Below are positions 1 to 64,000 of a DNA stretch of 64,000 bases, piece after piece. The translations under genes and the position numbers were made by a program. The stretch spans positions 1,488,001 to 1,552,000 of the forward strand of contig NZ_JAWQJT010000002.1 of assembly GCF_033441515.1 (NCBI RefSeq), in the 5' to 3' direction. The notes beneath the pieces were generated by a model. The model had not been told where the DNA came from. It saw only the letters and a program-made list of their open reading frames with translations, and searched no databases. The first letter of the stretch is position 1, and each line of letters starts with the position of its first letter. The stretch comes from Amycolatopsis solani. Its GTDB lineage: Bacteria; Actinomycetota; Actinomycetes; Mycobacteriales; Pseudonocardiaceae.

Positions 1-9095
<9,095 letters not shown>

Positions 9096-9135
9096 GGTGA
9101 TCAGCTCCAGTTCGTTCACTGCCGGCGGGGAAGGT

Positions 9136-9342
9136 TCAGCGCATCGCGGCGACGAGGCTCGCCGGGCGCAGGTCGGTCCAGTTCTGCTCGACGTACTCCA
9201 GGCACGCGGCGCGGGTGTCCTCGCCGTGCACGGTCCGCCAGCCCGCCGGGACGTCCACAGTGGACGGCCAGAGCGAGTGCTGGTTCTCGGCATTGACCAG
9301 GACCAGGAAGGTGCCGTTCTCGTCTTCGAAGGGGTTGCTCAT
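9136..9342 (-). CDS. mbtH: MbtH-like protein
   Basis: A 68-residue protein with the MbtH family pattern: N-terminal [22 protein letters not shown], a central VPAGW and C-terminal NWTDLRP. These proteins bind NRPS adenylation domains and help them fold and activate amino acids. The start ATG (AGGAG about 7 nt upstream) overlaps the stop of the MFS gene as ATGA, and the NRPS starts about 40 nt downstream. Translation of transporter, MbtH and NRPS is therefore probably coupled, and this MbtH most likely serves the adjacent NRPS. Confidence 0.96.
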
Positions 9343-10928
9343 GATTTCTTCTCCTCTGTGAGGGCGGCCCGGCCGAGTGCCGGGGTGGCGACGAGCAGGG
9401 CGAGCGCGACGAGCGCGACCGCGGCGTGGGCGAGCATGGTGAGCGGGACGCCGAGCGCCTCGACCATGACGCCGATCAGCAGGTTCCCGACCGGCGTGGC
9501 GGCCAGGGTGAACAGCGCGAGGATCGACATCACGCGCCCGCGCATCTCCGGCGTGGCCCATCGCTGGGCGAGGCTGACGAGCACGAGCGCCGTCAGGCCG
9601 GCGACGAGCCCGAGCGCGAAGAAGGCGGCGATGCCGACGGCCGTCGACCCGGTGGCGAGCAGCGCGAGACACCCGGCCTGCGCGGCGAGCCCAGCGGTGG
9701 CGAGCCGCCCGGCCTTCTCGCGCGGCGGCCACTTGACCGACACGACGAAGGCGAGCGACGCGCCGAGCGTCATGGCGGTGAGCAGCCAGCCCGCTCCCTG
9801 GCTCCCGCCCAGCAGGACGAGCCCGAGGTTGATCGGCCCGGCCCCGCTGAGTTCGAGCAGCCCGGTGACGATCATGGCGGTCCGCAGGGCAGGCCGTTTC
9901 GCGACGTAGCGGCAGCCTTCGCCGACGTCCTTCGCGAGCTGCCGGACCTTGACCCGCTCCCGCGGTTCTTTGCTGGTCAGCGTCTTGGTGTTCCCGGCGG
10001 CGACGGCGGAGACGAGGAAGCTGACCCCGTTGACGACGGCGACGGTGACGAGCCCCCCGAGCCCGGCCAGCCACGACCCGAGTGCCCCACCCCCGGCCTG
10101 CCCCCCACGCACGGCGGCGAGGTAGACGGCGTTGCCCCGCACCAGGTGCTCGGGCGGGAGCAGGTTAGGCCGCAGCGCGTCGGAGGCGGGGATGAAGAAG
10201 GCACTGGCGACGGCCATGACGACGATCAGCCCGGCGAGGAGCGGAACGGAGGGCCCGGCCACGAGCACGGCGGCGGCCCCACCGAGCATGGCCCCGGCCC
10301 GCAAGAGATCGGTGGTGATCAGCACCCGCCGCGGCCCGGTCCGATCGGCGACGGCGCCGCCGACCAGGAGGGTGAGGACTTTGGGGAGGGACCCGAGGGC
10401 GAGGACCAGGCCGGCGAGCGCGGGCCCGGCGGTGCCGACGAGCGTGACGGAGAGGGCGATGAGCCAGACCGCGTCCCCGAAGGAGGACAGGCCCATGGCG
10501 AAGACGAGACCGAGGAAGGGCGCGGGCAGCGCGCGAGGCTTGACGGCGGTGCTCGGTTCGAGAGTGGCCGACCGGGTCTCGGCCGCGGCGGCGGGCAGCG
10601 CTTTGCCCGCGCGGCTCGCTTCCGGGCCGGGCGCCACGCCCGCCGCATCGCGAGGCTCGGTCACCGCACCCGGCTCGGCCACGCCCGCACCCGATCCGGC
10701 CACCGCGACACCCGGCCTGGCCACCACACCCCGCCCGACCACAGCATCCGGCCCAGCCGCCGCACCGCGAAGCTCGCTCACCGCGACACCCGGCCTGGCC
10801 ACCACACCCCGCCCGACCGCAGCATCCGGCCCAGCCGCCGCACCGCGCGGCTCGGCCACGGCGCTCATCCCGGCCGCCACCACACCCGGCTCCGCCGCAG
10901 CCGCGCGGGGCTCCTCGACGGCAGTCAC
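9339..10928 (-). CDS. MFS transporter, likely peptide exporter, start uncertain
   Basis: The C-terminal ~400 residues form a 12-helix major facilitator (first helix [19 protein letters not shown]), of the enterobactin-exporter/MFS_3 type common beside NRPS genes. It probably exports the peptide. The open frame reaches back to GTG 10928, which adds about 130 Ala/Gly/Val/Pro-rich residues encoded largely by a 78-bp tandem repeat. No good ribosome site precedes 10928. In-frame GTG codons near 10664 and 10640 would remove the repeat, so the repeat may be noncoding leader DNA. The stop overlaps mbtH by ATGA. Confidence 0.85.
10703..10858. repeat. Two 78-bp tandem direct repeats
   Basis: Copies at 10703-10780 and 10781-10858 are nearly identical, differing at a few positions (for example GACCACAGC versus GACCGCAGC). 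The period of 78 bp is 26 codons, so the frame is kept. If translated they give two copies of a segment containing [12 protein letters not shown] in the extended N terminus of the MFS transporter. If the transporter starts further downstream, they are upstream regulatory DNA between the hairpin at 10956-11003 and the exporter-mbtH-NRPS operon. Confidence 0.8.
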
Positions 10929-10955
10929 GACACACCCCCGACCGCGGCGACCCCG

Positions 10956-11003
10956 GGTCGTGAGTGATGAGTCGGGTTAGAACCCGACTCATCACTCACG
11001 ACC
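10956..11003. terminator. 23-bp perfect hairpin, family A copy 1
   Basis: The left arm 10956-10978 begins GGTCGTGAGTGATGAG, the loop is AG, and the right arm 10981-11003 is the exact complement. It lies 28 bp after the stop of the glutamate-synthase-like gene and 28 bp before the first possible start of the MFS gene, both on the minus strand. There is no U-tract, as is usual for high-GC actinomycete terminators. A near-identical copy is at 39606-39653. Confidence 0.8.
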
Positions 11004-11031
11004 GGCCGCGCCGGACCTGCCGAGCCGCGCG

Positions 11032-12285
11032 TCATGACAGCACCTGCTCGCGGACCGGGACGGACGTGCCCGGGAACCAGACGTCCTCCGGGGTCAGCGC
11101 GTCCGGCTGGTACTGCCCCAACGCGCTCAGCAGCAGCCGCAGCTCCAAGGCCAGCGCCTCCGCGAACCGCACCAGCCCGGACTCCGGATCCGTGTCGACC
11201 GCCAGCAGCGCCGCCCGGCCGAGGCCCGCCGCGCGGGCGCCCAGCGCCAGGACCTTCGCCACCCGGGTGCCTTCCCACATCCGGCCCGACGCCAGCAGGC
11301 ACCCGGCCGGTGCGCCGATGCGGGACAGGCACTCACCCAGCGGGAGCCCGACCGGGCCGAACGACAACGGCGTCCAGCCCGAACCACCCTCCGCGCCGTC
11401 GACCGTCACCGCGTCCGCGCCGGCCTCCCACGCCACCGAAGCCGCCGAAGCGACGTCGCGGCCTGGCGGGAGCTTCACCCACACCCCGGCGCGCGGAAAG
11501 TTGTTGCGCATCAGGCGGATCTGCTGCCGCAGGATCTCCGGCGTGAACGTCCCGGGCGAACTGCTCCGCAGCACCGAAGACCCCAGCGTCAGGTCCACCG
11601 CATAAAGAGAAGCGAGCGAAGCAGCGTCAGAAGGCGAAACCAGCGTCATCCCACCCAGCCCGGGCTTCGCGCCCTGCCCCACCTTCAGCTCGAACGCCAG
11701 CCGCCCGGACTCGAGCAGCGAAGCCGCCGACGGGTCGGAATACACCAGGTTCCAGACCTCCGCGTCGGCGTCCTCCGTGCTCTGCTGCACGACGACGCCG
11801 CCGAGGCCGTCCGGGACCGCGTCGCCGTACGCGCGCAGGCGCTCCAGCAACGTGCCCGCCGACGGACCGCCGGCCCGGCCGTGGCCGTGCACCGGGACGA
11901 CGTTCTCGCCGATCACCATCGGGATCCCGAGCCGGCCGGCCTGCGCCGAAGCCGCCGCGCCGAGCCCCGCGCCCGCCACCTGCGTCGAACCGAACGCCGA
12001 CAGGTACACCGGCAGCGAGGACGCGAACCCGCCGATCGACGTCGACAGCGAGACGTCGCCGTACAGCGGCTCGCGGCCCAGCTCGATCAGCTTCTCCAGC
12101 CGCCGCGGCACGAACACCGGCGGGACCAGCCGCGCCGACTCCAAGAGATCCGCGGAATCGGACGAAGACCCGCCGAACAAGGAAGTCCCATACGAAGTAG
12201 CCGAAGGGAACACCGCCGCGGCCCCGGATCGGGCCCGCTCCCGGACGAGATCCTCGGGGAACCCCGAAGCCTGCAACGCGGTCAC
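11032..12285 (-). CDS. Glutamate-synthase-like FMN-binding protein
   Basis: A 417-residue protein resembling only the FMN-binding barrel of glutamate synthase large subunits. It has KVGQGAKPGLGG, a DAVTVDGAEGGSG phosphate-binding segment and a glycine-rich end (GARAAGLGRAAL). The 3Fe-4S cysteine cluster of true GOGAT (C-x5-C-x4-C type) is missing: the matching stretch reads LAVDTDPESGL. The glutaminase domain is also absent, so ordinary ammonia transfer from glutamine is unlikely. The GTG start overlaps the stop of the synthetase-like gene by GTGA, which ties the two proteins to one pathway. The reaction is unknown; an FMN-dependent step on a methylaspartate-derived amino acid is inference. 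Confidence 0.8.
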   Translation of the reverse strand: MTALQASGFPEDLVRERARSGAAAVFPSATSYGTSLFGGSSSDSADLLESARLVPPVFVPRRLEKLIELGREPLYGDVSLSTSIGGFASSLPVYLSAFGSTQVAGAGLGAAASAQAGRLGIPMVIGENVVPVHGHGRAGGPSAGTLLERLRAYGDAVPDGLGGVVVQQSTEDADAEVWNLVYSDPSAASLLESGRLAFELKVGQGAKPGLGGMTLVSPSDAASLASLYAVDLTLGSSVLRSSSPGTFTPEILRQQIRLMRNNFPRAGVWVKLPPGRDVASAASVAWEAGADAVTVDGAEGGSGWTPLSFGPVGLPLGECLSRIGAPAGCLLASGRMWEGTRVAKVLALGARAAGLGRAALLAVDTDPESGLVRFAEALALELRLLLSALGQYQPDALTPEDVWFPGTSVPVREQVLS

Positions 12286-13265
12286 GGCGAGACCACCCCC
12301 GGCAGCTTCGGGAACGCGGTCGCCTGCCACACCGCGTCCAGCCCGGCGACGTACCGCGTGAACCGCTGCACGCCCAGCCCGAACCCGGCGCTCGCCGGGA
12401 TCCCGGCCCGGACCAGGTCGAGGTACCACGCGTACTTCGCCGGGTTCTCGCCCGTCTCGCGCATCCGCGTGACGATCCGGCCGTAGTCGTGCTCGCGCTC
12501 GCTGCCGGAACACAGCTCGCCGTACCCCTCGGGCGCGATCAGGTCGAAGTTGCGCAGCACCCCCGGCGTGGAAACGCTTTCCCGGTCGTAGAACCCGCGC
12601 GAGCCCTTCGGGTAGTCGACGAGGAAGAACGGCCGCGCGTGCTTCTCCGACAGGATCGCCTCGCCCGCCCAGTCGATCTCGGCGTCCGCGCTCTGCGGGT
12701 GCCCGAGCTCGCGCAGCGTCTCGACGGCGGTCGCGTGCGACAGCCTGCCGAACGCGCCGCCGAGCAGATCGGTGAACGCGCCCGAGTCGCGGCCCAGCGC
12801 TTCCAGCACGTCGCCCGCGTCCTCGACGACCCGGCGCACCACGTGCGCCACCAGGTCCTGCAGCAGGTCGAGCACGTCGTCGCGGGACGCCCCCGCGACC
12901 TCGACGTCGAGCTGGTGGAACTCGGCCAGGTGCCGGCTCGTGTTCGCCGTCTCCAGCGGCTCGAGCCGGACGTTCGGCGCGACGTAGAAGATCTTCGAAA
13001 AGCCCAGCAGCGACGCCTGCTTGTACAGGATCGCGCTGGTCATCAGCTTGTAGCGGTGACCGTAGAAGTCGACGTCCACCTGCTTCGCGCCGCGGCCGCC
13101 CGGATCGGTGACCGGGCCGATCACCGGGGGCAGCAGCTCGGTGAAGCCGCGGGCGCCGAGGAACGCGCGTGCCTCGGCGAGCAGCTTGTGCTGGAGGCCC
13201 AGCACGTGCCGCGTGGTCTCGGAGGTCAGGTGCGTGCGCGGGTCCGGCGGATCGGTGTACTCCAT
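12282..13265 (-). CDS. AsnRS/AspRS-like (AsnA-type) class II synthetase paralogue
   Basis: A 327-residue class II aminoacyl-tRNA synthetase core. The motif 2 region reads TSRHLAEFHQLDVE, where AsnRS has RRHLPEF-type sequence, and motif 3 reads GFGLGVQRFTRYV. Residues 1-40 run straight into the core, so the OB-fold anticodon domain is absent and tRNA charging is unlikely. Such paralogues (asparagine synthetase A and archaeal AsnRS-related proteins) adenylate aspartate and transfer it to ammonia. Placed 30 nt after glutamate mutase and coupled to an FMN protein, a plausible role is activation or amidation of 3-methylaspartate; this is inference. Confidence 0.82.
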   Translation of the reverse strand: MEYTDPPDPRTHLTSETTRHVLGLQHKLLAEARAFLGARGFTELLPPVIGPVTDPGGRGAKQVDVDFYGHRYKLMTSAILYKQASLLGFSKIFYVAPNVRLEPLETANTSRHLAEFHQLDVEVAGASRDDVLDLLQDLVAHVVRRVVEDAGDVLEALGRDSGAFTDLLGGAFGRLSHATAVETLRELGHPQSADAEIDWAGEAILSEKHARPFFLVDYPKGSRGFYDRESVSTPGVLRNFDLIAPEGYGELCSGSEREHDYGRIVTRMRETGENPAKYAWYLDLVRAGIPASAGFGLGVQRFTRYVAGLDAVWQATAFPKLPGVVSP

Positions 13266-13295
13266 GGCGTTCTCACTCCCAGCTGGTCGGGCGGT

Positions 13296-14537
13296 TCAGG
13301 ACAGGACCGGGTCGAGCCGTCGGCGGTGGTAGGACAGGTCGGCGAGCAGCCGGGTCGCGCTGACCCGGTCGTGGCCGCGGCGGCCGCCCAGCGCGGGCGG
13401 CAGCGGCATCCGGCCGGTGTGCCACCACTGGAGGCGGCCTTCGTCGTCGAGCACGCACCGGGTTTCGCCGCCGTTGTCGGGGTGCAGGCAGTACGGGACG
13501 TCGAGCAGGCCGCGCTCGAACGCCGCCGGCAGCGCCTCGGTCAGCGTCGGGGCGAGCGAGCGCACCTCGTCGACGAGCAGCCGCGCCTGGGCGTAGACCT
13601 CGGTCTCGCCCGGCGGCGCGCCCGGCGCGGGCTGCTCCAGCGCGGTCGCGTGCGCCAGCCGGAGCGCCGAGACGTTCTCTTCGACGGTCGGGATCCGGTG
13701 CGCTTCCGCGGTGGTCTTGACGATCAGCCGCTCGGTGCCGGTGCGCACGGCCAGCCGCACGCTCTCGGCGACCAGCTCCCGCGCCCCGGCCGCGGACTCG
13801 GGGAACAGCCCCATGTAGGTGTAGAGCACGATGTGGTGGTCCACAGTGGACAGTTCCTCGGCGCACAGCCGCCGCATCGCCCACAGCGCTTCGGCGTCCT
13901 GCTCGGGGCTCGTCTGCTGCGCGTAGCTGGCCGACACGCTGCGCACGCCGTGCTCGGCGAAGAACAGGCACTCCAGCACCGACAACGCGACGAGCAGGCC
14001 CGGCGGGCACAGCTGGCCGAGCATGCAGCCGCCGAAGCTCTCCAGGTGGCAGTCCACGGCCTGCCCGGCCAGCAGCGACGCCGAGCGCGACCACGACTTC
14101 GCCGCCGTCCGCAGCGGCACGCTGCTGTAGGGCAGGCAGTAGGACACCGGCCCGCCTTCGGAAGCGTCGAGACCGGATTCGAGCATCACGGCGAAGATGT
14201 CTTCGGGCTGCGCCGAGCCGTGCCGGACCTGGACGGGGAAGCCGGGCAGGTCCGCGACCAGCTCGGCGGTGACGGCCGGGCCCAGCGCCACCAGCGGGTA
14301 GCCGTTGAGCGGGACCCCGGACTGGATCGACATCGCGGCGAGGTCGTGCTGCCCGGTGCGGGTGTAGCTGTCGAGCGTCACGGTGCCGACGGCCGGGACG
14401 CCGGCCCCGGCCACCGCGTGCAGCCCGCGGCGCATCGCGGCCGGGTCGGAGAACCCCATCCGCGGCTGGACGACGAGCGTCCGGCGGCGGCGGTGCTCGG
14501 CCACGAACGCGCTGAACACCGACCGGGCAGCGGTCAC
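13296..14537 (-). CDS. glmE: Glutamate mutase (methylaspartate mutase) large subunit
   Basis: A 413-residue GlmE/MutE family protein, shorter than the clostridial enzyme (about 483). It would catalyse the adenosylcobalamin-dependent carbon-skeleton rearrangement of L-glutamate to threo-3-methylaspartate together with the small subunit. Recognisable segments include QPRMGFSDPAAMRRGL near the N terminus, SGLDASEGGPVSYCLPYSSVPL, and a central HLESFGGCMLGQLCPPGLL. GTG 14537 overlaps the small-subunit stop by GTGA. A preceding frame extends to 14918 but is antisense-type sequence inside the small subunit. In actinomycetes this enzyme usually supplies methylaspartate for natural products such as friulimicin and vicenistatin. 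Confidence 0.92.
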   Translation of the reverse strand: MTAARSVFSAFVAEHRRRRTLVVQPRMGFSDPAAMRRGLHAVAGAGVPAVGTVTLDSYTRTGQHDLAAMSIQSGVPLNGYPLVALGPAVTAELVADLPGFPVQVRHGSAQPEDIFAVMLESGLDASEGGPVSYCLPYSSVPLRTAAKSWSRSASLLAGQAVDCHLESFGGCMLGQLCPPGLLVALSVLECLFFAEHGVRSVSASYAQQTSPEQDAEALWAMRRLCAEELSTVDHHIVLYTYMGLFPESAAGARELVAESVRLAVRTGTERLIVKTTAEAHRIPTVEENVSALRLAHATALEQPAPGAPPGETEVYAQARLLVDEVRSLAPTLTEALPAAFERGLLDVPYCLHPDNGGETRCVLDDEGRLQWWHTGRMPLPPALGGRRGHDRVSATRLLADLSYHRRRLDPVLS

Positions 14538-15019
14538 CGCAAGGTCCGGATGTTCGCGGCGACGAACTCGCGGAAGGACTCGATCGCCTGGCCGGAATCG
14601 CCGGCGCCGACGTGGAAGACCGCGTCGTAGCCCAGCGCCAGCAGCTCGGCCTCCAGCGCGCTGTTCGCGTCGCCGTGGACGCCGAGCTTGCCGCCGATCA
14701 CGGCGGGCAGGCCGGCCAGGACGGCGTCGGCGCGCAGCGCGGAGATCACCCGGGCGCCGTCGACGTGGCCGTGGCCGTTGATGGTGCTGATCACCAGGCA
14801 GTCCGGCCGCTCGGCGCGGCACGCTTCCAGCAGCCGGCCGACCGGGACGCAGGCGCCGAGGTTGACCACCTCGTGGCCCATTTCCTCCATGATCAGCTGG
14901 AGGGCGACGAGGTTCCACATGTGCGAGTCGGACTGGACGCTGGACAGGACGAACTTCAGCGCAGGTTCCGCGGACACGGCGGGCCGGTCCGGGGTCTGCT
15001 CGATCTGGAAGGTGGTCAT
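14534..15019 (-). CDS. glmS: Glutamate mutase small, B12-binding subunit
   Basis: A 161-residue cobalamin-binding Rossmann protein. It shows the base-off B12 signature DSHMWNL (D-x-H-x-x-N here; the clostridial protein has D-x-H-x-x-G), followed by MGHEVVNLGACVP, VISTINGHGHVD and IGGKLGVHG. The His replaces the lower axial ligand of B12. GGGAG sits about 9 nt before ATG 15019. It is the first gene of the minus-strand biosynthetic run and is translationally coupled to glmE. About 25 extra N-terminal residues precede the domain. Confidence 0.93.
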   Translation of the reverse strand: MTTFQIEQTPDRPAVSAEPALKFVLSSVQSDSHMWNLVALQLIMEEMGHEVVNLGACVPVGRLLEACRAERPDCLVISTINGHGHVDGARVISALRADAVLAGLPAVIGGKLGVHGDANSALEAELLALGYDAVFHVGAGDSGQAIESFREFVAANIRTLR

Positions 15020-15429
15020 CGTGCGTCGCTCCCTGTGCGTTCGGGGAACGTCCGCGGTGCGGGCCGCGAACTTCTCACGACGAATCGTCATCGGCCGGAG
15101 CCCGGCGCACATGGGTGCGGCGGCCCCGCATTCCCGCGCCGGCCGCCCACCCCGGTCCGCCTCGCGCGCGGGCGTCGCGGCCCCGCGCGCGAGCGCGGAG
15201 TCCGGTGCGCTCCAGGTGCCCCGCATGGGGGATCCCGCCCTCGCCGCGCCCCTCGAACCCCCGGCCGGCCCGCCCGCCGGACGGCCCAACCGCCACGTCC
15301 GTCCGGCCTAATCCCCCACTGCGCGACCAGGCGTTTCCCCGCCGGACCCCCCATGAACCCCCAGAACGCCCCCATGCCGGGCGGGAATGCGGGCGTAGCA
15401 CCCCCATGTAACCGGCGTCACCCGCTGGC
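15020..15429. promoter_or_regulatory. Divergent intergenic region between glmS and lanM
   Basis: 410 bp separate the two divergent starts and must hold both promoters if lanM and the glm-NRPS genes are transcribed independently. It is very GC-rich. A short inverted repeat, CCCCGCATGGGG, lies near 15221-15232. I see no convincing -35/-10 pair, no riboswitch-like B12 box and no credible open reading frame. Confidence 0.5.
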
Positions 15430-18300
15430 ATGCTCGATCCCGTGATTCCCCCGCAGCCGAACCCGGCGACCACGACGCTCCCGCCCACCTGGTGGGCGGC
15501 CGGGCTGACCCCGCACGAGCGGCGCCCCGACGGCACCCGCCCCGCGTGGGTGGACTTCGCCGAGGCCGCACTTTCACGTGAAAGTGCCGACCTGGGAGCC
15601 GCACTTTCACGTGAAAGCGGCGCTTGGCGCGAGGCGTTCGCCGCGGTGTTCCGTCCCTTCACCGACGCGGCCCGTGCCGCGATCGCGGCTGCCGCAGCGG
15701 GCTCGCCCGCCGTCGACGCCGCGCCGGTCGCGGACGGCTGCGCCGCGCAGCTCGGCCACCAGCTGGCCGGCCTCGCCGCCCGCACCCTGGTGCTGGAGCT
15801 CGGCCGGGCGCGGCACAAGGGGATCCTCGAAGGCGAGACGCCGGAAGCGCGCTTCGCCGACTTCGTCCGCCGGACCGGCACCCCCGCGGGGCTGACCGAC
15901 CTGCTGCACCGCTACCCGGTGCTCGCCCGGCTCGCCGCGCAGGCGTCGCTGCACGCCATCGCGGCCACCACCGAGCTGCTGGCCCGGTTCGACGCCGACC
16001 GCGTGGCCCTCACGGCGTTCACCGGCACCGACCCGGGGCCGCTCGTCGAGGTCAGCGGCGGCACCGGGGACGCGCACCAGCGCGGCCGCTCGGTCCGCGA
16101 ACTGCGGTTCGCCGGCGGCGCGCGGGTCGTCTACAAGCCGCGCCCGCTCGACCTGCACACGGCGTTCACCGCGCTGGTCGGCTGGCTCAACCCGCGCGTG
16201 CCCGGTCTCGAACTGGCGTCCGTCGACGTCCTGGCCCGGCCCGGCTACGGCTGGCTGCGGTTCGTCGAGCACCGGCCGTGCGCGGACCTCACCGAGGTGG
16301 ACCGCTTCTACCGCCGCCAGGGCGTGCTGCTCGCCCTGCTGCACGCCCTCGACGGGACCGACGTGCACTTCGAGAACATCATCGCGGCCGGCGACCAGCC
16401 GGTGCTGATCGACATCGAGACGCTGTTCCAGCCTGTGCTCCCGGCCGAAAGCACCGAAACCGACCCGGCCGCCGAGCTGCTCGCCCGCTCGGTGCACCGG
16501 ACCATGCTGCTGCCGCAGATGATCGTCGGCGAGCACGGCGCGGTGGACATCTCCGGGCTGGGCGGCGGCCGCGCGGCGGCCCCGGCGCTGGAGCGCGTCG
16601 ACTGGCTCGACGCCGGCACCGACCGCATGCGGCTGGTCCGGGTGCCCGGCGGTGTCGGCACCGGCGTCAACCGGCCCACCCTCGGCGGCATCGACATCGA
16701 GCCCGCCGAGCACGGCGCCGCGCTGCTGGCCGGGTTCCGCGCCGGGTACGACGCCATCGCCGCCGGCGCGACCGAGTTCGCCGCGCTGCTGGAAAGCTGC
16801 GCCGGCGCCGGGATCCGCGTCCTGGTCCGCCCCACCAGCTTCTACACCCGGCTGCTCGACGAAACCACGCACCCGTCGCTGCTGGCCGACGCGGCCGCGC
16901 GGGACGAAGCGTTCGGGCTGCTGCACGACGACAGCACCGACGACGTCCGCCGCGCGCTGGTGGCCGCGGAGCTGACCGACCTGTGGGCCGGCGACGTCCC
17001 GATGTTCACCGGCGAGCCCGGCTCCGCCGACGTCTGGGACGCCGAAGGCAACCGGCTGGCCGGCCTGCTCGGCACGACGCCGCTGGCGACGGTGCGGGCG
17101 AAGGTCGCCGGCATGACCACCATCGACCGCCGCGACCAGGAGTGGCTGATCACCGCCGCGCTGGCCACCCGGCCCGACGCCGAGACGCACACGGGCTGCG
17201 GGGTCAGCGACGGCATCCTCCCGAGCAAGACCCCCGAGCCCGCGCACCTGCTTTCGGCCGCGTGCGGCGTCGCCGACGCCATCATCGCCCGCGCCTCGAC
17301 CTCCGGCGGGCGCGTCAACTGGGTCGGGCTGGAACTCGTCGACGAGAAGTACTGGACCGTGCTGCCGATGGGCGGCGGGCTCGGCGAGGGCTACCCCGGC
17401 GTGGCGCTGTTCCTCGCCCAGCTCGCCGAGCTGACCGGCATCGACCGCTACCGGGACCTGGCCGGGAAGGCGCTTTCCGGCCTGCCGTCGCTGGTTTCCG
17501 CGCTCGAAGCCGACCCGGACCTCGCCGAGGCGGCCGGGCCGGGCGGCCTGCTCGGGCTGGGCGGCGTCGCCTACGCCGCGGCCCGCCTCGCGCGGCTGCT
17601 CGACCGGCCGGACCTGCTGGACCTCTGCGCCCGCACGGTCGCGGTGATGCCGGCCCCGACGCCGCGGACGTCACCGCGGTTCACCACCGGGCTGGCCGGC
17701 GGCCTGGTTGCGCTGCGCTCGGTCGCCACGCAGACCGGCCTCGAACCCGCCACCGCGCTCGCCGGCGCCTACGCCGCCGAGCTCGCAAGCCGGTCCATCG
17801 ACCCCGATCTGGCCGACCCCGGGTTCGCGCACGGCGCGGCCGGCGTCGACTGGGCCCTGTCCGGGCACCCGCGCGAGACCGCGACCCTGCCGCCCGCGAA
17901 GGCCGCGACCGGGCACGGCTGGTGCTCCGGCCTGGCCGGCCAGGTGCTCGCCTACGCCGGCGACCCCGACGTGCTCGGCGGCCTCGACGAGCAGGTCCGG
18001 CGCCTCGCCGCCCAGGAACCGCTGCGCGACCTTTCCCTGTGCCACGGCGAAACCGGCATCACCGACGTCCTCGGCGTGCTGGCCGAGACCGGCCACGCCG
18101 GCGCGGAAGCCGCGCTCGCCACCCGGACCGGCCTGCTGCTCACCGCCGTCGAACAGGACGGCGCGCGCTGCGGCACCCCGGACGGCGTGCCCTCCCCCGG
18201 CCTGCTGACCGGCCTGGCCGGCATCGGCTACGGCCTGCTGCGCCTCGGCTTCGGCCCCCGCGTCCCGTCCGCCCTGCTCCTGCAAGCCCCGACCCGCTGA
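15430..18300 (+). CDS. lanM: Class II lanthipeptide synthetase (LanM)
   Basis: A 956-residue bifunctional LanM. The N-terminal dehydratase phosphorylates Ser/Thr and eliminates phosphate. Its catalytic set appears intact: K236 in VYKPRPLD, D311-x-H313-x-x-N316 in GTDVHFENI, then LIDIETLFQP, and an Arg-x-Thr region RVLVRPTSFYTRL. The C-terminal LanC-type cyclase keeps the zinc ligands C832 (HGWCSGLAG) and C871-H872 (LCHGETG). The protein should therefore dehydrate and cyclise. Three peptide genes follow from 32 nt downstream, but none encodes a cysteine, the usual ring-forming residue. No peptidase/transporter (LanT) is nearby. ATG 15430 and GTG 15442 are both possible starts. Two palindromes lie in the coding sequence at 15568-15618. 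Confidence 0.93.
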   Translation: MLDPVIPPQPNPATTTLPPTWWAAGLTPHERRPDGTRPAWVDFAEAALSRESADLGAALSRESGAWREAFAAVFRPFTDAARAAIAAAAAGSPAVDAAPVADGCAAQLGHQLAGLAARTLVLELGRARHKGILEGETPEARFADFVRRTGTPAGLTDLLHRYPVLARLAAQASLHAIAATTELLARFDADRVALTAFTGTDPGPLVEVSGGTGDAHQRGRSVRELRFAGGARVVYKPRPLDLHTAFTALVGWLNPRVPGLELASVDVLARPGYGWLRFVEHRPCADLTEVDRFYRRQGVLLALLHALDGTDVHFENIIAAGDQPVLIDIETLFQPVLPAESTETDPAAELLARSVHRTMLLPQMIVGEHGAVDISGLGGGRAAAPALERVDWLDAGTDRMRLVRVPGGVGTGVNRPTLGGIDIEPAEHGAALLAGFRAGYDAIAAGATEFAALLESCAGAGIRVLVRPTSFYTRLLDETTHPSLLADAAARDEAFGLLHDDSTDDVRRALVAAELTDLWAGDVPMFTGEPGSADVWDAEGNRLAGLLGTTPLATVRAKVAGMTTIDRRDQEWLITAALATRPDAETHTGCGVSDGILPSKTPEPAHLLSAACGVADAIIARASTSGGRVNWVGLELVDEKYWTVLPMGGGLGEGYPGVALFLAQLAELTGIDRYRDLAGKALSGLPSLVSALEADPDLAEAAGPGGLLGLGGVAYAAARLARLLDRPDLLDLCARTVAVMPAPTPRTSPRFTTGLAGGLVALRSVATQTGLEPATALAGAYAAELASRSIDPDLADPGFAHGAAGVDWALSGHPRETATLPPAKAATGHGWCSGLAGQVLAYAGDPDVLGGLDEQVRRLAAQEPLRDLSLCHGETGITDVLGVLAETGHAGAEAALATRTGLLLTAVEQDGARCGTPDGVPSPGLLTGLAGIGYGLLRLGFGPRVPSALLLQAPTR
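15568..15618. repeat. Two in-frame palindromes inside lanM
   Basis: Copy 1 at 15568-15587 is the perfect 20-bp palindrome GCACTTTCACGTGAAAGTGC. Copy 2 at 15601-15618 begins GCACTTTCACGTGAAAG. The spacing is exactly 33 bp, so both are read in one frame and encode AALSRES twice. The element resembles an intergenic palindrome more than coding sequence, which suggests insertion of a small dispersed repeat or a DNA-binding site inside the gene. Confidence 0.75.
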
Positions 18301-18332
18301 TCCGCCCCACCTTCACGAGGAGAGAACCACCG

Positions 18333-18512
18333 ATGCGCGAAACCACGACCGAGACCGCCGAAGCCACCGTCGGCGCCCTGGTGCTCCCGCGGGCGAACCA
18401 CGCCGGCTCGCGCAACCAGGCGCTCGCGGGCACCCGGCCCCGGCTGTCCGGCGTCACGCTCGACACCTTCGGTTCGCCGACCGTCGTCACCAACGGCACC
18501 TTCGCCCTCTGA
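18333..18512 (+). CDS. Cys-free candidate precursor peptide 1 for LanM
   Basis: A 59-residue peptide starting 32 nt after lanM, with AGGAG about 10 nt before the ATG. It shares the block VGALVLPxANxAGSRNxALAG with the next two peptides (their version is GDLTLPxSARTGARNxALSG). The tail after this block is rich in Ser and Thr (8 of 26 residues) and ends in GTFAL. There is no cysteine, so a lanthionine within the peptide cannot form. It is too short for automatic callers but is supported by paralogy, position and ribosome site. The leader/core boundary is unknown; the block ending at ALAG is a plausible leader end. Confidence 0.82.
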   Translation: MRETTTETAEATVGALVLPRANHAGSRNQALAGTRPRLSGVTLDTFGSPTVVTNGTFAL

Positions 18513-18549
18513 TCCCCTCCCCGTCCCCCGCACCCGAAAGCGATCCCCC

Positions 18550-18720
18550 ATGACCGAGCCCGAGTTCCCCGAGAACCCCGTCGGCGACCTGACCCTCCCC
18601 GTCTCCGCCCGCACCGGCGCCCGCAACCGCGCGCTGTCCGGCCAGGCCCCGCGGCTGAGCCAGAACAGCCTGAGCACCCTCGACATCACGCCGGTCTTCA
18701 CCGTCGCCTTCGCCGAATAG
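18550..18720 (+). CDS. Cys-free candidate precursor peptide 2 for LanM
   Basis: A 56-residue peptide. Over a 39-residue stretch beginning NPVGDLTLP it matches peptide 3 at 31 positions, with SQNSLxTxDIT shared. The N terminus MTEPEFPEN is acidic, like a leader. The tail after ALSG has six Ser/Thr, two aromatic Phe residues and no Cys. Its ribosome site is weak (GAAAG). The strong conservation of both leader-like block and tail, in three tandem copies after lanM, supports substrate status. Confidence 0.82.
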   Translation: MTEPEFPENPVGDLTLPVSARTGARNRALSGQAPRLSQNSLSTLDITPVFTVAFAE

Positions 18721-18764
18721 CTTCCGTTTCACCCCGCACGACTACCGAGAGTGGAGCCACCTGC

Positions 18765-18938
18765 ATGACCGAGCACGACTTCGCCGGCCTGGACAACCCG
18801 ATCGGCGACTTGACCCTCCCGGCGTCCGCCCGGACGGGCGCGCGCAACCACGCCCTGTCCGGCAAGGCGGCGCGGGTCAGCCAGAACTCGCTGACGACGA
18901 TGGACATCACGGTCGTCACGGGCGCTTTCCCCGGATAG
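18765..18938 (+). CDS. Cys-free candidate precursor peptide 3 for LanM
   Basis: A 57-residue peptide with GGAG about 10 nt before ATG 18765. It carries NPIGDLTLPASARTGARN and then SQNSLTTMDIT, and ends in GAFPG. Six Ser/Thr follow the ALSG boundary and again there is no cysteine. It differs from peptide 2 mostly by conservative changes (V/I, L/V, S/T, L/M), as expected of selected paralogues rather than noise. The LAL regulator begins about 70 nt downstream. Confidence 0.82.
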   Translation: MTEHDFAGLDNPIGDLTLPASARTGARNHALSGKAARVSQNSLTTMDITVVTGAFPG

Positions 18939-19006
18939 TGAGACGATCACCGCGTCGGTAATTCGACCTACGCCCGGAGGACGCCCGTCCGGTTATAGTG
19001 ACCGCG

Positions 19007-21895
19007 ATGGGCATCCGATCGACGCGCCTGATCGGGCGCGACAGGGAGCTCGGCGCGCTGTCCCAGGCCCTGGAGAAGGCCCGCACCGACCACGGTGGGG
19101 CCTTCTTCCTCGTCGGTGAAGGCGGGATCGGGAAGTCCCGGCTCGCCGCCGACGTCGCCGCGCGGGCACTGGCGACCGGGCTCCCCGTGCTGCGCGGACG
19201 AGCCAGCTCGATCGGGCCGATGGTGCCGTTCCGGCCGCTGGCCGAAGCCCTGCTTTCGCACTTCCGCGGCGGCCACCCGCCCGCGGCGCCCGAACTCGAC
19301 CCGCTCGTGCCGGTGCTGGCCCGGCTCGTGCCCGACTGGTACCGCGGCGACCGCCCGCACGACAACGGCAACCTCCTCGTCCTCGCCGAGGCGGTGTTCC
19401 GGCTGCTGTCGGTGGCGGGGCGCGAAAGCGGCTGCCTGATCGTCCTGGAAGACCTGCACAACGCCGACGCCGAAACCCTGTTCATCGTCGAGTACCTCGT
19501 CGACAACCTGGCGTCGAGCCGGGTGATGCTGATCGGCACCCTGCGCAACGAACCGGGCGAGGCGCTCCGGCTGGCGACCGCGGCGGCGCAGCGCTCGGCC
19601 AGCCACACCTTCGAACTGACCCGGCTCGACGCCGCGAGCACCCGCGAGTTCGCCGCCGCCTGCCTGGAGACCGAGCCGGCCGCGGTGCCCGCCGCCGTCG
19701 CGAACCTGTTGTGGCAGAACAGCGAGGGCGTGCCCTTCGTCGTCGAAGAGCTGCTGCACGGCATGGTCAGCGACGGCCTGCTCGTCGGCGGCGCGAACGG
19801 CTGGCAGGTCGTCGGCGAACTGCAGGCCCGCGTGCCGGAGGCGCTGATCAGCAGCATCGCCGCGCGCGTCGACGCACTCGGCGCGGACGGCGAGACGCTG
19901 CTGTCGGTGGCCGCCGTGCTGGGCAGGCGGTTCCCGCTGTCGGTGGTGCAGGCGGTCACCGACATGGACGACCGCATGCTGCACAACCACATCAGCGCGA
20001 GCGTCGCCGCGCACCTGGTCACCACCGACGAGACCACGCCCGGCTGGTACGCCTTCCGCCACCCGCTCACCGCGGAGGCGCTGCTGGCGCGGCTCGTGCC
20101 GTCGACCAAGGCGAACCTGGCTCGCCGGGCCGCCGACGCCGTCGAGCTGCTGCACCCGGGCCTGCCCGGTGAGCTGTGCGCGCTGGCCGCGGCGCTGCGG
20201 CTGACCGCGCTGGACCACCCCGGCGCCGGGCGGCTGTTCGCCGAAGCCGGCCGCCGCGCGCTCGACGGCGGCGCCGCCGACTCGGCGGTGACCATGCTGA
20301 CCCGCGCCGTCGACCTGATGGCCACGGCGAGCCCCGACGACCGCGCCGACGCGCTCGAGTCCCTGCTGCACGCGCTCGGGCAGACCGGCCAGTTCGACCG
20401 CGCGGTCGGGTTTTCCGCCCGGTTCGCCGAGATCGGCCGCCTGGAGCGGGCGGTCGACCTGCACGTCCAGCTGGCGTGGGCGGCCTACATCGGCGGGCGG
20501 CACGACGAGTGCCTCAACCAGATCGAGCAGGCCCGCGCCCCGCTCGGCGGCGAGATGACCGAAGAGCAGAAGGCGGGCCTCGACGCCGTCGAAGCGACGC
20601 TGTGGCTGGACATCCCGGGCCCGGCGCACACCGAACGCGCCCGGCAGCTCGCCGAACAGGCGTGGCAGGTGGCCGAGCGCGTGGGCGTGCCGTTCGTGTC
20701 GTGCCAGGCGTTGCAGGTGCTCGGGATGGTGGCGCTGGAAACGGATCTGGCGGAGGCCGAGCGCTACCTGCAGCTGGCGCGGCGGCTGGCCGAACGCCAC
20801 CAGCTGACGCACCTGCGCACCCAGGTGCTGGTCCGCCTCGGCGGGCACCGGATGCTGGCCGAGGGCGACGTCCGCACGTTCGACCTCGCCCGCGCCGAAG
20901 CCCAGCGCACCGGCGCGATCACGCTGACCTGCGCGGTCGACGCGAGCCGCGCGGTGCACGCGGTGATGCGCGGAGAGTTCGCGCAGGCCGATCGCATTCT
21001 CGACGAAAACCTCGCGGTGCTGGGCCGGCTCCGGCTGGTGGCGCTGCTGCAGTACACGCACATGACGCGCGCGATGGTGGCCGCGCACCAGGCGGACCGG
21101 CCGCGGATGGAAGCCGCGCTCGACGACTTCCGCGCCGAGGGCGGCAACAGCGCGCAGGAGATGGTGCTGAGCGTCGGGCTGGCGCAGGTGTTCTGCTCGC
21201 TGCTGGAGGAGGACGCCGAACGCGCCCGCCGCGAACTCGCGCAGGTGCTGGCTCTGGAGGAGCGCCAGCCGAGCCGCTTCCACCTGGCGGGCCAGCACGG
21301 CCTCCGGCTGCTGTTCGAGGCGCTCGACGGCACGGCCCCGCCGGAACGGCCCCCGGCCGCGGTGAGCGGCATGCGCTGGAACCGCCAGTTCGTCCTGCTG
21401 GGCGACGCGGTCCGCCACGGCCGCGCCGGCTCCCCGGAGCTGGCCGACGAAGCGGTGGCGGCGGCGATCGAGGCCGCGTCCCCGTTCCCGGTGAGCAGGC
21501 ACCTCGGCCTGCGCATGGTGGCGGAGTCCGCCGCGGCCGACGGCTGGGGCGACCCGGTGACGTGGCTCAAGGAGGCCGAGGAGTACTTCCACCAGGCGGA
21601 TGTGACGGCGGTGGCGAGCGCGTGCCGCGGGCTGCTGCGCAAGACCGGCGTCGCGGTCGGCCAGCGCCGCACGGGTTCGGACCGCCTGCCGGCGGGCCTG
21701 CGCTCGGCGGGGGTGACGGTCCGCGAGTACGAGGTGCTGCAGCTGCTGGCGGACAACATGGGCAACAAGGACATCGCCCGGCGGCTGCACATCTCGCCGC
21801 GGACGGTGGAGAAGCACGTGGCCAGCCTGATGGCGAAGTCGAACCTGCAGAACCGCAGCGCGTTGACCGAGTACGCCCGCAACACCCCGCACTGA
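19007..21895 (+). CDS. LuxR-family LAL-type ATPase regulator
   Basis: A 962-residue protein. It has an N-terminal AAA/NB-ARC-type ATPase (Walker A GEGGIGKS at residues 37-44; Walker B-like CLIVLEDLHNAD near residue 145), a long helical tetratricopeptide-like middle, and a C-terminal LuxR helix-turn-helix (VTVREYEVLQLLADN, IARRLHISPRTVEKHV). LAL proteins are usually pathway-specific activators of secondary metabolism. It follows the three peptide genes on the same strand, so control of the lanM locus is likely, with the NRPS genes also possible. TATAGT at 18994-18999 ends 7 nt before ATG 19007 and could give a leaderless message; GTG 18998 is the alternative start. Confidence 0.92.
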   Translation: MGIRSTRLIGRDRELGALSQALEKARTDHGGAFFLVGEGGIGKSRLAADVAARALATGLPVLRGRASSIGPMVPFRPLAEALLSHFRGGHPPAAPELDPLVPVLARLVPDWYRGDRPHDNGNLLVLAEAVFRLLSVAGRESGCLIVLEDLHNADAETLFIVEYLVDNLASSRVMLIGTLRNEPGEALRLATAAAQRSASHTFELTRLDAASTREFAAACLETEPAAVPAAVANLLWQNSEGVPFVVEELLHGMVSDGLLVGGANGWQVVGELQARVPEALISSIAARVDALGADGETLLSVAAVLGRRFPLSVVQAVTDMDDRMLHNHISASVAAHLVTTDETTPGWYAFRHPLTAEALLARLVPSTKANLARRAADAVELLHPGLPGELCALAAALRLTALDHPGAGRLFAEAGRRALDGGAADSAVTMLTRAVDLMATASPDDRADALESLLHALGQTGQFDRAVGFSARFAEIGRLERAVDLHVQLAWAAYIGGRHDECLNQIEQARAPLGGEMTEEQKAGLDAVEATLWLDIPGPAHTERARQLAEQAWQVAERVGVPFVSCQALQVLGMVALETDLAEAERYLQLARRLAERHQLTHLRTQVLVRLGGHRMLAEGDVRTFDLARAEAQRTGAITLTCAVDASRAVHAVMRGEFAQADRILDENLAVLGRLRLVALLQYTHMTRAMVAAHQADRPRMEAALDDFRAEGGNSAQEMVLSVGLAQVFCSLLEEDAERARRELAQVLALEERQPSRFHLAGQHGLRLLFEALDGTAPPERPPAAVSGMRWNRQFVLLGDAVRHGRAGSPELADEAVAAAIEAASPFPVSRHLGLRMVAESAAADGWGDPVTWLKEAEEYFHQADVTAVASACRGLLRKTGVAVGQRRTGSDRLPAGLRSAGVTVREYEVLQLLADNMGNKDIARRLHISPRTVEKHVASLMAKSNLQNRSALTEYARNTPH

Positions 21896-21921
21896 CGCGC
21901 CCGCGCCCCGGCCCGAACGTA

Positions 21922-21968
21922 GTGAATGACTCATTCCTGTCGTCCGGCGACAGGAATGAGTCATTCAC
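21922..21968. terminator. 21-bp perfect hairpin, family B copy 1
   Basis: The left arm 21922-21942 starts GTGAATGACTCATTC, the loop has 5 nt, and the right arm is 21948-21968. It lies between two convergent genes, the LAL regulator ending at 21895 and the ATPase ending at 21974, and so probably ends transcription from both sides. The outer arm recurs at 59845-59903. Confidence 0.82.
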
Positions 21969-21973
21969 GGCGT

Positions 21974-22360
21974 TCAGGTGCCGATCGGGATCTCCGCCCA
22001 GACCGTCTTGCCGCCGTCGGCGCGGTGGAAGTGGCCCCGGCGGCGGCTGCACGCGGCGACCAAGGCCAGCCCGGTGCCGACCGGCGCCACGTCGGGCGCG
22101 GCCGGGTCGAACCACGCCGTCGCGCCGCCCGAGTCCTCGATGCCGATCCACACCGCCGAATCCGCGCACGTCAGCAGTGCGCGCACCGGGCCCGTCGCGT
22201 GGCTGACGGCGTTCGCGGCCAGCTCCCCCGCGATCAGCACGACGTCCGCCGCGACGTCGTCCGGTACCTCGCCGGCCGCGGCCAGGCGTTCGCGCACCCA
22301 GGCGCGGACCTCGCGGACCTGGGCGGGCTCCCGGTCGAAAGCGAACTTGTCCAGCAGCAT
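21974..22360 (-). CDS. Anti-sigma-factor-type HATPase (RsbW/SpoIIAB-like)
   Basis: A 128-residue GHKL-type ATP-binding protein with an N box (GELAANAVSHA), a G1 box (IGIEDSGGA) and a G2 box (GTGLALVAACS). Such proteins in actinomycetes act as anti-sigma kinases or short signalling ATPases. ATG 22360 follows GGGAGGG at a good distance; an upstream extension to 22414 has no ribosome site. No partner sigma factor or antagonist is adjacent, so its target is unknown. Confidence 0.9.
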   Translation of the reverse strand: MLLDKFAFDREPAQVREVRAWVRERLAAAGEVPDDVAADVVLIAGELAANAVSHATGPVRALLTCADSAVWIGIEDSGGATAWFDPAAPDVAPVGTGLALVAACSRRRGHFHRADGGKTVWAEIPIGT

Positions 22361-22448
22361 GCTTTCCCTCCCCTGGCCGGGAAAACGATTCCCCGTTCGA
22401 GGGGTTTCGCACACCCTTCCGGGCCGGAATCGCCCGAACGGACTAGAT

Positions 22449-22464
22449 TGGACTCGTGAGTCCA
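22449..22464. promoter_or_regulatory. TetR operator candidate over the start codon
   Basis: TGGACTC-GT-GAGTCCA is a perfect 7-2-7 palindrome whose right half includes the GTG start (22456) of the TetR gene. TAGATT at 22444-22449 could be a -10 box placing the transcription start at the GTG itself, giving a leaderless mRNA with autorepression. This reading is inference from the spacing. Confidence 0.6.
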
Positions 22465-23067
22465 GTCACCAGGAAGCTGACCGCCAAGGGCGCCGCGACG
22501 CGGCAGCGGATCGTCGAGGGCGCGGCACAGGAGATCCGGGAACGCGGCGTCGCCGTCACGACGCTCGACGACGTCCGGGCGCGGACGGGCACGAGCAAGA
22601 GCCAGCTCTTCCACTACTTCCCCGACGGCAAGGAAGAACTGCTGCTGGCGGTGGCCGAGTTCGAAGCGGCCCAGGTCATCGAGGTCCAGCAGCCGCAACT
22701 GGGCGTGCTGACGTCGTGGGCGGCGTGGCGGCGGTGGCGGGACACGGTCGTCTCGCACTACACCCAGCGCGGGCAGCACTGCCCGCTCAACGTGCTCATT
22801 TCCCAGCTGGGCCGGGCGACCCCGGGCGCGCAGAAAGTCGTCGGCGGGATGCTGGAGCGGTGGCGGCGGGAAATCGCGGCCGGCATCCGGCACCTGCAGG
22901 CGGCCGGCGAGGTCGCCGCGGGCCTGGACGCCGAACGCACCGCGGCCGCCCTGCTGGCCGGGATCCAGGGTGGGGTGCTGGTGATGCTGTCGACCGGCCG
23001 CATCGATCACCTCGAAGCGGCGCTCGACGTCGGGATCGAGAACCTGCGGGCGAGCGGGAACCGGTGA
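22456..23067 (+). CDS. TetR/AcrR family regulator
   Basis: A 203-residue protein with the TetR N-terminal helix-turn-helix (RIVEGAAQEIRERGVAVTTLDDVRA, GTSKSQLFHYFPDGKEEL) and a helical ligand domain ending GIENLRASG. It probably represses itself through the palindrome over its start. Its neighbours are an anti-sigma-like ATPase, divergent and 96 bp away, and convergent yceI. No obvious target gene other than itself is visible. Confidence 0.92.
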   Translation: MSPVTRKLTAKGAATRQRIVEGAAQEIRERGVAVTTLDDVRARTGTSKSQLFHYFPDGKEELLLAVAEFEAAQVIEVQQPQLGVLTSWAAWRRWRDTVVSHYTQRGQHCPLNVLISQLGRATPGAQKVVGGMLERWRREIAAGIRHLQAAGEVAAGLDAERTAAALLAGIQGGVLVMLSTGRIDHLEAALDVGIENLRASGNR

Positions 23068-23089
23068 GCCCGGTTCCCGCTCCCGGGCG

Positions 23090-23647
23090 TCAGGCGTTCT
23101 TGATCGCGGAGATCTCGAACTCGAGGGTGACCTTGTCGCTCACCAGCACGCCACCGGTCTCGAGGGCGGCGTTCCAGGTGATGCCGTAGTCCTTGCGGCT
23201 GATCGTGGTGGAGCCCTCGAAGCCGATCCGGTCGTTGCCGAACGGGTCCTTCGCGGAGCCCTCGAACTCGAACGGGATGGTCACCGAACGGGTGACGTCC
23301 TTGATCGTCAGGTCGCCCGTGACCTCGAAGGAGGTCTCGCCGGTCTGCTTGATCTCGGTGGTGGTGAAGGTGATGGTCGGGTACTCGTCCATCGACAGGA
23401 AGTCGTTGCTCTTCAGGTGCCCGTCGCGGTCCGCGTTGCGGGTGTCGATGCTGTGCGCCTGGATGGTCACCTGGGCGGACGACTTCTCCGGGGCGTCGCC
23501 GTCGATCGTGGCGGTGCCGGTGAACTCGTTGAAGCTGCCGCGCACCTTGGTCACCATGGCGTGACGGGCGACGAACCCGATCCGCGAGTGGGCGGCGTCG
23601 AGGGTGTACTCGCCGGTCAGCTGGGGGTAGGAGGTCGCGCTGGTCAT
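23090..23647 (-). CDS. YceI family lipid-binding-type protein
   Basis: A 185-residue YceI beta-barrel protein (YTLDAAHSRIGFVARHAMVTKVRGSFNEF, SDKVTLEFEISA). The family binds polyisoprenoid or amphiphilic ligands. No signal peptide is seen, so it is cytosolic here. ATG 23647 lies after GAGAGAAG. It is divergent from a MarR gene with a palindrome between them, which suggests the regulator controls it. Confidence 0.92.
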   Translation of the reverse strand: MTSATSYPQLTGEYTLDAAHSRIGFVARHAMVTKVRGSFNEFTGTATIDGDAPEKSSAQVTIQAHSIDTRNADRDGHLKSNDFLSMDEYPTITFTTTEIKQTGETSFEVTGDLTIKDVTRSVTIPFEFEGSAKDPFGNDRIGFEGSTTISRKDYGITWNAALETGGVLVSDKVTLEFEISAIKNA

Positions 23648-23710
23648 CGCTGTTCTTCTCTCGTAGTAGTGGTCGTCCCCAGTGATTGAGGGTTCAACGA
23701 CACTGTACTC

Positions 23711-23738
23711 AGCTTTGCTGGTTGCGCAAGCAAGCTTT
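23711..23738. promoter_or_regulatory. MarR operator candidate between yceI and marR
   Basis: An imperfect inverted repeat with centre TTGCGCAA, flanked by TTGCT and AGCAA and by AGCTT-type outer ends. It sits between the two divergent starts. TAGAGT at 23742-23747 is 7 nt before the marR ATG, a spacing that fits a leaderless transcript. Binding here could repress both directions. Confidence 0.55.
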
Positions 23739-23754
23739 AGGTAGAGTCGCCGAT

Positions 23755-24243
23755 ATGGGTGATCTGAGGGAGCTCGACAGCGAGGAAGCCGCGTTCTGGC
23801 GGTCGCTGATCCGCGTGACAACCGTACTGCCGCGCGCGCTGGAGGACCATTTCCTGCCGGAGACCGGCCTCACGGTCAGCGACTACGGCGTCCTCGTCGC
23901 GCTGTCGGAAGCACCGGATCACCTGCTCCGCATCTCCGCGCTGGCGGCGACGACCGCGTTGTCGCTCAGCCGGATCAGCCGGGTGGTCGACGACCTCACC
24001 CGCCGCGGGCTGATCGAGAAGCGGCGCTGCCCGGAAGACGGGCGGGCGTCCAACGCCGTGCTGACCGGCGCCGGATTGGCCAGACTGGAGGCGGCCTACC
24101 CGAGCCACCTGGCCCGCGTCCGGGCTTCGGTGTTCGACCACCTGAGCGCCGAAGAGATCCGGACCGCCGGACCGGTGCTGGCCCGGCTGGCCGCGGCGCT
24201 CGACGCCGCTCCCCCGACCGACGAGGAGCAAAGGACGCGATGA
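23755..24243 (+). CDS. MarR family regulator
   Basis: A 162-residue winged-helix regulator (LTVSDYGVLVALSEAP, LSLSRISRVVDDLTRRGLIEKRR, wing CPEDGRASNAVLT). MarR proteins typically sense small phenolic or oxidant ligands. The stop overlaps the start of the glutathionyl-reductase-like gene as ATGA. Regulator, GST-like enzyme and possibly the SDR would therefore form one stress or detoxification operon, with divergent yceI as a likely co-target. Confidence 0.93.
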   Translation: MGDLRELDSEEAAFWRSLIRVTTVLPRALEDHFLPETGLTVSDYGVLVALSEAPDHLLRISALAATTALSLSRISRVVDDLTRRGLIEKRRCPEDGRASNAVLTGAGLARLEAAYPSHLARVRASVFDHLSAEEIRTAGPVLARLAAALDAAPPTDEEQRTR

Positions 24244-25223
24244 GCGACAAGGGCGAATACCAGCGGGACCTGAACTACCTCCCGGACCGCATCACCGCCG
24301 ACGGCCGCGACGGCTGGCCGGTGGAGCCGGGTCGCTACCGGCTGATCGTCGCGCGCGCGTGCCCGTGGGCGAACCGCGCGGTGATCGTCCGGCGGCTGCT
24401 GGGCCTGGAACCGGTGCTGTCCATGGGCATCGCCGGGCCGGTGCACGACGAGCGCAGCTGGAGCTTCGACCTCGACCCCGGTGGCCGCGACCCGGTGCTC
24501 GGCATCGAGCGGCTGCAGGAGGCGTTCTTCAAGCGCGACCCGGAGTACCCGCGCGGGATCACCGTGCCGGCGTTCGTCGACGTCCCGAGCGGGAAGGTCG
24601 TCACCAACGACTTCGCGCAGATGACCCTCGACATGTCGACCGAGTGGACGGCGTACCACCGAGACGGCGCGCCCGAGTTGTACCCTGAGAAGCTGCGCGA
24701 CGAGATCGACGACGTCGCGCAGAAGGTGTTCACCGACGTGAACAACGCGGTGTACCAGTGCGGGTTCGCCCGGTCCCAGGAGGCGTACGAGCACTCCTAC
24801 CGCAAGCTGTTCGCCCGGCTGGACTGGCTTTCGGAGCGGCTCGCGGACCAGCGTTACCTGGTGGGCGAGACGATCACCGAAGCCGACGTCCGCCTGTTCA
24901 CCACGCTCGTCCGGTTCGACGCGGTGTACCACGGCCACTTCAAGTGCAACCGGCAGAAGCTCACCGAGCTGCCGGTCCTGTGGGCCTACACGCGGGACCT
25001 GTTCCAGACGCCCGGGTTCGGCGACACGATCGACTTCCCGCAGATCAAGGAGCACTACTACGTGGTGCACCGGACCGTGAACCCGACGGGGATCGTCCCG
25101 CTCGGCCCGGACGTCTCAGGCTGGCTGACCCCGCACGACCGCGAGCAGCTCGGCGGCCGGCCGTTCGGCGACGGCACCCCGCCGGGCCCGCCACCCGCCG
25201 CCGAGCGGGTGCCCGCGCTGTAG
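24240..25223 (+). CDS. Xi-class GST-like (glutathionyl/mycothiol hydroquinone reductase)
   Basis: A 327-residue protein with the CPWA active-site motif at C41 (ARACPWANRAV) and the long Xi-class GST C-terminal helical domain (ITEADVRLFTTLVRFDAVYHGHFKCN). The family reduces thiol conjugates of hydroquinones. Actinomycetes make mycothiol rather than glutathione, so a mycothiol conjugate is the likelier substrate; this is inference. It is coupled to marR by ATGA. Confidence 0.9.
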   Translation: MSDKGEYQRDLNYLPDRITADGRDGWPVEPGRYRLIVARACPWANRAVIVRRLLGLEPVLSMGIAGPVHDERSWSFDLDPGGRDPVLGIERLQEAFFKRDPEYPRGITVPAFVDVPSGKVVTNDFAQMTLDMSTEWTAYHRDGAPELYPEKLRDEIDDVAQKVFTDVNNAVYQCGFARSQEAYEHSYRKLFARLDWLSERLADQRYLVGETITEADVRLFTTLVRFDAVYHGHFKCNRQKLTELPVLWAYTRDLFQTPGFGDTIDFPQIKEHYYVVHRTVNPTGIVPLGPDVSGWLTPHDREQLGGRPFGDGTPPGPPPAAERVPAL

Positions 25224-25245
25224 GTCCCGGGCTACGGTGATCGCC

Positions 25246-26004
25246 ATGGAACGCCTGCGCGATCGCCGCATCCTGGTCACCGGCGCCGGTTCCGGCATCG
25301 GACGGGCCACCACGCTCCGCCTGCTGGAGGAGGGCGCGCGGGTCGTCGCCACCGACGTCAAAGGCCACGACGACCTGCCCGCCACCGCGGTGCTGACGAT
25401 GGACGTCGCCGACGAGGCCGCGGTGACCGCCGGGGTTGCCTCGGCGATCGACGTCCTGGGCGGCCTCGACGTCCTGGTCAACGCGGCGGGCATCCTGCTG
25501 GCGTCGCACACGCACGAGACGTCGCTGGCGCTGTGGAACCGGGTGCTGGCGGTGAACCTGACGGGCACGTTCCTGGTGACCCGCGCGGCCCTGCCCGCCC
25601 TGCTGGCTTCGGAGAAGGGCGTGGTGGTGAACTTCAGCTCGACGTCGGCTTCGTTCGCCCACCCGTACATGGCGGCGTACTGCGCGAGCAAGGGCGGGAT
25701 CCAGGCGTTCACGCATTCGCTCGCCTTGGAGTACGGCAAGCAAGGCCTGCGCGCGGTCAGCGTCGCCCCGGGCAGCGTGAAGAGCGGCATCACGGACTCG
25801 GCGGCGAGCTGGCTCCCCCAGGACGTCGACTTCACCCTGTTCGGCCGGCTGCTGCCGCTGTTGCCGACCGGCCTGACGACGGAGGTCGGCAACGCGGTGG
25901 CCCGCCCGGAGGCGGTGGCGGGAGTGGTGGCGATGCTGGCTTCGGACGACGGCGAGTTCATCACGGGCACGGAGATCCGCGTGGACGGCGGAACGCACAC
26001 CTGA
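25246..26004 (+). CDS. Short-chain dehydrogenase/reductase
   Basis: A 252-residue classical SDR with nucleotide-binding TGAGSGIGRA near residue 11, NAAG, and catalytic Ser and YxxxK in the segment SSTSASFAHPYMAAYCASKGG. It has the C-terminal ITGTEIRVDGG seen in the FabG-like group. ATG 25246 is preferred; in-frame GTG 25237 is possible. It follows the GST-like gene by 22 nt, so it is probably cotranscribed. The substrate is not evident. Confidence 0.92.
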   Translation: MERLRDRRILVTGAGSGIGRATTLRLLEEGARVVATDVKGHDDLPATAVLTMDVADEAAVTAGVASAIDVLGGLDVLVNAAGILLASHTHETSLALWNRVLAVNLTGTFLVTRAALPALLASEKGVVVNFSSTSASFAHPYMAAYCASKGGIQAFTHSLALEYGKQGLRAVSVAPGSVKSGITDSAASWLPQDVDFTLFGRLLPLLPTGLTTEVGNAVARPEAVAGVVAMLASDDGEFITGTEIRVDGGTHT

Positions 26005-26360
26005 GCCCGGCGGCGTAACGCGGATCGCTCCCCACCCGACTCTGGGCATGCCCGGAGAACGGTCACCGCAGTCGCCTCGAGGTACGCCGATGACGCCATC
26101 GCCGCCTTGTCCGAGGTTTGCGCACACGCAGCTTCGCGATGGTAGTCGCAGCACCAGCCGCCGCGGTCATGCACTGCAGCAGCTGCAAAGCGAAATCGAG
26201 GTAAGTGGGCACCGTCGGACTCCGTTCTCCGAAAGCTGGGGTGCAACCACGTTCGCCCACCGACGCCGCCCAGCCGCCGAACGGCGATACCGAGGTGCGA
26301 AACCGCAGTTCAGGGCCAGTGGCCGGGAACCATCGCCGCGATATCGCCCCGGGAGCGCTC
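26005..26360. other. Low-signal intergenic stretch; one doubtful small ORF
   Basis: 356 bp between the SDR and the XRE-type gene with visibly lower GC and less codon bias than its surroundings. The only ORF of note is GTG 26212 to stop 26063 on the minus strand, 49 residues, with a hydrophobic start (LDFALQLLQC) and an Arg-rich end. It has weak codon support and may be noise. No repeat, terminator or RNA motif is clear. The base composition suggests the start of an acquired segment that includes the next gene. Confidence 0.4.
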
Positions 26361-27320
26361 ATGCCTGAACGAGACACTTGGGCCCAGAACATGATCAACC
26401 TGGGCATCGATCTGCGCGAGCTGCGCATCTCCGCTCGCTTGACCCAAGAAGAGCTGGCCAAGCGCCTCGGCGGCCGACAGCAGGGCTGGGTTTCGGAAGT
26501 CGAGAACGGGAGCCGGCGTGGCCGGCCGATCACCTGGGACGACGTGTCGAACTGGCTCAAGGCTTGCGGAGTGGACGCCGCTCTGCGCGAGGAATGGCGG
26601 CTCCGCTACACACCCATCGAGATGGCCTCCGATCTGCGAAACCGCAAAGGAGCCGGGAAAAGAGGCCAAGCCGGCGAAGAACGTGCGGCCCTCCCCTCGG
26701 AGACGACCCGGATCACGGATGAGGTCCGGAAATTCAAAGCACTCTTCTGGGAGGAGTTCGATGCAGCCAGGGAGCAGGCACGCCGGCTGAAGGGCCGCGA
26801 GGAGCAGCTGACCTCCGAGCTGGCCGAAATCACGGGCAAGATCGACGACCTCAAGCTGCAATGCCACCAGGCCGAGCAGCAGATCGCCACGGACGGCCGG
26901 AGGGAGCAGCACTTGCGTCAAAGGATCCGCGGGCTCAGGGAGCAACTGCGGTCGGACGACGAGACCATCCACGTCCTGGAGAAAGAGATCCAGTTCACGC
27001 GTGAACAGCGGCGCATCGCCGAGGAGACCTCGCTGCGGATGGGCCGACGGACCGCCGAAGTCGCGCTGCGCTCCCGAGCTGCCTCGGATCTCCTGTCAGT
27101 GCTGCTCGAAGCCACCTGGGCGGATCGGCGCGAGGAGCCGGAAACGAAGACGGCAGCGGACGCCGACCGGAAGAAGTCCGTTCCCGAGATCCGGAAACTG
27201 GAGCCCGTGACCACCCGGTGGCCTGGCGAAGTGGGACGGCCAAGGACGCTGGTCTCGACGTTGTCGATCATCGCCCTGGCCATCCTGCTCGTCGTCAGCC
27301 TCGTCGCGCTGATCTTCTGA
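26361..27320 (+). CDS. XRE-type HTH protein with coiled coil and C-terminal membrane anchor
   Basis: A 319-residue protein of unusual layout. Residues 13-60 form an XRE/Cro helix-turn-helix (LRELRISARLTQEELAKRLG, GWVSEVENG). Residues 115-240 are a long charged coiled coil (EEQLTSELAEITGKIDDLKL and on). Residues 298-319 are one hydrophobic helix ending the protein (LSIIALAILLVVSLVALIF). The DNA-binding end would be cytoplasmic and the protein tail-anchored. GGGAG precedes ATG 26361. It sits alone between convergent genes in lower-GC DNA. I do not know the function; a membrane-tethered regulator or chromosome-anchoring protein is possible. Confidence 0.82.
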   Translation: MPERDTWAQNMINLGIDLRELRISARLTQEELAKRLGGRQQGWVSEVENGSRRGRPITWDDVSNWLKACGVDAALREEWRLRYTPIEMASDLRNRKGAGKRGQAGEERAALPSETTRITDEVRKFKALFWEEFDAAREQARRLKGREEQLTSELAEITGKIDDLKLQCHQAEQQIATDGRREQHLRQRIRGLREQLRSDDETIHVLEKEIQFTREQRRIAEETSLRMGRRTAEVALRSRAASDLLSVLLEATWADRREEPETKTAADADRKKSVPEIRKLEPVTTRWPGEVGRPRTLVSTLSIIALAILLVVSLVALIF

Positions 27321-27328
27321 CGTTCGGC

Positions 27329-28528
27329 TCAGGCGGCCGCCGGCTCCTCCTGCTTCCGCTCCGGCGCGGCCATCACCCTGGCGTTCAGCACCACCGCGCC
27401 CAGCACCGGGAGCAATCCCGCCAGCGTCCAGCCCAGCGTGGTCGCCTCGGCGAACCACCCGATCAGCGCCGGACCGATCAGCCCGCCCGCGTAGGTGAAC
27501 GTGGTGAACCGGGACAGGAACGTCGCCGCGTCCGCTCCTTCGCCGGCGCGGCCGACCGCGCTGAAGATCAGTGGCAGCAGGACCGAGCCGCCGAGGCCGA
27601 GGATCGCGAAGCCCGCGACGCCGGCCACCCACGACGGGACCATTACCACGATCGCGAGCCCGGAGGCCGCCACCGCGCCGCCGATGCGGAACAGCGCCGG
27701 GGCGCCGTAGCGTTCGGTCAGCCGGTCGCCGACGAGGCGGCCCGCGGCTTGGCAGGCGGAGAACGCCGTGAAGCCCAGTGCCGCCGCGGCGAGCGTCGCG
27801 CCGCGGGAGTCGTGGAGGAAGACGCCGCTCCAGCTGATCACCATGGCCTCGAGGATCATCGCGGTGAACCCCATCGCCCCGAACACACACACCCGCCGCG
27901 TCCAGCCGGTGCGCCGGCTCACCCGCGCCCGGCCGCCATCGGCCGCCGCTCCGGCCCGGTCGGCCGAGGCCGGGAGCAGTCCGGTGGTGGCCGCCAGGCC
28001 GGCGACGACGAGCACGGCGCCGACCCACACGTAGTGCTCCGCCACCGGGCTGCCCGCCTTGGTGAAACCGGCGCCGGCCAGCGAAGCCGCGACGGCGCTG
28101 ATGCTCCAGGCCGCGTGGCAGCCGTTCATGACCGACCGCTTGCGCACCTGTTCGACCAGCACCGCGTGGGCGTTCATGGCGACGTCCAGCGTGCCGTGCA
28201 CCACGCCCATCAGCAGTACCGCGGCGCCGAGCTGGACGGCGTCGCCGGCGAAACCGATCCCGGCCAGCACGAACGGCGACGCGGCCACGGCCGGCCGGAT
28301 CACGCGGGCGCTGCCGAACCGGGCCACGAGCGGGCCGACGAACTGCATCGTCACCAGCGCCGCCAGGCCGAACAGCGTCAGGATCGCCCCGAGCCGTCCG
28401 TCGCTGAGGCCGTGGTCGAGCTTCAGCGACGGCACGCGGCTGATGAACGTGGAGAACAGCGTGCCGTTGAAGAAGAACACGGCCACCACGGCCCACCGGG
28501 CCCGCGCCGCCGCGACGCCCTCAGTCAT
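27329..28528 (-). CDS. MFS transporter
   Basis: A 399-residue 12-helix major facilitator of the YbjJ/fucose-permease-like type (TFISRVPSLKLDHGLSDGRLG, MGVVHGTLDVAMNAHAVLVEQ). It starts ATG 28528, eight bases inside the glycosyltransferase gene, so translation of the pair is coupled. It may carry a sugar or the glycosylated product of its partner. It converges on the XRE gene with only 8 bp between stops. Confidence 0.9.
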   Translation of the reverse strand: MTEGVAAARARWAVVAVFFFNGTLFSTFISRVPSLKLDHGLSDGRLGAILTLFGLAALVTMQFVGPLVARFGSARVIRPAVAASPFVLAGIGFAGDAVQLGAAVLLMGVVHGTLDVAMNAHAVLVEQVRKRSVMNGCHAAWSISAVAASLAGAGFTKAGSPVAEHYVWVGAVLVVAGLAATTGLLPASADRAGAAADGGRARVSRRTGWTRRVCVFGAMGFTAMILEAMVISWSGVFLHDSRGATLAAAALGFTAFSACQAAGRLVGDRLTERYGAPALFRIGGAVAASGLAIVVMVPSWVAGVAGFAILGLGGSVLLPLIFSAVGRAGEGADAATFLSRFTTFTYAGGLIGPALIGWFAEATTLGWTLAGLLPVLGAVVLNARVMAAPERKQEEPAAA

Positions 28529-29762
28529 GCACGCCACCGAAGCCGGCGGGCACGACGACTTCGCGGCCGATGCGCCGGGCTTCGGCCAGCAGCTCGTCCT
28601 GCCAGCGGTCCCACAGCCCGGCCATCCGGGACGTGATGATCACGGTGTCCACGCTCTGCTCCGCCAACGGCGTGCGCAGGCCCATGGTGTGGTGCCCGAC
28701 GTGCCGTCCGGACGCGGTCGCCCGCGCCACCAGCGAGGCGTCGAAGTCCAGCACGATCGCGGGCGGCATCGACGGCGGGATGTCCGCGCCCGCACCGAGA
28801 ATCGCGATCTTCGCGCCCGGCGGGACGTGGCGCACGGCCTCGGCCAGCTCGGCCGCCACGTCCCTGTCGCGCACCCGCTCCTGCCACGTCACCAGGCCGC
28901 GGTAGTCCTCTTCGTAGCTCCAGAACAGGTGCTTGATGGCCAGCGCCAGCCCGATCTCGACGACGGGTTCCCGGTGCTGCGCCAGGAAGTGGAGCATGTT
29001 CCGGGCGAGCTGCTCCCACAGGTCGAACTGCTCGCGCTCGTGCGGCAGGTCGACCACCCAGGCGTCCTCGGCGACGTGGAAGCGCACGCCGTGGCGGGAC
29101 AGCCGGAACGCGAGCTCGGTGTCCTCCCCGCCCCAGCCGTGGAACTCCTCGTCGAAACCGCCGACCGCGCGGAAGTCCTCGGTGCGGACCGAACAGTTGA
29201 TGGTGAAGAAAAGCCGCCACGGCAACAGGTCGGCCCCGGAAACCACGTTCTGCAGCTGCGGGTGCCGGACGTCCTGGAACTCCGGATCGTCGGCATAGCG
29301 CGCGACGGTGGCTTCCGGCCCCAGCCGCTGCACGGCGTCGGTGATCCAGGACATGTCCTTCTCCGGCCGGTACCCGTACGCGTACCCGATGACGGCCCGG
29401 CGCACGTCGTCGTCACCGTGCGCCTCGAGGTGGCGGAGCAGGAGGTCCGGCCCGAACAGCGGTCCGGTGTCCAGGAAGACCAGGATGGGAGCGTCGGCCA
29501 GCCGCGCGCCGGCGTTGCGGGCGGTGCCGGCGCGGAACCCGAGGTCCTCCTGGAAGTGGTACTTCACCCGCAGCCGGTCCGCGAAGGACTCCACGACTTC
29601 CCGGGTGGCGTCGGACGACCCGTCGTCCGCGACGATCACCTCGAAATCCCCGGCCGGGAGCCGCTGCCGCGTCAGGTGCTCGAGTGAAGTCCGCAGCATC
29701 TCGCACCGGTTGTACGTGGGAATGACCACCGACACCCGCGGGCGATCCCCGTCCGAACCCAT
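28521..29762 (-). CDS. Family 2 glycosyltransferase
   Basis: A 413-residue protein with a GT-A fold: VSVVIPTYNRCEML at residue 10, DDGSSDAT, and FLDTGPLFGPD, where the metal-binding DxD would be D-T-G here. The acceptor-side motif is GWGGEDTELAFRL, as in GalNAc-transferase-like enzymes. Residues 310-413 add a Rossmann-like domain (AKIAILGAGADIP). ATG 29762 is chosen because the upstream 45 codons look like random GC-rich sequence. The stop overlaps the MFS start. The acceptor is unknown. Confidence 0.88.
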   Translation of the reverse strand: MGSDGDRPRVSVVIPTYNRCEMLRTSLEHLTRQRLPAGDFEVIVADDGSSDATREVVESFADRLRVKYHFQEDLGFRAGTARNAGARLADAPILVFLDTGPLFGPDLLLRHLEAHGDDDVRRAVIGYAYGYRPEKDMSWITDAVQRLGPEATVARYADDPEFQDVRHPQLQNVVSGADLLPWRLFFTINCSVRTEDFRAVGGFDEEFHGWGGEDTELAFRLSRHGVRFHVAEDAWVVDLPHEREQFDLWEQLARNMLHFLAQHREPVVEIGLALAIKHLFWSYEEDYRGLVTWQERVRDRDVAAELAEAVRHVPPGAKIAILGAGADIPPSMPPAIVLDFDASLVARATASGRHVGHHTMGLRTPLAEQSVDTVIITSRMAGLWDRWQDELLAEARRIGREVVVPAGFGGVHD

Positions 29763-29933
29763 CGTCCCTAACCTCCCAGTCGAAGCCACCGGCGAACGAC
29801 TCGACGCCCGCCCGCGGCGCGCGGGACGAGCGGAGCCGGACAGGACGCGGCGCACGATCACTCGGCCGCATGGCGAGCGTGGCACCGGTGGCCGCACCGG
29901 GCGTCTTCAAGAATGCGCTTTCCGGGAGCGCGC

Positions 29934-30533
29934 TCAGATTTCGCGGCGGCGGCGCCGGTCGACGGCGCCGTCGAGGAGGGGACGCAGTTCCTCGACCACC
30001 GTCTCGAGCGGCGCGATGTCCCGGTGCGCCCTGGCCAGGACGATCGCGCCCTCCAGCGTGCTGAGCATCAGGACCGCGAGCGCCGCGCTGCGCGACGGCG
30101 GCACGCCGAGCTGTTCGAGCGCCGTGGCGACCGGGCGCTGCCAGCCGTCGAAGGCCTTGCCGACGGCTTCGCGCAGGGTGTCGCTGGTGGCCGCGGTGTC
30201 GGCGACGGTCGCGACCAGCGGGCAGCCCGCGTCGAAGCCGTCGTCGGTGAACTGGTCGCGCCACTGGCCCGCCATCGCCGCGAAGAGCTTGCCGGGGGTC
30301 GGGTCCTCGATCTTGGCGACGACGCGAGCCACCCGCCGGGCAGCGTAGTCGCCCGCCCACGCGACGGCCTCGGCCATCAGCTGGTCCTTACCGCCGGGGA
30401 AGTAGTGCTGCAGGGATCCCCGCGGGGCTTCGGCGTGGACGGCCACGTCCCGCATGCCGGTCGCCCCGACACCGTGGATCCGCACCAGTTGCGCGGCGCT
30501 GAGCACCATCCGCTCGCGCGGCGTCCTCGTCAT
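29934..30533 (-). CDS. TetR family regulator (LmrA/YxaF-like)
   Basis: A 199-residue TetR protein (MVLSAAQLVRIHGVGATGMRDVA, APRGSLQHYFPGGKDQL) with the C-terminal type that carries GCPLVATVADTA. AAGGAGG lies 8 nt before ATG 30533. A 16-bp palindrome CATGAC-ATCC-GTCATG is just upstream at 30547-30562, and the same site occurs three more times around the GNAT start. It most likely autoregulates the GNAT-tetR operon. Confidence 0.92.
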   Translation of the reverse strand: MTRTPRERMVLSAAQLVRIHGVGATGMRDVAVHAEAPRGSLQHYFPGGKDQLMAEAVAWAGDYAARRVARVVAKIEDPTPGKLFAAMAGQWRDQFTDDGFDAGCPLVATVADTAATSDTLREAVGKAFDGWQRPVATALEQLGVPPSRSAALAVLMLSTLEGAIVLARAHRDIAPLETVVEELRPLLDGAVDRRRRREI

Positions 30534-31044
30534 CGACTGCCTCCTTCATGACATCCGTCATGATAGCCCAGTCGGGGACGACCAGCGTGAAGTCGCGCTC
30601 GCCCCGTTCGTACGACGGCACCGGCTTGAAGCCCTGCCGGGACAGAAGTGCTTCGGCACCGGTGTTCCCGGCTTGGACGGTGGCCCGCACGGTCCAGCCC
30701 GGCCACCGCCCGGAGGCCCACAGCCAGCGGCTCAACGCGCTGCCGATCCCCTGGCGCTGCCACGCGTCGGCGACCAGGATGCCGATTTCGGCGGTGCCGG
30801 GGGTTTCCGAGACGAAGTTGAGCAGGCCGACGGGGTTGGCGGCGCGGTACGCGAGCAATGCGACGCCGTGTGGCGGGCCCGCGAGCAGGAAGCGGTGGTA
30901 GCGCCGGAAGACCTCAGCCGGCTCGGCGGGACCGCCCATGATGAAGCGGCGCCGGAGACTGGCGGGCGAGCAGGCCGCGACCAGCTTGCCGACGCAATCG
31001 CGATCGGCGTCTCTGGCTTCGCGGATCTCTATGACGGTTGTCAT
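30388..31044 (-). CDS. GNAT acetyltransferase, C terminus overlaps tetR
   Basis: A 218-residue GNAT protein with IEIREARDADRD at the start and an acetyl-CoA loop at WQRQGIGSALSRWL. It starts ATG 31044, inside one of the operator palindromes. The domain should end near DFTLVVPDW, but the frame runs on 146 nt into tetR in another phase, adding an Arg-rich tail. Either this tail is real or a small deletion removed the original stop. The substrate is unknown. Confidence 0.82.
   Translation of the reverse strand: MTTVIEIREARDADRDCVGKLVAACSPASLRRRFIMGGPAEPAEVFRRYHRFLLAGPPHGVALLAYRAANPVGLLNFVSETPGTAEIGILVADAWQRQGIGSALSRWLWASGRWPGWTVRATVQAGNTGAEALLSRQGFKPVPSYERGERDFTLVVPDWAIMTDVMKEAVDDEDAARADGAQRRATGADPRCRGDRHAGRGRPRRSPAGIPAALLPRR
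30547..30562. promoter_or_regulatory. TetR operator copy 1
   Basis: CATGAC-ATCC-GTCATG is a perfect 6-4-6 palindrome 14 bp before the tetR start codon and inside the GNAT reading frame. It matches the consensus TATGAC-N4-GTCATA of the three sites upstream. Confidence 0.7.
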
Positions 31045-31045
31045 A
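31030..31045. promoter_or_regulatory. TetR operator copy 2, over the GNAT start codon
   Basis: TATGAC-GGTT-GTCATA is a perfect 16-bp palindrome that contains the GNAT initiation codon (31044-31042 on the minus strand). Binding would block transcription near the start. Its centre is 50 bp from copy 3. Confidence 0.72.
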
Positions 31046-31079
31046 ATTCCATGAGAGCACATTGTGGGCGGCGGCACAC

Positions 31080-31095
31080 TATGATGGGTGTCATA
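31080..31095. promoter_or_regulatory. TetR operator copy 3
   Basis: TATGAT-GGGT-GTCATA, one mismatch from the perfect palindrome. It is in the likely GNAT promoter region. Confidence 0.65.
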
Positions 31096-31114
31096 AGGCG
31101 CCGCTGGAACCCAC

Positions 31115-31130
31115 TATGACGGGAGACATA
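31115..31130. promoter_or_regulatory. TetR operator copy 4
   Basis: TATGAC-GGGA-GACATA, one mismatch. Its centre is 35 bp from copy 3. Copies 2-4 form a cluster on the GNAT upstream side. Confidence 0.6.
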
Positions 31131-31139
31131 GCGCCTGCG

Positions 31140-31530
31140 CGGGCGAGCGGCGGACGGTTCCCGGCGCGTTGTCGGCGGCCCGGCCGAATCGGCGGCACTC
31201 GGCGAGGCGGCTGAGTGAGGCGGGCTGCACGCCGAGGGAGGGGTGGCACGGCGGCGGGCCGCAGTGCGGCAGTCAGCCTGATGGAAGGGCAGCGGGACGG
31301 TGGGCAGCGAGCCGGCGGAGCGGGACGGCAGGGCTGCACGCCGGCAGGGCTGCACGCTGGCGGGGTGGCACGGCGGCGGGCCGCAGGGGCGACGGTCAGC
31401 GTGGCGGTGGGACGGCGGGCAACGGTGCGGCACAGTTGCGGACGGCGGGCGCGGCGGTGGGAGGGCGGGCAACGCTGTGGCACAGCGGCGGGGCGGGGCG
31501 GCGGGGCGGCGGGATGAGAGTGGCAGGGCG
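31140..31530. repeat. G-rich degenerate repeat tract
   Basis: About 390 bp with strong G over C excess on the plus strand, built from imperfect units such as GGCAGGGCTGCACGC (next to each other near 31321-31355), GGTGGCACGGCGGCGGGCC (twice, near 31242 and 31364) and GGTGGGACGGCGGGCAACG. Several frames stay open across it only because of composition, so I do not call a gene. Many G3-4 runs could form quadruplexes. It separates the GNAT promoter from the next plus-strand gene. Confidence 0.6.
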
Positions 31531-31609
31531 GCCGGGCCCCCGGTTCGACGGATCGGCCCCCGGGTACGTTGCCGTGGCCGCGCTCCCCCACCGCGAAAGG
31601 CGTCCCCCG

Positions 31610-32209
31610 ATGCAGCTCTACGCCGAACGGCCGATCCGCCGCACCGCTCAGCTCGTCGCCGACCTGCTCGCCCTGCTGCTCGTCGTCTTCGCGGTGTGGC
31701 TGGCGACATCGGTGTACGACCAGGTGATGAAGCTGCGCGCCCCGGGCGACGGCCTCGTCAACGCGGGCACGGGCCTGCGCGGCACCTTCGACGGCGCCGC
31801 GGACTCCGCAGGCGGCATCCCCTTGGTCGGCGACGCGCTGGCAAACGCCCTGCACGGCGGTTCGAACGTCGGCAACCAGCTCGCCGACGCCGGCCGCTGG
31901 CAGATCGAAGGCGTGGAAAACCTCGCCTGGTGGCTGGCGGCGATCATCGTCGTGCTGCCGGTGCTGACGCTGCTCGTGACCTGGCTCCCGCTGCGGTGGC
32001 GCTTCGCCCGCCGCGCGACAGCCGCCGCGCAGCTGCGGGCGCTCGGGGATGAAGGGCTTGACCTGCTCGCCTTAAGGGCGCTCGCCACGCAACCGTTGCG
32101 GCGCCTGGCTTCCGGGACCAAGCCGGCGACGGGGTGGCGGGAGCGCGACCGGGACGTCATCGAGGAACTCGCGGGCCGCGAACTCGCCCGCCACGGCCTG
32201 GTCTCCTGA
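31610..32209 (+). CDS. Membrane protein, two to three TM segments
   Basis: A 199-residue protein. Hydrophobic segments lie at about residues 15-38 (LVADLLALLLVVFAVWLA) and 105-130 (LAWWLAAIIVVLPVLTLLVTWLPL), separated by a glycine-rich extracytoplasmic-type loop (GDGLVNAGTGLRGTFDGAADSAGGIPLVGDAL). The C-terminal half is Arg- and Ala-rich and cytoplasmic. ATG 31610 is the first codon with coding character after the G-rich tract. It resembles conserved actinobacterial membrane proteins without known role. Confidence 0.82.
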   Translation: MQLYAERPIRRTAQLVADLLALLLVVFAVWLATSVYDQVMKLRAPGDGLVNAGTGLRGTFDGAADSAGGIPLVGDALANALHGGSNVGNQLADAGRWQIEGVENLAWWLAAIIVVLPVLTLLVTWLPLRWRFARRATAAAQLRALGDEGLDLLALRALATQPLRRLASGTKPATGWRERDRDVIEELAGRELARHGLVS

Positions 32210-32227
32210 CCCGGGCCCGGCACGGCG

Positions 32228-32416
32228 TCAGCGCGGGCCCTGCCGCCGTCCGACCGAACGGCCGAGGAAGAAGCCCAGGAGCAACCCCACGACCAAGCCG
32301 ATCGCGATGAAGAAGATCACCGTTGCCGCGGCGATCTTGCCCACCGTGCCGAGGAAGCCCTTGGCTTCGAACTCCCCGACCGCGACCATCGTCTGCGCGA
32401 GAACGTAGTGCGTCAT
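32228..32416 (-). CDS. Small single-pass membrane protein
   Basis: A 62-residue protein with one strong hydrophobic segment (IAAATVIFFIAIGLVVGLLLGFFLG) followed by a basic tail. ATG 32416 gives a neat topology; the frame extends to 32452. It converges with the preceding gene with only 18 bp between stops. No function can be assigned. Confidence 0.65.
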   Translation of the reverse strand: MTHYVLAQTMVAVGEFEAKGFLGTVGKIAAATVIFFIAIGLVVGLLLGFFLGRSVGRRQGPR

Positions 32417-32457
32417 GATCACCAGGGTGGCACCGCCCACCGTCCCGCGCACGGCGA

Positions 32458-32498
32458 AGGTCCCCCCACCGCGGCTCAGGACGCGGGTGGGGGGACCT
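32458..32498. terminator. Terminator after the mim operon
   Basis: A 13-bp perfect stem, AGGTCCCCCCACC at 32458-32470 with its complement at 32486-32498 and a 15-nt loop. It starts 21 bp after the chaperonin stop on the minus strand and so closes the 9-kb mim operon. Confidence 0.8.
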
Positions 32499-32518
32499 CC
32501 GTTCTCCGCCGCGCGGAC

Positions 32519-35242
<2,724 letters not shown>

Positions 35243-35246
<4 letters not shown>

Positions 35247-35932
35247 CCCGTGCCCTCCTCGTCTTCGGTCAGCGAGTACCGCGCGCGCAACATGCCGCGG
35301 CACACGCCGGAATTGGCCTCCATGCTCGTGCGGGTCAGCCGTGCGAAGGCGAGATACCGCTTCGCGTCGGCCGGGGTCGTGCCGGTAGCCGGGTCGAGCA
35401 GCAGCGGGTCGCCGTCCTCGGCGGGCAGGCCGAGCTCGCGGCGGCGGGCCCGGAGCCGGTCCAGATCCGGGCTCGGCGGGACGTCACCGAGGGTCAGCGA
35501 CCGCGGGTCGCGGCCCAGGGACCGGCACACGCGGTCGGTGCCGGCCAGCACCGCCTTGCGGACGAAGTCGTACCGCAGCGTGTCGAGCTCGTCGACGGCC
35601 TCGCCCTCGAACGAAGCGACGAACCCCTGCCGGGCCGCCACCCCGCGGTTGATGACGTCGGACGCGAAGTGGTCGTCGAGCCGGATGTCGAGCCCGGTCA
35701 GGCCCGGCACCCCGGCCACGGCGTCGTAGGCGTCCGCCACCATCAGGAACGCGAAGTTGGGCGCGCAGAAGTACGTCGGCAGCCGCAGCCGGATGACGGC
35801 GTGCCCGTCGTCGTCCACCTCGCAGCGGGCGACGAACCCGAGGTCGGTGAGGGGTTCGTCCAGTTCGGGATCGCGGACGGTGCCCAGCGCCGCCCACACG
35901 GCGGCGCGGGCACCGAGCACCAGGGTGGTCAT
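35243..35932 (-). CDS. DUF59/MIP18-type iron-sulphur assembly-like protein of mim operon
   Basis: A 229-residue protein. Residues 10-85 have the DUF59 pattern (VWAALGTVRDPELDEPLTDLGFV, LPTYFCAPNF), followed by a helical C terminus unique to this operon type. DUF59 proteins help metal or Fe-S cluster delivery, so a role in loading the diiron enzyme or the reductase cluster is plausible but inferred. It is coupled on both sides by ATGA overlaps. Confidence 0.82.
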
Positions 35933-36966
35933 GAGTTCGGCACGCCGACCGGCTCGACCGATTCCGGGTCCTTGAGCCGCAATTCCGCCGGCACGTCGAT
36001 GTCGTAGAGCCGCGCGGCGTTCAGCCCGAGGATCTTCTTCTTCTGGTCGACGGTCAGCGGCGGGAAGTCCGACAGCTCCTCGTCGGCCGGCATGTTCCAG
36101 TCGACGAAGCCCTCGACCTGCCACTTGGGTTCCCAGATCGCGTAGTCCGCGCCGAAGATCAGCTTGTCCTCGCCGAGCCAGAACATCAGCTCGCCCATGA
36201 CCTTCGCGAAGAACTTCGGCCGGGCGTGCATCAGGCCGCCGACGACCACGGCCAGCCCCGCGTAGACGTTGCGCTCCTGCGTGGCCATGAAGCAGAAGTC
36301 CTCGATGCGCGGCAAGCCGACGTGTTCGACGATGAAGTTGAGGCCCTGGAAGTCCGTCGCCACGTGGTCCACATCGGACACGTCGAACGCGTCCTTGTCG
36401 AGCGGCCAGATCGTCGGTCCCTTGTGGATGTGGATGTTCTTGACGCCCAGTTCCTCGCACTTCTCGAGGTACTTCGCCGCTTCCGGGTCCTTGAGGCTCC
36501 AGCCCCGCGAGTCGCCGCGCCACTCGGCGGTGTAGAGCTTGACGCCCTTGCAGCCGTAGCGCTTGACGCGTTCCTCGAGCGCCTTCAGGCCTTCGTCGCC
36601 TTCACGCGGGTCGAAGGTGGTGTTCACGAGGAACTTGCCGGGGTGCTTCGCGGCGAGTGCGGCGTCGGCTTCGGTGGTGTTGAAGCCGTTCTTGTACCAC
36701 TGCCGCAGGTTCGTCGGCTGGAAGATGGCGGTGTCGACGTGCCCGACCTCGAACAGGTCGTGCATCATCAGCTCTTCCGAGTACTTCTGGAACCGGTCGA
36801 TCGGCCAGTGCGTCTCCTTCGGGCCGAGGCCCTGGTAGGCGTGGAAGCACTCGATCCAGCCCTTGGCGTATTCCTCCTGGCCCTTGACCCAGTTGTCCGG
36901 GCTCGCGTCCCAGAAGTGGGTGTGGGCGTCCACCACGAAGTATTTTTCGCCGTCTTTTTCGTACAT
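35929..36966 (-). CDS. Amidohydrolase (amidohydrolase_2 family)
   Basis: A 345-residue TIM-barrel metal hydrolase with HTH in VDAHTHFWD near residue 15, KLYTAEWRG, HIHKGP, VEHVGLP and a late Asp in IFGADYAIWEP. This family includes decarboxylases and lactone hydrolases. It is a constant member of mim/prm operons between the coupling protein and the dehydrogenase. Its exact substrate there is not known to me. Confidence 0.9.
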   Translation of the reverse strand: MYEKDGEKYFVVDAHTHFWDASPDNWVKGQEEYAKGWIECFHAYQGLGPKETHWPIDRFQKYSEELMMHDLFEVGHVDTAIFQPTNLRQWYKNGFNTTEADAALAAKHPGKFLVNTTFDPREGDEGLKALEERVKRYGCKGVKLYTAEWRGDSRGWSLKDPEAAKYLEKCEELGVKNIHIHKGPTIWPLDKDAFDVSDVDHVATDFQGLNFIVEHVGLPRIEDFCFMATQERNVYAGLAVVVGGLMHARPKFFAKVMGELMFWLGEDKLIFGADYAIWEPKWQVEGFVDWNMPADEELSDFPPLTVDQKKKILGLNAARLYDIDVPAELRLKDPESVEPVGVPNS

Positions 36967-37006
36967 GGTTGATCCTCCTGAGCGGATCGAGTGCTTCCTT
37001 GCCGGA

Positions 37007-37378
37007 CTACTGAACGGGCTTGAGGTCGAAGTCGAGGTACTCGGCCGCGTCCTCGGGGTTGGCGAACATGATCGTGCGGTCGTCTTCGTGGATCATCCGC
37101 CCGTAGTGGGTGGACATGCTCTCCTCGAACTCCGCCGCGTTGAACCAGCCCTCCTCTTCGCCGGCGGCCTCGTCGACCTCGGCGTAGACGACGTCCATGC
37201 GGCCGACCGCGTCGACCCGGATCATCGACGGCAGCGGGGTGATCGTGACGTTGTCCTTGGTGCCCATCACGTCCGCGATGATCGCGCCGACCTGGTTGTT
37301 CATCAGGGTGAAACCGCACATGTTGGACGCGGTGTTGTTCGTCTTGAACGGGCTTTCCGCCGTCTTGAAGATGGTCAC
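37007..37378 (-). CDS. mimD: Monooxygenase coupling (effector) protein, MmoB/DmpM family
   Basis: A 123-residue cofactorless effector (NMCGFTLMNNQVGAIIADVM, VTITPLPSMIRVDAVGRMDV). Such proteins bind the hydroxylase and control electron transfer and substrate access. GTG 37378 overlaps the small-hydroxylase stop by GTGA. An upstream run in the same frame is antisense-like and is rejected. Confidence 0.93.
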   Translation of the reverse strand: MTIFKTAESPFKTNNTASNMCGFTLMNNQVGAIIADVMGTKDNVTITPLPSMIRVDAVGRMDVVYAEVDEAAGEEEGWFNAAEFEESMSTHYGRMIHEDDRTIMFANPEDAAEYLDFDLKPVQ

Positions 37379-38544
37379 TGGCCCAGCTCCTCCGGTGCTT
37401 TGAGGCCCAATTCGGACAGGATTCCGGCGAACCGGCTCTTCACGCGGTCGAGGCCGTCCTCGAACCGGATCGGCTTGGCGTCGGGCTGCGACCACAGCGG
37501 CTGCAGCGCGCGGGCGGCGGCGATGCTCCGCGGCACCCAGTCCTCGAGCCACTTCTGCAGCAGCGCCTTGTTGTGGTCGGCGAACTCCTTGTCGTTGATC
37601 AGCAGGTGGAACAACGGCTTCGTGTAGCGGAGGTCGCGTTCGGAGAAGTCGAACTCCTCGGCGCCGATCAGCGTCGGGGTGACGAAGTCGCCGTTGGCCG
37701 GCGCGGCCTGCTGCACCAGGTTGCTGCGGAACAGCTCGCCGACGAGGGGCTCGAAGACGACGTTCGCGGCGAAGATCGCCTCGCCCCAGTCCCAGATCCC
37801 GGTCAGCTGCTCCGCGGTCTCGCGCACGCCCTGCCACGCCGGGTCTTCGTTCCAGGTGGACAGGTGGGCCGTGCCGTCGAAGCCCTCGACCTCTTCGGTG
37901 AGGGTCAGGTTGTACAGCGCCAGGTCCTGCGCCGCGCGGATCCGGTGCATGCTGTTCACCGAGATCGCGTTGTTGTGCATGTTCGTCGGCGCCCGGCGGT
38001 TGGCATTGGCGAACAAGTACAGGCCGAGGCCGTGGTCGACGTGCATCCAGGCGCCGATGTGCTTGGCGACGAACTCGACCCAGTTGCGGTTCCACTGCTC
38101 GAACGCCTTGGCCTGGCGCGCGGCGTCGATGTTCTGGTTGAGCTGGCGCACGACGTTGGCGTTGTAACGGTAGAGGGTGAGTTCCCACTCCTCGTTGGGG
38201 TCGCGGAACTCGTGCCAGCCGTGGGCCGGCCAGTCGTAGCCCTTGCCGCCGGAGCCGGGACTGCGTTCGGGCACCGGGCGGTCCGATCCCCACGCCTTCA
38301 GCGCGGTCCACTCCAGCGGGTACCCGGCCTTGCCGTCGGCGAAGGCGTAGAGCCAGCCCTGGGACAGGTAGTGCCGCGGGTCGGGCTGGACCTCGACGGT
38401 GACGTCCTCGTAGTGGCTCTGCTTGCGCTTGGCCGGGGTGAAGTAGTTGTACTGGCGGGCGGTGGAGTCCGGGAAGACCTTGGCGCCCGCTTCGGCGTCG
38501 GTGAACGTCGGTTTCGGCACGCTGCGTTCGGAGGTGGCTGTCAT
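37375..38544 (-). CDS. mimC: Monooxygenase hydroxylase small (beta) subunit
   Basis: A 389-residue beta subunit of a soluble diiron monooxygenase (ARQYNYFTPAKRKQSHYEDVTVEVQ, helical core with QWNRNWVEFVAKHIGAWMHVDHGLG). It lacks the diiron ligands and forms the alpha-beta dimer with the large subunit. The subunit order large-reductase-small-coupling is that of prmABCD and mimABCD operons. Confidence 0.94.
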   Translation of the reverse strand: MTATSERSVPKPTFTDAEAGAKVFPDSTARQYNYFTPAKRKQSHYEDVTVEVQPDPRHYLSQGWLYAFADGKAGYPLEWTALKAWGSDRPVPERSPGSGGKGYDWPAHGWHEFRDPNEEWELTLYRYNANVVRQLNQNIDAARQAKAFEQWNRNWVEFVAKHIGAWMHVDHGLGLYLFANANRRAPTNMHNNAISVNSMHRIRAAQDLALYNLTLTEEVEGFDGTAHLSTWNEDPAWQGVRETAEQLTGIWDWGEAIFAANVVFEPLVGELFRSNLVQQAAPANGDFVTPTLIGAEEFDFSERDLRYTKPLFHLLINDKEFADHNKALLQKWLEDWVPRSIAAARALQPLWSQPDAKPIRFEDGLDRVKSRFAGILSELGLKAPEELGQ

Positions 38545-38551
38545 GGGTTCC

Positions 38552-39580
38552 TTACCCTTCGCCCGTGGTGGTGAACTTGTCGTAGAAGACGCGCTTGTCG
38601 GCGACGCCGAGCGCGGGCAGCAGTTCCAGCGCGGCTTCCACCATCGGCGGCGGCCCGCAGACGTAGGCGTCGGCGCCCTTCAGGTCGAGGCCGGCCCGGC
38701 GCAGGACGTCGGTGATCAGGCCGGTCTCGCCGTCCCAGCCGTCGTCGCCCGGCTCGGAAAGTGCTGGGACGTAACGGAAGTGCGGCAGTTTCTCTTCGAG
38801 CTCCCGCAGCTCGGCCTCGAAGCAGAGGTCGTGGCGGCGGCGGGCGCCGTAGTAGAAGACCGCCTTCCGGTCGAGGCCGCGCTCGGCCATGGACCGCAGC
38901 AGCGCCAGGATGGGCGCCATGCCGGCCCCGCCGCCGACGAACACGAGGTCCGCGCCCGGGTTGTCCCGGAGGGTGAACACCCCGAACGGGCCGGTCACCC
39001 GGAGCCGGTCGCCGACCGCGACATCGGTGTCGAGGAACCGGGAGAACAGCCCGTCGGGGTAGATCTTGATGACGAACTCCAGCAGCCCGTCGCGCGCCGA
39101 GGTGTTGGCCATCGAGAACGAGCGCGTCTCCTCGGTGCCCGGAACCGCGAAGTCCAGGTACTGGCCGGGGAAGAACTTGAGTTCCTCGCCGAGCCGGACC
39201 ACCAGGTGCCGCAGGTCGTGCGTGACGTGCTCGTTCGACACGACCTCGACGGTCGCCTCCTGGATCGGCAGCCCGGACTGGATCATCTCCTCGTCGTAGT
39301 TGAGCAGCTCGATGGTCAGGTCTTCGTAGGCGTGAGCCCGGCACAGCAGCGTGAAGCCTTCCTCCTTTTCGTAGTCGGGGAGCGCGAAGGTCGAGTACCG
39401 GTCGTGTTCGACGTCGTCGCCGTCGAGGATGAACGACTTGCAGGCCGCGCACTGCCCTTCCTTGCAGCCGTGCATGAGCATGACGCCCTGCTCGGCGGCG
39501 GCGCGCAGGATCGTGGTGTCCTCGGCGACGTCGATCTCGATCCCGACCGGCTCGAACCGGACGCGGTGCTTCTCTGCCAT
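38552..39580 (-). CDS. mimB: Monooxygenase reductase, FAD and 2Fe-2S
   Basis: A 342-residue electron transfer protein. The N-terminal plant-type ferredoxin has C39, C44, C47 and C80 (CKEGQCAACK and LLC). The FAD site is RSFSMANTS, and the NAD-binding fold has GGGAGMAPIL and CGPPPMVEA. It passes electrons from NADH to the hydroxylase. It is separated from mimA by an 81-bp gap that holds a strong hairpin. Confidence 0.95.
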   Translation of the reverse strand: MAEKHRVRFEPVGIEIDVAEDTTILRAAAEQGVMLMHGCKEGQCAACKSFILDGDDVEHDRYSTFALPDYEKEEGFTLLCRAHAYEDLTIELLNYDEEMIQSGLPIQEATVEVVSNEHVTHDLRHLVVRLGEELKFFPGQYLDFAVPGTEETRSFSMANTSARDGLLEFVIKIYPDGLFSRFLDTDVAVGDRLRVTGPFGVFTLRDNPGADLVFVGGGAGMAPILALLRSMAERGLDRKAVFYYGARRRHDLCFEAELRELEEKLPHFRYVPALSEPGDDGWDGETGLITDVLRRAGLDLKGADAYVCGPPPMVEAALELLPALGVADKRVFYDKFTTTGEG

Positions 39581-39605
39581 CCCAGCCCCGTCTCGCTCGG
39601 TGCGG

Positions 39606-39653
39606 GGTCGTGAGTGTTGAGTCGGGTTCTAACCCGACTCAACACTCACGACC
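39606..39653. terminator. 23-bp perfect hairpin inside the mim operon, family A copy 2
   Basis: The left arm 39606-39628 begins GGTCGTGAGTGTTGAG, the loop is CT, and the right arm is 39631-39653. It differs from the 10956-11003 hairpin by one base pair and the loop. It lies between mimA and mimB, so it may cause partial termination or protect the mimA transcript. Confidence 0.75.
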
Positions 39654-39661
39654 GGTTCGTG

Positions 39662-41314
39662 TCAGGCCGTCTGGGGGGCCGGGCGCCCGGCCGGGCCTTG
39701 GCGGTTGTAGTCGGCCACGAAGGCGGCGCGCTGCTCGTCGGTCATCTGGTTCAGCAGCACGTTCGGCGACTGCACCTCGGGCATCCGGCGCAGGTGGTCG
39801 AGCGTCCACATCTTCTTCGGGTCGAGGTTCAGGTGCGGCTGCGCGACCATGGTCTTGCCGTCGTCGCGCACGAAGCCCATGTCGGAGACGACGTCGGCCC
39901 AGTTCCAGCCGTGGTAGAGCGTCTCCCACTCGCGGGCGCCGACCAGCTGGCCCATGTTCGGGGTGTTGCGGCCCTGGTAGGTGGGCCGGAACGCCTCGGC
40001 GTCGGTCCAGCGGCACGTCTCCGAGCAGTACGTCCGGTGCTGGCCGTCGACCTCGTCGACCACCATGTCCTCGCGGATGAGGCACGGCACCATGCACGTC
40101 CAGCAGCGGTGCGGGTACACGTAGTCGACGTCTTCGGCGACGATCGGGTGGTGCCCGTTCGGCGTCGCGAGCCGGGCGTAGTTCTCCCACCACTTGCCGT
40201 ACTTGTCGTACCAGCCCGGGTACTTGTACTCGAACCACTCGAAGTCCTCGTCGGTCATCGGGTCGATGCGCCAGTAGTTGGCGAGCCACCCGGTGGCGAA
40301 GAACTGCGCGACTTCGTGGACGTAACCCTTGTTCCAGATCCGGTTCCACGCTTCTTCGATGAGGTCGTGCGGGATGACGAGCCCGTACTTCTCGAGCGGG
40401 ACCAGGTAGCTGCGGTAGTAGTCGTCGTAGATCCAGCGGCGCCACATTTCCGCGTAGCTTTCGCGGTCCTTGCGGCGATCCTTGGTGCCGTATTCGATGA
40501 ACGTGCCGATCGCGGCGTCGACGACGGCGTGGTTGTTCCACCACGCGTACCGCAGGTCGCGTTCGAGCAGCTGGTGGTTGCTCTCGTCCGACAACGCCAT
40601 CAGCAGCGTCGCGTAGCCGTTGCTGATGTGGCGCGACTCGTCGGACTGCACCGAGTGGAACACCGTCGGCAGCAGGTAGTCGCCGTTCGCGGCCGCTTCG
40701 GCGGGCATGGCGACGAACAGCGTGTTCGTGAACGCCGTTTCGGCGACGATGGTCAGGTAGATGCTCGCCGCGGTGATGGCGTCACCGGTGATGAAGCCCT
40801 CGGCGAACTGGCGGCCGATGGTGCCGCAGTAGTCGTTCTGGAAGTTGCGCAGGCTCGAGTTGAACCCGGCCGGGTCGATGTAGTTCTGCATGTACAGGCG
40901 CTTGAGGTTCTGCTGGATCGTCGAGTGGCGGACCTCGTCGATCATCTGGATCGCCTGCCCGTTGTGCAGTTCCGGGTTCGGGACCGTGCGGAACAGCAGC
41001 GGCATCGCCCGCGCGGCCGAGATCTCCGGCAGCGGGATGATCGACAGGAACAGCTTCTGCCATTCCAGCCAGCGTTCCTGGACCTGGCGGAACATGTTGC
41101 CGCGGATCGCGCCGTCCTCGGCGCCGTAGACCCGGTGGTCCTTTTCCTCCTGCATCGGGAAGTACGAGCGGAGGACCTGCTTCAACGGGTCCTTCTTCTT
41201 GGCCTTCCGGAAGGTGTAGTCGGTGCCGTAGTGCGAAACCGGGGTGTGGTACGCCGGTTCCCACGACAGTTCCTGGATCTTCTGGTGGGCTTTCGCCACA
41301 CTCTGGCGACTCAT
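39662..41314 (-). CDS. mimA: Diiron monooxygenase hydroxylase large (alpha) subunit
   Basis: A 550-residue alpha subunit. Diiron ligands by position are E97, E127-x-x-H130 (DEVRHS), E192 and E226-x-x-H229 (DESRHIS), which is the bacterial multicomponent monooxygenase pattern. It oxidises small substrates; homologues act on propane, acetone and phenol. It is the first gene of the structural operon, preceded by a palindrome at 41395-41409 about 80 bp upstream. The exact substrate cannot be read from the sequence. Confidence 0.95.
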
Positions 41315-41394
41315 GGATCACTCCTTATCTCCTGAGCTCGCCGCCCAGGGCGTCCTGCGGTGACCATTGAACGGGCGACCCGCGGGTGACGCGG

Positions 41395-41409
41395 GTCTCA
41401 ATCTGAGAC
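41395..41409. promoter_or_regulatory. Activator site candidate upstream of mimA
   Basis: GTCTCA-ATC-TGAGAC is a perfect palindrome with a 3-nt spacer, 81 bp before the mimA start. A second copy with the same arms lies at 41695-41709 next to the regulator gene. This arrangement fits binding by the Fis-type regulator encoded divergently. Confidence 0.7.
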
Positions 41410-41420
41410 AGAACCGCTGC

Positions 41421-41660
41421 TCAGGGCGTTTCGTCCGCGCCGAGCACCCGGGCGCGGAGTGCGGCGAGCTCCTCGTGGACGCCGGCCTGCACGCGCGCGT
41501 CGCCCTCGACGGTCGGGACGATGCCGAGCGCGCGCAGCAGCGCGGCGGCGGGTTCGCCGGGGTGGCCCTCCGCGCCGAGGGTCGGGTGCAGGCCCGCTTC
41601 GGCCAGGTGGGTGAAAACCAGGTTGACGATCGTCCAGGGGTTGTACGTCTCGGCGGCCAT
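41421..41660 (-). CDS. Small protein between the two activator sites
   Basis: A 79-residue acidic protein (MAAETYNPWTIVNLVFTHLAEAGLHPTLG, then PAAALLRALGI). It lies on the mimA strand with one palindrome 35 bp before its start and the other 12 bp after its stop. Codon use looks real. It may be the first gene of the mim operon. No known domain is recognised. Confidence 0.68.
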   Translation of the reverse strand: MAAETYNPWTIVNLVFTHLAEAGLHPTLGAEGHPGEPAAALLRALGIVPTVEGDARVQAGVHEELAALRARVLGADETP

Positions 41661-41694
41661 CCCCCCATGTCACCGCCGTGGCGCGGGCGGGAAC

Positions 41695-41709
41695 GTCTCA
41701 ATTTGAGAC
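41695..41709. promoter_or_regulatory. Activator site candidate between regulator and small gene
   Basis: GTCTCA-ATT-TGAGAC, same arms as 41395-41409. It is 35 bp before the small minus-strand gene and 89 bp before the regulator GTG, so it could serve both directions, including autoregulation. Confidence 0.7.
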
Positions 41710-41797
41710 ACCGCCGCGGGCGGGAGGCGCTTAGGCTGGACGGGCGGCACAACGGGTGTGCCCGCACCCACGTGGGCCGCGGGAAGCTGGAGGTCAC

Positions 41798-43591
41798 GTG
41801 GACGAGAACGCGCCCGGAACCCTGCTCGCCGACGACGAGCTCGCCCGCACCCGGGTGCGTTTCCTGACCGCCGAACCGGTGTCCGCCGGCGTCGTGCGGC
41901 AGACGATCCTGGCCTCCTGGCGGCGTTCACGGGAGTTCCGCGTCGAGGCCGACCGGATCGACCCGCTCTACCTCGGCGACCAGAACCTCGACATCCCGCT
42001 GATGCGCGGCGCCGAGCCGGTGCTGCACAAGCTCGGCGAGCAGTTCGACGGCCAGCCCATCAGCCTCATCCTCACCGACCCGGCCGGCGTCGTGCTCACC
42101 CAGCGGACCGGCGACGCCGACCTGCGGCGGCACCTCGAACGCGTCGAGCTCGTGCCCGGGTTCAGCTACGGCGAGCAGTCCGTCGGGACCAACGGCATCG
42201 GCACCGCGCTCGAGGACGGCCGCGCGACCACGGTGTTCGGCCACGAGCACTACGCCGAGCACCTGGAGAACCTCGCGTGCGCGGGCGTGCCGATCCACCA
42301 CCCGATCTCCGGCAAGAAGGTCGGCGCGGTCGACCTCACCTGCTGGCACAAGGACGCGGGCGGGCTCCTCATCGCGCTGGCCCGCTCGACCGCCGAGCAG
42401 ATCCGCCAGGCCCTGCTGCGGCACAGCGACCTGCGCGAAATGATCCTGTTCCAGGCCTACCTGCAGACGTGCCGCCGGTGGACGGGCATCGTGCTGGCGT
42501 TCAACGACGACATCGTGATGATGAACGACCGCGCCCGGCAGCTGCTCGACCCGGCCGACCAGTCGGTGCTGCTCGGCCACGCCACGGAGGCGCTGGCCGA
42601 GGGACGGCGGACGCCGGCGACGCTGTCGCTGTCCAGCGGCCTGCGGGTCCGGGTGTTCTGCCGCCGCGTCCCGGGCCAGCGCGCGACCGACGTCGCGGGC
42701 GGCGTGCTGTCGGTGAAGCTGATCGAGGCCGAAGAGACCTTGGCGGCGGCGACGCCGATGCTGCCGATGTACCTGCCGGGCGTGGTCGGCTCGGCCCCGC
42801 TGTGGCTGCGCTGCGGGCACGAGCTGGACGCCGGCCACCAGCGCGGCGAGTGGGTCGCGCTGGAGGGCGAGGCGGGCACCGGCAAGCTGACCCTGACGAA
42901 GGGCCTGCACCAGCGGCACCACCCGGCGGCCCGCCTGGTCACCGTCGACGCGGCCGGCCCGCTGGACGGCGAGGCCCTGCTGCGCGAGCACGCCGACGCC
43001 CCGATCCGCACCCTGGTGATCCGCCACGCCGACCAGCTGACGGCCCCGGCGGCGAGCGCGCTGGCGGCGTTGCTGCGCCGGCTGCGCGAAGGTCCCGCCG
43101 CGCCCTGGGTCGTGCTCACGCTGGTCCCCGAGGCCGAGACCGAGCCGGCGCTGGCCGAGCTGCTCAAGGCGTTCCCGCGGACGGTCCGGGTGCCGCCGCT
43201 GCGCCACCACGTCGAGGACCTGGCGGAGCTGGTCCCCCTGGTCCTGAGCAAGCTCGGCTACGGCGGCCGCCTCACCTGCTCGGCCGCGGCCCTGCACCTG
43301 CTGATGCGCGCGGAGTGGCCGGGCAACACCGGCCAGCTGTACGCGGTGCTGCGCAAGGTCGCCCAGCGCCGCCGCGCGGGCACCATCCGCCCCGGCGACC
43401 TCCCGGCGGAGTTCCACGCGGTGGCCCGCCGCCCGCTCAACCGCTTCGAGTCGATCGAGCGGGATGCGATCGTGCGGTGCCTGGAGGACGCGGACGGCAA
43501 CAAGGTCCGGGCGGCGAAGCTGCTCGGCATTTCACGGGCGACGATCTACCGCAAGATCCACGAATACGGCATCGTCCCCCCGACGCGCTGA
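41798..43591 (+). CDS. mimR: AcoR/MimR-type transcriptional activator
   Basis: A 597-residue protein with an N-terminal GAF-like sensor (about 70-215; GFSYGEQSVGTNGIGTALEDG), a middle AAA+-like region (LEGEAGTGKLTLTKG; WPGNTGQLYAVLRKV) and a C-terminal Fis helix-turn-helix (LEDADGNKVRAAKLLGISRATIYRKI). The GAFTGA loop needed to contact sigma-54 is absent, as expected in actinobacteria, so it must activate another way. GTG 41798 has GGAGG about 6 nt upstream; a longer frame to 41756 has none. It is divergent from mimA and is the likely inducer-dependent activator. Confidence 0.92.
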   Translation: MDENAPGTLLADDELARTRVRFLTAEPVSAGVVRQTILASWRRSREFRVEADRIDPLYLGDQNLDIPLMRGAEPVLHKLGEQFDGQPISLILTDPAGVVLTQRTGDADLRRHLERVELVPGFSYGEQSVGTNGIGTALEDGRATTVFGHEHYAEHLENLACAGVPIHHPISGKKVGAVDLTCWHKDAGGLLIALARSTAEQIRQALLRHSDLREMILFQAYLQTCRRWTGIVLAFNDDIVMMNDRARQLLDPADQSVLLGHATEALAEGRRTPATLSLSSGLRVRVFCRRVPGQRATDVAGGVLSVKLIEAEETLAAATPMLPMYLPGVVGSAPLWLRCGHELDAGHQRGEWVALEGEAGTGKLTLTKGLHQRHHPAARLVTVDAAGPLDGEALLREHADAPIRTLVIRHADQLTAPAASALAALLRRLREGPAAPWVVLTLVPEAETEPALAELLKAFPRTVRVPPLRHHVEDLAELVPLVLSKLGYGGRLTCSAAALHLLMRAEWPGNTGQLYAVLRKVAQRRRAGTIRPGDLPAEFHAVARRPLNRFESIERDAIVRCLEDADGNKVRAAKLLGISRATIYRKIHEYGIVPPTR

Positions 43592-43643
43592 GCCCACCAG
43601 CTCGCCGAACTGCGGCCGCGCGGGGAGTGCCATCCTGGACGGC

Positions 43644-44057
43644 ATGCCGACCCGCTGGACGTGCCCGCGCTGCGACCGCGAGTTCGCCCGCGCCCGCCAG
43701 GGCCACACCTGCGTCCCCGGCTGCACGGTCGAGGAGACCTTCGCCGGGAAGGCGCCGTGGCAGCGCGCGGTCTACGACGCCGTCCTCGAGCACCTGCACG
43801 CCCTCGGTGACGTCCACGAGGACGCCGTCAAGGTCGGCGTGTTCCTCAAGCGCGACCGCAAGCTCGCCGAACTGCGGCCGCGGTCCAAGGACGTCCTCGT
43901 GTACCTGTGGCTGCCGCACCCGGTGGAGACCGCGCGGATCGCGCCCGCGCGGTGGGCGACCGGACCGCGGGTGGGGCACCAGTTCAAGCTGAGCGAAGTG
44001 TCCGATGTGGACGACGAGGTCCGCGGCTGGCTGACGCTGGCCTACGAAACGTCCTGA
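43644..44057 (+). CDS. DUF5655-type protein with N-terminal zinc finger
   Basis: A 137-residue protein. Residues 6-25 hold CPRCDREFARARQGHTC, a C2HC-type finger. The rest (LHALGDVHEDAVKVGVFLKRD, FKLSEVSDVDDEVRGWL) matches the DUF5655 transport-associated-type domain. Its role is unknown. The 3' end overlaps the convergent TetR gene by 16 bp. Confidence 0.85.
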   Translation: MPTRWTCPRCDREFARARQGHTCVPGCTVEETFAGKAPWQRAVYDAVLEHLHALGDVHEDAVKVGVFLKRDRKLAELRPRSKDVLVYLWLPHPVETARIAPARWATGPRVGHQFKLSEVSDVDDEVRGWLTLAYETS

Positions 44058-44689
44058 CCCGAGACCGGCGCCAGGAGCAGGCCGGTGATCGCGTCGATCA
44101 GGCCCGTGCCGGCGTCGTCCCAGCTCGCCCTCGGCGTCGCCGTGCCCTCCGCCAGCGCGCGTTCGCGCTCGGCCGTCATGTGGATCATCAGCTGGCGGGC
44201 CATGTCGCCGCGCTCGGCGCGGACGTCCGGGGGCAGGCCGTCCAGGCAGCGGTTCAGGCCCTCGACCGCCCGGGCCAGCGCCGGTGAGGACAGCGATTCC
44301 TCGGCGATGATCGCCCGCAGCGCCGGGTCGGTCATCACCTGAGCGCTGAACCGCGCGAACCACGTCGGCGCGCCCAGCTCCCGCAGGTGGCTCGTGCTCG
44401 GGCGGACGAGGCAGGCCACCCAGTCGCGGAGCTCGCCGTCGCCGCCGATCGCCTCGACCAGTTCCGCGCGCAGCCGCTCCATGGGCTCCGCGTGCTTGCG
44501 GACGATCGCGCGGACCAGGTCGACCTTCGTGCCGAAGTGGTAGTTCACCGCCGCGTTGTTGCCCTGCCCGGCCGCCTCGCTGATGTGCCGGTTGGACACC
44601 ACATGCACCCCGTGCTCGGCGAAGAGCCGTTCCGCCGTGACGAGGATGCTTTCCCGCGTCGCACTCGCGCGGTCCGCCTTCACGTTCAT
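44042..44689 (-). CDS. TetR family regulator
   Basis: A 215-residue protein with the TetR helix-turn-helix (ESILVTAERLFAEHGVHVVSNRHISEAA, NNAAVNYHFGTKVDLVRAI). ATG 44689 is chosen for the MNVKADRASATRESI start; in-frame codons reach 44719. Its target is not evident; the divergent membrane protein gene is the nearest candidate. Confidence 0.92.
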   Translation of the reverse strand: MNVKADRASATRESILVTAERLFAEHGVHVVSNRHISEAAGQGNNAAVNYHFGTKVDLVRAIVRKHAEPMERLRAELVEAIGGDGELRDWVACLVRPSTSHLRELGAPTWFARFSAQVMTDPALRAIIAEESLSSPALARAVEGLNRCLDGLPPDVRAERGDMARQLMIHMTAERERALAEGTATPRASWDDAGTGLIDAITGLLLAPVSGQDVS

Positions 44690-44811
44690 CCAACCCACCC
44701 TGATCGTTCCCCCTGTCACTTTACGGAGCGGGCCGCGCTGGCGAGAATCCGGCGGAGCCTGGCCGGACAGCCACTGGCCCGGCGGACCGCCGGTTCCTAG
44801 CGTTGCCCACC

Positions 44812-45219
44812 GTGATCGAGATCCTCGCGCCGATCCTGATCGGCCTCCTCTACGCCGGGCTCAACTCGTTCGTCCCCGAAGCGCACCGGCGGCGGTTCAA
44901 CGCCGTGGTCGTCGGCGGCGCGGGGGCCGCCTACCTCTCCGGCGGCGCGCTCGGGCCGTGGGAGCTCGCGTTCTGCGCCGTCATGACGTACGTCGCCTTC
45001 CGCGGGCTCGACTCGTGGACGTTCATCGGCATCGGCTGGCTGCTGCACACCGGCTGGGACGTCGTGCACCACCTCAGGGGCCAGCCGATCCTGCCGTTCG
45101 CGCACGACTCGTCGTTCGGCTGCGCGCTCTGCGACCCGGTCATCGCGATCTGGTGCTTCACCGGCGGCCGGCCGGTCCCGGGTTGGCGCACCGCCGTCAG
45201 GGGTACTCCGGCGTCATGA
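44812..45219 (+). CDS. DUF6010-type integral membrane protein
   Basis: A 135-residue membrane protein with four hydrophobic stretches (IEILAPILIGLLYAGLNSFV; AAYLSGGALGPWELAFCAV; FIGIGWLLHTGWDVVHH; CDPVIAIWCF). A His-rich turn, HTGWDVVHH, could bind metal. GTG 44812 or TTG 44803 is the start. It overlaps the next small gene by ATGA. Function unknown. Confidence 0.78.
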   Translation: MIEILAPILIGLLYAGLNSFVPEAHRRRFNAVVVGGAGAAYLSGGALGPWELAFCAVMTYVAFRGLDSWTFIGIGWLLHTGWDVVHHLRGQPILPFAHDSSFGCALCDPVIAIWCFTGGRPVPGWRTAVRGTPAS

Positions 45220-45416
45220 GCGCCGACGTCGAACGCGCCGCCCACGCCTACTGCCCCCGGTGCCACCCCGACCCGCGGCCCGGGGACGTGCTCACCGCGC
45301 TGTGCGGCGCCCGCCACCCCTACTACGGCCGCCGCGACCGGCCGGTCAACACCTGTCCCGCCTGCGTGGCGCTCGCTTCGGCGAACGTCTACGCGTGCGG
45401 TCACCCGGGCGCCTGA
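45216..45416 (+). CDS. Small cysteine-rich zinc-ribbon-like protein
   Basis: A 66-residue protein with CPRC, a lone Cys in LTALCGAR, CPAC and a final Cys, suggesting one or two zinc sites. ATG 45216 overlaps the membrane protein stop by ATGA, so the two are translated together. No family is recognised. Confidence 0.7.
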   Translation: MSADVERAAHAYCPRCHPDPRPGDVLTALCGARHPYYGRRDRPVNTCPACVALASANVYACGHPGA

Positions 45417-45488
45417 TCCGGCGCCGCGGAAAGAGGAAATCGGGAGTTCCGGAACCAGCGGGCGAACCGACCACCTACGCTGACCGGC

Positions 45489-46988
45489 ATGAAGAGGGTG
45501 GGGATCGCCACGGCGACCGCGGCGATCGCCGCGCTCGTGCTGGCGCTCGTCCTCGGTCTGCTGGGCGGCACACCGACCGGCGCCGGGGACAACGGGGACG
45601 GTTACCGGCTGTTCTGCGGGCCCGGCTTGACGCCGGCCACGCCGGACCACAAGGCGAGCTGGCTGGGCGGCGTGGTGCTCGACTTCGGGCGCGGTACGCC
45701 GTGCCCGGACCCGCAGCCGTCGAGCGCGGCGGTGCTCTTCGAGAGCGTCGCGGGCGGGGACGGCTCGTTCAGCCTGGTCAAGCTGGGCTGGCTGTACGTG
45801 CTGCTGGTCTTCCTGGTCACGCTGCCGGCGGCGTGGGCGGTGCAGGCGCGCGGCACCCGGCGCCTGCTGTTCCTGCTGCCGCCGCTGCTACCCCTGCTCG
45901 AACCGTCCTTCGCGCGGCTGTTCATCTCGACCTTCGCCGAGCCCGCGGGGCTGTTCGGCGCGTACACGCTGCTGTGCGGGCTGGCCGTCATCGCCGCGAC
46001 CAAGGCCGAGGACGGCTTCGCGCGGCTGGCGGCACTCGGCCTCGTCGCCGCCGGCGGGGTCGTGGGCGGCTTGGCGAAGATCGGCTTCCTGCCGCTGTTC
46101 GTGCTCGCGGTGCTCGTGTGCGCGGTGACCGCGGCCCGCCCGGGCCTCGGCCGCTGGTGGTCCGGCCGGATCGTCGGGCCGGTGCTCGCGGTGCTGCTGG
46201 TGCTGGAGCTGATCGCGCCGATCCGCGCGAACCTCGCCTGGCAGGACCGCAACTACGCCGACGTCAACGCGGTCAACGTGGTCTACACGCTCGGCCTGGT
46301 CGAGTTCCCGGGTTCGGCGGCCGCGCTCGGCCTGCCGGCGGAGGCGCAGCAGAGCGCGGGCCACGCGTACTACCCGGACGGCCCGGAGGCGCTGGCCGGC
46401 GCGGACGTGCTGCTGGAGGAGCCGGCGACGGTCAAGCACAAGGTCTGGGACCTGCTGCTGACGCACCCCGGCGCACTGGCGTCCGCGATCGGCACCGGCC
46501 TGCAGGCCACGCTCGGGCGCAGCCTCCCCTACCTGCCGGACGACCCGTGGACGGCGGAGACCCGTCCCCCGGACAACTCGGCCCCGGTGAGCGGCGACAT
46601 GGGCGGCGACGCGACGACGTTCCAGGCGTGGCTCGACAGCATGGGCCTGTGGTGGTGGCCGGTCCTGCTCGTTCTCCTGGGCCTGGCCGCGGCGGTGGTG
46701 GCCCTGCGGCGCGGCCGTCCGCCGACCACTCGCTACGGCGTGGTGGCGGGCGTGGCGGTGGCGAGCGCGCTCGGCATCGTGACGATGTCGGTGGTCGGCG
46801 ACGGCTACTTCGAGATCGCCAAGCACGTCTGGCTGGCGGCGTACCTGCTGGACGTCGCGGCGCTCTCGCTGTGCGTGGTGGCGGCGCCGGTGGTGTTCCG
46901 GTGGGGCAAGGCGCGGTGGGACCGGCGCCGGGCGGGCGCGACGCCGCCGGAGCCGGACCGCGAGCCCGACCCGGCACCGGTCGCCTGA
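45489..46988 (+). CDS. Multi-pass membrane protein, possible GT-C-type glycosyltransferase
   Basis: A 499-residue protein with an N-terminal signal-anchor (IATATAAIAALVLALVLGLLGG), about nine further helices and a large extracytoplasmic loop (about 260-375). The architecture resembles WsfD-like hexose transferases or other GT-C enzymes, but I see no decisive catalytic motif; the call is tentative. It faces a hairpin and a convergent secreted protein gene. Confidence 0.75.
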   Translation: MKRVGIATATAAIAALVLALVLGLLGGTPTGAGDNGDGYRLFCGPGLTPATPDHKASWLGGVVLDFGRGTPCPDPQPSSAAVLFESVAGGDGSFSLVKLGWLYVLLVFLVTLPAAWAVQARGTRRLLFLLPPLLPLLEPSFARLFISTFAEPAGLFGAYTLLCGLAVIAATKAEDGFARLAALGLVAAGGVVGGLAKIGFLPLFVLAVLVCAVTAARPGLGRWWSGRIVGPVLAVLLVLELIAPIRANLAWQDRNYADVNAVNVVYTLGLVEFPGSAAALGLPAEAQQSAGHAYYPDGPEALAGADVLLEEPATVKHKVWDLLLTHPGALASAIGTGLQATLGRSLPYLPDDPWTAETRPPDNSAPVSGDMGGDATTFQAWLDSMGLWWWPVLLVLLGLAAAVVALRRGRPPTTRYGVVAGVAVASALGIVTMSVVGDGYFEIAKHVWLAAYLLDVAALSLCVVAAPVVFRWGKARWDRRRAGATPPEPDREPDPAPVA

Positions 46989-47000
46989 CGCCGTCCCCAA

Positions 47001-47085
47001 GCGCCCCAATGTGGCGTTCGGTGCGTCCAACGCACCCAATGTGGCGTTCGGTGCGTCAGACGCACCCAATGCCACATTGGGGCGC
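47001..47085. terminator. Compound hairpin with internal 30-bp direct repeats
   Basis: The outer 15-bp stem pairs 47001-47015 (GCGCCCCAATGTGGC) with 47071-47085. Inside are two 30-bp direct repeats, 47011-47040 and 47041-47070, differing at two bases, each with its own small stem (GGTGCGT with ACGCACC). It lies between convergent genes and is probably a bidirectional terminator grown by duplication. Confidence 0.75.
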
Positions 47086-47121
47086 ATTCCCGGCCGCCGG
47101 CGAAACCGGGGGCGCGCGACG

Positions 47122-48348
47122 CTAACCCAGCGACGTCAGCGGCACCGCGAACACCGACCGTCCGCACGTCTGGCCCTGCGCCTTGCAGTCCGCCGTCGAC
47201 CACTCGGACTGGGACCAGACCAGGCCCGTCGCCCAGTCGTACGTCAGTGCCTCCGGGTGGACCGCCCAGCAGGCCGTCGTGGTGCCGCAGGTCGCCGACG
47301 TGCTCGCCGTCGTCGTCTGGGCCCAGAGCTGGCCGTTGAGGGTCGCCGAACTGTGGGCCACGTACCACTTGCCGTCGTGGGACAGCACGCCCTGCATGTT
47401 GCCGACGGAGCTGCGGAACGCCTCCGACGCGGTCCCGGTCAGCAGGTAGTCCGTGCCCATCGGGAAGCGGTAGAGGCGGCCGTGCAGGGACTGGTCGGAG
47501 AAGTACTCCGTCGTTACCACCGACGCCGGTGACGTGCTGCGGTCCAGCGACAGCGACGAGAAGCACGGCACGCCCGTGTCCGACGACATGCTGCACGTGC
47601 CGCCTGCGTAGGAGTAGTAGCCGATCTGCATCATCGCGTACTTGTACGTGTAGGCCGCGTACCCGCCGGACGTCTTGCCGATCGCGTTCGACGTCGTGTC
47701 GCTCAGCTGCAGGATGTGCTTCGTGCTGAACACGCGGATCGCGGTCGACGTGTTGCCCACCGCGGTCACGTAGATCTTGTCGCCGTACCAGGCCATCCCG
47801 CCCATGTGCGCCTGCGCCGACGAGAAGCTGCTGCCGGTGCTGTTCGGCACGGCCAGGTACATCATCCGGTGGGCGGCCGACGCGGGGTCGTCGTAGTTGA
47901 TCGCCTGGATCCGCGCGTCGTTGTAGCGGCCGAGGTCGGTGGTGCCGTGCCAGCCGGACAGGATGATCTTGTCCGCGCCCCACAGGCCGTCGTCGTCGGC
48001 GTCGCCGGACGTCGTGATGCCCTGCGGCACCCAGCTCGTGCTGCCGGCCCGCTCGCTGTCCCAGCACAACGACTTCGTGGCCACCGGCGCCTTGGGCAGC
48101 GCGGCCTTCTCCGCGCTCGTGCAGCCGGTCATCGCGTAGCTGGTGTCGTTGACGACGGTGTTGAGGCTGACGTTCGGCAGCGCGGCGTCCAGCGCGGTGA
48201 GCGCGGCGGCGGGGGTCGCGTGCCAGACCAGGTTCTGCTTGGTCGTCGTGGTCAGCGGATCGCTGTAGGCGGCGCTCGCCGTCCCGGGCAGCGCCAGTGC
48301 GCCGGCCACCACGGCCAGCACGAGGACGATCGCTTTCGGAGTTCGCAT
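47122..48348 (-). CDS. Secreted protein, beta-propeller-like
   Basis: A 408-residue protein with a Sec signal peptide (AIVLVLAVVAGALALPGTASA, cut near residue 27). The mature part is rich in Ser, Thr, Gly and Trp with repeated strand-like segments (IILSGWHGTTDLGRYNDARIQAINYDD; HMGGMAWYGDKIYVTAVG; MQGVLSHDGKWYVAHS), suggesting a propeller fold, and has several cysteines that could pair. Function unknown. It follows the LacI operon's last gene by 48 bp on the same strand. Confidence 0.85.
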   Translation of the reverse strand: MRTPKAIVLVLAVVAGALALPGTASAAYSDPLTTTTKQNLVWHATPAAALTALDAALPNVSLNTVVNDTSYAMTGCTSAEKAALPKAPVATKSLCWDSERAGSTSWVPQGITTSGDADDDGLWGADKIILSGWHGTTDLGRYNDARIQAINYDDPASAAHRMMYLAVPNSTGSSFSSAQAHMGGMAWYGDKIYVTAVGNTSTAIRVFSTKHILQLSDTTSNAIGKTSGGYAAYTYKYAMMQIGYYSYAGGTCSMSSDTGVPCFSSLSLDRSTSPASVVTTEYFSDQSLHGRLYRFPMGTDYLLTGTASEAFRSSVGNMQGVLSHDGKWYVAHSSATLNGQLWAQTTTASTSATCGTTTACWAVHPEALTYDWATGLVWSQSEWSTADCKAQGQTCGRSVFAVPLTSLG

Positions 48349-48396
48349 GGGCGCCAGTGCGCCACACGCGGGTCCAAAATCCGTACAACGCCCGTA

Positions 48397-49212
48397 CTAC
48401 TCGGCCAGGGACAGCACCGTCCGCGCCTGCTCGACCATGGCGACGTCGAGGAAGCTCCCGTCGGGCAGCGCGACCGCGCCCACCCCCGCCGCCGTCGCGC
48501 CGGCGACCCGGGCGATGACCTCGCGGGCCCGCGAAACCTCTTCGCGGGTCGGCAGGAACGCGGTCCGGATCGTCGCCAGCTGCACCGGGTGGATCGCCGT
48601 CCGGCCGCGGAAGCCCAGCGCGCGGCCCGCCCGGCACGACGCCGCGAGCCCGTCGAGGTCCCGGACGTTCGGGTACGCGGACATCGCGGGCGGCGCGAGC
48701 CGTGCGGCCCGGGCCGCGACGATCACCCGGCTGCGCGCCCACGTCAGCCCGGCGTCGTCGGCCACGCCGAGGTCCGAACGCAGGTCGGCCTCGCCGAGCC
48801 CGATCGACGCCACCCGCGGCGCCGCCGTCGCGATCTCCAGCGCCCGCTCCACGCCGAGGGCGGACTCGATCAGCGGGTGCAGGTCCCGGTCCGGGAGCGC
48901 CGCGGCGACGGCCCGGATTTCCTCCGGCGCCTCGACCTTCGGCAGCCGCACGCCCACCGGAGACGGCAGGCCGGCCACCGCCGCGAGGTCGGCCTCGTGC
49001 CACGGCGTGCTCGGGTGGTTGACGCGCACCTGCACCGGCCTGGCCACCGACGCGAGCAGCTCCAGAACGTGCGAACGGGCTTCGTCCTTGCGGGCCGGGG
49101 CGACGGCGTCCTCGAGGTCGACGAGCACGACGTCGGCCGCCGACGCCAGGGCCTTGCCGACCCGGTCCGGCCGGTCCGCGGGTGCGTAGAGAAACGTGAG
49201 CGGCGGGGTCAC
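48397..49212 (-). CDS. CitE/HpcH-type CoA ester lyase or aldolase
   Basis: A 271-residue TIM-barrel protein of the citrate-lyase-beta/HpcH-HpaI family (LFLYAPADRPDRVGKAL-type start, DVVLVDLEDAVAP, LIESALGVERALEIA, GEADLRSDLG, FRGRTAIHPVQ). It cleaves or forms C-C bonds in acyl-CoA esters such as malyl- or citramalyl-CoA. GTG 49212 overlaps the CoA-transferase stop (GTGA). Together they could activate and split an organic acid made upstream in the operon. Confidence 0.9.
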   Translation of the reverse strand: MTPPLTFLYAPADRPDRVGKALASAADVVLVDLEDAVAPARKDEARSHVLELLASVARPVQVRVNHPSTPWHEADLAAVAGLPSPVGVRLPKVEAPEEIRAVAAALPDRDLHPLIESALGVERALEIATAAPRVASIGLGEADLRSDLGVADDAGLTWARSRVIVAARAARLAPPAMSAYPNVRDLDGLAASCRAGRALGFRGRTAIHPVQLATIRTAFLPTREEVSRAREVIARVAGATAAGVGAVALPDGSFLDVAMVEQARTVLSLAE

Positions 49213-50417
49213 ACCGCACCCCGGTCCCGCAGCTCGGCCACCCGCTCCGGCGCGAACCCGAGCTCGTCCAGGACGGCGTCGGTGTCGGCGCCGTGCGGGC
49301 GCCCGGTGAACCCGATGACGCCGTCGTGGCCCGACAGCCGGAACAGCGGGCCCTGCATGAGCATCGGCCCCAGCTCCGGGTCGTCGATCTCGTGGATCGT
49401 GCCGAGCGCCTGGAACTGCGGGTCGGCGACGACGTCGGCGGCGTCGTAGATCGGCGCCACCGCGGCCTGCGCCGCTTCGAACGCCTCGACGACTTCGGCG
49501 CGCGTGCGCTGCCCGATCCACTTGCCGACGGCCTCGTCGAGTTCGTCGGCGTGCCGGGCCCGCTCGGCCCCGCTGGCGAACCACGGCTCGTCGGCCAGGT
49601 CGGGGCGGCCGACCAGCCGGACCACGCGCTCGGCGATCGACTGGGCCGAAGTGGACACCGCGACCCACTGGCCGTCGGCGGTGCGGTAGGTGTTGCGCGG
49701 CGCGTTGTTGATCGAGCGGTTGCCGGTGCGCGGCTGGACGGTGCGCAGCTGGTCCCAGCGCGTGATCTGCGGGCCGAGCATGGCGAGCATCGGCTCGATG
49801 ATCGCGGTGTCCACGACCTGCCCGCGCCCGGTGTTCGCGCGCGCGGCGAGCGCGACCATGATCGCGTACGCCGTGGCCAGGGACGCGACGCCGTCCGCGA
49901 GCCCGAACGGCGGCAGCGTCGGCGGGCCGTCCGGCTCCCCGGTGGTCGCCGCGAACCCGCTCATCGCCTCGGCGAGGGTGCCGAAGCCGGGCCGGCTGCG
50001 GTACGGGCCGGTCTGCCCGAAGCCGGTGACGCGGGCGAGGACGAGCTCCGGGTTCCAGCTCGCCAGCTCGTCGTACCCGAGCTGCCAGCGTTCCAGGGTG
50101 CCCGGGCGGAAGTTCTCGATCACGACGTCGGCGGTGGTGACCAGCGCGAGGAAGACCTCGCGGCCGCCTTCGCTGCCGAGGTCGGCGGTGATCGTGCGCT
50201 TGTTGCGGCCCAGCGTCTTCCACCAGAGGTTGACGCCGTCCTTCGCGACGCCGTGCGAGCGCGACGGGTCCGGTTTGCGCGGGTGCTCCACCTTGATCAC
50301 CTCGGCACCCATGTCACCCAGGTGCATCGCGGCCATCGGCCCGGCGAAGAGCGTGGACGCGTCGACGACGCGCAGCCCGGCGAGGGCTCCGGCGGCGGGG
50401 TCGCGGGAGACGGTCAC
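49209..50417 (-). CDS. Family III CoA transferase (CaiB/BaiF)
   Basis: A 402-residue class III CoA transferase (GLRVVDASTLFAGPMAAMHLGDMGAEVIKVEHP, NKRTITADL, VVIENFRPGTLERWQLGYDEL). It moves CoA between carboxylic acids. GTG 50417 overlaps the stop of the fusion protein by GTGA. With the adjacent lyase it forms an acid activation and cleavage pair. Confidence 0.92.
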   Translation of the reverse strand: MTVSRDPAAGALAGLRVVDASTLFAGPMAAMHLGDMGAEVIKVEHPRKPDPSRSHGVAKDGVNLWWKTLGRNKRTITADLGSEGGREVFLALVTTADVVIENFRPGTLERWQLGYDELASWNPELVLARVTGFGQTGPYRSRPGFGTLAEAMSGFAATTGEPDGPPTLPPFGLADGVASLATAYAIMVALAARANTGRGQVVDTAIIEPMLAMLGPQITRWDQLRTVQPRTGNRSINNAPRNTYRTADGQWVAVSTSAQSIAERVVRLVGRPDLADEPWFASGAERARHADELDEAVGKWIGQRTRAEVVEAFEAAQAAVAPIYDAADVVADPQFQALGTIHEIDDPELGPMLMQGPLFRLSGHDGVIGFTGRPHGADTDAVLDELGFAPERVAELRDRGAV

Positions 50418-52267
50418 GACGGCACCTCCCAGGCGCACCGGAAGCCGACGGTCGCGCTCCGGGCGAGACCGAGGCCGGGCAAGAGCAGTTTCACGGTGTA
50501 ATCCGGCGCGTGCCGGCCGCCTTCGACGTACCACTCTGAGCCTTCGGCCACGTAGTCGCTGCCGCCCTTCACCATCACGAACCGGGTGCGGCCGTCGGAG
50601 TGCTCGCTCTCGGTCCAGTTCCACACGGCCGGGGTGCCGCGGCACAGCTCCGCCCCCGCCAGCTGCCATTCGTCCTCGGTCGGCAGCCGGCCACCCCGCC
50701 ACGCGCAGTACGCGCGGGCGTCGTCGAGGTCGACGTGGGTGACGGGTGCGTCCGGGGCACCGCGACGCTCAGGTCCCGGCTCGTGGCCGGTGGCGGCCAG
50801 GAACTGCGCGTACTGCGCGTGGGTCACTTCGGTGCGCCCGACCGCGACGGCCGTCGTCAGTTCGCCTTCGCGCTGCAGGGTGCGGGCGTCGTGCAGGCGC
50901 GGCGGGAGGGGCTTCCATTCGTCCACGTAGGGCGCGCCCTGGTACATACCCGTTTCACGGGCGCGGTACCGGACGGTCAGCACGTACGGTCCGGACGGCA
51001 CGACGACGGCGTCCGCCTCGGGCGCCCCAGTCGTCCGGGGTGGGCTCACGCGCTTCGCGACCCGGTGCGGGAACCGGGCGTCCGGGTCGTGCGGCAACGG
51101 CGGGAGTTCCGGCCGCCACCCGTCGGTCGTGGCGCCGATCCCGCGGGCCGGGACCCCGCCGAGGAGGTCGGTGCCGGGCAGCGGGCCGTGGTAGTCGGTC
51201 TCGCCGCGGTTGACGAGCGTCCACAGTGTCCGGTTGCCGAGTTCCCACTTCGACGCGTAGACGCCGGCCGCTTCGGCCTCGGGCGGCAGCTCGGCCAGCG
51301 GCGTCCATTCGCCGTCGAGGAGGAGGTCCTTCGCCAGGCGCTGCAGGGTGACCATCCGGCGGACGGTCGACGCGTCGCGGGCGGACCAGCCGACCCAGAC
51401 GCCGAAGACGACCTCCCAAACCATCACGCCGGCGCCGTTGAGCCACGCCGACTGCAGTTCTTCGCTGTGGTCGCGGTGCCAGCGGCGGACGTGGTGCTGC
51501 ATGTGGCGCCGCTCGTACCAGTGGGCGCGCAGGACACCGGGCACGGGCGAGTCGGCGAAGAACTGGGCCCACGACGCCGCGTGGTCCTCGATCCGCTCGA
51601 CGGCGAGCTTCGATTCGCCCTCGAGAACGATGCCGGGCCGGGCGGCTTCGAGCCGCTCGACGAAGTCCGGCTCGGCCTTCTTCAGCGTGTCGAGGAAGAC
51701 GCCGTCCGCCTTGAGGTCGGCGACGAGCGCGGCGAGTTCGGTCAGGTCGTCCGCGCCGCGGCGGGTGCCGACGTCCCAGGGGTTGTAGTCGACGAAGACG
51801 TGCAGGCCTTCGTCGTGCAGGGTTGCGATCAGGCCGGCGAGCCCGGGGACGTCGCGGTAGAAGTCCCACTGGTTGCGGTCGTCGAGGCCGATCACCGGGT
51901 AGGCGTGCCAGAGGACGACGGCGTCGAGCCCGCCGAAGCGCGCGCGGGCGTCGGCGAGGAAGCGCTCGGGCGTGAAGCGGCGGTCTTCGAAGGAGTACAG
52001 CAGTTCGTCCCAGAGCCACACCTGGGCGACCGTGTGGCAGGACGCCGCCCAGGCCGCTTGCGGGCGGTCGTAGGCGGCGCCGGTGTAGCCGTGGCGCGCG
52101 CGGGCGTCCTCGCGCCAGGCGTGGAGCTTCGCGCGCCACGTGGGCCGGTCGGCCGGGTCCGCGGGTGCGGCGAAGATCTTGGCTTCGTCCAATGCGGACA
52201 GCGGGCCGCGCACCTCGGTGGGCCGGTCGATCGGCCGCGGGACGAGCGGGTCGAACGTGAAGGTCAT
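50414..52267 (-). CDS. TIM-barrel-like protein fused to FGE/SUMF1-type domain
   Basis: A 617-residue protein. Residues about 60-330 look like a glycoside-hydrolase-type barrel (GLDAVVLWHAYPVIGLDDRNQWDF, HVFVDYNPWDVG, ADGVFLDTLKKAEPDFVE, GIVLEGESKL). Residues about 495-617 are a formylglycine-generating-enzyme-like domain (VGRTEVTHAQYAQFLAATGHEPG, RAYCAWRGGRLPTEDEWQLAGAE, TVGFRCAWEV). The FGE fold is also used for binding rather than oxidation. The fusion is unfamiliar to me. It probably acts on the imported substrate, but no signal peptide is present, so it is cytoplasmic. Confidence 0.82.
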   Translation of the reverse strand: MTFTFDPLVPRPIDRPTEVRGPLSALDEAKIFAAPADPADRPTWRAKLHAWREDARARHGYTGAAYDRPQAAWAASCHTVAQVWLWDELLYSFEDRRFTPERFLADARARFGGLDAVVLWHAYPVIGLDDRNQWDFYRDVPGLAGLIATLHDEGLHVFVDYNPWDVGTRRGADDLTELAALVADLKADGVFLDTLKKAEPDFVERLEAARPGIVLEGESKLAVERIEDHAASWAQFFADSPVPGVLRAHWYERRHMQHHVRRWHRDHSEELQSAWLNGAGVMVWEVVFGVWVGWSARDASTVRRMVTLQRLAKDLLLDGEWTPLAELPPEAEAAGVYASKWELGNRTLWTLVNRGETDYHGPLPGTDLLGGVPARGIGATTDGWRPELPPLPHDPDARFPHRVAKRVSPPRTTGAPEADAVVVPSGPYVLTVRYRARETGMYQGAPYVDEWKPLPPRLHDARTLQREGELTTAVAVGRTEVTHAQYAQFLAATGHEPGPERRGAPDAPVTHVDLDDARAYCAWRGGRLPTEDEWQLAGAELCRGTPAVWNWTESEHSDGRTRFVMVKGGSDYVAEGSEWYVEGGRHAPDYTVKLLLPGLGLARSATVGFRCAWEVPS

Positions 52268-53145
52268 CGTGCCTTTCCTCCGAGCGCCGCCACTTCCGCG
52301 GCGGTGGGGACGGCGGCCTGGGCGCCGGGCCGGGTGACGGCCAGCGCGGCGGCCGCGCCCGCTCGCCGGGCGGCTTCGAGGACGTCGTGGCCGTGGGCCA
52401 GTGCCGCCGCGAGGACGCCGCAGAAGGTGTCGCCCGCGCCGGTGGTGTCGACGACGTCGACCGGGACGCCGGGGATCCGCACGGGTTCTTCGTCCCGGCG
52501 GAGCACCACGCAGCCGTCGCCGCCGAGGGTGACGACGACGGCGGGCACGCGCCGGAGCAGCTTCTCGGGCTCGCCCGCGAGGTCGGCCGCTTCGTGCTCG
52601 TTGACGACGAGCAGGTCGACGACCTCCCACAGCGAATCGGGCAGTTCCCGTGACGGCGCCGCGTTGAGGATGACGAGCGCACCGGGCCGCTGGGCCGCGG
52701 CGGCGGCCGCGACCACGTCGAGCGGGATCTCGAGTTGCGCCAGCACGACGACGGCTTCGGCGATCCGCTCGGCCTGCGCGGCACCGATCTTGACGTGGTC
52801 GTTGGCTCCGGGCGCCACGACGATGGCGTTCTCGCCGTCCGGGGCGACGGTGATGAAGGCGGTCCCGGTGGGTGCTTCGGCGCGTTCGACGAGGTCGGTG
52901 CGCACGCCGGCGCCGCCGAGGGACACGAGGAGCAGGTCGGCGCCTTCGTCCTCGCCGAGCGCGCCGACGAAGGTGGTCTCGGCCCCGCCGGCCAGCGCGG
53001 CGGCGACGGCCTGGTTGGCGCCCTTGCCCCCGGGACTGCGGCGGAGGTGGTTCCCGAGGATGGTCTCCCCGGCCTTCGGCGGCCGGGGCACGTCGACGGC
53101 GAGGTCCACATTGGCCGAACCCACGACCACGACCCGCCCGGTCAT
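52264..53145 (-). CDS. Ribokinase-type PfkB sugar kinase
   Basis: A 293-residue PfkB kinase with SPGGKGANQAVAAA near residue 38 and the C-terminal signature DTTGAGDTFCG, whose Asp is the catalytic base. It is close to ribokinases. It is coupled to its neighbours by ATGA on both sides. Placed after two ADP-ribosylglycohydrolase-like genes, phosphorylation of released ribose is an attractive reading. Confidence 0.93.
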   Translation of the reverse strand: MTGRVVVVGSANVDLAVDVPRPPKAGETILGNHLRRSPGGKGANQAVAAALAGGAETTFVGALGEDEGADLLLVSLGGAGVRTDLVERAEAPTGTAFITVAPDGENAIVVAPGANDHVKIGAAQAERIAEAVVVLAQLEIPLDVVAAAAAAQRPGALVILNAAPSRELPDSLWEVVDLLVVNEHEAADLAGEPEKLLRRVPAVVVTLGGDGCVVLRRDEEPVRIPGVPVDVVDTTGAGDTFCGVLAAALAHGHDVLEAARRAGAAAALAVTRPGAQAAVPTAAEVAALGGKAR

Positions 53146-54425
53146 CGGCCGGCTCCCGCGAGGGCCGCCGTGCGGGCCGCGAGGTCCGCGATCCGGCGTT
53201 CCCCGCCGGGCAGTGACGTGGCGATCCGGCCGTCCAGGGGCTTGCTCCAGTACTCCCCGACCCCGCTCAGCGCACCCACCACTCCCCCGACCGTCGCGGC
53301 CGCCGAGTCGGTGTCCCAGCCCGCCGTCACCGCGATCGCCACGCTCGGCCCGAACTCGCCGCCGCCCTTCGCGAGGGCGTACGCGATCGTCGCTGCGTTG
53401 TTGAGCACGTGCACCCAATGCAGGTGCCCGTAAGCCTCGTACAGCCGGTCGAGTCCACTTCGGACATCGCCGTCCCCGGCCGCCGAACGTCCGAAGTGGA
53501 CGGCCTTCGCCAGGTCGCTCGACGCCGGGATCGCCGCCATCGCCGCGTCCAGGACCTCGTCGACCGTGTCGCACACCATCGCGGCCGCGGCCAGGCCCGC
53601 GACCCACATCGCGCCGTACACGCCGTTGCGCGTGTGGCTCAGGCGGGCGTCCACCGCCGCCATCCGGGCCGCACCCGGCACGTCGCCCGGGCTGATCCAG
53701 CCGAAGACGTCCGCGCGGATCAGCGCGCCGATCCACTCCCGGAACGGGTTGTGGTGGGTCGCGGTGTCCTCGCGCGCGTCGAGCAGGTTCCGGTACGCCG
53801 CGCGCTCGGCGGTGAAGACCCGCCCGGCGGGCAGGTTGTCCAGCCACAGCTGGGCGACGTCGCCGGTGGTGAACCCCCGGCCGTGCTCTTCCACCAGTGA
53901 CAGCGCCAGCATCGGGTAGTTGAGGTCGTCGTCCTCGGGCATCCCGTCGATGTTCTCCTCCAGCGACGTCGGCGCCGACCGGCGGTTCCACGGCCACCGC
54001 GCCGCGACGTCGCCGGGCAGCCCCACCGCGGTGAACCACCGGTCGAGGGGCCACCGGCCGGTGGCCCGGAGGATCTCCTCGATCCCCTCGCGCGGGATCT
54101 TCTCCACCGGCTTGCCGAGCAGGCAGCCCGCCGCCCGGCCGGTCCACGCGTCGAGTTCGCGGCCGCGGGACCCGCGGGGCAGGGCGGGCGCCGCGGGCAG
54201 GACGAGCTCCGGTTCAGACACCGGGGCGTCCAGCGAGTCCAGCAGTTCCCGTGCCAGCGGCCGCAGCCCGGGCGCCGCCGGGCCCGCGCCGCTCACCGCG
54301 GGCACCGGATCGCCGCCCGCCGCGATCCACCGCGCCCGCGCCGCGGAGACGTCCTTGCCCTCCGCGGCGGACTGGACCAGCTCGTGCGGGAGCAGGTCCT
54401 CGGGCCGGGCCCAGGTCAGCCTCAC
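53142..54425 (-). CDS. ADP-ribosylglycohydrolase family protein 1
   Basis: A 427-residue ARH/DraG-type dimetal hydrolase with EDDDLNYPML and WDTDSAAATVGGVVGAL, matching the two metal-binding clusters. A 90-residue N-terminal extension precedes the domain (WTGRAAGCLLGKPVEKIPREGIEEI). These enzymes cleave N- or O-glycosidic bonds of ribosyl groups. It is paired with a second member upstream by a 4-nt overlap. Confidence 0.9.
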   Translation of the reverse strand: MRLTWARPEDLLPHELVQSAAEGKDVSAARARWIAAGGDPVPAVSGAGPAAPGLRPLARELLDSLDAPVSEPELVLPAAPALPRGSRGRELDAWTGRAAGCLLGKPVEKIPREGIEEILRATGRWPLDRWFTAVGLPGDVAARWPWNRRSAPTSLEENIDGMPEDDDLNYPMLALSLVEEHGRGFTTGDVAQLWLDNLPAGRVFTAERAAYRNLLDAREDTATHHNPFREWIGALIRADVFGWISPGDVPGAARMAAVDARLSHTRNGVYGAMWVAGLAAAAMVCDTVDEVLDAAMAAIPASSDLAKAVHFGRSAAGDGDVRSGLDRLYEAYGHLHWVHVLNNAATIAYALAKGGGEFGPSVAIAVTAGWDTDSAAATVGGVVGALSGVGEYWSKPLDGRIATSLPGGERRIADLAARTAALAGAGR

Positions 54426-55579
54426 GCCGTCGCCTCCAGGAACGCGGCGCGCGCGGCGGCCCGCTCGCGGTCGGCCTTCAGGATGTCCACCGCCGCCGAA
54501 GCCAGCAGGTGCCCGGTCTCACGCAGGTCCATCCGGCTCGCATCGCCGATCTCGTCGACCCACTCCGCGGGGACCACGGCCGTCCCGCCGAGACCCGCGC
54601 AGATCGCCGCCGCCATCACGGCGATCGAGTCGGCGTCGCGGCCGTAGTTCACCGCCGCCAGCACCGCGCCGCGGAAGTCGCCCTTGTGCGCCAGCACGAA
54701 CGCCAGCGCGGCGGGCAGCTCCTCGATCGACTTCGTCCGCGACGGCCGGCGTGCGTCCATCGACATCTCCCGGTAGCGCGGCCCGACCGAGTCGAACGGC
54801 GCGACGGTCTCGCGGACGAGAGCCGCCAGCGCACGTTCTTCCCCGTCGGTGCCCGGGGGGACGGACCGGTCACCGAAGGTCTCCACGACCGCGCGCACCG
54901 CCGCCGCGGTCCCGTCGTGGGCCACGTCCAGCGCGGCCGCCACGACGTCGTCGAGCGTCGCGCCCGGGGCGACGGCGGCCGCCACCATCGCGGCCAGCAC
55001 GCCCGCCGCCTCGCGGCCGTAGCTGGACTGGTGCGCGCCGGTCAGGTCGATCGCCTCGGCGTACGCGGCCCGCGGATCACCCGCGTTGACCACGCCCACC
55101 GGGGCGACGTACATCGCCGCGCCGCAGTTGACCACGTTGCCCACGCCCGCTTCGCGCGGGTCGACGTGTCCGTAGTGGAGCCTCGCGACGATCCACTTCT
55201 CCGCGAGGAAGACCCGCTGCAGCAGCAGCGCGGTCGACTCCAGCTCCGGTACCCAGCGCGGCTCGCCGATCATGAGCGGCACCAGGTCTTCGGCCATCGC
55301 GTACGCGTCGAGGTGTGCACGGCGCTTCGCGTACACCTCGACGAGCGCCCGCGTCATGAGGGTGTCGTCGGTGACGTGCCCGTCGCCCTTGTGGTAAGGC
55401 GCGATCGGGCGGGCCGTCCGCCAATCCGGGTACCACGGCCCGACGACACCGGTCACCCGGCCGCCGTGCCGTTCTTCGATCTGCTCGGGTGTCCACCCTT
55501 CGGTGGCGCCGCCGAGGGCGTCCCCGACGGCCGCACCGGTGATCACCGCGACGGCCCGGTCTTCCAGCCAGGTCACCAA
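54422..55579 (-). CDS. ADP-ribosylglycohydrolase family protein 2
   Basis: A 385-residue ARH/DraG-type protein with GAAVGDALGGATEG at the start, GHVTDDTLMTRAL and a late GRDADSIAVMAAAICAGLGG, the full metal ligand set. It starts 10 nt after the binding-protein gene. Two divergent members side by side suggest a hydrolase pair acting on one imported ribosyl-type compound, or a heteromer. Confidence 0.92.
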   Translation of the reverse strand: MVTWLEDRAVAVITGAAVGDALGGATEGWTPEQIEERHGGRVTGVVGPWYPDWRTARPIAPYHKGDGHVTDDTLMTRALVEVYAKRRAHLDAYAMAEDLVPLMIGEPRWVPELESTALLLQRVFLAEKWIVARLHYGHVDPREAGVGNVVNCGAAMYVAPVGVVNAGDPRAAYAEAIDLTGAHQSSYGREAAGVLAAMVAAAVAPGATLDDVVAAALDVAHDGTAAAVRAVVETFGDRSVPPGTDGEERALAALVRETVAPFDSVGPRYREMSMDARRPSRTKSIEELPAALAFVLAHKGDFRGAVLAAVNYGRDADSIAVMAAAICAGLGGTAVVPAEWVDEIGDASRMDLRETGHLLASAAVDILKADRERAAARAAFLEATA

Positions 55580-55589
55580 TCCGCTCCTG

Positions 55590-56870
55590 TCACTTGCTGA
55601 CGTTCTTCCAGCCGTCCTCGAGCTGCTTCGCGAGGCCGGCCGCGTCGATCTTCTGGGCGAGGAACTGCTGGTAGGCCGGCGTCGCGACGGTGTCCTTCCA
55701 CTGCGCGTACTTCCCGGCGAACAGGTAGGGCGCCGAGGTCAGGTGCTCACCGGAGGCCAGGATCGCGTCCCAGCCGTTCTTCCCGGCGAGCTTGGTGGCC
55801 AGTGCCTGGCGCGCCGACGTCGTCGGCGGGATCAGGGCGTCGGCTTCGTTGATCGCGGCCAGGTTTTCGGTCCCGGTGAAGAAGTCCACGAACTCCGCGG
55901 CCTCCTTGACGTGCGCCGAGTCCTTGTTCACCGACAGCGTCTGCGGGTTCGCGGCCTGCGCGGGCCCGGCCGAGCCGGCCAGCGGCGGCAGGACCACCCA
56001 GTCGAAGCCCTTCGGCGCGTCCTTGGCGATGTTGGCCGCCTGGTAGGACCCCTGCACGGTCATCGCGATCTGCCCCGCGTAGAACGGCGCCAGCGCCTTC
56101 GTGCCGGACTGCGTCAGCGTGACGGGCAGGATCGATTTGTCCTGGTGCGCCATCGCGTCGACGAGCTGCGGCAGCGCCTGCTCCCCCGGCCCGGCCGTCA
56201 GCTTGGCGTCGTTGCCGGTGCCCTCGAAGTACTTGCCGCCGAACCCGGGCGCCAGCGCGACGAACGCCGCCGTCGGGCTCGACAGGCCCCAGCCGAGGCC
56301 GAACTTGCCGTCCTTGGTGGCCGCCTTGGCGATCTCGCGCAGCTGGTCCCACGTCATCGAGGCACCGGTCGGGATCGTGACGCCGGCCTGCTGCAGCTGG
56401 GTCTTGTTCGCGAAGACCACATAGGACTGCAGCTCGGTCGGCTGGGCGATCACCTTGCCGTCGACCGTGACCGAGTCGAGGACGCCCTTCGGGATGTCCG
56501 CGCGCTTCTCCGCCGAGAGGTACGGCGTGAGGTCGGCGAGGAAGCCGTCCGTGGCGAAGGGCGCGATGCCGGCCGCCTCGTAGTGCACGATGTCCGGCGC
56601 CGAACCGGCGTTGAACTGGGTGATCAGCTTGTCGTAGACGCCGTCCCAGCCCGCCGGCACGATCTTGACCTGCACGTCCGGGTGCGCCTTGTTCCAGTCG
56701 CCGACGATCTTCTGCGTCGCGGCGATGGCGGCGGGCTGGTCGGACAGGGACTGGAAGGTGAGGGAGACCGGACCGTCCCCGCCGTCGCCGCTGCCCCCGC
56801 CACCGCAGGCGGTGAGCAGCAGTCCGACGGCCGTCAGTGCGCCGGCGACCAGTGTGCGTCGTGTCTTCAT
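55590..56870 (-). CDS. ABC sugar-binding lipoprotein (CUT1 type)
   Basis: A 426-residue extracellular solute-binding protein with a lipobox LLTACGG at about residue 18-24, then a typical family 1 fold (VSLTFQSLSDQPAAIAATQKIVGDWN; VPAGWDGVYDKLITQFNAGSAPDIVH). It binds the substrate outside the membrane and delivers it to the two permeases. It follows them by 56 nt on the same transcript. No ATPase gene is present; a shared MsiK-type ATPase is usual for this class. Confidence 0.94.
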   Translation of the reverse strand: MKTRRTLVAGALTAVGLLLTACGGGGSGDGGDGPVSLTFQSLSDQPAAIAATQKIVGDWNKAHPDVQVKIVPAGWDGVYDKLITQFNAGSAPDIVHYEAAGIAPFATDGFLADLTPYLSAEKRADIPKGVLDSVTVDGKVIAQPTELQSYVVFANKTQLQQAGVTIPTGASMTWDQLREIAKAATKDGKFGLGWGLSSPTAAFVALAPGFGGKYFEGTGNDAKLTAGPGEQALPQLVDAMAHQDKSILPVTLTQSGTKALAPFYAGQIAMTVQGSYQAANIAKDAPKGFDWVVLPPLAGSAGPAQAANPQTLSVNKDSAHVKEAAEFVDFFTGTENLAAINEADALIPPTTSARQALATKLAGKNGWDAILASGEHLTSAPYLFAGKYAQWKDTVATPAYQQFLAQKIDAAGLAKQLEDGWKNVSK

Positions 56871-56926
56871 CGACCGACCTTTCGAGCGTTTCTTTTGAGG
56901 GGCAGAGCTTTGGGGGGACTGGGGGT

Positions 56927-57760
56927 TCATCCCTTCACCGCCCCGGCCATCAGGCCGCCGGTGAGCTTCTTCCGCAGGATGCCGAAGAAGACGATGCTGG
57001 GGATGGCCGCGAGCACGGCGCCCGCGGCGAGCGGGCCGAGGGCGACTTTGCCCTCCCCGCCGACGAACATGGTGAGGGTGATGGGCAGGGTGTAGTTCTC
57101 CGGCGACTGCAGCAGCACCAGTGCGAAGAAGAATTCGTTCCACGACGAGACGAAGCTGAACATCGCGGTCGCGACCACGCCGGGCGCGAGCAGCGGGAAG
57201 ACGATCGTGCGCAGCACGGTCAGCCGGCTCGCGCCGTCCACCGCCCCGGCTTCCTCGAGTTCCACCGGGATCGCGGCGACGTAGCCCTGCAGCATCCACA
57301 GCGCGAACGGCAGCATGTACGTCGTGTGCACGAGCGTCAGGCCGGCGAGGTTGTCGGCCAGGCCCAGCGTCCGCAGGATGAGGAACAGCGGCAGGATGAT
57401 CAGCACCACCGGGAACACCTGGCTGACCAGGATCCACCCGACGCCGGCCGCGCGCACCTTGCCCTTGAGCCGCGCGAGGACGTAGGCCGCGGGCACGGCG
57501 ATGAGGACCGACAGCGCGGTCGAGGCCAGCGCGACGATCAGGCTGTTGGCCGCGGACCGGATCAGGCCCTGCTTGTCGAGCGCCTCGGAGTAGTTGTCCC
57601 AGTGCCATTCGCTCGGCAGCAGGCTCACCGTCAGGGAGTTCAGCTCGCCCGACGACTTCACCGACGCGGAGACGAGCCACAGCACGGGAAAGCCGAGGAA
57701 CAGGATGTAGAGCGCGAGGGCGAAGTACTGCGCCGGGCGCACGAGGACGCGCATGGTCAC
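56927..57760 (-). CDS. ABC sugar permease, MalG type
   Basis: A 277-residue permease with six helices and the cytoplasmic EAA loop (VELEEAGAVDGASRLTVLRTIVFPLLAP). GTG 57760 gives the 4-nt overlap seen through this operon; ATG 57754 is the alternative. It pairs with the MalF-type gene. Confidence 0.94.
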   Translation of the reverse strand: MTMRVLVRPAQYFALALYILFLGFPVLWLVSASVKSSGELNSLTVSLLPSEWHWDNYSEALDKQGLIRSAANSLIVALASTALSVLIAVPAAYVLARLKGKVRAAGVGWILVSQVFPVVLIILPLFLILRTLGLADNLAGLTLVHTTYMLPFALWMLQGYVAAIPVELEEAGAVDGASRLTVLRTIVFPLLAPGVVATAMFSFVSSWNEFFFALVLLQSPENYTLPITLTMFVGGEGKVALGPLAAGAVLAAIPSIVFFGILRKKLTGGLMAGAVKG

Positions 57761-58698
57761 CGCCCCTTCGCGGCACGGTCGTCGCGGAACTGCGACCGCA
57801 GGTAGACGGCGAGGATCAGGACCACCACGACGACGAGCACGAGGCCCATCGCGGCGGCGCGGCCGATTTCGCGGTTCTTGAAGGCTTCCAGGTAGATGAA
57901 CAGCACCGGCACCATCGTCTTCCCGCCCGGGCCGCCCGCGGTGAGGACGTAGACCAGCGAGAACGAGTTGAAGTTCCAGATGAAGTTCAGCGACGTGATC
58001 GAGGTGACGATCGGGCGCAGGCTGGGCCACGTCACCGCGGTGAACCGCCGCCACGCACCCGCCCCGTCGACCGATGCGGCCTCGTGCAGTTCGGCCGGGA
58101 TCTGCTGCAGGCCGGCCAGGAGCGTCACCGTGGTCTGCGGCATGCCGACCCAGACGCCGACGACGATCACCGCGGGCAGCGCGGTCGAGAAGTCGCCGAG
58201 CCAGTTGACGTCGTCGGGCAGGCCGACGCCGCCGAGGAAGGCGTTGAGCGGGCCGCCGTTGGCGGAGTAGATCATCTGCCACATGATCGCCACGACGACC
58301 GGCGGCATCGCCCACGGGATGAGCGCCAGGACCCGCGTCAGGCCCTGCAGTTTCAGCCCGGAGTTCAGCAGCAGCGCCAGTCCCATCGCGGCGGCCAGCT
58401 GGAGCAGCGTCACCCCGACGGTCCAGATCAGGCCGATCCGCAGCGAGTCCCAGAACAGGTCGTTGCCGGCGAGCCGGACGAAGTTGTCGACGCCGGCGAA
58501 GCCGTAGTCGGGGTGGCGCACCAGGCGCGCGTCGGTGAAGGCGAGGAAGATGCCGACGACCAGCGGGGCGACGCTGAGCACGAGGATCGGGATCAGCGAC
58601 GGCAGCACCAGCGCGATCGCCTCGCGCCGCCGGGTGCGGGCCAGGACGGGCTTCTTCTTCCCGGCCGAGGGCGCCGGGCGGGTCAAGGTCGCGGTCAT
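57757..58698 (-). CDS. ABC sugar permease, MalF type
   Basis: A 313-residue permease with a Lys/Arg-rich N terminus (GKKKPVLARTRRREA), six helices and an EAA loop (AELHEAASVDGAGAWRRFTAVTWPSLRP). ATG 58698 overlaps the LacI stop by ATGA, so transport genes and regulator share one message. Confidence 0.94.
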   Translation of the reverse strand: MTATLTRPAPSAGKKKPVLARTRRREAIALVLPSLIPILVLSVAPLVVGIFLAFTDARLVRHPDYGFAGVDNFVRLAGNDLFWDSLRIGLIWTVGVTLLQLAAAMGLALLLNSGLKLQGLTRVLALIPWAMPPVVVAIMWQMIYSANGGPLNAFLGGVGLPDDVNWLGDFSTALPAVIVVGVWVGMPQTTVTLLAGLQQIPAELHEAASVDGAGAWRRFTAVTWPSLRPIVTSITSLNFIWNFNSFSLVYVLTAGGPGGKTMVPVLFIYLEAFKNREIGRAAAMGLVLVVVVVLILAVYLRSQFRDDRAAKGR

Positions 58699-59699
58699 TG
58701 CGCACCTCCCGTCGATTCACGGACCCGCAGCTGCGGGCCGACGGTGATCTGCTGCGCGTCGTGGTCCGGGTAGTCGGCGAGCTGCAGCATGATCCGGGCG
58801 GCGGCGCGCCCGCGTTCGGTCGAGCCGAGGGACACGCTGGTCAGGCTCGGCTGGAAGACCCGGCCGAGCTCGGTGTCGTCCATGCCGGTGATCGCGACGT
58901 CGCCGGGTACGGAAAGGCCTTTCTCACGGACCGCGCGGATCGCGCCGATGGCGAGCAGGTCGTTGGCCGCGACGAGCGCGTCAAGGCTCTGGCGAGCGAG
59001 CAGCGTCCGGGCGGCTTCGAGCCCGGCGGTGACGGTGAAGTCGGCGGCGATCTCCTGGTCCACCCGCTCGAAGGCGGTCGTCTCGGTGGCGGCGTCGAAG
59101 CCGCGCTGGCGGGACGCGCCCGGCGTGGTGTCGAGCGGCCCGTTGAGGAACCCGACCCGGCGGCGGCCGATGGCGTGCAGGTGGGCCACGGCAGCGCCGA
59201 TCCCGCCGGCGGAGTCGGTGGAGACCGAGCTGATCCCCCGGTCGTCCAGTGCCCGCCCGATCACCACGACCGGAACGGGGGCCTGCTGGATCTCGCGGAT
59301 GAGCCGGTCGTCGGTCCGCAGCGGGCTGACGATCATGCCGTCGACGAAGCCGCTGTTGAGGCTGCGGACGAGCTCGGTGGTCGAGGTCGCGGTGTCACCG
59401 GTGGTCATCACGACGACGCGGTAGCCGTGCGGTTCGAGGACTTCGTGGATGGCCCGCATCATCTCGACGTAGACGGGGTTGCCGATGTCCGCGACGGCGA
59501 AGGCGACCTGGAAGGTCTTCTTCAGCCGCAGCGACCGCCCGATCGCGTCCGCGCTGTAGCCGAGCTCGGCGGCCGCGGCGCGGACCCGCTCGACCATCGC
59601 CGGGCTCGCGCCCGTCCCGTGCAGCGCCCGGGAGGTCGAGGCCAGTGACACCCCGGCGCGCTCGGCCACCTGCAGCAGCGTGGCGCGTGTTGACGTCAT
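58695..59699 (-). CDS. LacI family repressor of the ABC operon
   Basis: A 334-residue LacI/GalR repressor with helix-turn-helix LLQVAERAGVSLASTSRALHGTG at residues 8-30 and a sugar-binding domain (VADIGNPVYVEMMRAIHEVL, IAITGMDDTELG-type end). It is the first gene of an 11-kb operon, with two operators just upstream. It is probably an autoregulated repressor released by the imported sugar. Confidence 0.94.
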   Translation of the reverse strand: MTSTRATLLQVAERAGVSLASTSRALHGTGASPAMVERVRAAAAELGYSADAIGRSLRLKKTFQVAFAVADIGNPVYVEMMRAIHEVLEPHGYRVVVMTTGDTATSTTELVRSLNSGFVDGMIVSPLRTDDRLIREIQQAPVPVVVIGRALDDRGISSVSTDSAGGIGAAVAHLHAIGRRRVGFLNGPLDTTPGASRQRGFDAATETTAFERVDQEIAADFTVTAGLEAARTLLARQSLDALVAANDLLAIGAIRAVREKGLSVPGDVAITGMDDTELGRVFQPSLTSVSLGSTERGRAAARIMLQLADYPDHDAQQITVGPQLRVRESTGGAQ

Positions 59700-59722
59700 C
59701 GTCGCTTCCTCGGGTCAGGTGC

Positions 59723-59736
59723 TGGAAACGTTTCCA
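59723..59736. promoter_or_regulatory. LacI operator 1
   Basis: TGGAAACGTTTCCA, a 14-bp perfect palindrome with the CG centre typical of LacI/GalR sites, 24 bp before the repressor start codon. Confidence 0.85.
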
Positions 59737-59752
59737 ACTTCGGTTACCGGTG

Positions 59753-59768
59753 TTGGAAACGTTTCCAA
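59753..59768. promoter_or_regulatory. LacI operator 2
   Basis: TTGGAAACGTTTCCAA, a 16-bp perfect palindrome. Its centre is 31 bp, about three helical turns, from operator 1, which would put both on one face of the DNA. Confidence 0.88.
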
Positions 59769-59844
59769 TCGGATTAATCCCGATACTGACACCCGTTCGG
59801 CGGTCGTGTCAACACAGCACGGAGCGCGCCCGCCCGGTCACCTG

Positions 59845-59903
59845 GATGTAGTGAATGACTCATTCAGGTCGTCGGACGACAGGAATGAGTCATTCACTAC
59901 ATC
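59845..59903. terminator. Hairpin, family B copy 2
   Basis: The left arm 59845-59865 ends GTGAATGACTCATTC and the right arm 59883-59903 is its complement. An inner stem, GTCGTC with GACGAC, sits at 59868-59880. It is downstream of the minus-strand gene ending at 59917 and upstream of the LacI promoter, so it insulates the operon. Confidence 0.8.
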
Positions 59904-59916
59904 GGGGCCGGGCCGC

Positions 59917-60741
59917 TCAGCCGACGACGTCGATCTCGAACGGCTCCGCGGCGCTGTACTCGAGGTCCGCCCACAGCGCGCCCGGCAGCGAGAACCGGCG
60001 GTGGGAGGTGAGGCGGTCGTCGTAGTCCGGGTCGGACTTCGGGTTGTGGCCGACGCCGACCTTGTCCGAGCCCCACGCGAAGATGTTGCCGACCCACATC
60101 GGCTTCGCCACGCCGTCGCGGTTGATGCGCGGGCGGACGATGACCGCGGCGCCGAGGCTGCCGGAGAGGGTGAGCCGGACCGTGTTGGAGCCGGCGTTGG
60201 GCGGGGTGACGGTGATGCGTTCCATGAACTCCACTCCGGTTTCGGTGGCAAGGGGTGCCGGTGACGGTGCGTCGACGCCGGGCCAGAAGTCGGCCACGAC
60301 GGAGATGTCGATGCCGGGCTCGACGTCGAGCAGGTACTGCGCGGCGATCGCGCCCGGCGGGATTTCGCGCCGCCCGGTGGCCGTCGCGATCCAGTACAGC
60401 GGCGGCTCGACTCCCTGGTCGGCGAACGCGGCCTTGACCTTCGGCCACGTCGACCGGTTGCAGTAGACGACCGGGTGCGCGAACCCCGACCGGCGCCGCA
60501 TCGCCGCCCAGCCGGGCGCTTCCTCGGGCCGCGCGTCGCCGGGTTCGACGTCGAGGACGTGACCGTCGTTCGTGGACGCCTTCTTGACGATCTCCACCTT
60601 CAGCGCGTCCGGGAAGAGCGCCCAGTCGTCGTCGGTCCACGGCGCGAGCTTGATCCGGTCGATGTACCCGGCCACCATCACCGGCCGCCGGTCCTTCTTC
60701 AGGATGTTGCGCGCGGTGAGCGCGTCGTACATGGTGCGCAT
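59917..60741 (-). CDS. GH25/DUF1906-like barrel protein, function unknown
   Basis: A 274-residue protein. The first ~165 residues look like a lysozyme-like barrel (VMVAGYIDRI, GHVLDVEPGDA, HPVVYCNRSTWPKV, YWIATATGRREIPPGAIAAQYL). The last ~100 residues are a beta-rich domain (VEFMERITVTPPNAGSNTVRLTLSG). No signal peptide is visible. ATG 60741 follows GAGG; ATG 60732 is also possible. The acidic residues LDVEPGD could be catalytic. Confidence 0.72.
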   Translation of the reverse strand: MRTMYDALTARNILKKDRRPVMVAGYIDRIKLAPWTDDDWALFPDALKVEIVKKASTNDGHVLDVEPGDARPEEAPGWAAMRRRSGFAHPVVYCNRSTWPKVKAAFADQGVEPPLYWIATATGRREIPPGAIAAQYLLDVEPGIDISVVADFWPGVDAPSPAPLATETGVEFMERITVTPPNAGSNTVRLTLSGSLGAAVIVRPRINRDGVAKPMWVGNIFAWGSDKVGVGHNPKSDPDYDDRLTSHRRFSLPGALWADLEYSAAEPFEIDVVG

Positions 60742-60825
60742 CGGCTGCCTCGAAACTCGGCTCGGTGGACAACTGCCCCTCCACCATCGCCGAGCTCCGG
60801 GCGCCGCCACCACGGCGAAGAGGGC

Positions 60826-60837
60826 GCCCCTTGGGGC
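60826..60837. terminator. Short GC hairpin after the FtsX-type gene
   Basis: GCCCC-TT-GGGGC lies about 60 bp after the minus-strand permease stop. It is weak, but it is the only hairpin between the two genes (60742-60896); nothing else is seen in that gap. Confidence 0.45.
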
Positions 60838-60896
60838 AGCCTCGCCGTACCTATCGAACGATCGGCGCGGAATTCGTTGCACCGCAACCGGTTTCG

Positions 60897-63095
60897 CTAC
60901 TCTTCCCGCAACTGTTCCAGACTGGCGGTCCGCCACAGCACCGGCAGTGTCGCGGCGGTCACCACCAGCACGGCGGCGGCCGCGGTCGCCGTCAGCACGC
61001 CGATCATCGCCAGGTCGGCCGCCATCGGGCGGTGCACCACCATGGTGAGCAGCAGCCAGTCGAGCCCGAGCCCGGCGAGCACGGCGACGACGACCGCCAC
61101 CGCCACCGGGATCGCCAGCTGCCACACCAAGGACCGCGCGAGCACGCCGCGTCCGACGCCGTTCGCCATCAGCGCGGCGAGACTGCGCCTGCGTTCGCGG
61201 AGCTGTTCCCACGCCGCGATCAGCAGGCTGCCCGCGGCGAGCAGCAGCACCAGGACCGAGCCCACCGACAGCACCCGCGTGAGGAAAGCGTAGGTACCGT
61301 CCCGTTCGGTCCCCAGCGAGGCGACGATCCCCTTCCAGCCCACGATGTTGCGCACCTGCTCCACCACATCGGGTCCGGCGGCGGGGATCCGCGCGTTGGA
61401 GCTCAGCCCGATGCTCGTCGCGGTGCGCAGCGCGCCCGGCGTGACGCGCAGTCCCGGTGTTTCGCCGGAGTGCACGTGGTAGCGGTCCGCCGGGACCGTC
61501 CACTGTGGAGGGCCGGTCCCGGCGAACCGGACCTGGTCACCCGGACCGGGCGCCCCGGGGCCCGTCGCGTAGACGTCGCCGTCGCGGCAGCCCGCGATCG
61601 CGAGCTCGGCGCACGTCTCCACGACGATCGAGGACCGCTCCCCCGCCGCGGTCCGCACCAGTCCCCGGGTTTCCACCGGGACACCGGCCAGCCCGGGCAG
61701 GGCGTGCAGGGCGGCGGTGAACGCGTCGACGTCGGCGAGGCTCGTGACGAACGCCGTGGCCATCACCCGGACGTCACCCACCGGCGGCTCGTCGCGCTCC
61801 ACGCGTGCGTAGACCCCTTGCAGCGCAATGGATCCGGCCAGCACGACGGCGATACCGCCGACCAGGCGCGCCGCCGTCGCGCTGTCGAGCTGGAGCCGCC
61901 GCACGGCCAGCAGCCAGGCGGGCGAACCGCCGTGGAGCACGCCCGCGACGCGCTCGACGAGCCACGGCAGCACGAGCGGCACGGCCGTGAGGACGAGCAC
62001 GACGCCGGCGATCACGGCGGGGTCGAGCGCGTCTCCGGTCCCGGCCCGCACGGCCAGCAGCACCCCGCCGGCGACCGCGGGTACCAAGCGCCACCACAGT
62101 TTCCGCCGCAGCCGCGTCCCGCGCCGGACGACTCCGAGCGGCTCGACGACGACCCGCCGCAGCGCGAAGACGGCCGCCGCGCAGGCCAGCAGCGGCAACG
62201 CCAGCAGCGCGGGGACGCCGAGCCGCCAGTCGGGCACGACGTCGGCGGCGAAGATGCCGCCGCGGAAGGCGGACACGGTGATCAGCGGGACGAGCAAGCG
62301 CACGAGCAGGAACAGCACCCCGCCGACGACGAGCCCGGCGAACGACCCGAGCAGCGCTTCACCGGCGGCGATCCGGCGCACCTGGCCGCGGTCCGCACCG
62401 ACCAGCCGCAGCGCGGCCAGCCGCCGGTCGCGCGAGGCGGCGGCGAGCCGGGTGCTGGTGACGACGAAGACGAACACCGGCACGAGGCAGGTCGTCGCCC
62501 CGACCACGACCAGGAGCAGCTGGAGCGGATCGAGCCCCCGCCGCAGTGGTTCGCCGCCGAACCCGCTGACGAGCTCGGCGCCGGGCTGCGTGGCGACGGC
62601 CGCGGAGCCGACGTAGAAGTACAGCTCGTTCGGCCCGGTCAGCCCGGCGTCGCCGATGGTGCCGATCACCCGCTCCGGAAAGCGCGGCCGCAGCAGCTCC
62701 CCGTCCGGCGACCGCAGGAGGCCGGCGAGCGCGGGCGAAAGCACGGCCTCACCGGGCCCGGGCAGCCGTCCGACCCCGGGTGCGGCCGGCAGCCGCGGCC
62801 CGGTCGGCTGCACGACGTGGCCTTGGAGGCCCCGCCCGCGGAACTCGTCGTTCCGATCGACGGCGTAGACGGGATCCACCCCGTCGACGGCCGCGGCGAC
62901 GGCCATCCGCCCGGCGGAGCGATCGGAACGAGCCCCGAGCATGTGCGGCAGCGAGGTGGCGGCGAGCAGCACGACAACGCCGAGCCCCACCCCGGCGGCG
63001 GTGAGGGCGAGACGCGCCCACGCGGTCCGCACCCCACCACCGCCGAGCGCGAGCCGCATCCCGAGCCCGAAGTCGGCGACCCAGCGGCGGATCAT
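60897..63095 (-). CDS. FtsX/MacB-type ABC exporter permease
   Basis: A 732-residue permease with about ten helices in an FtsX-duplicated layout: N-terminal helix (RLALTAAGVGLGVVVLLAATSLP), extracytoplasmic domain, three-helix FtsX block (VFVFVVTSTRLAAASRDRRLAALRLVGA), and a second block at the C terminus (REERRRSLAALMANGVGRGVLARSL-like). It works with the ATPase just upstream, probably exporting a lipid, peptide or drug. ATG 63095 overlaps the preceding small ORF by ATGA. Confidence 0.9.
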   Translation of the reverse strand: MIRRWVADFGLGMRLALGGGGVRTAWARLALTAAGVGLGVVVLLAATSLPHMLGARSDRSAGRMAVAAAVDGVDPVYAVDRNDEFRGRGLQGHVVQPTGPRLPAAPGVGRLPGPGEAVLSPALAGLLRSPDGELLRPRFPERVIGTIGDAGLTGPNELYFYVGSAAVATQPGAELVSGFGGEPLRRGLDPLQLLLVVVGATTCLVPVFVFVVTSTRLAAASRDRRLAALRLVGADRGQVRRIAAGEALLGSFAGLVVGGVLFLLVRLLVPLITVSAFRGGIFAADVVPDWRLGVPALLALPLLACAAAVFALRRVVVEPLGVVRRGTRLRRKLWWRLVPAVAGGVLLAVRAGTGDALDPAVIAGVVLVLTAVPLVLPWLVERVAGVLHGGSPAWLLAVRRLQLDSATAARLVGGIAVVLAGSIALQGVYARVERDEPPVGDVRVMATAFVTSLADVDAFTAALHALPGLAGVPVETRGLVRTAAGERSSIVVETCAELAIAGCRDGDVYATGPGAPGPGDQVRFAGTGPPQWTVPADRYHVHSGETPGLRVTPGALRTATSIGLSSNARIPAAGPDVVEQVRNIVGWKGIVASLGTERDGTYAFLTRVLSVGSVLVLLLAAGSLLIAAWEQLRERRRSLAALMANGVGRGVLARSLVWQLAIPVAVAVVVAVLAGLGLDWLLLTMVVHRPMAADLAMIGVLTATAAAAVLVVTAATLPVLWRTASLEQLREE

Positions 63096-63385
63096 CGAGT
63101 CACCGCCGGCTGCCGGAGCCCGTGGCCGACCTCGATCGGCCTCGGCCGGACCCCGGTTGCCCACGGGGGCCGCCCGCCGCCGGCCCGGCGGCGGCCTGCC
63201 TCGGGTGGCCCGGGCACCCACCAGCGCCGCGCGTCGGCCACCCCACGCCAGCTCACCCCGGACCGCTCCACCACATCCGCCGCCCCACGACGACGGCCCA
63301 CCTCAAGCACGCCCGGCCGGACCCCGCGCACCCACCGAGACCACCCGTCGGCCACCCCACGCCGGCCCGCCGCGAGCGCCGTCAT
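63092..63385 (-). CDS. Small Arg/Gly/Val-rich ORF coupled on both sides
   Basis: A 97-residue frame whose ATG overlaps the ATPase stop (ATGA at 63382-63385) and whose stop overlaps the permease start (63092-63095). It contains imperfect repeats (GRRGVADGW, SWRGVADARRWW, VRPGVLEVGRRR, VRPRPIEVGHGL) and no hydrophobic helix. The double coupling supports translation, but the composition is like random high-GC DNA, so it may be an expanded linker that merely keeps the frame open. Confidence 0.45.
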   Translation of the reverse strand: MTALAAGRRGVADGWSRWVRGVRPGVLEVGRRRGAADVVERSGVSWRGVADARRWWVPGPPEAGRRRAGGGRPPWATGVRPRPIEVGHGLRQPAVTR

Positions 63386-64000
63386 CGGGTCGCCTCCAGC
63401 TGACGGGTGCGGCCGTCGCGGACGACTACCTCGCGGTCCGAGTACGCCGCCACCCGCGCCTCGTGCGTCACCAAGACCACCGCCGCGGCGCGGTCGCGGG
63501 CTGCGGTCGTCAACAGCTGCATCACCTGCTCGCCGTTGAGGGAATCCAGGGCTCCCGTCGGCTCGTCGGCGAACACCACGCGCGGGGTGGTCACCAGGGC
63601 GCGGGCCACCGCGACGCGCTGGCCCTGGCCGCCGGACACCTCGCCCGGGCGCTTCCGCTCGATGCCCGTCAGGTCGAGCTCCGCCAGCATCGCGCGGGCC
63701 CGCTCCGCCGCGACCCGGCCGCGGACGCCGTTCAGCCGCAGCGGCAGGGCCACGTTCTCCAGGCACGTCAGCTCCGGCACCAGCTGCCCGAACTGGAACA
63801 CGAAGCCGAAGTCGGTGCGCCGCAACGCCGAGCGTGCCCGGTCGGTCAGGCCGGCCAGGTCGGCGCCGTCGTAGCGGACCGTGCCGCCGTCCGGCCGGAC
63901 GATCCCGGCCAGGCAGTGCAACAGCGTCGACTTGCCCGCCCCCGACGGCCCCATCAGCGCCACGACCTCCCCCGCGTGCACCCGCAGGCTCGCCCCGGCC
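63382..64000 (-). CDS. ABC exporter ATPase (MacB/LolD type), 5' end beyond window
   Basis: About 206 residues are visible: Walker A GPSGAGKST, Q-loop FQFGQL, signature VSGGQGQRVAVARAL, Walker B VVFADEPTGALD, H-loop VTHEARVAAYSDR. The frame stays open to the window edge and continues as GASLRVHAGEVVAL, so the true start is outside. It is the partner of the FtsX-type permease. Confidence 0.94.
   Translation of the reverse strand, partial: AGASLRVHAGEVVALMGPSGAGKSTLLHCLAGIVRPDGGTVRYDGADLAGLTDRARSALRRTDFGFVFQFGQLVPELTCLENVALPLRLNGVRGRVAAERARAMLAELDLTGIERKRPGEVSGGQGQRVAVARALVTTPRVVFADEPTGALDSLNGEQVMQLLTTAARDRAAAVVLVTHEARVAAYSDREVVVRDGRTRQLEATR

Follow-up and report, generated by a model that had tools for sequence, protein, structure and literature searches.

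A branch of actinobacterial LanM enzymes with mostly cysteine-free precursors and an adjoining LAL regulator gene

The window, a stretch of 64,000 nucleotides from Amycolatopsis solani, contains one copy of a minimal gene module that consists of lanM, one to three small precursor genes and a gene for a LAL/LuxR regulator. This gene set occurs in soil actinobacteria, and the LanM branch spans several actinobacterial families. Gene content, conservation, phylogeny, residue patterns and the LAL association were observed directly in the loci compared. Judging from the sequences, there is about an even chance that the LanMs of this branch act as dehydratases, yielding dehydroamino-acid peptides with no thiol of their own, and probably operate in connection with the LAL regulator.

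The lanM gene and its precursor peptides

The lanM gene (15430..18300, + strand) encodes a class II lanthipeptide synthetase-type enzyme of 956 aa, as assigned from its open reading frame, Pfam/NCBIfam matches and residues. The protein scores 639 bits against NCBIfam TIGR03897 (cut-off 304) and contains the Pfam domains DUF4135 and LANC_like, in agreement with the dehydratase and LanC-like cyclase domains of class II enzymes. The first-pass annotation, made from the letters alone, had placed K236, D311, H313, N316, C832, C871 and H872 in this protein, and all are found at these positions. The dehydratase residues further include D328, E330, R463 and T469, and the cyclase domain contains both the Cys, Cys and His zinc ligands of class II enzymes (C832, C871 and H872) and the active-site acid His of the LanM family (H801), the residue that finishes the thioether-forming reaction.

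Downstream of lanM, three precursor genes lie in tandem on the + strand at 18334-18938. They encode peptide 1 (18334..18513, 59 aa, tail ..LDTFGSPTVVTNGTFAL), peptide 2 (18550..18720, 56 aa, tail ..SLSTLDITPVFTVAFAE) and peptide 3 (18765..18938, 57 aa, tail ..SLTTMDITVVTGAFPG), each identified by its open reading frame, orthologues and dN/dS. As the first-pass annotation had stated, all three are free of cysteine (0 Cys), and they lack the core cysteine of class II precursors. The SQNSL block was also rightly assigned to two of them, peptides 2 and 3. A leader-like block had been described as common to all three; LTLPxSARTGARN is present in peptides 2 and 3, but peptide 1 carries a divergent LVLPRANHAGSRN at this place.

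Searches against Pfam (E<=0.01) and NCBIfam gave no match for the three peptides. Because each of the 10 closest loci has 2-3 of their orthologues, with dN/dS below 1, we consider them real genes, and the short reading frames are conserved, as the earlier reading presupposed. The median dN/dS is 0.28 for peptide 1 (28 pairs), 0.31 for peptide 3 (45 pairs) and 0.64 for peptide 2 (21 pairs), the last being weak support for peptide 2. That value, together with the shortness of the reading frames and their lack of Pfam/NCBIfam matches, could be taken to mean that they are spurious and unrelated to LanM. This is contradicted by leader-bearing reading frames that adjoin LanM at 111 loci, by dN/dS of 0.23-0.31 over peptides 1 and 3 and the clade-II peptide, and by 100 homologous proteins at E<=0.001 in a large general protein set (source names shown mostly as hypothetical protein or blank), and we regard it as almost certainly wrong.

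Family, clade and gene neighbourhood

After removal of loci whose LanM is identical to another already included, the family comprises 111 distinct loci at which a precursor can be recognised. The last 35 precursor residues contain no cysteine at 83 loci and contain cysteine at 28 (CC in 23); by this rule, L203 counts as cysteine-bearing though its only cysteine sits in the leader block. The recurrence of the leader block with cysteine-free tails beside lanM homologues, which the first-pass annotation had proposed to check, is seen at the 83 loci, and cysteine-containing precursors near lanM, which it had held to speak against its reading, do exist at the 28 others. The precursors share the leader pattern P-[AIV]-G-x-x-x-L ... 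G-x-R-x-x-x-L-x-G, and a Ser/Thr-V-Ser/Thr/Ala block is present in 84 of 95 unique cysteine-free precursors. Across the family, the tails form a series of SVSAPC, TTCC, TTVSAPG and TVVT.

The family LanMs form one clade with a support of 100 in trees of representatives (74 and 76 rows) built by a quick method, in one of which L160 and L203 were labelled cysteine-free by hand. At L160, a LAL gene is present and a precursor was not found, and this locus was placed in neither group. L205 is also a clade member (74% and 71% to L169 and L168), and neither a precursor nor a LAL gene was seen within 4 kb of its lanM. The outside group consists of 15 LanMs, the 16 first listed minus L205. One of them, L087, has only 22 bases downstream, and cysteine-bearing precursors were seen by eye at L090, L095 and L096, the three of the 15 outside loci that were examined.

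The LAL-type LuxR regulator of the window (18998..21895, + strand, 965 aa), with an AAA_16 N-terminus and a GerE/LuxR C-terminus, was identified from its open reading frame, Pfam and locus comparison. Its gene starts 59 bp downstream of peptide 3. This neighbour was absent from the first-pass annotation. A LAL relative is present at 111/111 family loci with a recognisable precursor, on the same strand and within 2 kb downstream at 105 of them, and at 0/15 LanM loci outside the clade. L117 and L119 have a LAL match as well, and no precursor was found there.

When the neighbourhoods of 81 loci were clustered, LanM was found in 81 and LAL in 78 (length-filtered), and the two families that follow, at 20 and 16 loci, are precursors judging by their size and loci. 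None of the other gene families occurs in more than 14 of the 81 neighbourhoods, and no exporter, protease, immunity or tailoring gene recurs across the loci. An upstream glutamate-mutase / AsnA-like / FMN cassette was considered as part of the system and set aside, because it lies on the opposite strand beside NRPS-type reading frames and is present at only 6 of 35 loci (five belong to the window's clade; at the sixth, L096, the neighbouring LanM is unrelated).

Enzyme residues and the predicted product

In the 83 cysteine-free family LanMs (L117, L119, L134, L167 and L170 omitted as partial, broken or unreadable from a start; L134 has a cysteine-free precursor), D311, H313, N316, D328, E330 and R463 are kept in 83/83, K236 is Lys in 69, and residue 469 is Thr in 75 and Ser in 8. 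The invariant residues presumably include those for phosphorylation. In our alignment, R463 and T469 of the window correspond to R506 and T512 of CylM, which we take to be elimination residues. A LanM that acts as a peptide kinase and stops at phosphorylation, giving a phosphopeptide, would agree with the presumed phosphorylation residues and with Ser at 469 in 8 of 83; but the invariant R463 and the intact T469 of the window suggest that elimination should work, and we consider such a kinase very unlikely.

We propose that LanM recognises the shared leader, phosphorylates Ser/Thr of the C-terminal block (TTVS / STVVS / TVVT) and would then eliminate the phosphate to give Dhb/Dha. Since no thioether can form within a cysteine-free peptide, the local product in this branch would most likely be a linear dehydroamino-acid peptide. 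The zinc ligands C832, C871 and H872 are kept in 83/83, a counterpoint to this reading, as full retention is expected if a thiol is still used.

Other cyclase positions vary. Residue 801, aligned with GFSHG of LicM2, is His in 18 of the 83 (window included), Arg in 45, Trp in 13, Phe in 3, Asp in 2, Ala in 1 and Glu in 1. Residue 833, directly after the first zinc Cys and aligned with K876 of CylM, is Ser in the window; the 83 have Ser in 48, Asp in 12, Ala in 9, Gly in 5, Glu in 4, Thr in 3 and His in 2, and Lys or Asn in none. In LanMs outside the clade, H801, H833 and the three zinc ligands are present in 15/15. The earlier description of the ring-forming motifs as intact therefore stands for the zinc ligands and H801 of the window but not for residue 833.

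According to a passage of PMC9934072, the acid His of LanC-type enzymes is a conserved active-site acid whose mutation impaired catalysis in six of them, and the residue equivalent to 833 is variable and enolate-stabilising, being His, Lys or Asn in characterised LanMs; in LanCL1, the rate was little altered without this His. As Ser or Asp could still hydrogen-bond the enolate, and as removal of the LanCL1 His changed the rate little, residue 833 is weak evidence. The acid His is also mostly gone in cysteine-bearing family loci (kept in 3/28), so its loss does not track the loss of cysteine. A dehydroamino-acid product, an option already named in the first-pass annotation, agrees with the absence of the acid His from 65 of the 83 cysteine-free LanMs, but the window keeps H801. 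We suggest that the cyclase domain has kept its zinc site and may be detuned for Michael addition in most members, and that this site may hold the substrate or serve a rarer nucleophile.

A Ser/Thr hydroxyl might replace cysteine, with zinc promoting an ether cross-link, the oxa-analogue of lanthionine. By eye, the VS in TTVSAP can be paired with the CC in TTCCPP, and TVSAPG with the SVSAPC found at L136, but the computed alignment puts TTVS and TTCC in different columns, short tails align poorly, and a hydroxyl is a poor nucleophile for such an addition. We know of no precedent for such a cross-link and regard it as highly improbable. The zinc site might also use a thiol from outside, such as mycothiol or Cys, and attach it to the dehydrated peptide, as human LanCL proteins do with glutathione. 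The invariant zinc ligands and the intermolecular addition by LanCL1 described in PMC9934072 are consistent with this, but the widespread loss of the acid His (retained in the window) and the lack of any further gene recurring beyond 14 of 81 neighbourhoods argue against it, and it appears quite unlikely.

In 4 of 10 clade-I genomes (G017, G025, G061 and G069), a precursor that shares the leader but has a cysteine-containing core (e.g. DTLSLYCDGNPSARGEC) is encoded away from lanM, directly upstream of a second LAL gene and without LanM. Because of these precursors and because H801 is kept in 10/10 loci of clade I, the window's own clade, the window LanM may cyclise in trans. Both observations, with the invariant zinc ligands, would agree with an ordinary cyclase whose true cysteine substrate is encoded elsewhere, as for prochlorosins, the local peptides being minor or dehydrated-only substrates. 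However, a profile search of the window's genome returned peptides 1-3 and a weak cysteine-free homologue (C1:3462413-3462547, E 0.0013), with no cysteine-bearing leader peptide among these 4 places at E<0.01 (20 weaker places aside). Beyond the four genomes, a single-query search at E<=0.05 gave only C1:3462413-3462547 and G013:C25:8186-8311 (E 0.047, with an inner stop) off the lanM loci. We consider this explanation unlikely, and a cysteine-bearing partner was rejected as a general one, being present in only 4 of 80 genus genomes.

Returning to the linear dehydroamino-acid peptide, its most likely partner is the LAL regulator encoded next to it, for which it may serve as a ligand. The four unlinked precursors that lie beside a LAL gene without LanM also speak for a link to the regulator, but the adjacency may be merely operon control. 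A fuller version, in which the LanM branch gave up lanthionine, the zinc site is non-cyclising, and the dehydrated cysteine-free peptides are ligands of a dedicated LAL (writer, signal and reader), is a tentative idea that we place well short of even. If the dehydroamino-acid reading is true, not every LanM makes lanthionine, and the family provides a natural series, in its tails and in His, Arg, Trp and Asp at the acid position, for stepwise tests of the catalytic parts of the cyclase. If the regulator link is true, the module is a compact modified-peptide signalling unit.

Comparison with known systems

The window LanM matches LicM2 (6st5, E 5.6e-80) and CylM (5dzt, E 3e-37), and shares with these class II LanMs the domain order, dehydratase residues and zinc ligands. 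It differs in that the family precursors mostly lack cysteine and that most clade members, though not the window LanM, have another residue instead of the acid His. A LAL partner is present at 111/111 precursor loci, and no exporter, protease or immunity gene recurs. Prochlorosin and cyanotin precursors have a Nif11-type leader, a Pfam domain, and peptides 1-3 gave no Pfam match to such a leader at E<=0.01. Passages of PMC7268733 and PMC11251773 describe some substrates of these systems as cysteine-free, and substrates there may likewise lie far from lanM; the cysteine-free ones are some of many there, whereas here cysteine-free precursors are the rule for a whole branch.

The proposal of the first-pass annotation, a distinct class II RiPP type, is favoured by the separate LanM clade and the cysteine-free tails at 83 of 111 loci, but LanM-associated cysteine-free precursors are already mentioned in a passage of PMC7268733. 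Zhang et al. 2015, as cited there, described actinobacterial clusters with LanM and LanKC in which the LanM precursors likewise lack cysteine. In our loci, no family other than LanM, LAL and the precursors exceeds 14 of the 81 neighbourhoods and no third large family recurs, so no LanKC link is seen; no LanKC was found among the neighbours of the window lanM searched by Pfam/NCBIfam. The large lanthipeptide survey described in PMC7268733 dropped every reading frame without cysteine, so a family of this type would be missed by design.

CA_C0082-type proteins of clostridia are LanM-like and tied to regulation; according to a passage of PMC10301443, CA_C0082 has neither zinc ligands nor dehydratase residues, and its genome has no other lanthipeptide genes. 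In contrast, the window LanM has both residue sets intact and adjoining precursors. Human LanCL1, as described in PMC9934072, indicates that a zinc site can act without cysteine in the same peptide, as proposed here. LanCL1 is a stand-alone cyclase-type protein and retains the acid His, unlike most members of this family.

Layout of the lanM module

The module lies on the plus strand of the window, which has a G+C content of 72% and belongs to an actinobacterial genome of 10.28 Mb. It contains lanM (15430-18300), three small precursor genes (18334-18513, 18550-18720, and 18765-18938), and a LuxR-type regulator gene, LAL (18998-21895), with intergenic gaps of 33-59 bases from lanM through the peptides to LAL. 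The LanM enzyme scores 639 bits against TIGR03897 (cut-off 304), and LicM2 and CylM are its sole solved relatives at E<=0.01. Every dehydratase residue listed by the first-pass annotation is present, and so are R463 and T469, the alignment-mapped equivalents of CylM R506 and T512, positions with a role in elimination. On the cyclase side, the zinc ligands C832, C871, and H872 are all found, as is H801 (GFAHG aligns with LicM2 GFSHG), and residue 833, which adjoins the first zinc Cys and aligns with CylM K876, is Ser.

A perfect palindrome, CTTTCACGTGAAAG, occurs twice within the lanM coding region (15571-15584 and 15604-15617, 33 bp apart). There are 85 such sites in the window's genome, often paired ~33 bp apart, and 0 in the control. 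Among the ten loci closest to the window (L001-L010, clade I), lanM carries two copies in L001-L006, one in L007, and none in L008-L010. The palindrome is a dispersed repeat lying in frame inside a coding gene.

The genes before lanM (1-15019, minus strand) include NRPS-like ORFs and an MbtH-like gene (both labeled by eye), an MFS gene, FMN Glu_synthase-like and AsnA-like genes, and methylaspartate mutase E and S. They look like a separate cluster, and we infer that the NRPS may receive 3-methylaspartate, or a compound derived from it, from the mutase/AsnA/FMN cassette. The same four-gene cassette recurs at L096 (G029:C1:5497000-5515000), where the nearby LanM is unrelated (29% identity) and its precursor contains Cys; this may be either a coincidence or a link. 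By eye, the window also contains a soluble di-iron monooxygenase-type operon (35929-41660, minus strand) with a GroEL gene nearby (32519-34210).

Precursor peptides with and without cysteine

To survey precursors, loci were oriented by LanM and scanned downstream for leader-like ORFs. The first-pass annotation had noted a LanM beside Cys-free peptides, and this observation is correct and general: a precursor accompanies 111 distinct LanMs, and at 83 of these no precursor has Cys in its last 35 residues; the other 28 form the Cys group. Of 100 homologues drawn from a large protein set, 84 lack Cys in the same range. R27 and L31 are invariant and G33 nearly so (peptide 3 numbering, 28 diverse precursors aligned), and of the 95 unique Cys-free precursors, 84 carry an ST-V-ST/A block. 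At the closest loci, peptides 1, 2, and 3 have a median dN/dS of 0.28, 0.64, and 0.31, respectively; in the next clade, the median for the 64-aa peptide is 0.23 (18 sequences, 153 pairs). A dehydrated peptide without rings is the most likely product at the Cys-free loci.

In the Cys group, CC is present at 23 of 28 loci, typically in TTCCP-like tails preceded by a hydrophobic stretch that resembles a signal peptide. L135 and L136 combine a mersacidin-like WKDPxxR leader with a single Cys in SxSxPC; L122 and L141 show other Cys patterns, and in L203 Cys is confined to the leader block. A 17-residue hydrophobic stretch follows the leader block in 44/93 Cys-free and 23/23 Cys precursors, counting motif-bearing sequences only (8 of 124 unique precursors had no motif and were left out), and is absent from the window's peptides. 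The CC-type precursors of L114, L138, L146, L149, L168, and L195-L199 resemble signal peptides that terminate in a brief TTCC tail, such as ..PSVSA-APANV..GSTCC, and this resemblance might account for the missing exporter.

Phylogeny, distribution, and active-site residues of LanM

LanM proteins of the module form one clade apart from the others (SH-aLRT 100; two trees, 74 and 76 representatives), in which L135/L136 branch first. The CC-type members form one group (support 94 in both trees), and a second group (92 and 84) unites most Cys-free members. L141 falls within this second group, and in the 76-representative tree L202 lies outside it. Either tree requires 3 changes of the Cys-free label, with no direction of change implied. 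A FastTree of all sequences places L205 (G129:C47:11659-22300) inside the clade with L168 and L169, all of a shorter LanM type of about 800 aa, and L204 outside. L205 carries Asn, Ser, and Arg at positions 313, 801, and 833, respectively, with neither a precursor nor a LAL match within about 4 kb, and may be decaying or working in trans.

LanM matches were found in 53/80 genus genomes (E<=1e-30; peptide 3 in 37/80, E<=0.1), in 105/297 genomes and 13/46 genera of the family sample (E<=1e-110), and, at E<=1e-100 and counting the window's own genome, in 25/298 genomes of the order sample and 3/296 of the class sample, the last two including genomes from four other families. Carriers include Amycolatopsis, Kutzneria, Actinophytocola, and Actinocrispum, and precursor homologues in the protein set extend the genera to Saccharothrix, Actinosynnema, Lentzea, and Actinokineospora. 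A Longispora match is partial (44%) with a LAL match present, and one in the myxobacterium Hyalangium (34%) is outside the clade and has no LAL match.

In the 83 Cys-free LanMs, D311, H313, N316, D328, E330, R463, C832, C871, and H872 are each conserved in all; residue 469 is T in 75 and S in 8, and residue 236 is K in 69, R in 13, and Q in 1. The Cys group keeps C832 in 26/28, C871 in 27/28, and H872 in 26/28. H801 is kept in 18/83 Cys-free and 3/28 Cys-group LanMs (19 of the latter have Asp there), and His at 833 in 2/83 and 1/28. In the 15 LanMs outside the clade (L205 removed), H313, H801, C832, H833, C871, and H872 are each present in all.

According to PMC9934072, position 801 is that of the conserved acid responsible for protonating the enolate (LanCL1 His219, NisC His212, CylM His835), and its mutation is deleterious in NisC, SpaC, LctM, ProcM, LanCL1, and LanCL2. 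The same paper describes position 833 as a variable enolate-stabilizing residue, which in LanMs is His, Lys, or Asn; removing it from LanCL1 changed the rate little. In the module clade, the zinc site is strictly constrained, while the acid has been lost in most members. As this loss affects 65/83 Cys-free and 25/28 Cys-group members, it does not track the loss of Cys. H801 is kept in all ten members of the window's own clade, and it is above all for this clade that modification with an external thiol remains a live alternative to the unringed product.

The LAL regulator and comparison with known systems

A LAL relative was found at all 111 loci with a precursor and at none of the 15 outside LanM loci (tblastn E<=1e-10). 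It is on the same strand <2 kb downstream in 105, convergent in 5, and elsewhere in 1. The clade member L205, with no LAL match, runs counter to this association. Besides the module families, no gene family occurs in >14 of the 81 neighbourhoods compared; by eye, three shared families (clusters 5, 12, and 15) that lie upstream of lanM, mostly in divergent orientation, resemble additional regulators.

In four of the ten clade-I genomes (G017, G025, G061, and G069), a same-leader precursor with a Cys-bearing core lies directly before a second LAL gene, unlinked to lanM (L081-L084), and no LanM match was found in the 18 kb around these pairs. These pairs tie the peptide to the regulator irrespective of any LanM nearby, and the peptide product is probably linked to LAL. 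These unlinked precursors are also the main evidence for a Cys substrate in trans, a live rival reading, especially in the window's own clade. In the genome that carries the window, there is a second LAL gene belonging to this close family (L237, G000:C2:2561322-2564156), with no precursor visible upstream, and a single weak orphan peptide that lacks Cys (C1:3462413-3462547). Another LAL of this family (L232, G006:C6:6209632-6212445) also has no precursor upstream, in a genome with no LanM match at E<=1e-30.

We found no description of a module of lanM, Cys-free peptide, and LAL in the literature searched, with most subscription papers beyond reach. ORFs without Cys were discarded in PMC7268733, which also mentions LanM precursors without Cys in LanM+LanKC clusters (citing Zhang et al. 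2015) and some cyanotins without Cys. A LanM-like effector without catalytic residues is described in PMC10301443, class II lanthipeptide clusters are reported across Kutzneria (PMC10232511), and ProcM substrates without Cys exist (PMC11251773).
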